Source: Pseudo-nitzschia pungens
Lineage: Eukaryota > Bacillariophyta > Bacillariophyceae > Bacillariales > Bacillariaceae
Assembly: GCA_037355855.1 (NCBI GenBank)
Contig: CM074760.1
Span: forward strand, 6,130,501-6,194,500
DNA length: 64,000 nucleotides
Direction of reading: 5' to 3'
Shown here piece after piece: positions 1 through 64,000 of this stretch. A program made the position numbers and the translations under genes. Each line of letters begins with the position of its first letter. Positions within the stretch are counted from its first letter, which is position 1. Under the pieces are notes generated by a model. That model searched no databases and was not told the DNA's origin. It saw nothing but the letters and a program-made list of their open reading frames with translations.

Positions 1-898
1 TATACGCTGGGGGGGGAAGCAGCGAGCAGCAATTAGCAGCAAAGCGTCGATAATACAGGGGACAGCAAGCAGCAAGTAGCAGCAAAGTGTCGATAATACA
101 AGGAGGAATAGCAAGCAGCAAAGTGTTGATATACAGCATGCAGCAACGCATCGATATACAAGGGGGACAGCAAGCAACAGCAACGCGTCGATAATACAGG
201 GGGGACAGCAAGCAGCAGCGCATTGATAATACAGAGGACAGCAAGCAGCAAGCAGCAGCAACGCGTCAATATACAGCAAAGCGTTGATATACAGGGGGGA
301 CAGCAAGCAGCAGCAACGTGTCGATTTACTACAGGGGGGACACCAAGCAGCACGCAACGAGCAGTAAATAACGTATGGGGTTTTGCTAGGTTCGACGCGT
401 GGATTATGTACTGTAAAGAGATAACCTAGCCCAGCCAAGATAAAATCGATACAGCAACAAGCAGCAGCAAAGCGTCGATATACAGGGGGGGACAGCAAGC
501 AGCAAATAACAACATACAGGGTTTCGCTAGGTTCGATGCGTGGATTATGTACTGTAAAGAGATACCATAGCCCAGCCAAGATAAAATCGATACAGTAACA
601 AGCAGCAACGCGTCGATATTCAGGGGGTTAGCAAGCAGCAGCGACGTGTTGATAATACAGGGGGAACAGCAGCAGCAACGCGTCGATATACTAAAGGGGG
701 GACAGCAGCAGCAACGCGTCGATATACTACAGAGGGGACAGCGGCAACAACGCGTCGATATACAGGGGACAGCAGCAACGCGTCAACATACAGGGGACAG
801 CAGCAACGCGTTGATATACAGCAGCAGCAACGCGTTGATATACAAGGGGGACAGCAGCAGCGACGCGTCGATAGGGGACAGCAGCAAAGCAACAAAAA
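1..898. repeat. Minisatellite array 1
   Basis: Degenerate tandem repeat with a unit of roughly 30-45 bp. The core reads AACGCGTCGATAATACAGGG, then a G run, then GACAGCAAGCAGCAGCA. Open frames on both strands are by-products of the repeat and are not genes. Within the array a segment of about 100 bp (365-470) that contains TTTTGCTAGGTTC and AAAGAGATAACC is repeated at 505-606. The same core occurs at 20343-20862 (same orientation) and 28267-28706 (inverted). Left end lies outside the window. Confidence 0.9.
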
Positions 899-1255
899 AA
901 TATACCGGTACTTAAATAGAGGCCATTCAAACTCGATTCTCAAAAGTTCGAAGGAAATCTTACATACCGTAACCTTACCGTAGTAACCTCACCGTACGGT
1001 ATTCGTAAGTTACCGTTCTGTCAATCATCTTCGAAGCAAAAACCAATCCAAAGGATCGCCACACTCACGATCCATCAACTCGTGGCACTGAAATCTACGG
1101 TAACCTTACTGTAACGCATTCGATAGTCCCCACTGCTCCTTGCTTCCGAGTTGGTCACTCTCGATTGATGGAGAATCAATCGATCATCATTATTTGCAAT
1201 ACCATATTCTTGACGACGTTCCGTATTTTTCGTTGGGATCGAAGAACACCAAATC
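899..1255. other. Non-coding stretch upstream of cystatin gene
   Basis: No gene seen. The region holds several copies of a short motif around AACCTTACCGTA (962-1010 and 1095-1117) that recurs in other intergenic stretches of the window. Position 1163 is the left limit of the segment shared with the chimeric element at 33244-33517, so the cystatin 5' untranslated region or transcription start may lie near it (inference). Confidence 0.6.
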
Positions 1256-1436
1256 ATGACAATACTCGGGGGGCATTCCGAATCGCAACGAGTCATTCCG
1301 CTCGAAGTGAAACAACTGGCGGCTCGGATACGACCGCAACTCCGAGGACGACTCGGTAGTGACGAGGGTTATGATGACAATTGCAATGACAATGATGCCG
1401 ATTTGTTTTCCTCCTACCGAGTGCTGGAGTTTCGTC
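1256..1436 (+). pseudogene. Stefin-type cystatin, 5' part (split by LTR element)
   Basis: First part of a cysteine-protease inhibitor of the cystatin superfamily, most like the intracellular stefins. ATG at 1256 opens MTILGGHSES, which resembles the short N-terminal segment with the conserved glycine that stefins insert into papain-like proteases. An amphipathic helix-like segment follows (around LEVKQLAARIRPQL), then a strand ending YRVLEFR. No signal peptide is seen. The frame is broken at codon 61 by the element at 1437-5329 and continues exactly in frame at 5335 once one copy of the 5-bp duplication is discounted. Intact, the gene would have 125 codons (stefins are about 98), with acidic insertions. 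The allele is presumably dead, but it is otherwise undamaged, so the insertion is recent. A 274-bp copy of this part sits in the chimeric element at 33244-33517. Confidence 0.75.
1432..1436. repeat. Target-site duplication TCGTC (left)
   Basis: Five bases directly before the 5' LTR, repeated as TCGTC at 5330-5334 directly after the 3' LTR. A 5-bp duplication is usual for Ty1/copia integrases. It fixes the element ends at 1437 and 5329. Confidence 0.9.
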
Positions 1437-1796
1437 TGTTTGGACGTGATATTCGGACATACGATATACACATATGATATGCTTCCTAAGACTATTGAAC
1501 AAGACTCTTGATTGAATATGGGCCGGGAATAAAGATGACCGGGACTAGAGACATTGCAAAATAGAGAAAGACCGATGAGTCATCACCAAAGAAAGAGAAT
1601 TAAGTGAATCAGCAATAAAGAGAATAAAGTGAATAACACGAGAATGCATGTAAGAGAGGAAACAATCAAATAAACAACAGAATGGACCATTCACTCAGTA
1701 ATCGAAATACTCAGGATTTAACAATGTAATTAAACAATTAAGAAACTCAAACCTCGTACTGTACAAATCTACACGGTTTTACGAGCCCTCCAAACA
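1437..1796 (+). repeat. 5' LTR of element A (360 bp)
   Basis: Begins TGTTTGGACGTG and ends CCCTCCAAACA, so the termini form the inverted repeat TGTTTGGA/TCCAAACA. It has the same length as, and by eye the same sequence as, 4970-5329, and matches the internal LTR at 32884-33243. Confidence 0.93.
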
Positions 1797-1810
1797 TTCT
1801 TCGAAGAATT
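1797..1810 (+). other. Putative primer-binding site, self-complementary
   Basis: TTCTTCGAAGAATT directly follows the LTR. Its first 12 bases are a perfect palindrome. The same 14 bases follow the 5' LTR in the autonomous element (27895-27908, minus) and in both LTR-leader units of the chimera (32870-32883 and 34406-34419, minus). It does not resemble the 3' end of an initiator methionine tRNA. Confidence 0.55.
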
Positions 1811-2648
1811 TTATCTCGAGGAGCGCTTTGTAAAGACGAGAGATCAGTACACGAGGCGAGAGCAAGAACGTCGAATGATCTATCTGCGAAACAACGAAAC
1901 AACGAAGCGCGGATACGATTGCAGAAGAGAAGAATATTGAATTACGATTACGAATTGGACTGACGGGAAAGGACCTCAGTCTTGCAGGTGATAAACGAAT
2001 CACAAGGACCTATTCGGAGAAGAAAGAGCCGAATACGATTGAAGAACAACAACAACGATAACAAGGATCTATTCGGAGAAGAAAGAGCCGAATACGATTG
2101 AAGAACAACAACAACGATAACAAGGATCTATTCGCTGAAGACGAATACGATTTGATTGTCAGCAGATCTATCCGGAGCATAGAACGTGGCACGGATACGA
2201 TTTGGGTCTATCCAAGTGGATAAGATTGCAGTGGACTAAGGGAGCAGACCAAGAGGTACAAAGCCAGTCTTGCAGGTGGCATTGATCAGCCACGGATCTA
2301 TTCTGGAGAGCAAACGCGCCGAATACGATCAGGATCGACTCGCTGAGACGAGCACGATTGGAAGAAGAAGAATAAGAAAATACGACAAACAACGAAAGAA
2401 AGATATTGGACCAACGAAAGAATTTGGTCTTGCAGGCGATTTGATTCGACGAACAATCGCAGAAGAAAACAGAACAAACACGGGGATCTATTCGCAGAAA
2501 CGAATACGATCGAACAACAGAAAGGATCTATCCGCGGATACGGATACGATTGAAAGAAGAAGCAAACGAGTCGGCGTCGCGCTTTATTGTCGGACGATCG
2601 ACGGAAGAAGGACAAGGATATATTTAACGGAGCAAAGTGACAACCAGT
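1811..2648 (+). repeat. Leader of element A with degenerate hairpin repeats
   Basis: About 840 bp of non-coding leader built from variants of GGATCTATTCG...CGAATACGATTG; two copies near 2009-2125 form a 59-bp direct duplication. Many units are themselves inverted repeats (TATTCG...CGAATA), so the RNA could form a row of small hairpins. An open frame at 2270-2701 overlaps the gag start and corresponds to the N-terminal extension of the polyprotein in the autonomous element. Confidence 0.6.
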
Positions 2649-3749
2649 ATGGGGTACCTCAAAATTCCCTTGCTGACGAACACAGGAGACGTGGATTTTG
2701 AAGGATGGTTCCGCCAATTCCTAGCTCACGCAAGCATGAGCAAGTGCCCAGAGTTAGTGAGCACACAGCCACACCCAGATCTACCAAGTGACGGTGAAGC
2801 AACAGTGTACGCATCCATGGAGAAGGCGCAGAGGAAGGCATTGAAGAAGCACACCAAAGCTTTGAACGATCTGTATACGGCATTCAACAACAACAATACG
2901 GGATATGCCATTATTGAGAAATCCAAGATGGATAGAGGAGCGACGACAGAAGAAAATGCGGAAATAGTCCGGAAGTGGCCAAGAGGCCGAGTCCATCGAA
3001 TTTTTGACGAGCTGTTCAAGCTGTACAGGCGAACTGATACAGCTGATAGGATTCAACTGGATAAGGATCTAAAGGCAGTTAAGATGGGGGCATTGGATCC
3101 CCCGAAGGAAATTTTTGAACGATTGTTTGGACTGATGCAGAAATACCAGTACAAGACAATCAAACCATCAGAAGATGAGTTATTTGCAACACTACTCAGT
3201 GGAGTTCCGCAGTACCTGGTGATCTCATTGACAACCAGGTTAAATGACTTACGAGACGCGGATACACCAATATATGAAATCTGGGAGAAGCTGGAGACGA
3301 CGGCGACCAACTTGTACAATTCAGTGATTGTTTTGAAGGGACGTCAGCCCAGACCTAATGATATGAGCCTCCTTGGCGCAGATATCAACAATGTTAATGA
3401 CAATAGCAACGGCAAATTTAAAGGTGGGGATGGTGGCAACGGCAGCAGCAGCAACGGCGGCAATAGGAAAGCGCACTCAGCAATGGCCTGGTTAAAAGAT
3501 ACAATTTGCCACTGGTGTCAGGAGAAGGGGCATATTGCAAAGAACTGTCCACTCCGGGCAAGCGACAATCCAAAGGTGAAACCACTATGTGCTGTATGTG
3601 ATGGTCCACATGCCACGATCCAATGTTGGGAAATTGAAAGAAATAAGAATCAACGTCCCGCAAACTGGACGTCTAAACTTACTGATAAATTTGCGCAAGA
3701 GCTCGATACAGAGCTCACCGGCGTCGCACTCGCCTTCCAATACCTTTGA
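2649..3749 (+). CDS. gag: Gag protein of element A
   Basis: Capsid/nucleocapsid protein of about 366 residues. ATG at 2649 is chosen because the homologous Gag starts at the same motif, ahead of TNTGDVDFEGW. The body is a helical UBN2/copia-type Gag. Near the C-terminus, after a Gly/Asn/Ser-rich linker, are two zinc knuckles: CHWCQEKGHIAKNC (around residue 287, CX2CX4HX4C) and CAVCDGPHATIQC (around 314, CX2CX3HX4C). It is followed by a stop and no pol. It is closely related to the copy at 30922-32031 and more distantly to residues ~160-500 of the autonomous polyprotein. Confidence 0.88.
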   Translation: MGYLKIPLLTNTGDVDFEGWFRQFLAHASMSKCPELVSTQPHPDLPSDGEATVYASMEKAQRKALKKHTKALNDLYTAFNNNNTGYAIIEKSKMDRGATTEENAEIVRKWPRGRVHRIFDELFKLYRRTDTADRIQLDKDLKAVKMGALDPPKEIFERLFGLMQKYQYKTIKPSEDELFATLLSGVPQYLVISLTTRLNDLRDADTPIYEIWEKLETTATNLYNSVIVLKGRQPRPNDMSLLGADINNVNDNSNGKFKGGDGGNGSSSNGGNRKAHSAMAWLKDTICHWCQEKGHIAKNCPLRASDNPKVKPLCAVCDGPHATIQCWEIERNKNQRPANWTSKLTDKFAQELDTELTGVALAFQYL

Positions 3750-4969
3750 ATCAGGGTAGTGAGGTGATTTGATGATTCAATGGCAAATGGAATGGTGACG
3801 CAACGAAGAGGAACTACGAAGCAAGTTACAGAGCAGAGAAATTATACGAAAAAACAAGCAGCTAAATGATACGGAGGAACAAGCCGATCAATGGAACGGA
3901 GGAACAAGCCGATCAATGGAAGCATTAAAGGAATTAACGATTACGGAATAATTATTGGAGAAAGGAATGTACACGGAGATTACGGAATAATTATTGGAGA
4001 AAGAAATTAACCGATTGACACAGATCGATCGAGTGCAGAACGAAAATGGAATACGGAAGAATTGACTCTTACAGATACAGAAGAGTTAAAGAGAAACAAT
4101 TAACAGAAGCAGGATACGGAATCGCTGAAGGAATTAAGCAGGATACGGAATCAAGCTTGATGCGGACGAATCAACGGCAGACGATTGAACGATTTAAGGA
4201 GAGCGGATCGATAGATCGATACAGATCGATCGCGTGGAGTTTACAGAGACGGATTGATACAGATCGATCGAGTGGCGTTTATAGAAGCGAAAGAATGAAA
4301 GGAACTGATGGAAACGAATGAATATTGAAAGCAAAGCAACAATAACGGTTGAATGAAGAGTTATCGGATCGATCGAACGGATCGGTCGTAAGATGATAAT
4401 AAAGCGATTTGATTGTGTGGCAATGGATCGATCTAACACGGAACAATCTGATTGTACGGATCAATCGTAACATGGAGCAATCTGATTGTACGGAAGCGCA
4501 ACTGACTGATTGCGACGTGGACGGATCTGATTGTAAGAAAGACAACAATTGAAATGGAGGATTGATTATTGAATCGATTGATAGGAAATGAGTGTTCGAG
4601 TGATGAATGCGATGAAGATCACTTGACTGGCAACAGGAAGGAAAGATTACAAATGAAAAGAGATTTACAAAGAGTTTGAGCATTGAATGAATATGATGAT
4701 GAAGAGTTGAAGAGTTTAAGGATTGAGCGAACGCAATTGTTTGAGACATAACGTACTTGAGACAGAACGTGCGAAGACTTAACAACGGAAGCAATACAAG
4801 AAGTGTGAAGATGTAACGACGCAAATGATACAAATGAATACGGACGGTAACTGAAAAGTAACTGAAACATTATTTAACGACGTAACAATAAACTGAAGAG
4901 GCCCAAAGGATTGGTGGCGAAACGTTAAAGAAGGAAGTGTGATTCAAAAGTCTTTGAAGCAGGGTAGTG
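3745..4969 (+). other. Post-gag region bounded by two PPT-like repeats
   Basis: The polypurine tract before the 3' LTR is GAAGCAGGGTAGTG (4956-4969). A 17-base copy with one mismatch (TTTGAATCAGGGTAGTG, 3745-3761) overlaps the gag stop codon. Between them lie about 1.2 kb of non-coding DNA rich in GATCGATCGA-type and GATTGTACGGA-type short repeats. The same arrangement occurs inverted in the chimera (29827-30927). Confidence 0.6.
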
Positions 4970-5329
4970 TGTTTGGACGTGATATTCGGACATACGATAT
5001 ACACATATGATATGCTTCCTAAGACTATTGAACAAGACTCTTGATTGAATATGGGCCGGGAATAAAGATGACCGGGACTAGAGACATTGCAAAATAGAGA
5101 AAGACCGATGAGTCATCACCAAAGAAAGAGAATTAAGTGAATCAGCAATAAAGAGAATAAAGTGAATAACACGAGAATGCATGTAAGAGAGGAAACAATC
5201 AAATAAACAACAGAATGGACCATTCACTCAGTAATCGAAATACTCAGGATTTAACAATGTAATTAAACAATTAAGAAACTCAAACCTCGTACTGTACAAA
5301 TCTACACGGTTTTACGAGCCCTCCAAACA
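4970..5329 (+). repeat. 3' LTR of element A (360 bp)
   Basis: Same length and, by eye, same sequence as 1437-1796. Followed by TCGTC (5330-5334), the right copy of the target duplication. Confidence 0.93.
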
Positions 5330-5334
5330 TCGTC

Positions 5335-5531
5335 GCCAGGTGGTTGCGGGGATGGTGTACCACCTGAAGATTGCAACAAGGGGGACACGGGAAGGCGCGG
5401 CCGACGACAACGACAACGAAGGGTGTTGTCTGCACGTCAAGGTGTTGGTGCCACTTCCCCACACTGGAGAGGCCCCTCGAATCGTAGCCCACCAACGCGC
5501 AGCGCTGCAAGACCCACTGGAGGTTCTGTGA
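5335..5531 (+). pseudogene. Stefin-type cystatin, 3' part
   Basis: Continuation of the gene starting at 1256. The first codons give QVVAG, the hallmark first hairpin loop of cystatins that enters the protease active site, followed by MVYHLKI as in stefins. After an acidic insertion come LHVKV and LPHTGE, which match the second binding loop of stefins (LPxxN/GE). The reading frame ends at TGA 5529-5531. Together with 1256-1436 it gives 125 codons. The gene is separated from its start by 3.9 kb of retrotransposon. Confidence 0.78.
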
Positions 5532-5618
5532 CACGGGAACTCTCGGTGTTTGCACCGAGCCGTTTGCACGCTGTGTGGTGTCATTGCGTAGGTTTCGGCA
5601 TTCCTGGGATTGGTGCGC
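5532..5618. other. Short spacer between cystatin end and element B
   Basis: No feature beyond the cystatin 3' flank; it ends at the TSD TCATG (5619-5623) of the next element. Confidence 0.5.
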
Positions 5619-5623
5619 TCATG

Positions 5624-6051
5624 TATTAAATTGTAACCGTGACACGATCCACTCCATATGCGCACCATGCGCAAAATAGTTTTCTACAGGGTTTCCAGTA
5701 CTGCTTATAAACAAGCAGCAAACACAACAAGACAGCAACATCGATTCCCCGACAAGATTGCTGTCATCACTTCTTTAGTTTAACTCTGATTTGAATACCT
5801 TGATACCTACATCCTGCTCACTGAGCAACTCCCTGTAGTACTACAAATCTAGGATCTAACTGACTGTGCCAAGTGGTAGTTAGAATAGATCCGGCCAACT
5901 GTCTTCCCCTTTGGTCGTAGTGGTGAATCCGAGACTATCGATAGAACAGACCGGCACCTCAACCGGTTTCCACGCCCTTGCTCCTGTTGTATATCTCCAA
6001 GCCTGCCTTAGGACCTATCAGCCTAAAACCAGTTTCAGCTACATTTTAACA
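5624..6051 (+). repeat. 5' LTR of element B (428 bp)
   Basis: TATTAAATTGTAACC at the start and CATTTTAACA at the end. Matches 9440-9867 over its full length by eye. Confidence 0.9.
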
Positions 6052-6935
6052 GATTAACAGTCGCAAGCTTATTTTAAGCTTGCAAAGCTGGAGATCTACA
6101 AGCCACGCAAAACAACAAGGGACAACAACAACGACAACGACGAAAAGACAACGACCGACGCTGCTCTCAGTTTTAATTCTACACTGGAACACCAAGCCCC
6201 TTGTTGCAAGGCCGTTGCAGGTATTATTATTCTTCTTGTTATTGCGGATAATACGGTACAAACGGCGTCTCTAAATTCCAAGAATTGACGGAGAAAGAAT
6301 TTTTCAAAATTCTGCTGTGCTGCACCTATTTCTCCAGTCACGACGAGACGCAAGTACAACGACGCAAGTACAACATATAACCTCCCACTGATAGATCTGT
6401 ATTCTCCGAATACAGCTGTATCTTCCCTTGTATCCACCAGGCAAATATACCCTGTTCCTCTGCCGGATACACCCTTCTCGGATTTATCCACACCACACGG
6501 ACGGTGTTTTTCGACCAACAACAGCGTTTTCGAACGATAACGACGCCTCGAACAACAACGGTGGTTTCGACCAATAACGGTGTTTACAACTGCTGTTTTA
6601 ACGGTGTCTTCGAACGACAACGGCGCTTTCGAACAACAACGGCGTTTTAACGGTGTTTTCGAACGACAACGGTGTTTTCGAACGACAACGGCGTTTCGAA
6701 CAACAACGACGCTTTCGAACGACACACGACAGCGCTCAGCAATATTTAACCTCCACCAAGGTCACGAATACAGCTGCAATAACCTCTGTATTTTCCCCAG
6801 GCATATCAACTCCCTGTTCTTGGATCTTATCCTATTCCGAATACTGGATCCTACCACATTGAATTTCGGACATTCTATACCATACCGAACCCGACAACGA
6901 GCTTCGTTCTCTCTGACAACAGCGACACTTCCTTT
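6052..6935 (+). other. Leader of element B with hairpin and tandem repeats
   Basis: Just inside the LTR a perfect stem-loop (GCAAGCTTA / TAAGCTTGC around TTT, 6063-6083) lies where a primer site is expected. From 6476 to about 6735 there are tandem repeats of the type CGAACGACAACGGTGTTTT. No gene is supported here; the long open frames on both strands follow from the repeats. Confidence 0.6.
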
Positions 6936-9062
6936 ATGCCTCGTCGACGCACCCGACAAAGCGCTCCCTTCCCCGCATCCTACCAAGATCAGTACAGAGA
7001 CCTTCGGTCTATTATCACTGCATCTCACTCTCTTTTTGATCGCCCAATAGCCTCTGAAGAATCCGACAACATGTCCGATGAGACTCCCGCAGACACGGCA
7101 ATCGCTGATGCCTCCACCCCCAACACCACAACTGAAACCACACCTGCTGCTGCCGCCGCCACCACACTCCCAAGGGCTGCCAGTAACCTTACCACACACT
7201 TCGATCATCATTGTGCTCGTGCCCTTGCCGCACTGTTTGACGTCAGTGATCCGCAATCCTTACTCTGTAATGCTCTCATTGCTTCTGGTATTACCACATG
7301 GCGAAAATTCATTCGATTGACTGCGCCCATTGTCAACCAACTCCAGTACCGTGATACTCGCAACAACTACTTTGACCTTCCCCCTTTCACCTCTATCCAA
7401 CTGCTTCAATTTGTTAAATTCCGTGACCACCTCAATGCCTCGAAACAACCTTACCGTGATGTCACTCTTTACACGGCTGACGCATTTGATGCTTTTGTTG
7501 ACAATCTCGATGATGGTACTATCATGTGTCCTCCACGGTCATCTGGTCCTTCCCCCAGCTCCGTTTCCCCTTCCACTCTCAGGACCTCTAAAAGCGAAGA
7601 CCAAATCAAGTTTGAACAATGGAGCAAACGATCCCATGACGTCACTGTTTTCAATGTTTATAAAAATGACGCCCGTTTTGAAACCTGGGTCACTGGATTT
7701 CGTGCCCAGCTGGCTGAATATGATATTGATGTCGACACCTTCCTTGACCCTGACTGGGACCATTCCAATCTTACCCCATTTGGAAAGAAATTGTTCGACA
7801 AGCAATGCAAATTCTTTTGGGTCCTCTTACTTCGGGTCTTCCGCTCTGACCTTTCCTACACCTGTGTCCAGAGTCACACCAGCACATGCGATGGCAGAGC
7901 TGCCTACTTTGAGTTCCTCAACCTCCGAGAATCCACACACACTCATGAATTTGATGTGGCTGGACAATCACAGCTCCTTCAACGCCTCAACCTCGCCGAC
8001 TGGAAGGACTCCACTGTCCGTTTCCTTACTAAATGGTTTGAAATCTACGACAATCTCTGCCAGATGACTGCTCCTGCTCTCCCAATGAAATATCACATGC
8101 TTCGTTCCACTCTTCTCCATGCTGTTGCTTATGATGCTAGCCTCAGTGACCAATTTTCTAAGATTCCGATGCCTTCTGCACATGCCTCTGATTCCGTTGA
8201 AGTTAAACACATTCTTCAACTCAAGACCACGCTACTTGCCGAAGCCACTCGATTGGATGCACGTGCTGTTCTCACATTACCCAAATCAAGAGCTGATATG
8301 AACTTCCAGGCCAATTTTCACCGTGCCTTCCCTTATCTTGACTCCTCTGCATTCACCGATGACTTTGTCAATGACGTTCACACCTACGCTGCGTTTCGTG
8401 CTAGTTCCACATCTGATAGCTCTGTTGACCCTTTGGCCTTGTCCCATCGGCTTCCCCATCCCATATGGTCTACCTTGAGCCCTGTTGCTAAGCAACTCTG
8501 GACTCAATTCCCATTTGCTGACCGCCAAAAGATTGTTCTCAACCTGAACCCCAACAAGTTTCCTGAGCCTCAACCCAGTCCCACGCCTGGTTCTGGCCAA
8601 CCTGTTGGACGTCAAGCATACTTCCATTCCACCCATGCTTCCCCTGAACAAACTAGCCCTGATCCCATTTCCAGTGTTCCTCCTGATGACATGTCACCTG
8701 ATCCTGTTGCCACGGACGCCTCCGATGCTCTGGTTACCCAATGGATTGCCCGGCAGCACGGTTCCAAACCCACCGGCTCATACCAACAACTAGCCAAGAA
8801 GGGCTCTCTATATACACACCCAACTCCTTCCACCATCGGGAACTCACCTTCCAAATCCAAGCTTCCCCTTGCCTCTTCCATGTCACCTGGCCATCCCGCT
8901 CGGCTCCTTGCTGACAACCCCAAGGCCCCTACCAAACTTGTTGCCCGCATGGCTGATGGCTCTCAATCTGTTGTTGCCCACTTCGACGATCCTATCGCTG
9001 GCCAGTCTGTTACTCATCTTCTCCAAACACACACCAGTCCTCACAACTGGTCACTCTGCTAA
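6936..9062 (+). CDS. Gag-like structural protein of element B
   Basis: 708-residue protein starting at ATG 6936. N-terminal ~80 residues are Thr/Ala/Pro-rich. A predicted globular part follows, with segments such as ITTWRKFIRLTAPIVNQL, and a helical Gag-like central region (around 230-470) with conserved Trp and Leu. The C-terminal third is Pro/Ser-rich. No CCHC knuckle, protease, integrase or RT motif is visible. The Gag role is inferred from its position as the only gene of an LTR element, not from a motif. The product could alternatively be the Gag part left after loss of pol. Confidence 0.6.
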   Translation: MPRRRTRQSAPFPASYQDQYRDLRSIITASHSLFDRPIASEESDNMSDETPADTAIADASTPNTTTETTPAAAAATTLPRAASNLTTHFDHHCARALAALFDVSDPQSLLCNALIASGITTWRKFIRLTAPIVNQLQYRDTRNNYFDLPPFTSIQLLQFVKFRDHLNASKQPYRDVTLYTADAFDAFVDNLDDGTIMCPPRSSGPSPSSVSPSTLRTSKSEDQIKFEQWSKRSHDVTVFNVYKNDARFETWVTGFRAQLAEYDIDVDTFLDPDWDHSNLTPFGKKLFDKQCKFFWVLLLRVFRSDLSYTCVQSHTSTCDGRAAYFEFLNLRESTHTHEFDVAGQSQLLQRLNLADWKDSTVRFLTKWFEIYDNLCQMTAPALPMKYHMLRSTLLHAVAYDASLSDQFSKIPMPSAHASDSVEVKHILQLKTTLLAEATRLDARAVLTLPKSRADMNFQANFHRAFPYLDSSAFTDDFVNDVHTYAAFRASSTSDSSVDPLALSHRLPHPIWSTLSPVAKQLWTQFPFADRQKIVLNLNPNKFPEPQPSPTPGSGQPVGRQAYFHSTHASPEQTSPDPISSVPPDDMSPDPVATDASDALVTQWIARQHGSKPTGSYQQLAKKGSLYTHPTPSTIGNSPSKSKLPLASSMSPGHPARLLADNPKAPTKLVARMADGSQSVVAHFDDPIAGQSVTHLLQTHTSPHNWSLC

Positions 9063-9439
9063 CATGCTTCCATTTCTGTCTCCTTCTTGTCCTCTGCCTT
9101 ATTCCCTTTCGTCATCTGGGGCGTTCTCTTCAGAGATGCCATTGGCAATATGCAGAGTCCCAACAACATCCGCTCATACAGATCCCACACCAAAACATGG
9201 GGCGCATCTTCCAGCTGATATCGCCCAACAACAGGGCACATCTTCAGGCTCTGTGCCATCACTCATCCACATGGGGCGCATCTCACCTGCGCTATTGCCC
9301 ATCCCTTTACTCAACATGGGGCGCAACCTATGCGCTATTGCCCATACTCGCTTGCATTTATTTCTGTCTGTGTCACAGCTCCAACATGTCCATGACAACG
9401 AAGAAAGATTCTCTTGCTTCCCTGATCATAGATGGGGCG
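9063..9439 (+). repeat. Repeated PPT-like segments before the 3' LTR of element B
   Basis: The 3' LTR is preceded by GATGGGGCG (9431-9439), which would serve as polypurine tract. CATGGGGCGCA occurs three times upstream (about 9195, 9270 and 9316), each followed by sequence around ATTGCCCA or TCGCCCA. This is a degenerate tandem repeat of a region containing the tract. Confidence 0.6.
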
Positions 9440-9867
9440 TATTAAATTGTAACCGTGACACGATCCACTCCATATGCGCACCATGCGCAAAATAGTTTTC
9501 TACAGGGTTTCCAGTACTGCTTATAAACAAGCAGCAAACACAACAAGACAGCAACATCGATTCCCCGACAAGATTGCTGTCATCACTTCTTTAGTTTAAC
9601 TCTGATTTGAATACCTTGATACCTACATCCTGCTCACTGAGCAACTCCCTGTAGTACTACAAATCTAGGATCTAACTGACTGTGCCAAGTGGTAGTTAGA
9701 ATAGATCCGGCCAACTGTCTTCCCCTTTGGTCGTAGTGGTGAATCCGAGACTATCGATAGAACAGACCGGCACCTCAACCGGTTTCCACGCCCTTGCTCC
9801 TGTTGTATATCTCCAAGCCTGCCTTAGGACCTATCAGCCTAAAACCAGTTTCAGCTACATTTTAACA
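9440..9867 (+). repeat. 3' LTR of element B (428 bp)
   Basis: Same sequence as 5624-6051 by eye; followed by TCATG (9868-9872). Confidence 0.9.
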
Positions 9868-9872
9868 TCATG

Positions 9873-11190
9873 TCATACCTTATTGAATGCGGTACAGCGC
9901 AGCACAGTCCGGTCCGGTCAGATCCAGCGATTCCTACAATCCGATGCACTCGATTCGAAGCCATGATGATGACTTTTTTCAAAACTGATGTTCGCGTGAA
10001 ACACTTTCTCCTTGTACTCACGTATACTATGCCCATCGAAAAACGAGAAGCTCTCATTGCTCCATTGCACAGATTTTGGGCGGGTGCTTGCTTTCGAAAT
10101 CGAAGGGGTTCGTTCCTGTTTGTCTCTCCATCGTTGTGGACCGAAAGATTGGTATTATTATTATTATTATTATTATTTACCATGATTGTAATTATTATTT
10201 GTTGGTGAACAATAGGTTGTCGCAATGATCCACTCGTTGCGCTCGTTATCTTTCCAATAAGAATGGGTTCTTTACAAACTGGCTTGGGATGGCGAGACGA
10301 GACGAAACCCGGCCACACGGTAACTCTCAGGACCGCAACGTGTTCCGAGTACTAGTGTTTCGCGTACATCCATCAACAATCCAAACCCCGATCGCCTTCA
10401 CAGAAGTTCGACCAATTGGTAACAGCAAGGGGAGGTCAGTATGGCGGTGTATCTTTGCGCGTTAGCACACAATAGGCAAAACAGCTGGAGCAGTCCCACT
10501 GCTGTGTCGCTGGCTGGTAGATGCCAATCAATAGGGATGAGAACACCTCGCGTACACGTACCTCGTCCCAAAAAACTACTACATTATTTTTTTTAGGATT
10601 GAATGCTACACGCAATATTTTGAGTTCTGTAGTGCTACCTGCAACCTCAATGCTCGCAGCGGAACAGCAACAACTTTCTTTGGCGTCGCCGCTTCAAAGC
10701 CACCAAAACAGGATTCGTTTTCACAGCAAGAATCAACACCATTAGAGACAGATCCATGCATATACAAATAATAAAAATCGAAGAGAGAAAAGGGGTAGAG
10801 CGAAAAACAAGACAAAAGCCACTGCTTTTGCGACAAGCATCTCGTTCTCAATGGATGCGTCGGAGCTTCAGAGTATATTCCAAACGCAGTCACACTTGCA
10901 GGTACAGCTACAGCTTTGACAATGCCGACAACAATGCCGACGACAATAGACACGAACCATAATAACAACATTTCCTACAGGCACCACCTCAATCTGACCC
11001 AAAACCTCCACAAGAGTCAAACCCAACAGACATCCCAGTGACTGGAGAAGGATTCTCCAAAAGGAGATTCTTTGATTTGCTTGAGCTACTTGTTATCATA
11101 TATAAGGGTGCAATTCATTTGAAGAGAAAAACGAAAATGTTTCCCATGGCAAAGATACAGGTGAATTACACAAAAAGCAAATTGTATACA
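9873..11190. other. Non-coding stretch with TTA microsatellite
   Basis: No gene recognised in 1.3 kb. A (TTA)n microsatellite lies at about 10153-10178. The right end is the 3' flank of the LRR gene. Confidence 0.5.
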
Positions 11191-11805
11191 TTATAATACT
11201 ATCCCTTCCAATGCATCAGAGGTAGAGGTTGCGGATGAGGACGACTTAGTCGGAGCAAATGTATCGGCTTCAGAAGTAGAGGTTGAGTGTGCGGATGAGG
11301 GCGACTCAGTCGGAGCAAATGTATCGGCTTCAGAAGTATAGGTTATGGTTGCAGATGAGGATGAGGGCGACTCAGTCGGATCAAATGTAACCGTTTCAGA
11401 AGTAGAGCTTGAGGGTGCGGATGAGGGCGACTCAGTGGGAGCAAATGTATCGGCTTCAGAAGTAGAGGTTGAGGTTGCAGATGAGGGCGACTCAGTCGGA
11501 GCAAATGTATCGACTTCAGAAGTAGAGGTTAAGGACAACTCAGTCGGAGCAAATGCAACTGACGTTGAGGATGTCTGAGTCTTAGAAAATATGACGGTAT
11601 CAGAAATAGAGTTCGAGGACGACGCAGTCGGAAAAAATGTATAGGTTACAGAAGTAGAAAATGAGGGCCACTCAGTTGGGTCATTCTCAAAAGATGTAGA
11701 GGCTTCAGAAGTAAAGGTTGAGGACGACTCAGTTGGAGAAACGGTACTGGGTGAGGTTGAGGGCGTCTCACTTGAAACAAATCTACTGGTATCGTCGTCC
11801 CAATT
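11191..11805 (-). repeat. Coding minisatellite: Ser/Thr-rich tail of the LRR protein
   Basis: Last exon encodes repeats of TSEADTFAPTESPSSA and variants, period about 57-66 bp, clearest at 11200-11540 and more diverged towards 11800. All indels keep the frame. The composition resembles mucin-like, O-glycosylated stalks, which suggests a spacer at the cell surface or in the frustule matrix (inference). Confidence 0.8.
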
Positions 11806-14800
11806 CTGACAAGAGGATAAAATTTGTTAACATGACGAAGAAAAATCAGTAACAAAATAGAGAAAAAAATATGGATAACAATATTGTACACAACAAAGCC
11901 TTACCGTCCACAAACTTGTAATTTGATTGCATAGATTGGATGCATCGTAACCTGAAAGTACAAAAATGATAAACAAACACCTCCCTATCAGAAATCATAC
12001 CAACACACAAAACAACAGCAAAGACTATTCCATCCAAATGACTTTTCACAGTCTTGGTGACCATTACAACCACTTATACACTCACACAAGTAAAGACTAC
12101 CATTTGTCAATTGACCTATCTCACTAGGTAAACTTCCACTAAATTGGTTTTCATCTGCAAGTACACAAATGATTGATAAACAAACACGTTCCTGTCAGAA
12201 ATCATACCCACAAACTTATCAACAAACAAAATCAAACACAATGCAATACCAATGACTTTTTACAGTTTTGATAACCATTACATCCACTTATACACTCACG
12301 CAAGTTTAAAAAAGTTAATGATGTCAACTTTCCAATCTCACTTGGTAGACTTCCCGTAAATAATTGGTTTCCATCTGCAATTACAAAAAAAATGATAAAG
12401 AAACATCTTCCTGTCAGAAATCACGCCAACAAACGAAACAACAAACAACATCAAACACAATGCCATACCAATGACTTTGCACTGCCTTGATAATCATTAC
12501 AACCACTTATACACTCACGCAAGGTAAGCTCTTTCAAATTTATCAATTGACCAATCTCACTTGGTAGACTTCCACTAAATTGGTTGTCATCTGCAAGTAC
12601 ACAAGTGATAAAGAAACACGTTCCTGTCAGATCATACCCACAAATAGAACAACAAACAACATCAAACACAATGCCATACAAATGACTTTTCACAGTCTTG
12701 GTGACCATTCCAACCACTTATACACTCACGCAAGCCGAGATACATCAAATTTGTCAACTTTCCAATCTCACTTGGTAAACTTCCAGTAAATTGGTTGTTA
12801 TCTGCAAGTAGACAAGTGAAAACAAACAAACACGATCCCATCAGAAATCATACCCACAAACTAAACAACAAACAACATCAAACACAATGCCATATTATTG
12901 ACTTTTCAAAGTCTTGGTGACAACTACAACCACTTATGCACTCACACAATTCAAGACTCGTCAAACTTGTCAACTTTCCAATCTCACTTGGTATACTTCC
13001 AGTAAATATGTTGTCATCTGCAAGTAGACAAGTGAAAAAACAAACACGTTCCTGTCAGAAATCATACCCACAAACAAAACAACAAACAACATCAAACACA
13101 ATGCAATACTAATGACTGTGCACTGTCTTGGTGACCATTCCAACCACTTATACACTCACACAATTCAAGACTTATCAAATTTGTCAACTTTCCAATCTCA
13201 CTTAGTACGCTTCCAGTAAATATGTTGTCATCTTCAAGTAGACAAGTGAAAAAAACAAACACGTTCCTGTCAGAAATCATACCCACAAACTAAACAACAA
13301 ACAACATCAAACACAATGCCACACCAATGACTTTTCACCGTCTTGGTGAGTATTCCAGCCACTAATACACTCACACAAGTGAAGACTTGTCAAACTTGTC
13401 AACTTTCCAATCTCACGTAGTACGCTTCCAGTGAATTGGTTGCGTGCTGCAAGTGCACAAGTGAGAAACAAATACCTTCCTGTCAGAAATCATACCAACA
13501 ACCAAAACAACAAACGACATAAACACAATGCCACACCAATTACTTTGCACTGTCTTGGTGACCATTACAACCACTAAAACACTCACACAATTCAAGATCT
13601 CTCAAATTTGTCAACTTTCCAATCTCACTTGGTAAACTTCCAGTAAATTCATTGTAAACTGCAAGTCCAAGAGTGATAAAGAAGCACCTTCCTGTCAGAA
13701 ATCACACCAAAAAACTAAACAACACACAACATCAAACACAATGCCATATTATAGACTTTGAATAGTCTTGGTGACCATTACGACCATGTATACACTCACA
13801 CAAGTCAAGATCTCTCAAATTTGTCAACTTTCCAATCTCCCTTGGTAAACTTCCAGAAAAGTTGTTCTTATCTGCAAGTACACAAGTGATTAAGAAAGAC
13901 GATACCGTCAGAAAACATACCCACAAACTAAACAACAAACAACATCAAACACAACGCCATACTATTGACTTTGAACAGTCTTAGTGACCATTACAACCAC
14001 TTATACACTCACACAAGTCAAGATCTGTCAAATTTTTCAACTTTCCAATCTCACTTGGTAAGCTTCCAGTAAATTTGTTGTTTGCTGCAAGTACACAAAT
14101 GACAAACAAACACCTTCCTGTCAGAAATCATACCACAAAGAAAACAACAAACAACATCAAACACAATGCCATATTGTTGTCTTGAAGACCATTACGACCA
14201 CTTCTACACTCACCAAAGAAAAGACTTTTCAAATTTGCCAAATTTCCAATCTCCTTTGGTAAACTTCCACTCAATTTGTTGTTAGCTGCAAGTACACAAA
14301 TGATAAATAAACACCCTCCCGTCAGAAATCATACCCACAAACTAATCAACAAACAATATCGAACACAATGCAATACCAATGACTTTTTACAGTTTTGATA
14401 ACCATTACATCCACTTATACACTCACCCAAGTAAAGACTTTTTGTCTCTTTCAACTTTCCAATCTCACTTGGTAAACTTCCAGTAAAGTGGTTGTCATCT
14501 ACAAGTACACAAGTGATAAACAAACACGTTCCTGTCAGAAATCATACCCACAAACTAATCAACAAAGAATATCAAACACAGTGCCATACAAATGACTTTT
14601 CACCGTCTTGGTGAGCATTCCAGCCACTAATACACTCACAAAAGTAAACATTTTTCAAATTTGTCAACTTTCCAATCTCCCTTGGTAAACTTCCAGTAAA
14701 TTCGTTAAAATCTGCAAGTACACAAAAAATGAGAAACAAACATCTTCCTGTCAGAAATCATACCCACAAACTAAACAACAAACATCAAACACAATGCCAT

Positions 14801-17800
14801 ACCAACGACTTTGCACTGTCTTGATGACCATTGCAACCAATTATACACTCACACAAGTCAAGACTTGTCAATTTTTTCAACTTTCCAATCTCACTTGGTA
14901 AACTTCCAGTAAATTGGTTTTCATCTGCAAGTACACAAAATGATAAACAAACACCCTCATGTCAGATATCATACCCACAAAAAAAAAAATCAAACACAAT
15001 GCCATACAAATGACTTTTCACAGTCTTGGTGACCATTCCAACCAGCGATACACTCACGCAAGTTAAGAGAAGATAACGATGTCAACTTTCCAATCTCATT
15101 TGGTAAACTTCCAGTAAATTTGTTGTATGCTGCAGGTTCATTAGTGATAAGCAAACACCTTCCTGTCAGAAAAATCATACATCAAACACAATGGCATACG
15201 ATTAACTTTTCACAGTCTTGGTGACCATTCCAACCAGTTCTACACTCACGCAAGCCAAGATAAACCAAGCTTGTCATTTGACGGATCTCACTTGGGACAC
15301 TTCCAGTCAGACGATTTGAATCTGGAAATAGAATTTACAAAAAGATTGCATTTAGTCTTGTTTGATCAAACACATCATTCCAAAGCCTGAAACTCTTTGA
15401 AAAACAAATTTTTGATGAAATATGAACCAAATGAAGTAGATCCACTCACTCAGAGACACATATTGCAAATTAGATAATTTCCAAGTATTTTCCGGAATGG
15501 TTCCGCTCAATTTATTTAAACCTTGAGAATGAGACAAGAGAGCAATCGATTTTGAGGAAATTGAAAATATTAAGCAAAATCAATTTGTTCTGATTGTACA
15601 CCTTTTCTTTGACTCACCCATATCTATTTTCAAAAATGACTTCAACAAACCAATGCTGCTCGAAATTGTTCCTTTTAAGTTCAGGGTAGCTAGGTCCAAC
15701 TCCCGAAGTTTTCCATCATGGCATGATGTTGTAAACCAAAGACAGGTTGGATTTGTATTGATCCACAACTTGTCTTCACCTGATGCAATAGGAGCACCAA
15801 AATTCAATGCACTCAAGCCAAATCTGTCCATAAAAGCTTCATCTTGACAATTGGAATTCCCAGTGCCATCATTCACGATCCAATTCCAAGCTTTGTTTGT
15901 ATGAACATCATTATACATTGTAAACACATCTGTATACTCTGAAACCTTTTGTAGCATGCAAGCAGGAATGGTGAAAAAGGGCACAATCCCAACTTGTTCA
16001 CTATCAACTTCAAAAATCTTTTGGTCATTGTCTGCTTTGTCACTATTGAAAACTGAATAGTGAACGTACCAAATGGTACTCTCTTTTTCAGTCTCATTTG
16101 TGACTCTCACTTTGCAATCGGCTCGATCATTAACCTTTACTGTCTGGGTTTTGTTGATCATTTTTTCGTTGATTCTAAGCAACAAAACAACTTTACCATC
16201 ACATTCAATCAGGAGCTGAGGATTCTCCACAGGAGTCCCCTCCGACCAATGTAGCACATTTCTTTCAGACTCTGTAAATTTTTCAAGACGAATGGTGATT
16301 GGAACCATGCTTGGATCTTCACAGTATGGAAAGCCATCACCAGTTATATCTGACATGCCAAAAGCTTCCTTGATAGTGTCAATCCCACAGTTGGGATGAG
16401 AGCATGTTGCAGAGCAGCAATCCCCACGATCAAATTCATATTCTACAGAATTGAAATTTTCATTGCACTCTCCATCATTGAGCAAGGAACAATATTGCAA
16501 TTCAGACTGATTCAACTCAATAATATACACATCAACAGGAGTGCCAGAAGCACTATACCACCCCTCATCAAATGCAGTCAAAATGTCAAAAGAATCAGTC
16601 TGAGTAGAATGTGCAAACCAACTCTCCTTGACGTCACATGCATTGGTGCCATGCTTGGAAAGTATCCACTGACGATCATCAATGCAGTATTGCAAACTCA
16701 TCTTGTCAAGCGGATCAAACTTTGTATAGATATCCCTCTTGTATGAGTTAATTCCAAGTGATGCATTGTGATTAAATTCATAGCACCCACTAAAAGTTTG
16801 TAGGTTCTTGTCCTGAAATTCCACCCTCAAGATGCTAGTGCGCCACCAACTTCTGTGTTCTTGAACAAGACCAATTGCACCCATGAATGAAAGAAGGAAA
16901 AAACCCAAAGCCCCCAGAGTGCAACAAAACCCAAAATGTTTGCTTTCTCGATTCATGCATGGGGGAACATTGAGGTGAGTGATTCTCTTTGCTCCTTCTT
17001 CTAGCTTGGGTCCATACTTCCCCCAAAGAGCTAGCGTAAACGCTATGTTGTCAAGCTGACCAATGAAATTCTGTAGGGGTAGTCGTACGCATGCAAATGG
17101 TGAGAAGATCATTCACATAAATAGGTTCAAGACAATCCTTTTGATACTCACAACTGCTGTGAAATTTAGGACAATTTCAACCGAGCTCTCAGCAGTGACA
17201 ATGAGTAGAAATGTTGCAACTATTGCTGTAATACCCTGAAGGAAGCGAAGTGTGCAGGAGAAGACAATGCATCCTATTTTATCGCCATTCGTAACTTTGG
17301 AAAGTATCGGAAAAGTTTCCACTGCAACTGCAATATCCATCACAGATCCTTCTGCAAAAAAAACATAGGACAGGAGTGCAAAATTCTGTGTTGCACGGAC
17401 AATAGGACTAGTATTTGCAGCAATTATTTCTGCCAAAAAACTGGTTCCTGGATTATCAACATTCCCCTTCACACCCCACTTTGGGTGGAGAACACTAAGT
17501 ACCATTGTGACCAGGAGTGACATTTGGAAGAGGAAGACCACAATTCCCATGACAAAGAAGGTAATGTCATCAAGTGGCCCGTAAAGAGACAAGAATGAAT
17601 AGCAATCAGATGGATACTTCTCTGATCTTCGAAGTCCTGAATGACCTGTAATTTCTGCATAACCTCTGGGGTCATTGGGAGGGCTTGATATGTTGTTGTC
17701 TCCCTCTCCTCCTTCATCCCTGTTCCATTCTTCTGAAAGAGTATTGGTTTTGGTTGTATTAGAATGACCCGAACGACCGTTAAGGTTATTGCGAGGACTG

Positions 17801-18261
17801 GATTTGTTGCTGCCTTCCTCTCCTCCTTCAACGCTGTTCCCTTCTTCTGCTTCTGATTCAGCATCAGTTCTGTCATTTCTTGAAAGCATGATAACATTCT
17901 GAGGTGATGCATGATCCATCATGGCATTACTCTTATTGTTGATCTCTTTGAACGAAACATCATCCTCCAGAGACATGTCTGACAGAAAGGCGCAGTGTGA
18001 TTTAAAGCCTGCATATGTAGTGATTGGGGAACCTTTCTCTATATCCCTTGCATCCAATTCAAGTGAGTCCACATGGTTGGCTGTGGCTGTCTTCCCTTCC
18101 TCTTGAAACTTTCTGTCTTGAGCTCCCTCCTTGCTATCTTTATCTATCTCAATATCTTTGGTGTCCCCAAGATTTCCTAAATGGAGAGACCCGAAAGAAT
18201 TTTTAGTCATTTTGCAGATTTTGTCTTTGATGATAGCTTGTTCGTCAGGGATCCAGTACAA
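11191..18261 (-). CDS. Multi-exon LRR membrane protein
   Basis: About 1480 residues. Coding exons (minus order): 18261-17152, 17070-15618; LRR exons 15521-15450, 15321-15250, 15129-15058, 14924-14853, 14711-14640, 14498-14427, 14286-14214, 14084-14013, 13871-13800, 13658-13587, 13446-13375, 13231-13160, 13017-12946, 12801-12730, 12590-12519, 12374-12300, 12154-12086; then 11951-11905 and 11805-11191. Order of parts: acidic Ser/Asn-rich cytoplasmic N-terminus (to ~210); four hydrophobic segments, three in exon 1 and one in exon 2; a Cys-rich part resembling a Lin-12/Notch repeat (CSLLNDGECN...DRGDCC); an LRR N-cap; 17 plant-type LRRs (LxxNxFSGSLPSEIGKLTNL); a C-cap with NLC; and a Ser/Thr-rich repetitive tail. 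Introns are GT-AG, mostly GTGAGT. It resembles LRR receptor-like proteins expanded in pennate diatoms. Ligand and role unknown. Confidence 0.82.
12086..15521 (-). repeat. Tandem exon-plus-intron LRR array, period ~213 bp
   Basis: Seventeen consecutive exons each encode one LRR. Fourteen are exactly 72 nt; the others are 73 (14214-14286), 75 (12300-12374) and 69 (12086-12154). All are flanked by the same intron phase. The introns are near copies too: they start GTGAGTGTATAAGTGG, carry CTGACAGGAA and end ACTTGCAG. So the amplified unit is exon plus intron. Confidence 0.9.
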
Positions 18262-19018
18262 TACTTGTTTTTGATTGTAACGTCACGATTATGCGTTTGG
18301 CAGAATAATCGTAGCGAAAGCGAAAGAGTATTGAACTGTAAGACGAAACGAGATCAATAGATCGATATTGTCCTCAGGGATTGGTTGGAAGGGTAGTGAC
18401 GTTGTGTCTCTGACGATGGTTCAACACAAAATGATGGAAAATTCAAGAACAGCTAGACTGGTGGATAGGACTAGTTCGGACTCGGAAACTTTGCTATCCG
18501 TGGATAGCTGTGCCTTGAAAAACTGGTGAATAGGGACGCGAATCGATCTGATTCGGTAGCCTAGCGGCAACGATCACTTTTTCGACCCAACTGAATCGAC
18601 TTGACAACTCCGCTCGGCTCAGCTCGGCTGGGCTCGGCTCGTTCAAAATGGATGTCTTTGTTGTGCAACAGTATCGACCGTTTAAAAGGGATTGTGGCGA
18701 TCGTGTACTCCGAAGAGACTACAGTACAGGACCGATCGATAGCAATTTAGTTCAATCAACAATGTGGTTCGACGCATCAACCACTGATGGGCCGGTTCGG
18801 GCAGGGTTCGTTTCGTGGAAGGTTTTTATTCTTTGCTTGTCGTTTGGAATCCAAGTGAATTCAATGGCGATGGCTGCTTGTCACGTTCCACCAACAACAG
18901 GGCTAGGATATTTTACAAAGAAACAGTCCGAACGAATGAATGTTAGAAATCACTGCAACAGTAGCAACAGCAGCAGCAACAGTAGCAACGTACGTAGCAA
19001 TTGGTTTTTGGTGGTCGG
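18262..19018. other. 5' flank of LRR gene, no gene seen
   Basis: No supported gene. GGCTCGGCTCGGCT-type repeats lie near 18610-18640. An open frame at 18648-19115 has no recognisable motif and runs into a CAG/AAC-rich repeat, so it was left out. Confidence 0.45.
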
Positions 19019-19652
19019 TGTGGATATGGATATGGATGTTTACCGAATGTGGAATTTGGACGGAGGAAGTGAAAGACGTTGCAGGATATCACTTGCCGCT
19101 GTCCGCTGCTTGTGACGGAGAGCAAGGACGATTGCGACTGGAAGACTGAAGAATCAAGCGACAAAGCAAAACCTCGATAGTAGACGGAGAACCGGGGGAT
19201 CTCATGACTAAAAACGAAAGGCATCGTCGCAAAGCAGACTTCGTAAAATGTCATCATCACTCTTTCAATATCAATCTTCACTTTTATTCTCATACAACAT
19301 TATATTGGAACCTGTGGATGCGGATGCGGATGCGGATGCGGGATGCGGAAGTAAGTGGATATGAATGTTTACCGTATGCTGCATTGGGACGAAGGAAGTG
19401 AAAGACGTTGTTGGATAAGATTTATCGCTTGCTGCGTGACGGAAAACAAGGATGATTGTGACTGGAAGAGCGAAGAATCAAGCAGAAACAAAGCAAAATC
19501 TCGATAATAGACGGAGAACCGGGGGGTTCTCATGACTAAGAACCGGGGGATCTCATGACTAAAAACGAGAGACATCGTCGTAAAGCAGACTTCGTAAAAT
19601 GTCATCATCATCATTTTTTCGATCTCAATCTACACTTTTATTCTCGTACAAC
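19019..19652. repeat. Direct duplication of ~300 bp
   Basis: 19019-19306 and 19353-19652 are diverged direct copies; shared stretches include GGAAGTGAAAGACGTTG, TAGACGGAGAACCGGGGG and GCAGACTTCGTAAAATGTCA. A GGATGC hexamer array (19318-19348) lies between them. No coding function seen. Confidence 0.75.
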
Positions 19653-20030
19653 GTGAAGAACCAAGACTGAATAATAACGGTAAACATACGGTACCGTAGT
19701 CCTAATCAGACTTATCAAATTGTCATCGTCATTTATTTTTATCCAAAACGTTTTGCTCACACCTTGAAGGTCACGTTGGGGACGACCTTCTACGGAAATA
19801 GCTCTGCTTCCTTCAGAGAAATGACTTTTACCAGAAGACAATTGTTGTGTTAGATTCCGTTGTTCGGTGGTTGTATCTACCGGCACGGTACGGTATGGCT
19901 CTGACGATAGATCAGGAGATGGGGAGGTCACTGTTGATGATCAAAACCAAACACATACCGTACTAGTAGTGAGCTAACACCACAAACCACAGTAAAAAAA
20001 GAGTGTGGATTTGGGTTTCGTATACAGTAC
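19653..20030. other. Non-coding spacer
   Basis: Nothing recognised apart from one ACCGTA-rich segment. Confidence 0.4.
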
Positions 20031-20245
20031 TACGAGTCCGATAACAATTGAGACTGGTCCACTGTGCGCCCAAAATGTAACCAATTTACATGAAGCTACA
20101 CTGAGCGTGCAGGGAAGGTGCACATACCATAAATAAAAATTCTCTCTGTAATAGACAAATTACTACAACCTCTTATAGTGTGCTGTTTTGTTAGTGGAAA
20201 CCAATTGTTTGAGCGCCTTTCCAATCTCTTTAAAAAAATCACTTT
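20031..20245 (+). repeat. Left arm of a long inverted repeat
   Basis: Diverged inverted copy of 28992-29204. Shared blocks include GATAACAATTGAGACTGGTC, a GCAGGGAAGGTGC block, AACCTCTTA and CCAATCTCTTTAAA. The arms enclose the minisatellites, the foldback element and the copia element. Confidence 0.7.
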
Positions 20246-20342
20246 TATCAGAATAACGAGAACACAAGACAAGAACACCTTGACCATGGTGGATCCGGCA
20301 GGAGTAAGCAGCAAACAGCGAGCGATGCTAACAGTGAGTGGT

Positions 20343-20862
20343 TTCAATGCGTTGATATAATACAGGAGGGGGACAGCAAGCAGAAGCAACGCGTCGATAC
20401 ACAGCAAGCAGCAACTCGTCGATATAATGCAGAGGGGACAGCAAGCAGCGAGCAGCAGCAACGCGTCGATAATACAGGGGGGGACAGCAAGCAGCGAGTA
20501 GCAAGGGGGGGACAGCAAGCAGAAGCAACGCGTCGATAATACAGGGGACAGCAAGCAGCGAGCAACGCGTTGATAATACAGGGGGGGCAGCAAGCAGCAA
20601 GCAGCAAGCAGCAACGCGTCGATAATACATGGGGGGAACAGCAAGCAGAAGCAACGCGTCGATAATACAGGGGGGGGACAGCAAGCAACGCGTCGATATA
20701 CAGGGACAGCAACGCGTCGATATACATTGGACAGCAGCAAAGCGTCAATAATACAAGGGAGCAGCAAGCAGCAGCAACGCGTTGATATACAGGGAGCAAG
20801 CAGCAAACAGCAGCAAAGCGTCGAAAAAACAGGGGGGGACAGCAATTAGCAAACAGCAGCGA
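20343..20862 (+). repeat. Minisatellite array 2
   Basis: Same unit as 1-898 (AACGCGTCGATAATACAGGG plus GACAGCAAGCAGCAGC), same orientation. It ends in the TTTTGCTAGGTTC segment (20877-20890), as in array 1. Confidence 0.9.
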
Positions 20863-20977
20863 ATAACGTACAGGGGTTTTGCTAGGTTCAACGCATTGTT
20901 TTTGTACTGCAACCAACAATGAGGCAGTAGTGTGGCTGCAGTGGCACGTCACAGCTGTGACCAATCTCAAGACGACA

Positions 20978-21785
20978 ATGGCGTACGGCAATCTGGCTAC
21001 AGCGCCGATGGTACTTACCCCGGGGTCGTAATAGAGCGCTGAGCGCTGAGCGCCATGGTCGATTGTAGATTTGGTTGTATTTCTTAGTGGTAGTTTCTTA
21101 GTGGATTTGCTTTTGCAAGTTGCAAAAATAGAAATAATGAATTAGTGTTGCTCCAGTTGCTTTGAAATAGGTTTTCGATTGAATGAGGTCGGTGGACGCG
21201 TCTAAGTATAGGATAACTCCTGGGATTGAGGTCGACCAACGTGTCCATGTATGGAGAAGTGGTGGGAATGCGATGTGTCCAAGTATGGAGAAGTGGTGGA
21301 AATGAGGTTGACCGACGCGACCATGTATAGGAGAACTGCTGGGACTGAGAGGTGTTGGACCTCTCTTTAGCTATTGTAGATCTACAAGTCTGGATTTCGA
21401 ACATTGGGTACATGAAAGTCCGGAATGCAAAACAAGAGTGGATTAATCGATCAATTTGCTGCTAGATGGTCTATGTTCGATATCCACCAATGGAGATGAA
21501 TATAATCGAATCCCACAAGTGTTCGATACTTAGATGTGGGAGTGACGTGGGAGTGACGTGGGAGTGATCGACTGCTGGTGCTATTGGGGTACAATCGAAA
21601 ACCTATTTCAAAGCAACTGGAGCAACACTAATTCATTATTTCTATTTTTGCAACTTTGCAAAAGCAATCCACTAAACTACCACTAACAAATAGAACCAAA
21701 ATCGAGATCAACCATGGCGTTCAGCGCTCTATTACGATCCCGGGGTAAGTACCATCGACGCTGTAGCTAGATTGCCGTACGCCAT
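20978..21785. mobile_element. 808-bp foldback-type element
   Basis: Terminal inverted repeats of about 200 bp: 20978-21180 and 21593-21785, with ends ATGGCGTACGGCAAT / ATTGCCGTACGCCAT. Arms share GGTACTTACC, CGGGGT and GAGCGCTGA blocks, with small indels. The centre (21181-21592) carries tandem variants of CCATGTATGGAGAAGTGGTGG. No transposase, so it would be non-autonomous. Flanking target duplications were not clear. Confidence 0.7.
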
Positions 21786-21790
21786 CCCCT

Positions 21791-21795
21791 GTATT
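21791..21795. repeat. Target-site duplication GTATT (left)
   Basis: Repeated at 28267-28271 directly after the right LTR. It lies inside the minisatellite motif CCCCTGTATTATCGACGC, so the element jumped into the repeat. Confidence 0.9.
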
Positions 21796-22153
21796 TGTTT
21801 GGAGGGCTCGTATAGTCGGTAGATTTTGTACAAGTTTGGGGATTTTGTTGTTTTAATGTTTTGCTTACTTTAATTGTGAGCAGAAATGAATCCACTCTAA
21901 TTTTCACTAAATTTCTCTTTTACATGCATTCTCGTGTTATTTCTTGTTTTCTTTGTTCCGGTCCATTCATTCCCAGCCCCCATACATTTGTGTACTGGAT
22001 CCAGTGGAAACTTACTTAATGCTCTGTAGGCTTGGTACTTAAGGTCCTATCTTTTAGTAACTGGAAATGTTCGGACCGGTAGGAGGTAATTCTTCTTTGA
22101 TTTGAATCGGGCAAGTCACTGTTTCAAGCACGACTGGAGGTCACGTCCAAACA
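21796..22153 (-). repeat. 3' LTR of element C (358 bp)
   Basis: Plus-strand ends TGTTTGGAGGG...ACGTCCAAACA. Same as 27909-28266 by eye. The adjacent PPT is at 22154-22167 (minus strand, AAGCAGGGGAGTG). Confidence 0.92.
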
Positions 22154-22179
22154 CACTCCCCTGCTTGGAACTTACTCAT

Positions 22180-25100
22180 TCAATCAACCATACTGCTCCA
22201 GAAAGCAGTGTACTCAGCACAGGCTTCCTTGGCCTGGACGGATACCCCACTGATATCTCTGGTTGGCTCTTTTGGTTCATTTGCTCTCTCATGATATTCA
22301 TCCTTGCCATAAAACTTGGAACCATGTTTCTCAAATTGCACTCCTGGCAGGTTCTTGGTGAAGATGTCACTGGTCATGTCATCACCTTCTTTCCACTTGA
22401 CTCTCACCAAACCCATTTCCTTCAGCTCTCTCAGAAAATACTGTTTGACTTCAATGTGTCTTGTTCTTCCAGCAACAGACCAATTGTTACAAAAATCAAC
22501 TGCTCCTTTGTTGTCAACATACAACACCATCGGGAGCTTGATTGCAAGCCCCAGACACATCATCACACGCCACGCATACAACATATCCTGAACACACTGA
22601 ATTGCTGAATACAGCTCTGCTTCCATAACAGACAGGGCTATGATTGGCATCATCCTGGATCTTGCAGACAGATTTGCACCATTCAGCCAGGTGCTCCAGC
22701 CATTCACACTGTGCCTTGATTCGTCTTTGGCATACTCTGAATCGCTCATTCCGATCAGTTCAAACACAAAATCCTTGGTACCGTCCCACTTACCAAATGG
22801 GGCCAATGTCAAACCTCTCTTGGCTGTACCAACACAATATTTCATTACTCTCTTCAATGCCTTCATGTGAGACTTCCTTGCGGTCGTCATGAATCTAGAT
22901 AACTCCCTGACAGCATTCTGGGTCTCAATTCTGGTCCATCTCATCATATGCAGGAGAATGGCTGTACCAGACCTGTAGGTAGTCTGCTCTTCCTTTGACA
23001 GTACAGCGTCTGTCGGGCCTTCTCCCTCTTGCTTCAATACAGAACCAGGTTCAGCTGGAGTGACAGGATTGCCTCTGCACTCATCCAGCTGAAACTCATC
23101 AGAAAATCTCTTGATCTTCACGGGTTGTGTCAAACGCATAGTCCTTTTCTTCCGATCGCGCTCAACATGGCAACCCACATACTCATCCATTTCTCCAACG
23201 TCCTTACACTCAAAGAGTTTCTTCAGTTGCTCTTTGTGCCTCAGTACCTCTTCATCAGGACCCATGATGCAAAAATCATCTACCCACACCAACATCAAAA
23301 GGAGCTTGCCTTCAATCCACTTGAAAAACAAGCATGGGTCTGCTTTGCACCTCTCCATTCTCATTGCTGACATTGCTTGCCGTGCTTCTCTCCAGAATTG
23401 CATGGCGGCTTGCACTGTGCCATACAAAGTCTTCATCAGCTTGAGAACAACATAGGATGGGTAATACTTCTGATATCCTTCTGGAACCTTGGTGAAAATC
23501 TGCTCTCCATTCTGGAATCTTCCATTTAGGAAAGCGCCTTCAACATCCACAATATATGCCATCCAGTTGGCCATTACCATTAGAATCATACACAGTCTGA
23601 TCGTGATATCACTTACGACGGGCGCTGACTTGTCCTGGGAGTCAAAATGTTTGCCATCAACTTGCTTGAATCCTCTCACAGCGTTCCGGCATCTCACAGT
23701 ACCATCTGGCTTCATCTTGTTGGCCCATGTAGTGTCCATCAGCTTGGTTCCGGGTGGAACATCTCTTTCATCCACTTCCTGAAACACTCCATACTTCACC
23801 ATCTTGTCATGCTCTGCATCAATACCCTTCTCGAACGCTTCTCGCATGGGGCTTGTCATGGACTCCTGGTAGTTCATAGTTCTCAGCTCATCAGTATTTT
23901 TAAATGCAGTTCCAGTTGCACCGACAAGCGCGAGCTCATTCATACCTGCATCCTTGCTTGGTAGGGACACGTTAAGCAGATTTAGTTCATTCAAACTGGT
24001 CATATCCTTATGGAACTTGGCTTCCGCTGGGGTCCATGCACATGCATATCCGGCATATTCATACATGGCATTGGACTTGGAATGTCTTGGATCTCTCACA
24101 ACTCTGCCAAATCTGGATGTTCGGAGGATTGAAACTGGGGTGTCTCCCGCCTCCTCTGCATCCTCTTCAGCATCATCTTCATCATCATCATCATCATCAT
24201 CATTATCTTCCTCATCATCATCCGAATCTTCAATTGCATCTTGGTTGGCATCTTCATACATCTCGATGTCCAAATCATCTTCACTGTCACTGTCACTGTC
24301 ACTTTGCCCTCCACTCATGGCGGCCTCCAGGGCTTCAAACGCTTCAAATTCAGGATGCAATGTGGATTGCTTTTGCACACGCTCACTCCCCCCACTTGCA
24401 GCGTGAAATTGGACTTGTCTGGAGCCATAACGGTTAAAACCTTCATGTTCGGGCTGCTGACGTTGAATGGCACCGTACTTGCCGTCCAGGGATTCAAAAT
24501 AGTCAAAAGGGAGCTCAGCTGGGGCGTTTGCAAAATATTGTCGATTCAACCACAGAACATCTCGGGTTTCTGTCATGGTATTCGACTCGGGGTGATACAT
24601 TAGGTAGCAATCACCCGGCTTGTTAGGACAATACCCAGCAAACATGTAGGTCTTGCCCCTGTAGTTGGTTTTAGGGCTTGTCTTTCTTTTACGTCTGACA
24701 ACACCGGCCTCACCAAACACTCGTAGGTGGTGTGTGTAAGGTGGTAACTTGCCCGAAAAATGCTCATGCTTGGTGGCCCATACTCCATTTACCTTGGTGA
24801 CCACCAATCGGTCCACTTGCACAGCACAATGCACGGCCAGGGGAAACATCCTGTATCTGTACTTACGGGGAACCTGGGCATGGCTGCATAATGCCATAGC
24901 CCGACACACTGTGGTGTAAATCGCCGTCTCAGCTACACTGTTCTGCTGAGGGGTATCCACAGATGTGTACTCAAAATCAGCAGGAATTTTCCAAGCTGCT
25001 GACTTCATTCTGTCTTCAAGAGCTTCATTCTCGCCTGCAGGATCACATCTTATGCGCTGAACTTGCAGGCCCTTCACATTCCAGTGATGAATTAATTCAC

Positions 25101-27591
25101 ATGTGGGCTCAACCATATCATCTTTGTGCTTGAAGAATTGCACAAATCTGCATCCGGAGTACTCATCCACAATCATCCGGAAATTTGGCTTGGCAATAAA
25201 TGGGGATCCATCCTGGGGCTTCTTCACTGACGCCATATCCAGAAACAGCCGCCCTCCTGGTTGCCCTGCAACTTGGTGGGTGTTGGTGATGGGAAACACC
25301 TTTCGCTTTGCCTTGGCCTTGGCACAATCCTCACCAGGTTGTAGAGGTCCTTCCTTTATGATCCACTTCAGTGCTTTGGCTGTTGCTCTGACCTTCCTCT
25401 CGTTGGCATGCCCCAGGAGTTTGTGGGCTTGGTTGATGCTCATCTTCACCCCTGGTCCTGTGGCGTCTCCAACTGCAGCTGCATTCACTTCCAGTCCTTG
25501 GGTGTCTTCAAGTCGTCTGAAATAGCCTACCCACACACAGCTTGTTAACGTAGGCACTCTGATGTCAAACCTCAACTCCATATTCCCTTTCTTCAGGGTC
25601 CAGCCTTTGCACTTGCTGCCTTCTGCGCTCCATCCACTTTCCATGGCAACATTGGCTGAGAACAGATTAAATGCAAACTTTGGATTAAAACTCACATTGC
25701 TCAACATCATCCGGTTTTGAAACTTGCCTTTGTTATCCAATTTCTCACAGAATAAATCACCAACTGTGCAGGATTGCATGTCTCCACTCTGGGTTGTAAT
25801 GGTGCTTGAGTTGTTATGGAGGTTGATGGCGCCTCTCAAACTGTTGGAACTGTGGCTGGTCGCTCCACTGTCAAACACAAACACATTGTCATCATAAAGT
25901 AGATCAAATCCCTTGGGCGAATCCTCACCTGACTGCTGAGTATTCCATAGTTGCAATGCTATTTGGGTTTGCAAGGAGGGCAACATGATGGATGCCAAAA
26001 TGAAATCACACTGAACACTGTTGTAATTCATGCTCATGGCAGCTCCCTGCATGTCTCGTTTCATGGATGATTTCCAGTTGCGTGGGCGCTTGTCCTTGTT
26101 TCGATCATCCTCCCAACACTTTTCAGTTGGATGTTGCTTCCCACAGATGCTGCAAATCGTCCCGCCGTTCCTTCTTCTGTTCCCTCCATTGTTTCCTCCG
26201 TTGTTGCCTCCATTGTTGCCTCCATTGTTATTGTTGCTGTTGTCACCTGGTTGGATTCTGGGTAATCCGGCCTGTCGTCTTGGACACTGAAAGGCCTTGT
26301 GGTTCTCGCCTTGGCAATAATAACAGATGATCTTGCTCGTCCACTGGTCTCTGGGATCCCGGAATGCGTCAGCTCCAATCAGGCTCATATCTCTGGCATT
26401 GCTGCTCGCTCCTCTTCCCTTCAATACCACCACGGAACTGTACAAGTTGGTCGCTGTCCTCTCAAGGCGTTCCCAAATTTCGAAGTCATTCACTCCAGGC
26501 TTGTCCTTCAATTCATTCAGTTGGTTGGTGATCGTAATCACCAGGTATGGTGGGATCGCATGCAACAATGTGGCAAATAACTCTTCATTCGTAGGTTGAA
26601 TTGTCTTGTGCTGATACTTCTGTATTAGCCCATATATCTGCTCAAAAATCTCTTTGGGATGGTCCAAAGCCCCCATCTTGATTGCCCTTCGGTCCTTGTC
26701 CAGCTGAATCCTATCTGACGTGTCGGTCCTTCTGTATAGTTTGAACAGCTCGTCAAAAATCCTATGCACTCTGCCTCGGGGCCAATTCTTCTTGTTTATT
26801 GTGTTCTGCTCTTCGGTCACTCCAATGTCAAGCTTGGATTTCTCAATGATGGCGAGTCCCGTCTTGTTGTTTTGGAATGCCGTACACAAATCGTTTATGG
26901 CTTTGATATGTTTTCTCATTGCCTTTCTCTGCTCTGGGGTCATGGATTCGTGGGATACTGAGTAGCCTTCGTTTGGTAGGTCTGGATGCTGTTTTGACGT
27001 TACAAATCCCTCATACTTGCTTCTGCTCGCATGAGCCAGAAACTGTTGGAACCATCCTTCAAAATCAACGTCTCCTGCGTTGGACAGCTTCGGAACCTTG
27101 GTATATGGCATGTTGGAATCACTGGAGTCACTGTCACTCGAATTGCTCTCGTCTGAATCGTAATCGCTCTCGGAGGAATCGTCACTGCTGCTTTCGTCGT
27201 CGTCGTCGTCGTCGTCGTCGCTGCTGTTCGATAGGTCGTCTGCTCCTGCTCCACTCCGCTGATCCACCGCCGAAGCTCCAATCCGATCTGTCGCTTCTCC
27301 AATCCGCTGATCCACTGCCGCAAGCTCCGCCGCCAGACCTTCCTCGTTCGGATCTTCAACACTCAGCTCCTCTTCTTCTAAATCTCTCTGGGTCCTCTCT
27401 CTGCTTCTTTCTTCTCTTCTTCTTTGTGCATCCGCGAGTTGTCGTCTGCCACGTTCTCTTAATTCTGCTCGTCGTTGTATATCTTCCATCAATCGTCGTC
27501 GTATTTTCTTTCTTTCTTCAGCAATCGTACTCGTCTCAGCAAGTCGATAATGATCGTACTCGGCGCGTTCCGCTCTCCAGAGTCGATCCAC
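22180..27591 (-). CDS. gag-pol: Gag-Pol polyprotein of element C
   Basis: 1803 residues in one frame. A charged, Arg/Glu-rich N-terminus and an acidic Asp/Ser stretch (~1-160) precede Gag (from MPYTKVPKLSNAGDVDFEGW, ~160). Zinc knuckles: CYYCQGENHKAFQC (~424) and CSICGKQHPTEKC (~480). Aspartic protease: DSGATSH (~572). Integrase: HKLLGH (~722), then catalytic D in FLDMA (~784), D in RCDPAGEN (~848), E in SVAET (~888). A Glu/Asp-rich linker follows (~1130-1170). Reverse transcriptase includes DVEGAFLNG and VWVDDF (~1437). RNase H includes MEAELYS (~1657) and YVDNKGA (~1688), then the DIFTK motif near the C-terminus. Only one cysteine of the usual CxxC pair is seen in the integrase zinc region. 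First ATG chosen; an internal start at the Gag motif is possible. Confidence 0.95.
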   Translation of the reverse strand: MDRLWRAERAEYDHYRLAETSTIAEERKKIRRRLMEDIQRRAELRERGRRQLADAQRRREERSRERTQRDLEEEELSVEDPNEEGLAAELAAVDQRIGEATDRIGASAVDQRSGAGADDLSNSSDDDDDDDDESSSDDSSESDYDSDESNSSDSDSSDSNMPYTKVPKLSNAGDVDFEGWFQQFLAHASRSKYEGFVTSKQHPDLPNEGYSVSHESMTPEQRKAMRKHIKAINDLCTAFQNNKTGLAIIEKSKLDIGVTEEQNTINKKNWPRGRVHRIFDELFKLYRRTDTSDRIQLDKDRRAIKMGALDHPKEIFEQIYGLIQKYQHKTIQPTNEELFATLLHAIPPYLVITITNQLNELKDKPGVNDFEIWERLERTATNLYSSVVVLKGRGASSNARDMSLIGADAFRDPRDQWTSKIICYYCQGENHKAFQCPRRQAGLPRIQPGDNSNNNNGGNNGGNNGGNNGGNRRRNGGTICSICGKQHPTEKCWEDDRNKDKRPRNWKSSMKRDMQGAAMSMNYNSVQCDFILASIMLPSLQTQIALQLWNTQQSGEDSPKGFDLLYDDNVFVFDSGATSHSSNSLRGAINLHNNSSTITTQSGDMQSCTVGDLFCEKLDNKGKFQNRMMLSNVSFNPKFAFNLFSANVAMESGWSAEGSKCKGWTLKKGNMELRFDIRVPTLTSCVWVGYFRRLEDTQGLEVNAAAVGDATGPGVKMSINQAHKLLGHANERKVRATAKALKWIIKEGPLQPGEDCAKAKAKRKVFPITNTHQVAGQPGGRLFLDMASVKKPQDGSPFIAKPNFRMIVDEYSGCRFVQFFKHKDDMVEPTCELIHHWNVKGLQVQRIRCDPAGENEALEDRMKSAAWKIPADFEYTSVDTPQQNSVAETAIYTTVCRAMALCSHAQVPRKYRYRMFPLAVHCAVQVDRLVVTKVNGVWATKHEHFSGKLPPYTHHLRVFGEAGVVRRKRKTSPKTNYRGKTYMFAGYCPNKPGDCYLMYHPESNTMTETRDVLWLNRQYFANAPAELPFDYFESLDGKYGAIQRQQPEHEGFNRYGSRQVQFHAASGGSERVQKQSTLHPEFEAFEALEAAMSGGQSDSDSDSEDDLDIEMYEDANQDAIEDSDDDEEDNDDDDDDDEDDAEEDAEEAGDTPVSILRTSRFGRVVRDPRHSKSNAMYEYAGYACAWTPAEAKFHKDMTSLNELNLLNVSLPSKDAGMNELALVGATGTAFKNTDELRTMNYQESMTSPMREAFEKGIDAEHDKMVKYGVFQEVDERDVPPGTKLMDTTWANKMKPDGTVRCRNAVRGFKQVDGKHFDSQDKSAPVVSDITIRLCMILMVMANWMAYIVDVEGAFLNGRFQNGEQIFTKVPEGYQKYYPSYVVLKLMKTLYGTVQAAMQFWREARQAMSAMRMERCKADPCLFFKWIEGKLLLMLVWVDDFCIMGPDEEVLRHKEQLKKLFECKDVGEMDEYVGCHVERDRKKRTMRLTQPVKIKRFSDEFQLDECRGNPVTPAEPGSVLKQEGEGPTDAVLSKEEQTTYRSGTAILLHMMRWTRIETQNAVRELSRFMTTARKSHMKALKRVMKYCVGTAKRGLTLAPFGKWDGTKDFVFELIGMSDSEYAKDESRHSVNGWSTWLNGANLSARSRMMPIIALSVMEAELYSAIQCVQDMLYAWRVMMCLGLAIKLPMVLYVDNKGAVDFCNNWSVAGRTRHIEVKQYFLRELKEMGLVRVKWKEGDDMTSDIFTKNLPGVQFEKHGSKFYGKDEYHERANEPKEPTRDISGVSVQAKEACAEYTAFWSSMVD

Positions 27592-27908
27592 AGCTGATCA
27601 GTGCTGTCTGCAGGACTGGCTTTATACCTCTTGGTCTGCTCCCTTAGTCCACCGCAATCTTATCCGCTTTCGCTGGACAGATCCAAACCGTATCCGTGCC
27701 CAAGTTCTATGCTCCGGACCGATCTGCTGACAATTATATCGTATCCACCGTTGTCGACGTACGGTGAATAGATCTGCAATCGTACCTCCTCGTATCGATC
27801 CGACGACGTTGTAATCGTATACGGATGAAGGTAGATATGTAAGCCTTATCCTTATTCCCTGTATTAGATCTATTCGTCTTTACGAGCGCTTCGTAATTCT
27901 TCGAAGAA
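27592..27908 (-). other. Leader and primer site of element C
   Basis: Primer-site candidate AATTCTTCGAAGAA (27895-27908) adjoins the LTR. The leader carries the same GATCTATTCG / ATACGATTG-type repeats as element A. Confidence 0.6.
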
Positions 27909-28266
27909 TGTTTGGAGGGCTCGTATAGTCGGTAGATTTTGTACAAGTTTGGGGATTTTGTTGTTTTAATGTTTTGCTTACTTTAATTGTGAGCAGAAAT
28001 GAATCCACTCTAATTTTCACTAAATTTCTCTTTTACATGCATTCTCGTGTTATTTCTTGTTTTCTTTGTTCCGGTCCATTCATTCCCAGCCCCCATACAT
28101 TTGTGTACTGGATCCAGTGGAAACTTACTTAATGCTCTGTAGGCTTGGTACTTAAGGTCCTATCTTTTAGTAACTGGAAATGTTCGGACCGGTAGGAGGT
28201 AATTCTTCTTTGATTTGAATCGGGCAAGTCACTGTTTCAAGCACGACTGGAGGTCACGTCCAAACA
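27909..28266 (-). repeat. 5' LTR of element C (358 bp)
   Basis: Pairs with 21796-22153; followed by GTATT (28267-28271). Confidence 0.92.
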
Positions 28267-28706
28267 GTATTATCGACGCGTTGCTTGCTGCTCCCCTGTA
28301 TTATCGACGCATTGCTGCTGCTTGCTGTCCCCCCCCCTGTATTGTCGACACGTTGCTTCTGCTCGCTGTCCCCCCCCCTGTATTGTCGACACGTTGCTTC
28401 TGCTCGCTGTCCCCCCCCCTGTATTATCGACGCGTTGCTCGCTGCTCCCCTGTATTATCGACGCGTTGCTGCTGCTTGCTGTCCCCCCCTAATATGTCGA
28501 CGCGTTGCTGCTTGCTGTCCCCCCCTGTATTATCGTCGCATTGCTTCTGCTCGCTGTCCCCCCCTGTATTATCGAGGCGTTGCTTCTGCTCACTGCTTGC
28601 TACTCGCTGCTTGCTGTCCCCCCCTGTATTATCGACGCGTTGCTGCTTGCTGTCCCCCCCTGTATATCAACGCGTTGCTGCTTGTTGCTGCTCCCCAGTA
28701 TCTCCC
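28267..28706 (-). repeat. Minisatellite array 3 (inverted)
   Basis: Same unit as arrays 1 and 2 in the opposite orientation (CCCCTGTATTATCGACGCGT, then TGCTGCTTGCTGTCC). The copia element sits at its left edge. Confidence 0.9.
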
Positions 28707-28991
28707 GACGCCGCCATACTGGATATCCCTGAGCTCCTCCTCATTTTGGATGAGGCCTCTCCTGCCGATTGTTGGGTCTCCATTATTTGTTTGATGCAGC
28801 GATCGATGGGTCGATCGATCCATTTCCACTCTCCCTCAACCAATGACGCAAGATCAACCCCCCCCCATCCAAGACAGTGGCAATAGTCTGCACTTGTGAT
28901 ACGGCTGTTTGTTACCATCTTGCTCACGATTGCTGTTGTGGAGAGAGCAACATTACCGGTATGGAAGGCCGAAGCCCGTAAAGTAAGTTGC
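28707..28991. other. Spacer with possible gene fragment
   Basis: Plus-strand translation from about 28707 gives a helical stretch around ILDIPELLLILDEASPADCW that looks coding. It stops after ~60 codons and matches no family I can name. Possibly a remnant of a host gene. Confidence 0.25.
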
Positions 28992-29204
28992 GAACACCAA
29001 AAAAAGTGATTTTTTAAAGAGATTGGAAAGGCACTCTAACATGGTCTTTAACCTTAGAAAACAGCATTCTTTAAGAGGTTATAACAATTTCTTTACTACA
29101 GAATAATTTTTTGGCACCTTCCCTGCACGTTCGATGAATATTCAGTTCATTTTGGGCGCAAACTCGACCAGTCTCAATTGTTATCGGACTCGTAGTATTA
29201 CCAA
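28992..29204 (-). repeat. Right arm of the long inverted repeat
   Basis: Diverged reverse complement of 20031-20245. Confidence 0.7.
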
Positions 29205-29397
29205 AAACACACACGGTATGTAGTAGCACTCAGAACGCAACAAAATGATTACTCTTAATACTTCCTTACTAGAAGTGTACGTAGTATCGTGTATCGCGTT
29301 GTGTCGGAACGAATTTTGTGGATGTGTGGACGTGTGTGCGTGTGCGTGTGCGTGTGTGTTTGTGTGTCTCGACCCCGTGGAACGTTTGTCACAGCAT
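29205..29397. other. Spacer with GT-rich repeat
   Basis: No gene. A (GTGTGC)-type microsatellite lies at about 29325-29368. Confidence 0.5.
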
Positions 29398-29402
29398 CTG
29401 CT

Positions 29403-29826
29403 TGTTTGGAGGGCTCTGAAAGATCCTGTAGATTTGTACGAGGTTTGAGTTTCTTTAATCGTTTTGGTTATTACATTGTTAATCCTGAGTATTCCGATTA
29501 CTGAGATGATCATTCAGACCATCGATTCTCCATTCTCATCTCTTGTTTCCTGTTCTTATTCTTATCCACACAATTAACCTTCTGTACACGAGTCTACTAG
29601 AGCCCGTGTATTTATACTTAATGCACTGTAGACTCGGTACTTAGAGTCCTATTTTTAGTAACCTTGGTAATGTCCCTTCAAGTAAGTGGTAATCCCTCAT
29701 GTCTCTAGTCCCGGTCATTCATATTCTCATTCCCGGTCCATATTCAATGGTCTTATGTCCATATTCAATGGTCTTACGAAGCATATCATAAGTGCACATA
29801 TCACATCTGGATGTCACGTCCAAACA
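29403..29826 (-). repeat. 3' LTR of element D (424 bp)
   Basis: TGTTTGGAGGGCTCTGAAAG...ACGTCCAAACA; same as 34420-34843 by eye. Shares termini with, but differs from, the 360- and 358-bp LTRs. Confidence 0.92.
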
Positions 29827-30921
29827 CACTACCCTGCTTCAAAGACTTTTGAATCACACTTCCTTCTTCAACGTTTCGCCACCAATCCTTTGGGCCTCTT
29901 CAGTTTATTGTTACGTCGTTAAATCTTCACACTTCTTGTATTGCTTCCGTTGTTAAGTCTTCGTACATTCTGTCTCAAATAATGGCGTTCGCTCAATCCT
30001 TAAACTCTTCAACTCTTCATCATCATGTTCATTCAATGCTCAAACTCTTTGTAAATCTCTTTTCATTTGTAATTTCCTTTGTAATATTTTCTTCCTATGG
30101 TCAGTCGAGTGTATAATCTTCATCGCATTCATCACTCGAACACTCATTTCCTATCCATCGATTCAATAATCAATCATCCATTTCAATTGTTGTCTTTCTT
30201 ACAATCTAATCCGTCCATGTTGCAATCGATCGGTTGCTCTTACGTATAATCAAATTGCTCCATGTTACGATTGATCCATTGCCACACATTTGAATCGCTT
30301 CATCATCATCTTACGACCGATCCATGCAATCAATTCCAATTGTTCTTCCATGGTCTTTAATTCGCAATCCGTTCGATCGATCCGATAGCATACCTTTCAT
30401 TCTTTCGCTTCTATAAACTCCACGCACATGCGATTGTATCAATCCGTCTGATCGGTCTCCGTCTCTGCAAACTCATGCGATCGATCTGTATCAATCCGCT
30501 CCTTTGTTCAACCTTTATCACTGCTCCTCAAATCGTCTGCTCGTTGATTCATCCATATCACAAGTCGTATCCTGCTTCTGTTAATTGTTCTGCATCAGAT
30601 TGAATTCTTCTTCCTGATCTCGATTGTTGTGTTTAATCCATTTCTTCCATATAGCTCGTTTCGGGCTTGTTTCGCTTTAACCCTTCTGTATCTGTAAGAG
30701 TCAATTCTTCCGTAATTACTCCCTTTCTTCCATATAATTATTCCGTAATAATCGCCATGTAGCATCATTCGATCGGTTAATTCCTTTCTCCAATCGTTAT
30801 TGCTTCTGCGCTCTGCTCTGTAACTTGCTGTAACTTGCCGCTCTTTAATTTCCTTAGTTTCTCTTTGTTGCATCACCATTCCATTCGCCATTGAATCATC
30901 AAATCACCTCACTACCCTGAT
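29827..30921 (-). other. Post-gag region and PPT of element D
   Basis: Diverged inverted counterpart of 3750-4969. PPT at 29827-29840 and a second PPT-like copy overlapping the gag stop at about 30910-30926. Confidence 0.6.
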
Positions 30922-32031
30922 TCAAAGGTATTGGAATGCGAGTGCGACTCCGGTGAGCTCTGTATCAAGCTCTTCTTGCTCCACAAATTTAGCATTAAGT
31001 TTAGATGTCCAGTTTGCTGGACGTTGATCCTTATTTCTTTCAATTTCCCAACATTGGATTGTGGCATGGATGCCATCGCATACAGCACATAATGGTTTGA
31101 TCTTTGGATTGTCATTTGCCCGGAGGGGACAGTTCTTTGCAATATGCCCCTTCTCCTGGCACCAATTGCAGATTGTATATTTCAACCAGGCCATTGCTGA
31201 GTGCGCTTTCCCATTGCCGCTGTTGCTGCTGCTGCCGTTGCTGCGGCTGCCGTTGCCATCATCCCCATCTTTAAATTCGCCGTTGCTATTGTTAATATCC
31301 GCGCCAAGGAGGCTCATATCATTAGGTCTGGGCTGACGTCCCTTCAAAACAATCACTGAATTGTACAAGTTTGTGGCCGTCATCTCCAGCTTCTCCCAGA
31401 TGTCATATATTGGTGTATCCGCGTCTCGTAAATCATTTAACCTGGTTGTCAATGAGATCACCAGGTACTGCGGAACTCCACTGAGTAGTGTTGCAAATAA
31501 CTCATCTTCTGATGGTTTGATTGTCTTGTACTGGTATTTCTGCATCAGTCCAAACAATCGTTCAAAAATTTCCTTCGGGGGATCCAATGCCCCCATCTTA
31601 ACTGCCTTTAGATCCTTATCCAGTTGAATCCTATCCGCTGTATCAGTTTGCCTGTACAACTTGAACAGCTCGTCAAAAATTCGATGGACTCGGCCTCTTG
31701 GCCACTTCCGGACTGTTTCCGCATTTTCTTCTGTCGTCGCTCCTCTATCCATCTTGGATTTCTCAATAATGGCATACCCCGTATTGTTATTGTGGAATGC
31801 CGAATACAGATCGTCCAAAGCTTTGGTGTGCTTCCGCAATGCCTTCCGCTGTTCTTTCCGCATGGACGCATAAACTGTTGCTTCACCGTCACTTGGTAGA
31901 TCTGGGTGTGGCTGTGTGCTCACTAACTCTGGGTACTTGCTCATGCTTGCGTGAGCTAGGAATTGGCGGAACCATCCTTCAAAATCCACGTCTCCTGTGT
32001 TCGTCAGCAAGGGAATTTTGAGGTACCCCAT
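30922..32031 (-). CDS. gag: Gag protein of element D
   Basis: About 369 residues. ATG at 32031 corresponds to the Gag start of element A. Same layout: helical body, Gly/Asn/Ser linker, two zinc knuckles (CNWCQEKGHIAKNC and CAVCDGIHATIQC). The first ~52 codons are almost identical to element A; the remainder differs at many positions, which marks a recombination point near 31875. It lies downstream of an internal LTR and leader, so the internal LTR could drive it (inference). Confidence 0.87.
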   Translation of the reverse strand: MGYLKIPLLTNTGDVDFEGWFRQFLAHASMSKYPELVSTQPHPDLPSDGEATVYASMRKEQRKALRKHTKALDDLYSAFHNNNTGYAIIEKSKMDRGATTEENAETVRKWPRGRVHRIFDELFKLYRQTDTADRIQLDKDLKAVKMGALDPPKEIFERLFGLMQKYQYKTIKPSEDELFATLLSGVPQYLVISLTTRLNDLRDADTPIYDIWEKLEMTATNLYNSVIVLKGRQPRPNDMSLLGADINNSNGEFKDGDDGNGSRSNGSSSNSGNGKAHSAMAWLKYTICNWCQEKGHIAKNCPLRANDNPKIKPLCAVCDGIHATIQCWEIERNKDQRPANWTSKLNAKFVEQEELDTELTGVALAFQYL

Positions 32032-32883
32032 ACTGGTTGTCACTTTGCTCCGTTAAATATATCCTTGTCCTTCTTCCGTCGATCGTCCGACAATAAAGCG
32101 CGACGCCGACTCGTTTGCTTCTTCTTTCAATCGTATCCGTATCCGCGGATAGATCCTTTCTGTTGTTCGATCGTATTCGTTTCTGCGAATAGATCCCCGT
32201 GTTTGTTCTGTTTTCTTCTGCGATTGTTCGTCGAATCAAATCGCCTGCAAGACCAAATTCTTTCGTTGGTCCAATATCTTTCTTTCGTTGTTTGTCGTAT
32301 TTTCTTATTCTTCTTCTTCCAATCGTGCTCGTCTCAGCGAGTCGATCCTGATCGTATTCGGCGCGTTTGCTCTCCAGAATAGATCCGTGGCTGATCAATG
32401 CCACCTGCAAGACTGGCTTTGTACCTCTTGGTCTGCTCCCTTAGTCCACTGCAATCTTATCCACTTGGATAGACCCAAATCGTATCCGTGCCACGTTCTA
32501 TGCTCCGGATAGATCTGCTGACAATCAAATCGTATTCGTCTTCAGCGAATAGATCCTTGTTATCGTTGTTGTTGTTCTTCAATCGTATTCGGCTCTTTCT
32601 TCTCCGAATAGATCCTTGTTATCGTTGTTGTTGTTCTTCAATCGTATTCGGCTCTTTCTTCTCCGAATAGGTCCTTGTGATTCGTTTATCACCTGCAAGA
32701 CTGAGGTCCTTTCCCGTCAGTCCAATTCGTAATCGTAATTCAATATTCTTCTCTTCTGCAATCGTATCCGCGCTTCGTTGTTTCGTTGTTTCGCAGATAG
32801 ATCATTCGACGTTCTTGCTCTCGCCTCGTGTACTGATCTCTCGTCTTTACAAAGCGCTCCTCGAGATAAAATTCTTCGAAGAA
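32032..32883 (-). repeat. Second (internal) leader of element D
   Basis: Near-identical inverted copy of 1797-2648, including the hairpin repeats and primer site (32870-32883). Confidence 0.85.
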
Positions 32884-33243
32884 TGTTTGGAGGGCTCGTA
32901 AAACCGTGTAGATTTGTACAGTACGAGGTTTGAGTTTCTTAATTGTTTAATTACATTGTTAAATCCTGAGTATTTCGATTACTGAGTGAATGGTCCATTC
33001 TGTTGTTTATTTGATTGTTTCCTCTCTTACATGCATTCTCGTGTTATTCACTTTATTCTCTTTATTGCTGATTCACTTAATTCTCTTTCTTTGGTGATGA
33101 CTCATCGGTCTTTCTCTATTTTGCAATGTCTCTAGTCCCGGTCATCTTTATTCCCGGCCCATATTCAATCAAGAGTCTTGTTCAATAGTCTTAGGAAGCA
33201 TATCATATGTGTATATCGTATGTCCGAATATCACGTCCAAACA
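32884..33243 (-). repeat. Internal 360-bp LTR within element D
   Basis: Matches the LTRs of element A in length and, as far as read, in sequence. Its outer side is followed by GACGA, the reverse complement of element A's TSD TCGTC, and then by cystatin sequence. It therefore derives from an element already inserted in the cystatin gene. Confidence 0.92.
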
Positions 33244-33517
33244 GACGAAACTCCAGCACTCGGTAGGAGGAAAACAAATCGGCATCATTGTCATTGCAAT
33301 TGTCATCATAACCCTCGTCACTACCGAGTCGTCCTCGGAGTTGCGGTCGTATCCGAGCCGCCAGTTGTTTCACTTCGAGCGGAATGACTTGTTGCGATTC
33401 GGAATGCCCCCCGAGTATTGTCATGATTTGGTGTTCTTCGATCCCAATGAAAAATACGGAACGTCGTCAAGAATATGGTATTGCAAATAATGATGATCGA
33501 TTGATTCTCCATCAATC
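33244..33517 (-). pseudogene. Captured 5' fragment of the cystatin gene
   Basis: 274 bp matching 1163-1436 with only a few differences noticed (for example Arg to Gln after GGHSESQ). It includes about 93 bp upstream of the ATG (33424) and the first 60 codons, which stay open. QVVAG and everything 3' of the insertion point are absent, so no inhibitor can be made from it. Confidence 0.88.
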
Positions 33518-33654
33518 AGATCGGGGTGTGGATCCGAACTCACTAACTCTGGGTATTTGCACCTGCTTGCATGAGCTAGGAATTGTCGGTACCATCCTTC
33601 AAAATCCACGTCTCCTGTGTTCGTCAGCTTGGGAATTATGCTGTACCTCCCCAT
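33518..33654 (-). pseudogene. Truncated gag start of element D
   Basis: ATG at 33654 (MGRYSIIPKLTNTGDVDFEG), about 45 codons of a Gag variant distinct from the copy at 30922-32031, ending after a PHPDL motif at the junction with the cystatin fragment. Confidence 0.85.
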
Positions 33655-34419
33655 GCTACTCGTCACTTCACTCTATCAAATATATCCTTGTCCTTCCTCC
33701 GTCGATCGTCCGACAATAAACCGCGACGCCGACTCGTTTGCTTCTGCTTTCAATCATATCCGCCGTATCCGCGGATAGATCCTTTCCGTTGTTCGATCGT
33801 ATTCGTCTCCACGAATAGATCCCCGTGTTTGTTCTGTTTTCTTTTGCGATTGTTCGTTGAATCAAATCGCCTGCAAGACCAAATTCTTGTTGGTCCAAAT
33901 GTCTTTCTTTCGTTGTTTTTTTTTGTTGTATTTTCTTATTCTTCCTTTCTGCAATCGTACTTGACTCAGCAAGTCGACCCTGATCGTATTCGGTGCTTTG
34001 TTTTGCTCTCCGGAATAGATCTGTGGCTGATCAGTGCCACCTGCAAGACTGGCTTTGTACCTCTTGGTCTGCTCCCTTAGTCCACTCTGCAATCTTATCC
34101 ACTTGGATAGACCCAAATCGTATCCGTGCCACGTTCTATGCTCCGGATAGATCTGCTGACAATCAAATCGTATTCGTCTTCAGCGAATAGATCCTTGTTA
34201 TCGTTGTTGTTCTTCAATCGTATTCGGCTCTTTCTTCTCCGAATACCCGCAAGACTGGGGTCCTTTCCCCTCAGTCCAATTCGTAATCGTAATTCAATCT
34301 TCTCTTCTGCAATCGTATCCGCGCTTGCGGATAGATCAATCAACACGTTTGCTCTCGCCTCGTGTACTGGTCTCTCGTCTCCCGAGCGCTCCCCTAACGA
34401 GATAAAATTCTTCGAAGAA
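33655..34419 (-). other. First leader and primer site of element D
   Basis: Variant of the same leader family with small deletions relative to the internal one; primer-site palindrome at 34406-34419. Confidence 0.7.
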
Positions 34420-34843
34420 TGTTTGGAGGGCTCTGAAAGATCCTGTAGATTTGTACGAGGTTTGAGTTTCTTTAATCGTTTTGGTTATTACATTGTTAAT
34501 CCTGAGTATTCCGATTACTGAGATGATCATTCAGACCATCGATTCTCCATTCTCATCTCTTGTTTCCTGTTCTTATTCTTATCCACACAATTAACCTTCT
34601 GTACACGAGTCTACTAGAGCCCGTGTATTTATACTTAATGCACTGTAGACTCGGTACTTAGAGTCCTATTTTTAGTAACCTTGGTAATGTCCCTTCAAGT
34701 AAGTGGTAATCCCTCATGTCTCTAGTCCCGGTCATTCATATTCTCATTCCCGGTCCATATTCAATGGTCTTATGTCCATATTCAATGGTCTTACGAAGCA
34801 TATCATAAGTGCACATATCACATCTGGATGTCACGTCCAAACA
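34420..34843 (-). repeat. 5' LTR of element D (424 bp)
   Basis: Pairs with 29403-29826; followed by CTGCT (34844-34848). Confidence 0.92.
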
Positions 34844-34848
34844 CTGCT

Positions 34849-35087
34849 AAGCATCTGCTGTTGCGCTTGCTTCCTATAGATTCGATTGATTTATTTCATT
34901 CTTGTGTGTCCTCTCAAGTCCTATCCTATCCTATCGAGTCTCGTCGCGCTGCGTGAATCTGATCCGGATGGATTCAATTGAATTGGATTGGATTGGATTC
35001 AATTGAATTGGATTGGATTGGATTCAATTGAATTGGATTGGATTCAATTAAATTAGAGTGGACTCGTTCGCTCCTTCCTTTCTTCGT
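34849..35087. repeat. Spacer with GGATT/CAATTGAATT simple repeat
   Basis: No gene. 34965-35050 holds repeats of GATTCAATTGAATTGGATTG; TCCTATCCTATC repeats lie near 34918-34935. Confidence 0.7.
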
Positions 35088-35345
35088 TCATTCGAGGATC
35101 CCAGCGGATGTGAGGCGATCGATGAGCTCGGCCTTGTTCCCGCCGACGCGCAACCCCTCGGCTCGGAGTTTTTCTTTCAATACGACGACCGTTAGCGCGC
35201 TGAGCCGCTCCGACAATGGTTCGGTTTTGGCCTTGGTCAAATAAATTAGTGGAGTTTTAACTTCGGAAAGAAGAAGTTGAAGGGTGCGGGAAACAGGATA
35301 TTGGAGAAACAAACTTTTCTCTATTTTTAATGCGTAGAGTTTCAA
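35088..35345 (-). pseudogene. SAP-domain C-terminal fragment
   Basis: 85-codon frame. Its last ~40 residues read as a SAP motif (LKEKLRAEGLRVGGNKAELI followed by DRL), a helix-turn-helix DNA/RNA-binding element of chromatin and repair proteins. The SAP part is GC-rich, while the upstream half is AT-rich and unconvincing, which suggests the 3' end of a gene whose upstream part was replaced by the adjacent satellite, or a last exon with an unseen acceptor. Function beyond SAP unknown. Confidence 0.45.
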
Positions 35346-35446
35346 CGCTTAATAGAAAGCTGGTCGTTCTTTGTATTGAAAATAGATATTATTACTGTTT
35401 TCAATAAGAAATAGCTTTATTGATTGATTGCTTTTTGAATGAATTT

Positions 35447-36430
35447 GCTGGGCCCTTCCAGTAGGATTTGTACCAGATCTACATACCCCAGTTCTTAGCA
35501 GCTCTATATTTTGTTAAGATATTCAGTGGTGTGCTAAACTATAGATGGAACTGTACAGAAATAAGAGGACATACTACTAAATAGTAGGATGCTAGACACA
35601 ATCAATGCTGGGCCCCTGCTGTGGTAGGATTTGTAACAGATCTACATACCCCAGCTCTTGGCAGCCCTATATTATACTAAGATAGTAGTCAGTGTGCTAG
35701 TAAGATATAGACAGAACTGTAGTAACCTTACCACAGAAATAAGGGGGCATACTAACTAGGATGCAAGATACTGGGCCCTTCCAGTAGGATTAGTAGTACC
35801 AGATCTGCATACCCCACCAGCTCTTAGCAACCCTAGTATATTGTCCTCATAAGATATTGTTCGGTGTGCTCCTAAAACATAGATGATGGAACTGTACAGA
35901 AATAAGGGGGACATACTAAATAGGATGCTAGGCAGGATGCTGGGCCCCTGTAGTAGGATTTGTACCAGATCTACATACCCCAGCTCTTAACAGTCCTACA
36001 TTTTAAGATATTCAGTGTGCTAACAGATAGATGAAACTGTACAGAAATAAGTGGGTAGACTACTAGTACTATACTATTAAACAGGATGCTAGACAGGATG
36101 CTGGGCCTTTCAGGCGAGGTAGGATTTGTACCAGATCTACATATCCCAGCAGCTCTTAGCAGCTGTATATTATAAGATATTCAGTGTGCTAACAGATGGA
36201 TGGAACTGTACAAAAATAAGCAGTGAGTACTATATTAAACAGGATGCTACTAGACAGGATGCTGCTGGGCCTTTCAGGTAGGATATCTTGTTGTACCAGA
36301 TCTACATACCCCAGCAGCTCTTAGCAGCTGCTATATAGTATTATAAGATTTTCAGTGTGCTAACAGATAGACGGAGCTGTGTTGGGGTAAGGAAGAGACT
36401 GAACAAGGTGCTACTAGAAAGGATGCTGGG
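35447..36430. repeat. Satellite, ~163-bp unit, about 6 copies
   Basis: Units begin GCTGGGCCCTTCCAGTAGGA near 35447, 35607, 35771, 35939, 36100, 36264 and 36425 (spacing 160-168). Each continues with CAGATCTACATACCCCAG and GGAACTGTACAGAAATAAG. Diverged by many small indels, often of TACTAG-type trinucleotides. Confidence 0.88.
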
Positions 36431-37705
36431 CCCTTACTACTTAGTACTAGTACTACTACTACATGATACTACAAGTAGTAGTACTACATCGTCACACCCC
36501 CATACGGTAACTTACTTCTGTCGTAGTAAGGTAACACTTGAACTTACTTCTGTAATGATACTAGTATTTGCCCGTTGGCAACAGAGGGGATAGCAATAAC
36601 AACAGCAGCACGTAGAATGCTGACAAATCGTAGTAAGAATACAAGAAGATATTGTTCAAGCGCTATTGCATACACTCAGTTACTACAAGATACTCTCCTA
36701 CTAGAGGTGCATCGGAATCATCGAAAGGGGAGGGCATGCTAGGTGTCTTAATTTTAGGTGAAAAGAAAGAGTGAATGGTGGAGGGAGCTGAGCTGCGCTC
36801 AGCTGTGTAGCGTGACACCAGCGCTTCGATATCTCGTACACTCGTACAGCTCTGTAGGTTCAGTAATGTAGTCTACGGAGTAGCACTCGGAGTTGCTTTA
36901 GCGAGTGGTTCGTGTGCTAGCGCTAGCTCGCTTGAACTAGCTCGCTTATGCTAGCTCGCTTGCTTGCTAGCTAGCTTGCTCGCTTAATACTGTCTGGGTC
37001 ATGGCGTCCGTGTGTAGTACATATTGTACACACGAATCCATACCCCGGCGGTAGCATAGTATGGTAGCATAGTATGTTAGCATACCAACTACTACGTATC
37101 TCGTAGCATTTGCAACATTAACCTTGTAGCTCCATGCCATCGTGTGCTAGTGCCGGTGCAATACCCGGGGCCCGTCTAACTGGTACAAATCCTACACGAG
37201 GACCCAGGTATCTTGTAGTTAGCACCCCATAGCACCCTGTAATGAGCCTGTTGCTAAGTCTGTTGCTAAGCCTGTTTGCTAAGCCTGTTGCTAAGCGTTT
37301 AGCACACAGCTCTAGCTCCTTGTACATAGTTACTGGATGCTAACGCATGTAGCCTCAGTACACTTTCCTACACAGTAGCCTTAGCACAGTCCATAGCATC
37401 CATCTTGAATATCTTAACACTTAAATGTACCCGTACGAGTACTTCGAACTCTACAACTGTAATTTTGGACTGGTAGCATCGGTACTAAAAAATAGAGGCC
37501 ATGATGGCATACCGGTACAACTCCACTAGTTGTACACGTAGAATACTTGGTATCCGTACACCAAACATCACCACCAACACTGACTTACTACGATACGATA
37601 ATAATTACGAAGTAATCTTCGTTGTGATAGGCAGGACCAGTAAGTTAATTACCGGTACTTACCGGTTCCATCCACCGCCGTTGTTGTTGAGATTAAGATT
37701 GAGAT
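36431..37705. repeat. Repeat-rich non-coding stretch
   Basis: No gene. TACTAC microsatellites (36440-36500), GCTAGCTCGCTT repeats (about 36915-36985) and CCTGTTGCTAAG repeats (37245-37300). Confidence 0.6.
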
Positions 37706-37866
37706 TGATTCATTCATTCATTCATTGATTCAAAAAAATTGATTCATAGATTGTTTCATCGATTGTTTCATCGATTGTTTCATCGATTGATTCATAGATT
37801 GTTTCATCGATTGATTCATTGATTGATTCATAGATTGATTCATAGATTGATTCATTGATCGATCGA
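37706..37866. repeat. GATTGATTCAT simple repeat before the SWI3-like gene
   Basis: Tandem variants of GATTGATTCAT and ATTGTTTCATCG ending six bases before the ATG at 37872, so the repeat would form the 5' untranslated region or core promoter of that gene. Confidence 0.8.
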
Positions 37867-37871
37867 TCACC

Positions 37872-38297
37872 ATGAGTGGGAGCTCCAAGAAGAAATCGGC
37901 CGGCAAAAAGAACGGGTCCGGCATCAAGAGAAGCAACAGCGGGGCCAGCATTGCCGCTAACGACGGCAACGCAACCAACACTCACAATTCCGATCCCGTC
38001 GGCAACAAGACCAATACTAATACCAACAATGACAGCAACAGCAACAACAAAATCAACAAAAACAACAAAAGCAAAAACAATCCAAGCAGCGGCCACGAAT
38101 ACCACGCCTTTGATCCGACCGACCAACAGCCGCACGATGGCCACCCGCGGGATCCTGACGGGCTTTTACCAAAAGAACGGCAAGCGCGTCCAGCACACGG
38201 TCCACGACGGGGCCCTCCAGATGCCCAGGGACGCCCTCGAGGTCATTCGCACCGCCACGGAGCAATTTGCACCCAGCAATGACGATAACGAGAACAA

Positions 38298-38329
<32 letters not shown>

Positions 38330-41270
38330 ACAACACAGTTTCGAAGCGAACCAAGTACGAGCTGCCCGGTCTGGATTCCGTCGTCCGGCCGTGCCTGGAT
38401 CCCTCGCTGCCAATCCTGGTGGTGACGGAATTGAGCGTGGAAAAGGAAAAGATCCAGCCCGATCCGATTCCTCCAAATCCAAAGGCAACTGCGAATGCAA
38501 CCGCGAATGCAAATTCCGATCCGAATTCAAATAATGCAAATCCAAATAATGCAAATGCAAATGCAAATCCAAATCCAAAACCGGCAAGCGAAACGGCCCC
38601 CCCCAAAGCGAGGGTGGTCCTGCGGACCGCAGCGAAGCACCGACTGATTCGTCGGATTCCCGTAGCATCGTCGAGATCGTCAACGGCATCAAAGTTGTCT
38701 TCGGCGGAGCGCATTCGGGGAGGTGGTGATAACAATGCCAATGGAAATGGCAATGGCAACGAGGCAACCTCGAACAACACCAACAACAACAACAACAATG
38801 CCGGGGCGGGTGTCGCGGTGCGCATGGAGATTGATCTACCGGCAGCAGCAACTACGCCCGCGGCATCGACGGCAACAGCGGCAGCGACAGCGACAGCGGC
38901 AACAACAACGATCGCTCCTCCTTCCGCTGCGGCCGTGCCACCGGCGCAAGTCCCCGGTTCCAACGCCGTGACTGCGGCTGCCGCTGTCGCTCCTGCTGCT
39001 GCAGCTGCTGCTGCTGTGACGTCTGTTGCTGTCGCTGCCACTGCCGCTACAGCTGCCAATCCCACCGTGGTGGGACTCCCGGGAATGCCCGGGACGCAAC
39101 CTCCGCTCCCGGCGAGTGCCGCTGCGATGCCCGTTTCGTCTAGCAACACCAATAGCAATGCGAATGCCAATGCCACCAGCGGTGTCGGTGTCGGTGTCGG
39201 TGCTGCTCCCCCCGCCGAGACCACGGGAACGTCCGCCAGCGCTGCCCCCGTGACAGGATCGACTGCATCAACGGCGGCAGCAACTGCGACTGCGACTGTG
39301 CCTCCCGTGGCATCCGCCGCAACTCCGTCCGTCCCTCCGTCGTCTTTGTCTACGGGAGGACCCACGGTGCCCGCCTCGGCTGCTACTGTTACTGCTGCTG
39401 CTACTGTTACTGCTTCCGTGACCGCGACGGGTGTGGATGCGGGTGCGGCACCGAGCGGACCCGGGGCCGCTCCTTTCGCCGGGAATGCCGCGGGCAGCAA
39501 CACGAACAACAGCAACAGCAACAGTGCTCTCCCGCAACCTCCGGCAATCCCCGCGACCAAAGCCGAACCCAAACCGACCAGCGGGGCAGCTGCTGCCATT
39601 CCCGCTGCCGTGGCTTCGTCCACGAAGTCTCCCGCGGGGGTCGTGACCAACACAATACCTACAGCAACACCTACTATGGCAGCAGCAATTGCGACCAAAC
39701 CTACGAGTACAACTACAAGTACAACGGTAGCAACAACTCCTGCCGCTGTTGCTACTGCTCCTGCTCCTGCTCCTACTCTTGCTGGTTCGGCGGCGAAAAC
39801 CCCATCGAGCGCTCCGTCTTCCAACGCGGCGACAGCGACAGCAACAGCTCCAACACCAAATCCTCCGGTCCCGGTAGCCACAACTTCCTCCTCGTCCGCA
39901 ACCACAACTGCGGTACCTACTGCAACCACAAAACCTGCCACTACTACTACTACTACTACTGCAACGACGACAACAACAACAACGACACCCACACCCACAC
40001 CCACGGCCATCAAGCAGGAGGAGGAAAAACCCAGGCAGAAAGGAGCCCGAGGCCAGGGTCCTTGCCACCAAACCGCCTCCGCAGTGGGAAGCAGCACAAA
40101 CCGGCGGCCAACGACGAGACCCTCACCCCCGATCACCAGCTCCCCCCCGTGCCCGAGTGGTTCCGCCCCGATCGCATCCACGACACGGAACGGACCCTCC
40201 TGCACGAATGGTTCGACGGCAGCGCGCCCCACCGGACGCCGGAATCCTACCTCTCGACCCGCTCGAGAATCATGCGCCTCTCGGAGACCCTGTTCCAATC
40301 GAAACGTCACCAACGCCATGATTCGCAGGTCGGTGGTCGGAGACGCCGGGAGCTTGCAGCGGCTCCGGACCTTTCTCGTCAACTGGGGAATCATCAACCG
40401 GGACGGGATCAACGACTCGGCGCCGACGTCCGCCGGACTTCGGCCCGACCACAAAAAACGGCCGGCGCCGACGTCGTCGTCGTCCGCTTCCTCGTCCACT
40501 TGGTGCCGTGGGGACATGAGGGACAGGCTGGTCCTTCGCCGTCACGGAACAGGCCGCGAAAAAACGCAAGCTCGCGGTGCAATCGTCGGCACCGGGGTCG
40601 GCATCTTCATCGGCATCTGCGTCGGCATCTTCATCGGCATCCGCATCCTTGTCACTGGACTGGGACGAAATCGCGGCCCGGGTCGGCCGGGGAGTCGGAC
40701 CCGAAGACTGCCAGCGGGCCTTTCTGACGGCGGATCTCAACGAGGGACGAAGACGAAGACCACCAGAACAAAAAGAACAACAAAAGCAACAGCAACCACA
40801 ACCACAACATCACTCACGACGACAAAGACGACAAGCCGCTCGGTTCGGGTGCTCCCATTGCCTCCCGGAAGCAATTCGTGCAATCCCTGGTCGAGTCCGC
40901 GGATCCAAGGGTCCTCGAAGCGATGATGGACGCCGCCGCAAAGGCCACGGGTGGCAGCGGCAAAAACGCCACCAACAACACCAACGACGACACCAACACC
41001 AACAAAACCAACGACGTTGCCGCGGACCTGCGGGCCGCGACCTTGCTGGGGATCCACGCCAGCGAGGCGATTGCCAACGCACGGGGCCACGAGATCGATC
41101 TGGCCCTGAGGCTCTCCAAGCTTCTGGAGGCCCGGATGCAAAAACTGGAGAATCGCATGTCCATGCTGGACGACGTGGAGGGGATACTGGAGGCCGAAAA
41201 GGTGGCCCTGGAAATGGAGCGGCGGGACCTGTACACGGCGCGGTGCCGGCACTGGTTCGGGGGGGTCTGA
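37872..41270 (+). pseudogene. SWI3/SMARCC-like subunit, frame broken
   Basis: Homologue of the scaffold subunit of SWI/SNF remodelling complexes, recognised in pieces across three frames: Asn/Lys-rich N-terminus from ATG 37872; a long Ala/Thr/Ser/Pro low-complexity region (38150-40050) with a sumoylation-like IKQE; SWIRM domain (PPVPEWFRPDRIHDTE, PESYLSTRSRIM, then LRTFLVNWGIIN, 40140-40410); second half of a SANT domain (DWDEIAARVGRG, 40655-40740); and the C-terminal helical region typical of SMARCC (LEARMQKLENRM, EAEKVALEMERR) to stop 41268-41270. At least five frame changes are needed (near 38100, 40040, 40305, 40450-40560, 40745), several at short homopolymers. Either a pseudogene, an intron-disguised gene or assembly errors. 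A 783-codon frame on the opposite strand is a composition artefact. Confidence 0.7.
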
Positions 41271-42386
41271 AACCGGAATCGATCGGAACGAACAGGGAAA
41301 CGACAACGAAAAGAGTGGAGGCAAGGAAAGGAATGGAAAGAAAAGAAAAGAAAAGGGTCGAGTGCATCCACTCACCCCGATCATCCGTGGGATACACTGT
41401 GGTAGTGTTCTTTGTTAGGACTGGACTTCTTTGTTTTGCTGGTCGACCGGGAAACACTCCGATCGATTGGTTTCCAACGGCAAATCGGGAGACTGGCAAG
41501 CAGTTCAGATACGCAAGCCACATTCGAACACACACAGTACACGTTTTACAGCAAAAAATAGCGCCAGTTTCGAAAAAAAACTAAGGTTACTTCAAACACA
41601 CACGGTGCTCGAAATCATGATCGCCACGAGGTTGTTTCAAGCTGTAAGGAACATCACGTACACGCGGTGCGTCCCGTATTGTTCGATAAAGTAGTACCAT
41701 AATAATAACCTTACTTCGTAGTAGTAATATAATAATATTATTGATATTATACAAGAAAATAAATCATGCTGTTTTTCTTGTTGACAAACATAGCGATGCG
41801 GGAATTCAGAATGGTAATAGTAACTAAGATCTTACTTCGTACCGAACTCGTGCTTCGTACAAGTATTACTTTTTGGTCAACCGATGGATGTTCAGCTTGT
41901 TGATTGAGAGTTTGTGGATGATGATGATGATTCATGCATTCGGACACTGACTCAATCCCGTCAACAGTTGTCTGCGTGTTACACGTACGGTACTGTACGT
42001 AATAATCGTACTAAGACTGTTAAGTAGGACTGCTGTACTGAGTAACCTTACTGGTAGGAAGTATTCGTATTCAGTACTATGGACTATCGACCTACAGTAC
42101 CGTATCGCGTTCGTGCTACATAACCTTACTGAATTCTCCTCGACCAAAAAACTTGGTGTGAGATTCAAAAACTGCTTTGGACTTCTTTTGGACCACCTTT
42201 CGCGTTCCACTACATCGTGGTATGAAGTAGTCTGTCGCCTTTCGTTCAGAAGAAACAAGACCATTGTGCTATAGTGCTTCGTACTCACGCTACCAACCAG
42301 TCCAATCGATCCAGCATTCCACACCAACAGCTTCAGTGATAGGTCAACGTTTGAAACGAAAAGAACCTTTATTGGAGACGATTACC
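41271..42386. other. Intergenic stretch
   Basis: No gene recognised. Several AACCTTACT-type motifs (41700-41730, 42040-42060, 42120-42135). Confidence 0.5.
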
Positions 42387-42804
42387 ATGAGCGCATTTAC
42401 CAAAGTTGCGAACGTCGTTCAAAAGGGAGCCGTAACGGGACTCTTCTCGGTTTTTGCGTGGCAAGCATACCAGATTGGTACGTGACGGGTAATTGTTGAG
42501 TTGGAATAGAACAGAGGTGACATGCATCGGGAAGAGAAGTGCAAAGGTTGATGACGCCGCCTCCTCACGATCCCGGGAACGTGACCCATTCGTCGTTGTT
42601 GTGTGATTTACAGGCTTTCAATGCACAGAGTACAGCAAGAACAAAAGGGTGGAGTCCAAGAATCAACACGCAGAAATTATGGAAGTTATAGCAAAGAAAA
42701 TCGAAGAAGAATCCAAGCCGCATTCGGTCGATTCGATTCCCGACCGTTACGATGCCGACGATGACTCATATCTAAAACGAGTGCCGAAGCTCAACCAACG
42801 ATGA
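42387..42804 (+). CDS. Small one-TM protein, unknown function
   Basis: Two exons, 42387-42477 and 42614-42804 (GT-AG intron of 136 bp), 93 residues. One hydrophobic segment near the N-terminus (around GAVTGLFSVFAWQAYQIGF), then a charged, helical tail and a C-terminus containing PDRYDADDDSYLKRVPK. The size and the single N-terminal TM with a basic start would suit a small mitochondrial inner-membrane subunit, but no family is recognised. Convergent with the PP2C gene 247 bp away. Confidence 0.65.
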
Positions 42805-43051
42805 GCGACGATGAGCGTACGAGACTGACGACCAGTGACCATCCCGTAGCATGTATCCCGACACGCACCATCGCAACGAACTCGAATTAAGGTCGGAACG
42901 CAAAAGAAAGGTATCGCGAAAGGTTTCTCTCAAGGTTGGTTAGATGTTTAGATCGTGATCTTAGAATGGATTCCCTCAAAAACTTTTTGAAAAAAAGAGA
43001 AAAAACACATGCTTGTTCGCTGTGCACTACTACAATGTTTTCGGGTTAACG

Positions 43052-44764
43052 CTATGGCCTCCAACCAAATAGATTTGCAACAATAACCGTTGTGTCGTCG
43101 ATTACCTGTTCTTCCGACATCCACCGTGTTCCGGCCTCCGTCACTAGGGTGTCTACTGCCTGCGCAGGCCCAGGTTGTGCACCTACAAAATCAACGGTTT
43201 CCTGGTTTGTAATAAATTCCCATAAACCATCTGTTGCAACGACCACGAACTTATCTGAATCAGAGTCCAATTCAAACTCAGTGAATTCTGGTTCTGAAAT
43301 GACGCCGGCTGAGTGTGCTACAACATCACCGAGCGATCTGTTGTCCGTTGAGACAATGATTCCGGTCGGAATTACGAATTCAATGAGAAAAGTGAGTGTG
43401 AGAATGAATGGGACAACATACTCTCTTCCGTTGCATCGTTGATGCGGACCTTACCTCGACATGGCAAGACCCGGCACATCCATATGACCCAACCAAACAC
43501 GCGGTGGTCCATCGATTCCGTCATCGTATTCCACGGCAAACACGCGTCCACCGCAAGCAATGATGCGCTCCTTCTCTTTCGGAGAGTCGGGTTTGTGATC
43601 AATCGTGACTTCGATCGGAATAATTTTGCCGTCTTTTTCTTTTCCCAGAATCACTCTCGAATCGCCTATGTTGACACCAGTCAAGTGATTGTCTCGAATA
43701 ATAGCCATTGTGAGGGTAGTGCCACTGAATTCTGCGTCGATCCTATAGTTTTTCAACAAATCTTTCTCCACCTTGGCGATACTATCTGAAACTGCGACCT
43801 TCATGTTGCTTGCCCATGAAGAGTGATTTGTCATTTCCTTCACGAGCCTGTCCCGAAACCATCCAGAGACGTAATCACCGTGCTCTCCGTGTCCATCTAG
43901 AGTACAGAAGATGACGCTGTTTGTTTTCGTGTCTTCTTTCATAATCAAAGAGTCCTGGTTTTTCTTTCGCGGGTTATAGGGAGCGTGACCTTTCTTCGAG
44001 ACACCGTGGTACGCTGTAACAGCACAGCTGACCTTCATGCTCTACAGAATGAAACAGCAAAGAACTTCCCTCGTCAGGCCTCTAAAAAAATACCATGCAT
44101 TACTCAACACAAAACAAATGGATACGACAGCAGCATCCCCTTCATACTCACATGTTCTTTGCCTTTCTTTTTGGGGGAATCTCCTGAAGAAACCCCATCT
44201 GCCTTAGCCCCATCGATTGTTGTGCTGGCACCCGTTACTGTCAGACGACGGCGCATCTTTTGGAACTGCTTTCCGAGAAGGCCACTGGCTCCCTATCGAC
44301 ATTATCGTTGGAATACAAACAAAGTTAGTCGTCTCATGAGCAGAATTTAAAAAACATGCGAAGGAAGATAACGAGTTGTAGCTAGAACCGATCCATCTGA
44401 AAATTTCAAACTGCACAAACTTCTGAATGACGGCTTGCGAAAAACTTGCTTCGAAACCACAACCAACATTGCAATCTTCTCGAAATCTCTGAACATTCTC
44501 AATGCATCGACGATCGGCGATCGGGTTCTTACGAATGCCCTTTTAATAAACAGTTACTGATAGGATTCTCTTGTTCGGAGCCATTGGACTATCATTCATT
44601 TCATGAATGACTGTCTTGAACTCACGGCACAAATCGGACAATATATAAACTCAGGATACCCCATGCTGCACATTGTGCCAGGCCGGAACGACTCATTTCA
44701 GCGCCAAACTCACCATTGATTTGGAATCATTTCCAGACTTCTTTGAATCATCGCTTGATGCCAT
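43052..44764 (-). CDS. PP2C-type Ser/Thr phosphatase
   Basis: Four exons: 44764-44714, 44292-44152, 44041-43455, 43337-43052; 354 residues. Mn/Mg-dependent protein phosphatase (PPM family). Motifs: NQDS near the domain start, LDGHGEHGD (~111) with the metal-binding Asp, FSGTT, VNIGDSR, a RSLGD motif across the exon 3-4 junction followed by VISEPE, ATDGLWEF (~292) and DDTTVIVANL (~343). The N-terminal ~65 residues are a Ser/Lys-rich extension without signal or TM, so probably cytosolic or nuclear. Introns 113-421 bp, GT-AG. Divergent from the DHHC gene. Substrate cannot be told from sequence. Confidence 0.9.
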
Positions 44765-45853
44765 CGTTGTCTCTAGTGTATTTATTTGTTGGATCTTGTG
44801 CTGCAGTGTTTCGACGCTGAGAAGAAGTTAGTGTTGGCATTTTGAGAAGGGGAAAAATCTTCGGTATTTCGAAGTGCGTTTCATACGGTGCACGAGAGTG
44901 ACGGTCGTTGATCCAAATGGCGAGTTTTGGAACTAAGAATAATGCACCATGACTGTTTCCCTTTTCAAGCTTATTTATTTATCTCTTTGAAAAATAAGGT
45001 GCGAATCAATCGTGTGTTAGCTACGTAGTATTACCTACTGCAATCATAATTATGTATTTTGTTTGTTTTTAGCAAAGAACATTCCGCGCGGAAAGTCTCT
45101 AAAGTGGAATTAGGGCGATCAGAGTTGAGCAACAAAACAGTGTTCTAATCGCAAAAAAATTACAATAATACTTGGCGTTGTTAGAAAAAGTCGGAAGATT
45201 ATTCGCATTGCATTAAAATATGACGTATCATACCGTTAAGCAGTAAGGTACGTACCCCTGGATCTGTCACAATCTTAGTGTCATTACGATCCTACGAAAT
45301 ACAGTAATGAATTTTAAGGACGTAACTTACCTGGCACGAGTACCGTAAGGTTTACTGGTTCCCGTAAACCTTACGGTATGCACTTATTGGTACAGTAATC
45401 TTACCGTAATACGTAGTATTACTCTGCCGCATTTAAAAAATAATACCGGTAGTAACTTACTCTTCCAATGAACTATCTTCAGTCGTGCATTTTACGTGAC
45501 TTACTCTTAGTCCAAATAGTTTCGGATGTTGTCGTCTTGTTCGTTTGCGGAGATGGATTTTTTGCTCTTTGGAGAGATGAGAGAGAGCCGTTCAGGAGAA
45601 AATGAAAGAACTTTGCTCTCTGACATGAAAAAACTCTTCATCGAACTCTGTTTCAAGAAATCACAACAAACAACGATTAAAATATTTTGCTGTAACCTGT
45701 AACGAGTGATTTTCTTCCCAATCAGACTTCGAAGTAATACTGGATTGTTTGTGTTGCGGTTTCCGGACTCTTCAATCAAAACGCCAAGTCTCTCGTGATA
45801 CATTCATCGCCTACGATCGACTGGGTCAACGCACAATAGAAAATCCGACTACG
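44765..45853. other. Divergent intergenic region
   Basis: Between the PP2C gene (minus) and the DHHC gene (plus), so it should hold both promoters. 45225-45460 has dense ACCGTAAGGTTTAC / AACCTTACGGTA-type inverted motifs. No gene supported. Confidence 0.5.
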
Positions 45854-47343
45854 ATGGGATCACCTACTTCTGAAAAGGAAGCGAGTGGTAGAATCGAAGA
45901 CCCTCTTTTCCAGTTCTATAAAAATCACTGGAGTGAAACTTGGACAGCCTTCAATGTGGCGCTACGATCTACGGAAGACTTCAATCCTTTTAGTTGGATT
46001 TTTAAATTGTCAAAAGCAGGAATATGTCATTGTTATTTCGAATCTGGAATGTTCAAACTGAAGATCCATGTTTATTGGAGGTCATGGGTCCCAGCTTTTG
46101 CTATCGCGCTGATTGTAAGCGTGGTTGCTTCTTACTATGGATCACTGAGAGAAGTTGTCAAAGAACGCTGGTGCCACCCGGCAGTAAAATGTCCCAATGA
46201 AACGATCAAGAATGATTGCTTCATGGAAGAGAGTTCAACGTGTCAGTGGCTGTTTTTCCATGACGTTGTAGTCGCCTATCTTGGCATGATGGTACTATAT
46301 AATTTCTTGTCAGCCTGCTTTCGCTCTCCCGGGGTTGTTTTTCCTAAGCAAGAGAATGAAAATAGTGCACAACGGGAACCAGATGTCACAAATCAACTAG
46401 TCAAAAAGCTGTCGAGGGAATCAAAATATTGGTCGTCAAAGGATTCCAGGGGTGGATTTTGCGGTATAGATCCAATACTCAACATTTCGCATGAAAGATT
46501 GTTGCTTCTAAACTATTACAGCATCAGTGCTCGAAGCAAAGAACATGTCAGCAACGAAAAAAGCAGCAAACGCGAAGATAAAATTTTCTTTCCCAGCCCT
46601 GAACAAAGCTTTTGCAACAAATGCAAATCCTTGCGCCCGCCACGGTGTCATCACTGTTCGGTTTGCAACAGATGGTACGTAAGAGCATAGTCGCACATGA
46701 ATATCGGAGTGTCTTTCTTTTGCAAAAATAAGAGTTGAATTCAACACTAACAACTCTGCCTAGTATTTTGCAGTTCGATCATCATTGTGTGTGGCTAAAT
46801 AATTGTGTGGGTTACAATAATCACAGAGCGTTTCTTTTGACGCTTTTCTATCTTAGCCTGGGTTGCTGTTATGGATTGTTCATGCTTTACCGTCCGTATT
46901 TGGAACTAATGAACCCATCATCCGAAAGCGTTGGTTGGCAACGCTTTCGCGACAATATAATTGCCTTGATTCGTCTCTCATCCACAAAATCATTTTTTTC
47001 ACAACTTATCGATGGGACTTTGGAAAAAGACTCTGTTCTAATAATAGTCTTTCCGTTTCTGACTGCAATCGGCCTACTCCAAACCATTTTCCTCGGGTAT
47101 CATTTACTGTATGTTGTGTCAGCTCTTACAACACTGGAGTACAAGGTCCTATTAGACATGCAATATGAACACATCATAAAGGATCGATCACGTTGCAACT
47201 TCCCTCAGAACCCATTCAGTCGAGGAGGCTTAGTAAATCTGAAAACAGTCCTAGGACCTCTTCCATTCGTTTTCCTTCCGATCCGAGTTGACCCAATAGA
47301 GATTGTGCCAATCTTGGATACCAAGAGAAAAAAAGAAACGTGA
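45854..47343 (+). CDS. DHHC palmitoyltransferase
   Basis: Exons 45854-46674 and 46764-47343 (89-bp intron), 466 residues. Protein S-acyltransferase of the zf-DHHC family: TM1 and TM2 at about 75-100 and 140-160; cysteine-rich domain CNKCKSLRPPRCHHCSVCNR, then C and QFDHHCVWLNNCVGYNNHR with the catalytic DHHC restored across the splice junction; TM3 and TM4 follow; then a TTLE motif (TTxE) after TM4, as in active family members. ATG 45854 is the first in frame; a short upstream exon is not excluded. Likely at Golgi or endosome (family knowledge). Convergent with the APP1-like gene. Confidence 0.92.
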
Positions 47344-47646
47344 CCCAAAAATGGTCGAAGCGGCCCTGAACCGTGTCGATGATAACAAGATTTTGCAGTT
47401 TGAAACCTTTTCTTGTCAGCAATGGAACAAGTCCATGCATGTGGCAGACCATCCACACACAGCATTCAATCGCATGACCCACGAATGCTCTTTAAACTCA
47501 TAACACTTGTAGATGTTCCACTAACGACGCTGTTGCTTCGGCTTCTCATCGCTTGACTAGTAGCGTCAGAGGGGGAAAAGAAAAAGCGCAAGAGCCAATC
47601 CATTCCAAAAGCCCCGTCTCTGTCCCGCATAGAATCACTAACGCGA

Positions 47647-50600
47647 TCAAAAGTACTCGGCTTTTGAATAGATTCTTGCATTCCAGCCGTTCAGTTTGAT
47701 CACGTAAGTGTCGTTAACCTTATCGTACTGTTCAACAACTCCCTCTCCATACGCTGTGAGAACATCTTCTCCAACTGCTGCCTTCAGCTCACGACAAATT
47801 GCCTCCGGTTGCAAGTACAATATCATTCGAGCACAAGGAGCACTCACAATGTGAATTCCTGTTGTTGGTTGAACACTTTCCAGGATTCCGGACACACCTA
47901 AATTTGTCAGTACAGGATAACCTTCTTTGCATCCTTTCGCTATTTGATAGTTGATCTCGGCCTCCTGAAGCCATGCCGTAGGGCTTTTTCCATTGGAAAG
48001 TTTCCAACTAGATAAAGAAACACGATAGAATCCATCGTTTTCTCGGAACTTAAGTACTCTCCCGTTCCCAAAAGTGGTGGATACTGCAGCTGCATCACAG
48101 TAATATTGTTTGAACTTCGGACTTGGGACCTCTTGGTCCTTGGGCTTCGAGGTTGCAGCGGTCGTAACCAAGCGATCTTTGATTTCACGGTTTATAGTAG
48201 AGACAAAAGTTCCCAAAGCGGAAAATATACCTTTTGTTTCCTTTGCATTATTCCATGCCTGGCACGACTTGACGGTGCTATACAACCTCGGGTGTGAACC
48301 ATCCGCAAGAGTCCACGACGTAATGCTAAGACAGACCGTTTTCTCGCCAATCTCATCAGGATCGGTCAAATCATTATCTGGTATTGGAAGTGGGACAGTG
48401 ACCTCGGCGTTGCCATACGGTGTGCGAACGATGCTTCCTTTAACATAAGGAAATTGGTCATATTTCCGAGCTGGTGGAATTTCTGGCACATTGGCCGGTC
48501 TTCGGAAAAGGGTAGAGAGTAAGCTTTCCTTTGTAACTTTGACGTCATCTTCGTTGAGGTACGCACGCGCAGTCCATCCAATCATATCGACAACAACAAC
48601 CTTTTGATCTGTACGATGCTCAATGACAGTGGCAGGACCGTACGGTGTGGAACATTTTTCTCCTACTCCGATGCTGGGTTTCGATGTGGCCACCCAGAAT
48701 GAAAATAACGGAGTCGTCCTCTTGTTATTGAATGTTGGTAAACTAGGAGGAATGAACTTAGTTATTGAACGCCCGCTTACTTTGGCAGTTGCTCTGAAGG
48801 CATTGTCAACGTCATAGGCTCGTTGACTTCTGTTCCTGTTCATTAAAGTTTTTGCAACAGTTTCCGCTGCGCTAGTTGAAGCGATGTTATTACCAATCTC
48901 CATTTCTTCAATGGTTGTCTCACCTTTGTCCGCCAGACGAGAGCTCATGACATTGTTACTCTCACTCTCTAAGTGTTTACTCTGCGTCGTCGAACAAATA
49001 ACCGTAAGACCTTCTTTCAAAGGACTGCGATGACTTTCGTCGGCATTGATGTTATCGACTTCCTCGTCAACGTCAACTAGTTGATCATCTATTGTCACTT
49101 CATCAGTTTCGACGACAGTTTCCAGCACAGTCGGAGGTCTCTTTTCTGTCTCTTTTCCTTGTTTCGGTCGGATTGTTTCGTCCTCTATGTTAGCAAGATA
49201 TTCCCGAACTTGAACATCAAGCGGTCTCCAATCCAACTCAACATCGTAGAGATCAAAGTCAGGATCAAATCCTCTGATTATTCCATTGCCATATGGAGTT
49301 CTGACCTGTTCGCCATCGTCCCATAACCTTTCTGCTTGGACGAGACCAACAAAACCTGCATCGGTGTTGGCCAGAATCTTGTTCGCTTTCCAAATCGATT
49401 GGTTCAACTCCGCCCGTCTGTCTGCTTTTTGCTTCTGTGATTGCCATTTCTTGTTGGGTATTGCATTGAAATCCTTCACCGCATCACTGCAAACTCTATT
49501 CAGGCCATTCATACGGATTAATGGTGGATCTTGAGTTGCTGCGTGGAGTGCTGCTTCAGGGTAAGTGGTGAAAAAGCATGGGCGGAATTCTTTTTCTGCC
49601 CAACGCTTTAGTGAGTATCCATACGTGTTCTTCCTGTCTTGAACTATATGAACATAAGTTGCTTGATATTCGTAAGGAAAATTGTCGTGCATCATTTCTC
49701 CTGCCTTCACGTCCCCCTGACCATTGTCACACACAAAAATGTGTTGATATTCAGGATATATCGAAACATATCGTTTAAAATTTTCGAACTTCTTCACAGC
49801 TAGTGGCTCGAAGTCGTTCCTTGTGATGTACTCGGTACCCGATGCGAGGTCACCCGCTAAGAGTGACGGCGTAGTGTGCATGCCTCTTCTACCATCTTCT
49901 TTTAAGGCACGCAGCTTTTCAAACTTAGCAAAATTGCTTTTCTCGCTCACATCTTTGTAGACATGAGGCCTTGCCGATAGAAACACAAGATTCCCAACCC
50001 TATTTTCTGGCCAATCATCGGGTCCTGATGTACCAAGATCGAGTTCCCTATAGAAAGCCAGTACACCAGGATAGACGACCTTTTTAGGATAACGTTTATC
50101 AATCCCAGCAGGATAATGGCCCCCGCTGGATAAGAGCGTGTCGTCGACGTCAGATAAAATCTTCCTCCATGCCATCGAGTAACGCCTTTGTGGCCCTCGC
50201 TTCGTTCCATTCTGCCTCCTTGTGACCTGCATCGCTCCTTCCTTTCGCATATGGGTAAGTATGTCACGCCGAACAGTCTCCGATTTTATATCGTCGTATA
50301 TCAATTTGCTCATGCAGTAATAATCACCCTTAGCGTCCGTCAAGGTTTTAATGTCACTTAGATCGTCACCAGTCGAGTTCAGAAGTATGTTGCGTACCCA
50401 ATACTCTGCTCTCGCGTTTGCCCTCAGCTTCAGGATTTGCAATGAATGCAAAACAATGACACGTGAATAGACTGTCAGGGCTGCCAAGCGCTCCACCGCA
50501 AGGATTTGAATTAATTCTGTTCGATGCTGTCCGCCAAAGCCGTGGTCTTTGATTTTATAAACCAACAACGCCAACTTCAAGTGACAGACAAGGTAATTCA

Positions 50601-51372
50601 GAGTTGTTGCATCGCAATCTAGGAAGACGTCAATAATCTCTTTTTCCTTTTTAAGGACAAACCTCCGATTCAAAAAATTGTTGATTGTGGATGGTATAAG
50701 TGGTTGATCAATATCTCGCAGACAATCATTGATCTTTGAGAGATAATGCTCTGCCGTCACCTTCTGATCGCCTATCGAATTAACAAGAGAAATAGATCGA
50801 CGCAATTTTGTTTGCTGACTTAACGCGTTCCGATGCATACATCTGTCGTATACGTGCATAGCATAGCTAGAAAGCAACACTCCGACAAACCCTACAGTTG
50901 GACTGTACTTTCCGATTGCCACGGGTGAATCTTGTGCGAAGAAAAGGGCGGTAGAAAATAGCATAGCAAAAATCGTCCAGAAGCGATTTTCATATTCCTG
51001 TGCATGGTGTACCCCGTGTTCTTCGTAAGCCACAAAAAGATATAAGGTATAAACAAGTGATAGCAAGCAACTGCAGCAGATTGGGGCCTGGTTAAAGAGG
51101 GCTAGTAATATCAAAACAACGGCCTGAATTCAGGAATAGAGTCGATCATTTCGTTGGATGGAATGAAAGGTTTACCGTGTTGTCAACAAACCGAACAATG
51201 ACCGACCAGTAAAGAATTTCGCATTTGAAACAAAAGTCAGTCTTTTGTACGAATAATGAGAAAGTCTCGACATTTTAAGGTAATGATGACATAGGCGACT
51301 CACCACCAACAGTGCCAGCAGGATGAGCATTGCCACCACCCGATCCATTATTCTACTATTACCAGAGTACAA
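47647..51372 (-). CDS. APP1-type phosphatidate phosphatase with TPYG repeats
   Basis: Exons 51372-51304 and 51123-47647 (180-bp intron), about 1181 residues. The N-terminus has up to four hydrophobic segments, including one spliced from both exons (LILLALLV / VVLILLALF). The middle carries an APP1 (DUF2183/LNS2-like, HAD superfamily) catalytic domain: SDVDDTLL (~347), LSARP (~403), CDNGQGD (~487), as in phosphatidate phosphatases that make diacylglycerol. The C-terminal half has five spaced repeats of about 40-60 residues starting VRTPYGNG, CSTPYGPA, VRTPYGNA, VSTTFGNG and VLTAYGEG, each followed by a YxVxLxxW-like strand, separated by low-complexity linkers. Start could also be ATG 51348. 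Probably membrane-bound lipid phosphatase; role of the repeats unknown. Confidence 0.82.
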
Positions 51373-52249
51373 GGACTGTACTGCTAGAGCAGCAGAATGT
51401 CTTTATTGTCTGTGGGCAATTAGAATGACATGTAGCACTTTCAATCAGCGTAAAATCTCGAGTTACGAAGACGCCGAATCTTCTCAACTCGTACTTGATA
51501 TTGTTTCGACTCCGAAACTCACGAGTCAACGAATCTTGACTGCCGGTAATCCGAACTTCTGGTCGGTGACAAGTAGGTGGTAGCAATCGATCGGTATTGC
51601 AGGAGGTTGTGGTTCTGTTTCTCTTTCCCGGGCTATTAGAGGTGCTCTCTTGCTGTATGCTCGTTGCGATTGTGCTGCGGTCGTGAATCGGGGAATCTCA
51701 TCATTCTTTATTCACCAATGAAATACACAATCCGTCGCGTGTCGTCGTGAAGTCCGAAAATCTTCTCCGCGACACAAAATGATGCCTTTGCAGTGATCCT
51801 TTCTCGTCATTAGTATTGCACGGTGATGTCAGTCACGGATAACGCAGGGTTGATTCCTTCACCGATTTTTTTTTTTCGCGGTCTTTTCATTCGATAATAT
51901 TTTTCAAAATAATTTCAAAAATTCTGTCATGGAAACAACAACTGCTACTCCGATGACAAGAGGTTTCCTTGCGTCATCTTCTATTGATCGCACCGTAATG
52001 ATGAATCATGAATGACAGAAGCAGAACAGTTACTCTACTAATCATAGCGGATGTATGCCTTATTAAATGCAGCAAAAGTAGCGGATGTATGCCTTACTAA
52101 ATGCAGCAAAAGGGCAAACCAGTTTTCCAAAAATTCTAAAATTCTAAAATGTATCTGGACCGAAGGGAATGTTGTACACAAACGAGGTGAAAAGTGTCAC
52201 AGGCACTTGATCCTTTTGATATGACGCATCCACTGATTGCGTGAATGTA
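51373..52249. repeat. Intergenic stretch with 34-bp tandem duplication
   Basis: No gene recognised. TAGCGGATGTATGCCTTATT and the following 14 bases (52045-52078) are repeated at 52079-52112. Confidence 0.6.
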
Positions 52250-54146
52250 TCAAGATTCCTTGCCACAGATCCCTCCCGAGCTATGGTGTTCCCCTTCTGC
52301 AATGCTTAATAACGACTGTACAGTCATCATGACAGCACTAAGTAGTACAACCGCGCCCATGGAAAAGGCAATGTATGAATTTCTCTTGTACTTTTTCATC
52401 AAGATAGACAGCCCGATCTGTCCGAAGTAGGTCGAAATGAAACCAATACCAAAGCATACCGGTCCGTATTGCGGATCCAAAAGACCAAAGACAAAAAAAG
52501 AGGTTGTTGCTGTGAAACTCGTGAAGAGAATCATACATGCCGACGACGCAGAGGCTACCGCTGGGTGCACTTCCATTGCTAACATCAGGGGCCCCTTCAC
52601 AATGCCTCCGCCAACTGAAGCAAATAGAAAAGGAGACGGTAAAATCATCTGTAAGACAAAAGCTTATCCAACACAGTCAAAAGCATTCAAATGAAAACAG
52701 GAGATACAAACAACTCACTTCCAAACATTCCCGCAAAAAATCCTGCTAGACAGCAAATGCTCGGGTAAACAATTGTAGCGCGAGCATCCCATTTAATATC
52801 ACCCTGCACTGTCTTATACCCCACCCTCTCCTTTATTTCGTTTCTCTTCACGAGATAGTTTCGGATGTAGATACTAATCACAATAATCCAACCCATGATA
52901 ATGCCATTTGCAATCCAAAATTCTTGCGATCCGCACTTGATACCAATAGGAGAAGGAAATGCACCACCACCCTTGAGCAAGTTCATTGTAAGGACAACAA
53001 TGAAGAGTCCAACCAATACTTTGACATTGAACATTGGGGTCGCACGTTCCTCTTCCAAAATCTTTTGTAATTCATTTGCATCCGTCTGACTACCAAGCAA
53101 GCCATTCAAATCGCCTGATCCGGGATTTTCGCCCTCGTGAAGGTCCATGTCCTCCAATAGCTCATCCCCTGCCTGGTTAATGCCCTCCTCTTCTTCTTTT
53201 TGACTGATGTGCGTCAATTCGCTTTCTTTGGTTCCATCTGGTTTTAACCCTTGTTGCCTGAGGATCCGAGATTCTGTCTTGTACATTTTAATGGCCTTCT
53301 TGAGTGAATTGTACGCCGTGAAAGACAGAAGCAAAACCAACATGAATGTTAACAATTGCTCGGGTAAAATTTTGTTCAAAAACGCTCCGATCAATGCTCC
53401 GGCAATGGTTAAAGGTTCCATTACTAAAATCAGATCCCAGTCAATCAGTGGTCGATCGGCAAGTGGGTGTCTCTTTTGAGTATTCAGAATCATATTGGCA
53501 ATAGCGCCACCAAAAACAGTAACATTGGATAGTGGAATACCTGCAGGATGCACAGAAGCAAATTCAGAGACAAATAAGTGTGAATCAAATCGTAGCTTGT
53601 TTTGGTATGTCCTTGAGGCGGTCGACCAAACAAACAAGAATAAACGACTATTTTTTTCTGGTCTTGAACATCCCATGGCACATGCCACGTACCGTGTTTG
53701 GGAGAAAACCCCATAACCAAGATATAAATTGGAACAAGAATTCCACCTCCACCAATTCCACCACCTGCAGCAAGCATGAGACCACATATAGCAAGAGAAA
53801 ATCCCACTCGGTCGCTCGTCGAAAGCGGAAAGAGCGGCTGGTGATTTTCGTCGAACACTGGTTTGTGAACTTGATGGTGCTCCGTGGATTCATCCGATAA
53901 AAAGCGATCTTGTTCTATTTCATCGAAAAATGTTTCCGAATCGATCTGACTTCTATAGGAAACGAAAGCGGCTGCGAATACGGAAGCAATGACCATAGCG
54001 AGCCATGGAAGCGCAAGGGATCGGACGTTCGTCATTTTTCTCATGTCATCCTCTTTTTCCTCTTTCGATGTACCTCGAGATCGGCGTCTTTTACTGGGGG
54101 CAATGATCGTAATTGGGATGGTCATTGTGTTGGACTGATGCTGCAA
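52250..54146 (-). CDS. TauE/SafE (TSUP) family anion transporter
   Basis: Exons 54146-53693, 53540-52719 and 52614-52250; 546 residues. Polytopic membrane protein of the sulfite/anion permease family, related to plant TauE/SafE proteins. Two family repeats are visible: GGGIGGGGILVPIYI followed by LSNVTVFGGA in the first half, and AGMFGIGGGIVKGPLML followed by HPAVASASSA in the second. The second repeat fixes the 3' splice site at 52615-52616, because the nearer AG would break it. Between the halves is an acidic loop (EEEEGINQAGDELLEDMD). N-terminus has a TM anchor and an acidic luminal or extracellular segment. ATG 54125 is an alternative start. Substrate not known; organosulfur or sulfite export is the family norm. 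Confidence 0.88.
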
Positions 54147-54770
54147 AGATCGCCGTAATCGGGAGAAGAGTCCGTACTACTTCGTATTTCATAGGACGAC
54201 GGATCCCGTCATTTTTACTTTTTGAGACAAACACCAACCCGAAAATCATGTTTCTCATGCATCCAACAGGTACAAAAGAAGTGCACGCAAACAACGAAAC
54301 ACAACGGACATTATGACGGCAGAGTCTTTGAGAATTTATGTTTCTGAATGATGCGATTGACCAGTCCTTCTCTAACCTGTTGTAGTACTATGTTAGCATC
54401 AACAAAAATCGATAAATGAACAATAAATTGTCGTACTTCCCAAGTCAGTCCTTCGGATTTCGTGAATGAAAAAGTTGTACTCCGTTGCCCAAATATCCAC
54501 GCGCTGCGCAGGAAGCCTTTTTTGAAGGGAGCATTCACGATGTTTACCGCGGAAGTCGTGCAAGGATGAAGCAGTGCCGTTCCGTTCTCCCTTATTCCGG
54601 CGATACAGTAATAAACAATGCATTTCAATGCCTTCTGATGCAGATTACATTTGCATTGATAACACCTCTTTCTACCCAATCCAGGCTTAACAACGGGAGC
54701 AGACAAAGCCGTTATCACTTCAGTGGAAGAAAGTTGCAACATAAAGCCAAGAGCACACTATCACGCAACC
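54147..54770. other. Divergent intergenic region TSUP/AP-2 mu
   Basis: 624 bp between two divergent starts; presumably both promoters. Long open frames on both strands have no recognisable motif. Confidence 0.45.
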
Positions 54771-56296
54771 ATGATTTCTATGATAATGATATTGAACCAG
54801 AAAGGCGACATTATGATCAGTCGCCAATACAGAGATGATGTCAGTCGAGCAGGAGCTGATTCGTTTCGATTGCAGGTAAGATCTATACCTTACCTCTCAG
54901 AGTGGTGACAGTTATCGTTGGTCGATTAAGGTGACTCTGAATGCACTAATTCGTGTCGTACGATGACCTGATACGATTCGAAATTGCTCTGTCTTAATCT
55001 CTTGTACGCAACAGGTAGTCGCCACCAAAAATACAGGAACTGAGGCTCCCGTTGTACGAATCGAAAACAATTCCTTTTTATACACCCGTCACTTGAACAT
55101 GTTTTTTGTCGCCGTGACGAGATCCAACGTCAATCCAGCCCTTGTGTTTGAATATTTGTACCAGTTAGTAAGGATTCTGAAATCTTATCTCGGTGACGAG
55201 TTCGATGAGAATGCGATGAGGAATAATATGACTTTGATTTACGAGCTCATGGATGAAACGATGGACTTTGGATACCCTCAAAATTGCGCCGTTGATGTCT
55301 TGAGATTGTACATTAACCTTGGCAATGTCAAGGCAAAAGAAGAGCAAGAGCCTTCCCAACTAACATCCCAGATCACTGGAGCCATTGATTGGAGACGCGA
55401 AGGCATTCATCACAAAAAGAACGAAGTATACATTGATGTTCTAGAGAGCGTCAACTTGTTGCTCTCTAGTACTGGGAACATATTGAGAAATGAAGTGACG
55501 GGTGAGGTGCAAATGAATACGAAATTGACTGGAATGCCGGAATGCAAATTTGGTCTCAATGACAAACTCGTCATTGAAAAGGAAGGTCAACGAAAGCCAG
55601 GAGTTGAAATTGATGACTGCACATTCCACCGATGTGTTCGACTCGGAAAATTCGATGCAGATCGCACGATTACCTTTATTCCTCCGGATGGCGAGTTTGA
55701 GCTCATGAGATATCGCGTGACCGACAACATCAATATGCCCTTCCGTATCATTCCAGCTGTTCACGAAGAACAGAGCCTGACGAAGTAAGTCTTGACCCTG
55801 GCCGAGAAAAGTTCCGATGAACTTGTGCGAAAGGAAGGCAGAAAGTTCGTTCCGCGACTAGATCATACCTTACGAAATATTTTCCATTCTCTTCAGAATT
55901 TCCATCGACCTGAAAGTTATCGCTGATTTCTCTGATCAACTCTTTGCTACCCATGTTGTTATCAAGATACCGGTTCCAAAGAATACGGCCAAAGCGAAGA
56001 TTAAGCACTCTTTTGGCCGTGCAAAATACGAACCAGAACAGCAAGCGATTGTGTGGCGTGTGAAGCGGTTCCCTGGAAAAGCTGAGTGTCACATTCATGC
56101 GGATGTTGATTTGATGCCTACAGTACGCCCCAAGCCATGGAGCAGACCTCCGATTAACGCTGAGTTCCAAGTTCCCATGTTTACGTCAAGCGGTGTACAC
56201 GTACGCTTTCTTCGCGTATACGACAAGTCAGGCTACCATACGAGTCGATGGGTCCGATACATTACCAAAGCTGGTAATTATCAAATTCGTATCTAG
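54771..56296 (+). CDS. AP2M1: AP-2 complex subunit mu
   Basis: Exons 54771-54875, 55015-55784 and 55897-56296; 424 residues (animal mu2 435). Medium subunit of the clathrin adaptor that binds YxxPhi sorting signals at the plasma membrane. Longin-like N-terminus: MILNQKGDIMISRQYRDDV, then VFEYLYQLV, LIYELMDETMDFGYPQN, and SQITGAIDWRREGIHHKKNE typical of mu2. C-terminal mu-homology domain: LLLSSTGNILRNEVTG, LTGMPECKFGLNDKL, IDDCTFHRCVRLGKFD, FIPPDGEFELMRYR, ending in WVRYITKAGNYQIRI. Mu2 rather than mu1 is inferred from the DWRREGI and IDDCTFH features. Downstream neighbours AAGAB-like and AP-4 sigma belong to the same system. Confidence 0.93.
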
Positions 56297-56539
56297 AACA
56301 ACAAAGAAAATGGTTTTCGCGCTGGAAAGTGTGACGAAGAATTTGGGAAGAACTGCATTTGGAATCGATATCTGTTTATTGCTGTCGCAGATTAAGTTTT
56401 ATGTGTTGGTCAATAGATTTTGTAAGCAGTATAATAGTAGTATAATTTATAGTGCTGATTGCGCAGTTAAGGAGCAATCTCTATATTATCGATGTGGAGA
56501 GGGTATAGATTCGTTTTGTGTAACAGTGTCGCAAATAGA

Positions 56540-58375
56540 TCAAGAACGACCCGAGCCTCTGGAACGCGAGCTTCGACTAGAGGAAGACCGGCTATGAGAT
56601 GACCCCGATGAACTTCTCGAAGATTGCGATATCGACCGAGATCGCTTCTTGCTTCGTTGTCGTTGTCGCTGTCGTCGATGATCTGGTTCGGGTGAGCGAG
56701 AACGGGACCAAGAACGAGACGGAGATTTTCCCTCTCGAGCGCGATTGTTTCGATTTTGCGAAGTTTTGGAGCTTCTAGTCTTTGAATCGGTGCTTTGTGA
56801 TCTAGAAAGGGATCTAATGGGTGATCTAGACTGTGACCGAGAACGTGACCTAGAACGTGACGTAGAACGAGATCGAGGACGAGATCTGGAGCGCGATCTA
56901 GAAAGTGATGTAGAACGTGATCTTGAACGCGATCTCGAACGAGACGTTGGCGATCTTCTTTGTGCTCTGTCCTTAGGACTTTTTTGCTTCTCCTTTCTAC
57001 CTTGAGCGTCACCGCTCTTTTTTCCGGAATTCTTTGATGGCGATGCATCATCAACTTTATTCTTGCCTCTTTTGTTCCTGCCCGCTTCTTCCTTCTCGTC
57101 CACCTTTTTTGCCCGTTTCCGTTCTAGCTCCGCCGTGTCTCTTCCATTTTCCACACTCCTGCTTCGACTGCGGCCTCGACTTCTGGAGCGGCTATCATCC
57201 GAACTTCGACTTCTGCTTCGACTCTCGGATCTCGGTCTCTTTCTTCTAGACTTCTCCCTATTTGTGTCCCTGTGATCTCGACGACTGTCTTTCCTGTGGG
57301 ATCTTCCCCTGTTCGGTCCTTGTGACGAAGACATCGACGAACGAGTGCTGTAAGAAGATATCGATGACCGACTGCTGTAGGTGGACGATGAATACGATCG
57401 AGATCTTGAGGAGGAGGAGAAGGACCTACTGTAACTCCCGCTACTACTACTACTACTGCCACTGCTATAGGAGAGTGATCTGGATCTCCGTGTCCTCGAC
57501 CGACCACGTTTTTTCTTCTGTTTGCTCCTCGCTTCTTTTCGACGCGCCTTTTCTTCGCGTTTCTTTTGGCGTTCACGCTTTCGTTCCGCTTTTTCGGCCT
57601 GCTTTTGCTCTTTCTCCTTCTTTTCCAGCTTGAGGCGCCGCTTTTGTTCCTGTAGTTCTCTATCGAATGCTGCCCCCTCTATATGCTTCTGCTTATTGAT
57701 ACCAAAGGCATCCGCGAGTCGCTCGTTTTCTTCTTCCTTCAGAGTAGCTTCGACGTGAGAGTTTGTATTCGAGGAAGGCCTTCTATCTCCTCGATAATTT
57801 TTTTTTGCGTGGTCAGCACGACGATATTGCGTCGTACGGTCGTAACCTCGAGACGAGTCATATCTACCACCCCGACTGCCCGTGCCATAATGGCCTGCAT
57901 TGGTTGTTCCTTGGTATCCCCGATCAGCCCTCTGGTTGAGACTGGTTACAACACCGTAGCCTCTGTCGCGATTGTTGTTGTTTCGAGATACATAGCGAGC
58001 CCCTTCATCTTGCCTATTTTGTTTTTCCTTCTGTCGCGCCTCTTCTTCTCCAAGGCGCGTCATTTGCCGTTCTCTCTCCTGCTGCACGCGATCCTCGATC
58101 TGTTCGGCAGTCAAATTACTTCGGCTTTCTTCCAGGTCGAGACGGAATTCGAGCAGTGAGTTTTCGACTTTGCGAAGCCGTTCATGCTTTTGGATCTCAG
58201 CGTTGCCCTTTTCGCGTGCCGCTGCAGACACAGGATTGTAAGCCGGAGGACGTTGGGAAACATTTCGTTCGCGTTGGTGGCGGACCCGTTGGTTTCGGAC
58301 ATGGCTCCGATTGGTTTGCACGTATCCCGAAGTTGCGGTGCCGCGAACAGAGGATAAACCAATTCCGTTATACAT
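56540..58375 (-). CDS. SRRM2/Cwc21-like splicing factor
   Basis: Single exon, 611 residues. N-terminus MYNGIGLSSVRGTATSGYVQ is the signature of the Cwc21/SRRM2 family, which binds the Prp8/Snu114 region of the catalytic spliceosome. A cwf21 domain follows (AEIQKHERLRKVENSLLEF, then EESRSNLTAEQIEDRVQQER, ~59-107). Then a Gln/Asn/Gly/Tyr-rich part, a Lys/Glu/Arg helical stretch (~225-285) and a long RS domain (~290-611) with many RSRS dipeptides and poly-Ser tracts. Nuclear. Antisense open frames across the RS part are codon-bias artefacts. Convergent with AP-2 mu, 243 bp apart. Confidence 0.93.
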   Translation of the reverse strand: MYNGIGLSSVRGTATSGYVQTNRSHVRNQRVRHQRERNVSQRPPAYNPVSAAAREKGNAEIQKHERLRKVENSLLEFRLDLEESRSNLTAEQIEDRVQQERERQMTRLGEEEARQKEKQNRQDEGARYVSRNNNNRDRGYGVVTSLNQRADRGYQGTTNAGHYGTGSRGGRYDSSRGYDRTTQYRRADHAKKNYRGDRRPSSNTNSHVEATLKEEENERLADAFGINKQKHIEGAAFDRELQEQKRRLKLEKKEKEQKQAEKAERKRERQKKREEKARRKEARSKQKKKRGRSRTRRSRSLSYSSGSSSSSSGSYSRSFSSSSRSRSYSSSTYSSRSSISSYSTRSSMSSSQGPNRGRSHRKDSRRDHRDTNREKSRRKRPRSESRSRSRSSDDSRSRSRGRSRSRSVENGRDTAELERKRAKKVDEKEEAGRNKRGKNKVDDASPSKNSGKKSGDAQGRKEKQKSPKDRAQRRSPTSRSRSRSRSRSTSLSRSRSRSRPRSRSTSRSRSRSRSQSRSPIRSLSRSQSTDSKTRSSKTSQNRNNRAREGKSPSRSWSRSRSPEPDHRRQRQRQRSKKRSRSISQSSRSSSGSSHSRSSSSRSSRSRGSGRS

Positions 58376-59900
58376 TTTTTCCGTCCGGAGTGTGTGTGAT
58401 TGTACGACTTATCTATCAACTTGTTGGTTCTACCTCTTTCGATCTCATGGGAGTCCAATGCCTTTTTGGTGATTCGTCCAGTTTGTTGTCATGTACCGTA
58501 TGTTGTCATATGTTACAGTACGATGGTAACCTTTTACTTCTAATTACCACTACTTCTAATAATTACAGTTACAGGTGCAAGTAACCTTACTTTAAGTACC
58601 GTACAGGAGGAGTAAACCTTACTTTACTTTCATGGGTGCTCGTACCGGAAAAGTGCGGAGCTTTACAACAACATTTTAAAAATCAGGTTGAGAGAGCTTG
58701 TCTGATGACGGACAGACAATGACGGCACTTAATGCAGTATGAAGCAACATTTCTCAATTCTGGATCAAGACTGGTGTTGATGCCAGTGTTGAGCTACAAG
58801 CTTCGGGCAAGGCAAGTGCGAAAGGCAATGTAGGATCGTATGATCCGTAGCATTGACCTAAGCCTACCATTGTCCAGTGCCGTAGTGAACAGAGCTGAAC
58901 AGTGAGGAATGAGCAGGTACTGTAGAATGTAGAGTAGTAGTAGGCAGGGTTGCTGAGCAGGGGTCTTTGGTACGGCTACTATTCTCATTGTTTTCACAAA
59001 GAGCGAGCCTAAAAGCTGTCTACGTGAATGACCAACAATGGTGGTCTGAGAAAAAGTTCCCACCCTTCCCACCCTTGCGATGCGCCTTTGCAACTGCTTC
59101 TAGCATGGGACTAAAGCCCTGCTACATGCAATCACATATGTGATCACACTTTCTCTCTAGCAGCTTTGTTAGCCTGCCAACCTATGTCTAATAGTTAGTA
59201 TACCTATGCATAGGACTGCAGGTCCCATAGCTCCTAGGAGGGTTGGTCAACGAGCAACACGACACCTCAGACAGGCAGTTGCTGGCCAGACGAGATGGCG
59301 CCTGGGAATTGGGCATAGCAGACTCAGTGTTTTTTGGGTTCTTTGGGAGCTTTCTTGTAGGATCCAAGTAGTAGAAAGTAAAACTCCTTTGTTCTATACA
59401 GCTACCAGAAAGAAGTTACATCTTGTGGAATTTTTTTGTACTAGTAGTAGAGAGTGGTGGTAGATGAAGTCTAATTTTCATTTTTATCAAGACAACAATA
59501 TAGTGTGCTGTTGTTATTGCTGTTGCCTCGTACAATATCAACGCAGAACTGAATAGTTCTCATATATTTTTCTCCCCTCATCATTTTACTTTCTTGCTTT
59601 TTTTCTGAGCCTTTTCCAACAACTTCATGTGTGCTCGATGCACTCGCATTTTTGGTAAATTATCATAGGCTATTTTCTCCAACGAGAAGATCAAGAATAG
59701 AGGGATTCCACTGCTATTTTAAATTAGTGAGTGCTGACTAAGATTACTGTACGTTCATGTCGTTGCTAACTTTTTTGTTGGAAGGTGCTGTTGTTTCCTG
59801 TCATCAATTGTACCATACGGTAGGGTAGATTCGCAATTTGCCCTCTACGAAGGAATTTCAAACCAACCCAAAAATTCCTCACAATGACAAAACTGCAAAA
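58376..59900. other. Intergenic stretch
   Basis: No gene recognised in 1.5 kb. GTAACCTTACTTTAAGTACC-type motifs at 58520-58625. Confidence 0.5.
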
Positions 59901-59974
59901 TACTCTCGGTGGGGATCGAACCCACGACCTTGGGTTTATTAGACCCACGCTCTAACCAGCTGAGCTACGAAAGC
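59901..59974 (-). tRNA. tRNA-Ile (AAU)
   Basis: 74-nt cloverleaf on the minus strand: acceptor GCTTTCG / CGAGAGT with a G-U first pair, D arm GCTC...GAGC, anticodon stem TGGGT/ACCCA with loop CTAATAA (anticodon AAU, read as IAU), 5-base variable loop, T arm GTGGG-TTCGATC-CCCAC, discriminator A. A-box TAGCTCAGCTGG and B-box GGTTCGATCC are present. No intron. CCA is not encoded. Confidence 0.93.
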
Positions 59975-60701
59975 TTGAAGCTATGTTGTGAACAGAAGGA
60001 AGGAATTAGTTTTTGAAGTTCTGTATCCCCGCTGCTAATTGAGAGAATATGTTACTGTAACGTGCTATTCAGAGAAGACCAGAAAATTGAAATAACTTTG
60101 AAAGTGGCCAAGTGGGATGAGTCTTCAACGCGTTGATGACTCGCAAAGTGAAAAGAAAAGAGACGAAGACCTCTGGGCCAAGACACCAATGAATAGCACT
60201 GACCTTGAACATCTTTACCAGATGTTGATGATATTACTAGTAGTAGTATCTGAAACGAAGTACTACGAAAATATCTACGAATGCAATTTTAAGTGAAATG
60301 ACGATTTGGGACCTGAGACTTCAAAGTAAATTAAAATGGGGGAAGCAAACTCAAACTGATTGCCATAGATTACGTCTCATTCGTACACTATGCATACAAA
60401 AGCACTCATCGTCCTCAGAATCTGTTCATAGCCTAGCCTTACTTTGTCCCAGTCGTCAAATACGCGAGACAATGTGGCAAGTTGTGAATTCGCGAATTTG
60501 GTATTGTATGTGAGAAATTTCAAATCTCAGCTCATGCCCTGGATTTCTTTACTTTCGCACTACGAGAAAAATTGGGGTTGATGTCTTCCACGAAAAAAAA
60601 GGTCTTAAATTCTTAATTCACAGCATGAGTGTAAATAAAGTGTACGTTTCACCAGAGATCGTATCATTGTTTCAATGAATCGGGACTCTTTGTGCTAACG
60701 A
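59975..60701. other. Intergenic stretch
   Basis: Nothing recognised between the tRNA and the AAGAB-like gene. Confidence 0.5.
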
Positions 60702-61814
60702 TTATGCCACAATAGAATCGTCAGAGCCATAACTGTCGTCGTCCTCTTCAAGCCCAAACTGGCCCATCAAATTTACTAGTGCCAGAGCTGCAGTTCCGGC
60801 ACGTTCCCTTCGTTCCTCGTCAGAAAGAACCCCACTCTTTGACGCCTGTCGAATCTGCGATGCTTCCTTCAAAACACTTTCCATCTGGAGAAATAGTTTT
60901 TCAGTTTGCTGATCCTCGTCATCAAGAGCTGATGATTGCTCCTGTAAACCAAAGACAGCAGCGACTTTGTCGCTGTCGTTCTTCACCGCATCTTCATTTT
61001 GCGTTTTTTGGCTGAACGTTGTCGCTGTCAAGAAGGATGGATCCGGAGGTTCGTATGGATTTTCTTCCTCGCCTTCGCCATTCGTATTTTCGGTGTCGGT
61101 TTTGTCTTGGATGGTTATTTTGGTGTCGGCAAGAGAATTTTTCAATAAATTGGATTTCGATTTTGACATCGCGGCACTTGACCACACCGTCCCTTCTATC
61201 GCTTCGATTATTCTTGCAAACCCATCCTTGTCTCTGTCATCATGCCCTTTGCGTTGGCCCTCTTCGGATAAATCAGCCTCGACGTATTCATATCCATTGT
61301 CTAAGCACCATAAAATCCTTCGCGAGAACTCCTTTTCGTGCTCCTTCCCCCGGAGTTCCGAGTTGGACAGTTCAGACAGACTCACTCCAACACAGAGCCG
61401 TAGCAAGTCTCCACAGGTGTTGTTGGATATCGCTTTCTGGTGTGCAGCATGAAGAGAATCGAAAGTGGCTGTTGAACCTGTGTTGGCTATGTCCAGACAC
61501 CGATCTGGGTTAGATTGAGCAGCGTCGAAAACGAGAATAACGCCGTCCTCCATTGTTTGAGTCGTAGCGTTTGTTTCTCCTTTCTCTTGTCCCGCTTCGA
61601 TATCTCTCAACATAATGTCAGCACTGAAATATTTGTTCCGGATCACGAAACGCGTATCGGTACTACTATCACCGTTGTCCTTTCCGTTGTTTCCATTCGG
61701 ATCTAAATTATCAACGTCCTTCTTTTGGAAGAATGAAACGATGGCTTTTCGTAACAGTTGGGAACTCTCGTTGCCATCGGTTGGACCTAAGCGAACGATT
61801 GATAACGGCGCCAT
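60702..61814 (-). CDS. AAGAB/p34-like adaptin-binding protein
   Basis: Single exon, 370 residues. Related to alpha/gamma-adaptin-binding protein p34 (AAGAB; yeast Irc6), a chaperone that assembles AP-1 and AP-2. Degenerate Rab-like GTPase fold with a VRLGPTDGNESSQLLRKAI start, a GVILVFDAAQ strand, then ILWCLDNGYEYVEADLSEEG and GFARIIEAIEGTVWSSAAM, which align with the p34 segment ending in a VWSNVVM-type motif. C-terminus is acidic with RAGTAALALVNLMGQFGLEE, corresponding to the C-terminal p34 helix. The family match is by motif memory; residues between are poorly conserved. Confidence 0.72.
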   Translation of the reverse strand: MAPLSIVRLGPTDGNESSQLLRKAIVSFFQKKDVDNLDPNGNNGKDNGDSSTDTRFVIRNKYFSADIMLRDIEAGQEKGETNATTQTMEDGVILVFDAAQSNPDRCLDIANTGSTATFDSLHAAHQKAISNNTCGDLLRLCVGVSLSELSNSELRGKEHEKEFSRRILWCLDNGYEYVEADLSEEGQRKGHDDRDKDGFARIIEAIEGTVWSSAAMSKSKSNLLKNSLADTKITIQDKTDTENTNGEGEEENPYEPPDPSFLTATTFSQKTQNEDAVKNDSDKVAAVFGLQEQSSALDDEDQQTEKLFLQMESVLKEASQIRQASKSGVLSDEERRERAGTAALALVNLMGQFGLEEDDDSYGSDDSIVA

Positions 61815-62719
61815 GGTGTCAAATTGATGGAGAGACAGAGATTCAGTAGACGTTTACTATGGGGATGATGCGAGAGGATTGAACAATCGGAACTCGACGT
61901 TGTTGTGATTTCAGATTTGATACTTCTGATGGGGTCCGACATTAGGTCCTCAATCGGAGCGTTAAAGTTCCTGCAGTTACTTCCAACAAAAAAGTAATGA
62001 TGATCTCGATCTGAGTTGCTTCTCTCCAAAATTCGTTATTTTTTTGGCTTTCAGTTGTGAGGAGATACTGGAATAAAAAGCTGTTTCAGTCTTGAGTCCT
62101 AACTTCTTTTTTACCATAACCTTACCGTAATCTTACCGGTACAGTAATCTTAATGAGTAAATTTTGAAAGTTCAGGAGATACCATGATGAATGTTTCCAG
62201 TTCACCATGATGTTTGTCAGAAGTACTAGAAGTTAAAAAGTGATACACGTAGTGTATTTTGAAATTTTAAAAATAATATATTATATCTTGGAAGTCGTAG
62301 GTTTGTCACAATGACAATAATCGAAAACGTCATAAGAACATACAACATGTGAAGTTTTGAATAAGAAACAGTGTCATGTCTTCGAAAATCTAGAGATCTC
62401 TATCTCTCTCTTTTAAACACAGAATGATCTATTTGGTTCATCGATATCAATTCAATCTTGACGCTGCTGATTTATTGCTGGGCATTGATGCATACTCGTC
62501 ATTCATTTTACCGAATGCTCAGGTATGTACGTGTAAGAGCAAAAAGGAGCCAAGAACGAACAAGGAGCTGAAACGCTCATGTAACATTCAATGGAAAAGA
62601 GGACTATTATCGTTCCCTCCGATTACAACGCTTCAAAACCATTCGGTCTCTAATTACATGGATTTTCGATTCGACCTCCAATGCATCACGAGAACACTTT
62701 GTTGCGATCATAATGTTCT
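61815..62719. other. Intergenic stretch
   Basis: AACCTTACCGTAATCTTACC motif at 62118-62140. A short plus-strand open segment (62424-62521) ending in CTCAG/GTATGT could be an exon, but no partner exon or family is seen. Confidence 0.4.
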
Positions 62720-63417
62720 TTATCGATACATCGACTCTGCCTTTTGAGATTCACGTTCCATAAGATCTAGTGGTCTCAACACATTCATCTTGTTGGTCTC
62801 AACAATGTAACCATTCATTACCATCTCGTTCAATAAAAAGTGCACTTGTTCCAGTTGATACATAATATCTAATTCACAAATACTTCCGGCCCACTTGTCC
62901 ATGGTTTCTACTAAATTGTGAATGAATTCCAGCAATCCCAATTCATTTTCGGGGTTATCATCTCCATCCTTGCTGAGTCGACTTCCGACAATGAAAAATA
63001 GACTGCCAAGAAGAAATTATTTAGATAAACCAGCCAAAATGCCTTCATGAAAAGATCCTGCTTTCTTACCTCGCATAACGCCGATAGACGATTTTGTATC
63101 CGCGGTATTCGACAAAGGAACACTGGAGTTCCGAACGAGAGAGGCACTTTCGGATGATCTCGCTCTCAAGGGCACTTCGCTCTACCATCGATATCCATTC
63201 ATAATACGACGATAGCCGGGTCTGACCCTGTTTGTTTCTGCGAAGAGAGTTAGAAGGAACTATTGTGTTAGGCAAGGTCGGTTGTCGGAATTTCAACGAC
63301 TCCTAACGCATCCATACTTGCTTTGAAGCAAGCAAAATGAACGAAAATCTCTAGTGCTCGACCGTCTCGTTGGTTGAAAATTCCAACTTACACCATAAGG
63401 AGGAAGGAAATCGGCAT
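62720..63417 (-). CDS. AP4S1: AP-4 complex subunit sigma
   Basis: Exons 63417-63392, 63237-63070 and 63002-62720; 158 residues (animal sigma4 144). Small longin-fold subunit of the AP-4 adaptor at the trans-Golgi network. Reads MPISFLLMV then [87 protein letters not shown]. The NKQGQTRLS and [11 protein letters not shown] combination and the [12 protein letters not shown] segment fit sigma4 better than sigma1 or sigma2. Introns 154 and 67 bp. C-terminal tail slightly longer than usual. Confidence 0.9.
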
Positions 63418-64000
63418 TTTGGCTGCAAGCTATACTATGCACTTGTTCTGTCTTCCAAGAGCGATTGAAAGCTCCCGACTCTTTTGTCCGTCGGGATGTT
63501 GCTTAGTTTAGAGTAATCATACGAAGTACGAAGTACGAATTACTAAACACAGAACTTTACGCGCTGAGTGCACCACTGCATTTCAAGATCATTCTTGTTC
63601 AGGTCGATTTCGTGAGTTGAAAATGACCTTTCACTCGACTAACGGCTGGAAAAATCAATATTTTGAAAATTAGAAATATAAATCCCCGTCGACTCCAATC
63701 TGAATCTACGGACAGATGGGGTCACAGGTGAAGGCTCAGGTCACGCGGTTCACGTGTATCACTTCCTGTTTTTCTCGAGAAACTTGAAAAGCGTCCGAGT
63801 TCCCAAAAAAGCGATTCGGGTTGCCGACCGTATTTCTGAAAAGCTCCTAACCACCGCTCAGACATCGGCTATGCCGCCACTAATAGTATCAATATCACAA
63901 ACAGCAGCTTCTGAAAGGGCGACAGTTGACGTTCTTAAAATAGTGTTTGCATCCTGAATTGTTGTCATATCGTACGCGCTGGATAACTTTGCCTACACAC
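63418..64000. other. Window end, no assigned gene
   Basis: Plus-strand frame 63754-63957 and minus-strand frame 63968-63858 overlap over their 3' parts. Neither has a recognisable motif. Either could be part of a gene continuing beyond the window. Confidence 0.3.

Follow-up and report, generated by a model that had tools for sequence, protein, structure and literature searches.

Sequence copied from a neighbouring element and its host cystatin gene into an LTR retroelement of Pseudo-nitzschia pungens, possibly by DNA break repair

Introduction

The capture of gene fragments by LTR elements is usually credited to template switching by reverse transcriptase. The stretch of Pseudo-nitzschia pungens DNA analysed here, 64,000 bp in length (C3:6130501-6194500; hereafter the window), contains an LTR element, termed D, that carries the 5' part of a host cystatin gene, and the interrupted donor gene lies in the same window. 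This locus raises the question of how the gene sequence entered the element, through reverse transcription or through DNA repair. A single assembly holds donor, product, an uninterrupted D-type relative and an uninterrupted paralogue of the gene, which allows both junctions to be resolved to the base. D offers a clean, single case of a route by which host DNA could enter such elements.

Materials and Methods

The genome assembly comprises 66.9 Mb in 28 contigs, and all genome-wide searches were run over these contigs. Positions given without a contig name refer to the window. The census of the element family drew on 63 and 47 matches, obtained from 40 of 76 and 40 of 79 candidates scored. The 24 and 35 longest matches were used, and the resulting counts are lower bounds; because only the longest entered, short internal LTR pieces would be missed. 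Twenty-one LTR pairs were recovered, one of which spans two elements sharing an LTR on contig C7, hence 20 elements.

Results

The 5' part of a predicted stefin-type cystatin gene occupies 1256-1436 on the forward strand, as judged from its open reading frame and from comparison with an uninterrupted paralogue. A first-pass annotation had described the captured sequence as the 5' flank and first 60 codons of this gene; the ATG at 1256 confirmed this, except that 60 codons plus one base precede the interruption. The gene is interrupted by element A (1437-5329, forward strand), a gag-only LTR element that has identical 360-bp LTRs and the target site duplication (TSD) TCGTC (1432-1436 and 5330-5334), and is located in the gene's own orientation. 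The second TSD copy and the 3' part of the gene follow at 5330-5531 (forward strand), beginning just before the QVVAG motif and ending with the stop codon at 5529-5531. The gag of A, which starts at 2649, is 366 amino acids long and gave a zinc-knuckle match of 21.3 bits (cut-off 27). A sibling of A on contig C1 (L031) is 99.6% identical over its length.

The uninterrupted paralogue (L036, C3:6110912-6111181) lies about 20 kb upstream in the host genome and is 89% identical to the captured 274 bp (query positions 1-263) and 97% identical to the 3' part of the donor over 5331-5570. Paralogue and donor match to either side of the captured part, supporting the earlier view that the fragment is host-derived. 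An uninterrupted cystatin allele had also been proposed as worth seeking, and an uninterrupted gene was found in the form of this paralogue: a genome-wide pattern search for the gene site gave a zero-mismatch match only at C3:6111171. When two mismatches were allowed, one further place, C3:7465166, was detected. The motif of the paralogue reads RRQVVAG, and its PF00031 score was 18.9 bits (cut-off 22.2). A database search found two homologues of the paralogue, one in Pseudo-nitzschia australis (57%) and one in P. multistriata (47%), both with PF00031, and there were zero matches among solved structures. For one protein of the window, the best named relatives among 120 of 253 matches belong to pennate diatoms. 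A 56-bp block (1109-1164) is identical in donor and paralogue and is kept much better than the sequence downstream of it; judging from this conservation, it could be a core promoter, with a possible transcription start near 1163. Just downstream of the cystatin gene, identical 429-bp direct repeats (5623-6051 and 9439-9867) enclose a 708-amino-acid open reading frame without a Pfam match and probably represent another young LTR-type element.

Element D is located on the reverse strand at 29403-34843, with identical 424-bp LTRs and the TSD CTGCT (29398-29402 and 34844-34848). Near it, also on the reverse strand, is element B (21796-28266), a Ty1/copia-type element with identical 358-bp LTRs, the TSD GTATT and a 1,803-amino-acid open reading frame in which the copia-type reverse transcriptase domain RVT_2 scored 111 bits. 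Paired LTRs, TG...CA ends and a 5-bp TSD, as expected of Ty1/copia elements, were found in A, B and D alike. A copia-type reverse transcriptase or pol is absent from A and D. Both are likely to be non-autonomous, since gag is the only sense-strand open reading frame of at least 150 amino acids in either; element B is a possible helper of the two. Related short-period repeat arrays occur near the elements (9-893, 20345-20858 and 28267-28696), one of them inverted, and self-comparison of the window revealed, at 11952-15307, a long stretch of tandem repeats whose period is about 215 bp.

Comparison of D with the donor locus showed that 31874-33517 on the reverse strand is a copy of 1163-2806 on the forward strand, with 1,641 of 1,644 bases identical. 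The match is continuous over the 1,644 bp, and past the end of the tract differences are dense at once. An alignment of 1163-2806 with 31875-33517 had been suggested from the letters alone; the continuous match with three mismatches bore this out, and the end in D proved to be 31874, one base further. The donor tract consists of host 5' flank and 60 codons (1163-1436), of which 93 bp precede the ATG, followed by the 5' LTR of A (1437-1796), the A leader and the start of the A gag. In D, the host part occupies 33244-33517 (reverse strand) and is identical to 1163-1436 at 272 of 274 bases, in agreement with the approximately 99% first estimated by eye, and a complete copy of the A 5' LTR occupies 32884-33243 (reverse strand), identical to both LTRs of A at 360 of 360 bases. 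The captured piece had been thought to end at the TSD. This was not the case: the copy runs on through the 5' LTR and leader of A and the start of its gag to a point between 2789 and 2806. A distance of 29-32 kb separates donor and product, which lie inverted to each other on a single contig.

As the TSD-LTR junction of the donor lies inside the copy, the claim that the donor already contained element A holds. A sat in the cystatin gene first, and the copy was made into D afterwards. Two of the three mismatches are in the host part, at donor positions 1232 and 1290. Both lie at CpG, and at both the paralogue has the donor base, indicating that D changed there. The third, at 2746, is a G in A alone among 13 aligned sequences, indicating that the donor changed after copying. 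All three mismatches have G in the donor and A in D, and a deaminase-type signature was considered but dropped, because two are derived in D at CpG and the one at 2746 is derived in the donor. Dating by divergence was likewise abandoned: three differences in 1,644 bp compared with none in the 784 bp of LTR pairs (probability of zero differences, 0.24) did not separate the models. The identical LTR pairs of A and D fit recent insertion and do not date the copy relative to the insertions. A plain inverted segmental duplication was rejected, because outside the tract D follows its D-type relatives and not the donor locus. An assembly artefact that joined donor and D sequence is very improbable, given that three sites distinguish copy from donor, with two changes on the D side and one on the donor side, and that the element enclosing both junctions has a TSD and an identical LTR pair.

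We searched the genome for the captured sequence. The three candidates obtained for the 274-bp host part were D, the donor and the paralogue, and the captured segment was absent from all six relatives compared (L030-L035). The fragment being a multicopy repeat or family-internal sequence, which the annotation had named as the finding that would overturn its reading, was rejected on these grounds. The recommended search for further LTR-cystatin junctions (a 21-mer with up to two mismatches) found two places, the donor and D, with none for a reversed-pattern control. The sequence across the outer, non-homologous junction of D occurs once in the assembly and the 274 bp have no fourth place, so that no spread of the captured segment by further transposition was found. 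Among the 20 LTR-paired family members in the matches used, only D carries another element's LTR inside. At C7:3635135-3643458, three D-type LTR copies at an equal spacing of 3,954 bp mark a tandem of two elements with one LTR in common, an arrangement expected from unequal recombination.

Both ends of the tract were then located by comparison with D-type relatives without the insert (L030, on contig C4, together with L032 and L033). At the outer end, D tracks L030 through ...CCCCGATCT (equivalent to A position 2782) and then switches to host base 1163. Comparison of L030, the donor and A places this non-homologous junction at 33517-33518 (reverse strand), with 0 bp of exact overlap and zero added bases. 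Joining by exact microhomology was rejected for this junction, as no base is shared at the join. At the inner end, sites diagnostic against L030 define a homologous junction at 31873-31891 (reverse strand), where D is A-type at 31891 (A 2789) and D-type from 31873 (A 2807). D carries A-type bases at 2777 and 2789 and D-type bases from 2807, so the switch occurred inside the 17-bp identical block 2790-2806. The gag sequence adjoining this junction is identical between A and D at 539 of 564 positions.

Relative to the uninterrupted L030, the gag of D itself breaks off at A-equivalent 2782 and is taken up again between 2790 and 2807. D has therefore lost only 7-24 bp, and no more than 24 bp lie between its two breakpoints in D coordinates; should the mismatch at 2789 have been converted to the donor base, D would have lost no base at all. 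One homologous and one non-homologous junction with a small loss from the acceptor form the pattern of repair in which homologous invasion is terminated by end joining, as in non-canonical termination and, reportedly, in coupled homologous/non-homologous repair. The same geometry would be expected from replication-based template switching of DNA (MMBIR/FoSTeS type) at D, or from other DNA recombination that does not start from a break, all of which would give the same product, and the short donor distance would also suit it. However, the entry junction lies in long homology, which is more typical of homologous invasion, and the exit junction lacks microhomology; we regard this origin as improbable.

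The outer end of the tract coincides with a further feature. It sits 2 bp inside a potential hairpin at 1161-1183 (forward strand) with a 9-bp stem, TCGATTGAT-GGAGA-ATCAATCGA, which is one of four stems of at least 9 bp with loops of 3-9 in the 64-kb window. Proximity of 3 bp or less to the outer base of such a stem applies to 0.09% of the positions in the window, and the coincidence was noticed after the fact.

The insertion also altered the reading frames of D. Its own gag start (33518-33654, reverse strand) is cut after 45 codons, and the frame continues to give a 77-amino-acid open reading frame. The TGA of this frame overlaps the captured cystatin ATG (ATGA, 33421-33424), probably by chance. 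The captured cystatin frame comprises 73 amino acids without QVVAG; lacking this loop, the piece is predicted to make no inhibitor. Further on, an A-type start and a D-type remainder are joined in frame into a chimeric gag of 369 amino acids (30922-32031, reverse strand), which we predict to be expressed from the copied A LTR.

Discussion

An ordinary LTR-element transcript starts inside the LTR and lacks the 5' U3 and the host flank. The tract was therefore copied either from genomic DNA or from readthrough RNA that began at the cystatin promoter. We lean towards the former, that is, towards DNA break repair that copied the tract into D from A about 30 kb away. Under this proposal, a double-strand break would have arisen in the gag of D, and the downstream end of D would have invaded the matching gag of A. 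Synthesis would then have run outward through the 5' LTR of A into the cystatin gene, where fold-back of the new strand at the hairpin at 1161-1183, both arms of which had been copied, may have ended it. The new end would finally have been joined without homology to the upstream end of D. The DNA template, the break as the starting event and the strand exit at a hairpin-capable site are what we infer; repair of a broken D from A would account for the nearly coincident breakpoints, the mixture of homologous and non-homologous junctions and the short distance. A random insertion would fall within 33 kb of the donor in a genome of 66.9 Mb in only about 0.1% of cases, although this argument is weakened because a nearby donor was needed for the case to be seen in one window.

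Alternatively, a readthrough RNA that started at the cystatin promoter and ran through A may have been packaged together with D RNA. Minus-strand synthesis would have passed from D to A RNA within gag, continued on the latter as far as its 5' terminus near 1163 and returned to D RNA, and the chimeric cDNA would have integrated with its own TSD. This template switching by reverse transcriptase is a serious but less likely alternative. Several observations favour it and count against break repair: A lies in sense orientation within the gene, which an RNA route would require; the tract begins 93 bp ahead of the ATG, where the 56-bp conserved block ends and transcription may start; and D is mosaic, its closest relative changing along its length. 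From the mosaic, recombination by reverse transcriptase is likely to be common in the A/D family. D also has the TSD, the highly similar (here identical) outer LTRs and the internal third LTR by which Sabot and Schulman recognize complex elements formed by template switching (PMC1950507), which likewise weighs against break repair; two complete core sequences, another of their criteria, are absent from D, where gag is present as a truncated start and a single complete copy. On the other hand, template switching does not predict a location about 30 kb from the donor, it needs a second, non-homologous jump that returned within 24 bp of the departure point, and zero sibling chimeras were found genome-wide. 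Repair of a broken D by DNA synthesis fits these observations at least as well as an origin during retrotransposition.

The locus had been interpreted as gene-fragment capture by an LTR element. A host-derived segment with an identified donor does lie between the LTRs of D, but the unit that moved was a copy of about 1,644 bp and not the 274 bp. The host fragment is the outermost portion of a longer stretch, copied from the A 5' end, that entered through A/D gag homology, and so looks like a by-product of recombination between two elements rather than a separate gene capture. In our estimate there is an even chance that dispersed LTR-element copies serve as homology handles, with break repair copying adjacent unique host gene sequence between copies and no RNA intermediate; retroelements would then have a way of capturing genes that works on DNA and from the 5' side. 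If a DNA route is true, any element family with dispersed copies could shuttle neighbouring gene pieces, promoters included. The DNA and reverse-transcriptase routes make distinct, testable predictions at the A/D locus.

Several known systems can be compared with D. Capture (transduction) of host genes by LTR retrotransposons through template switching is described in PMC1950507 and in a 2026 review (PMC13317346), according to which there is no report of 5'-transduction from plants. D resembles such captures in having a host segment within an element bounded by LTRs and a TSD, a chimera of two related elements and an extra internal LTR. It differs in that its segment comes from the 5' side of the site where a sibling inserted, with the sibling's 5' LTR included, in that its non-homologous junction lies in gag and not in the R region, and in that the donor is only about 30 kb away.

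Breaks within transposable elements are documented sites of chromosomal DNA capture in vertebrates (PMC2671141). Like D, these captures are single-donor copies in a transposable element, with a donor on the same chromosome and few acceptor bases lost. In the human cases, 824 of 1,136 came from within 5 kb, and the distance of about 30 kb in D would count against break repair by this analogy; compared with that proximal class (under 5 kb, up to 619 bp), both the length of 1,644 bp and the distance are greater in D. D also differs from these captures in its entry through element homology and its exit without microhomology or filler. Homologous invasion ended by end joining is known from mammalian cells (PMC5104497), a system that, unlike D, involves induced breaks in reporters. 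All nine cloned non-homologous terminations given there have microhomology or added nucleotides; the outer junction of D has neither, and by this comparison also speaks against break repair.

In diatoms, recombination between Ty1/copia elements (CoDi) has been reported for Phaeodactylum tricornutum (PMC2806351). A and D share with the CoDi elements the Ty1/copia type, the TG/CA ends and the nearly identical LTRs. Unlike the two-element exchange reported there, host flank was copied into D, and A and D have only gag. Among the open-licence papers searched on capture, LTR elements, diatoms and repair, none was found that describes copying of a 5' flank by this route. Gene capture by elements is known; what is unusual here is the 5' flank copied out through a sibling's LTR.
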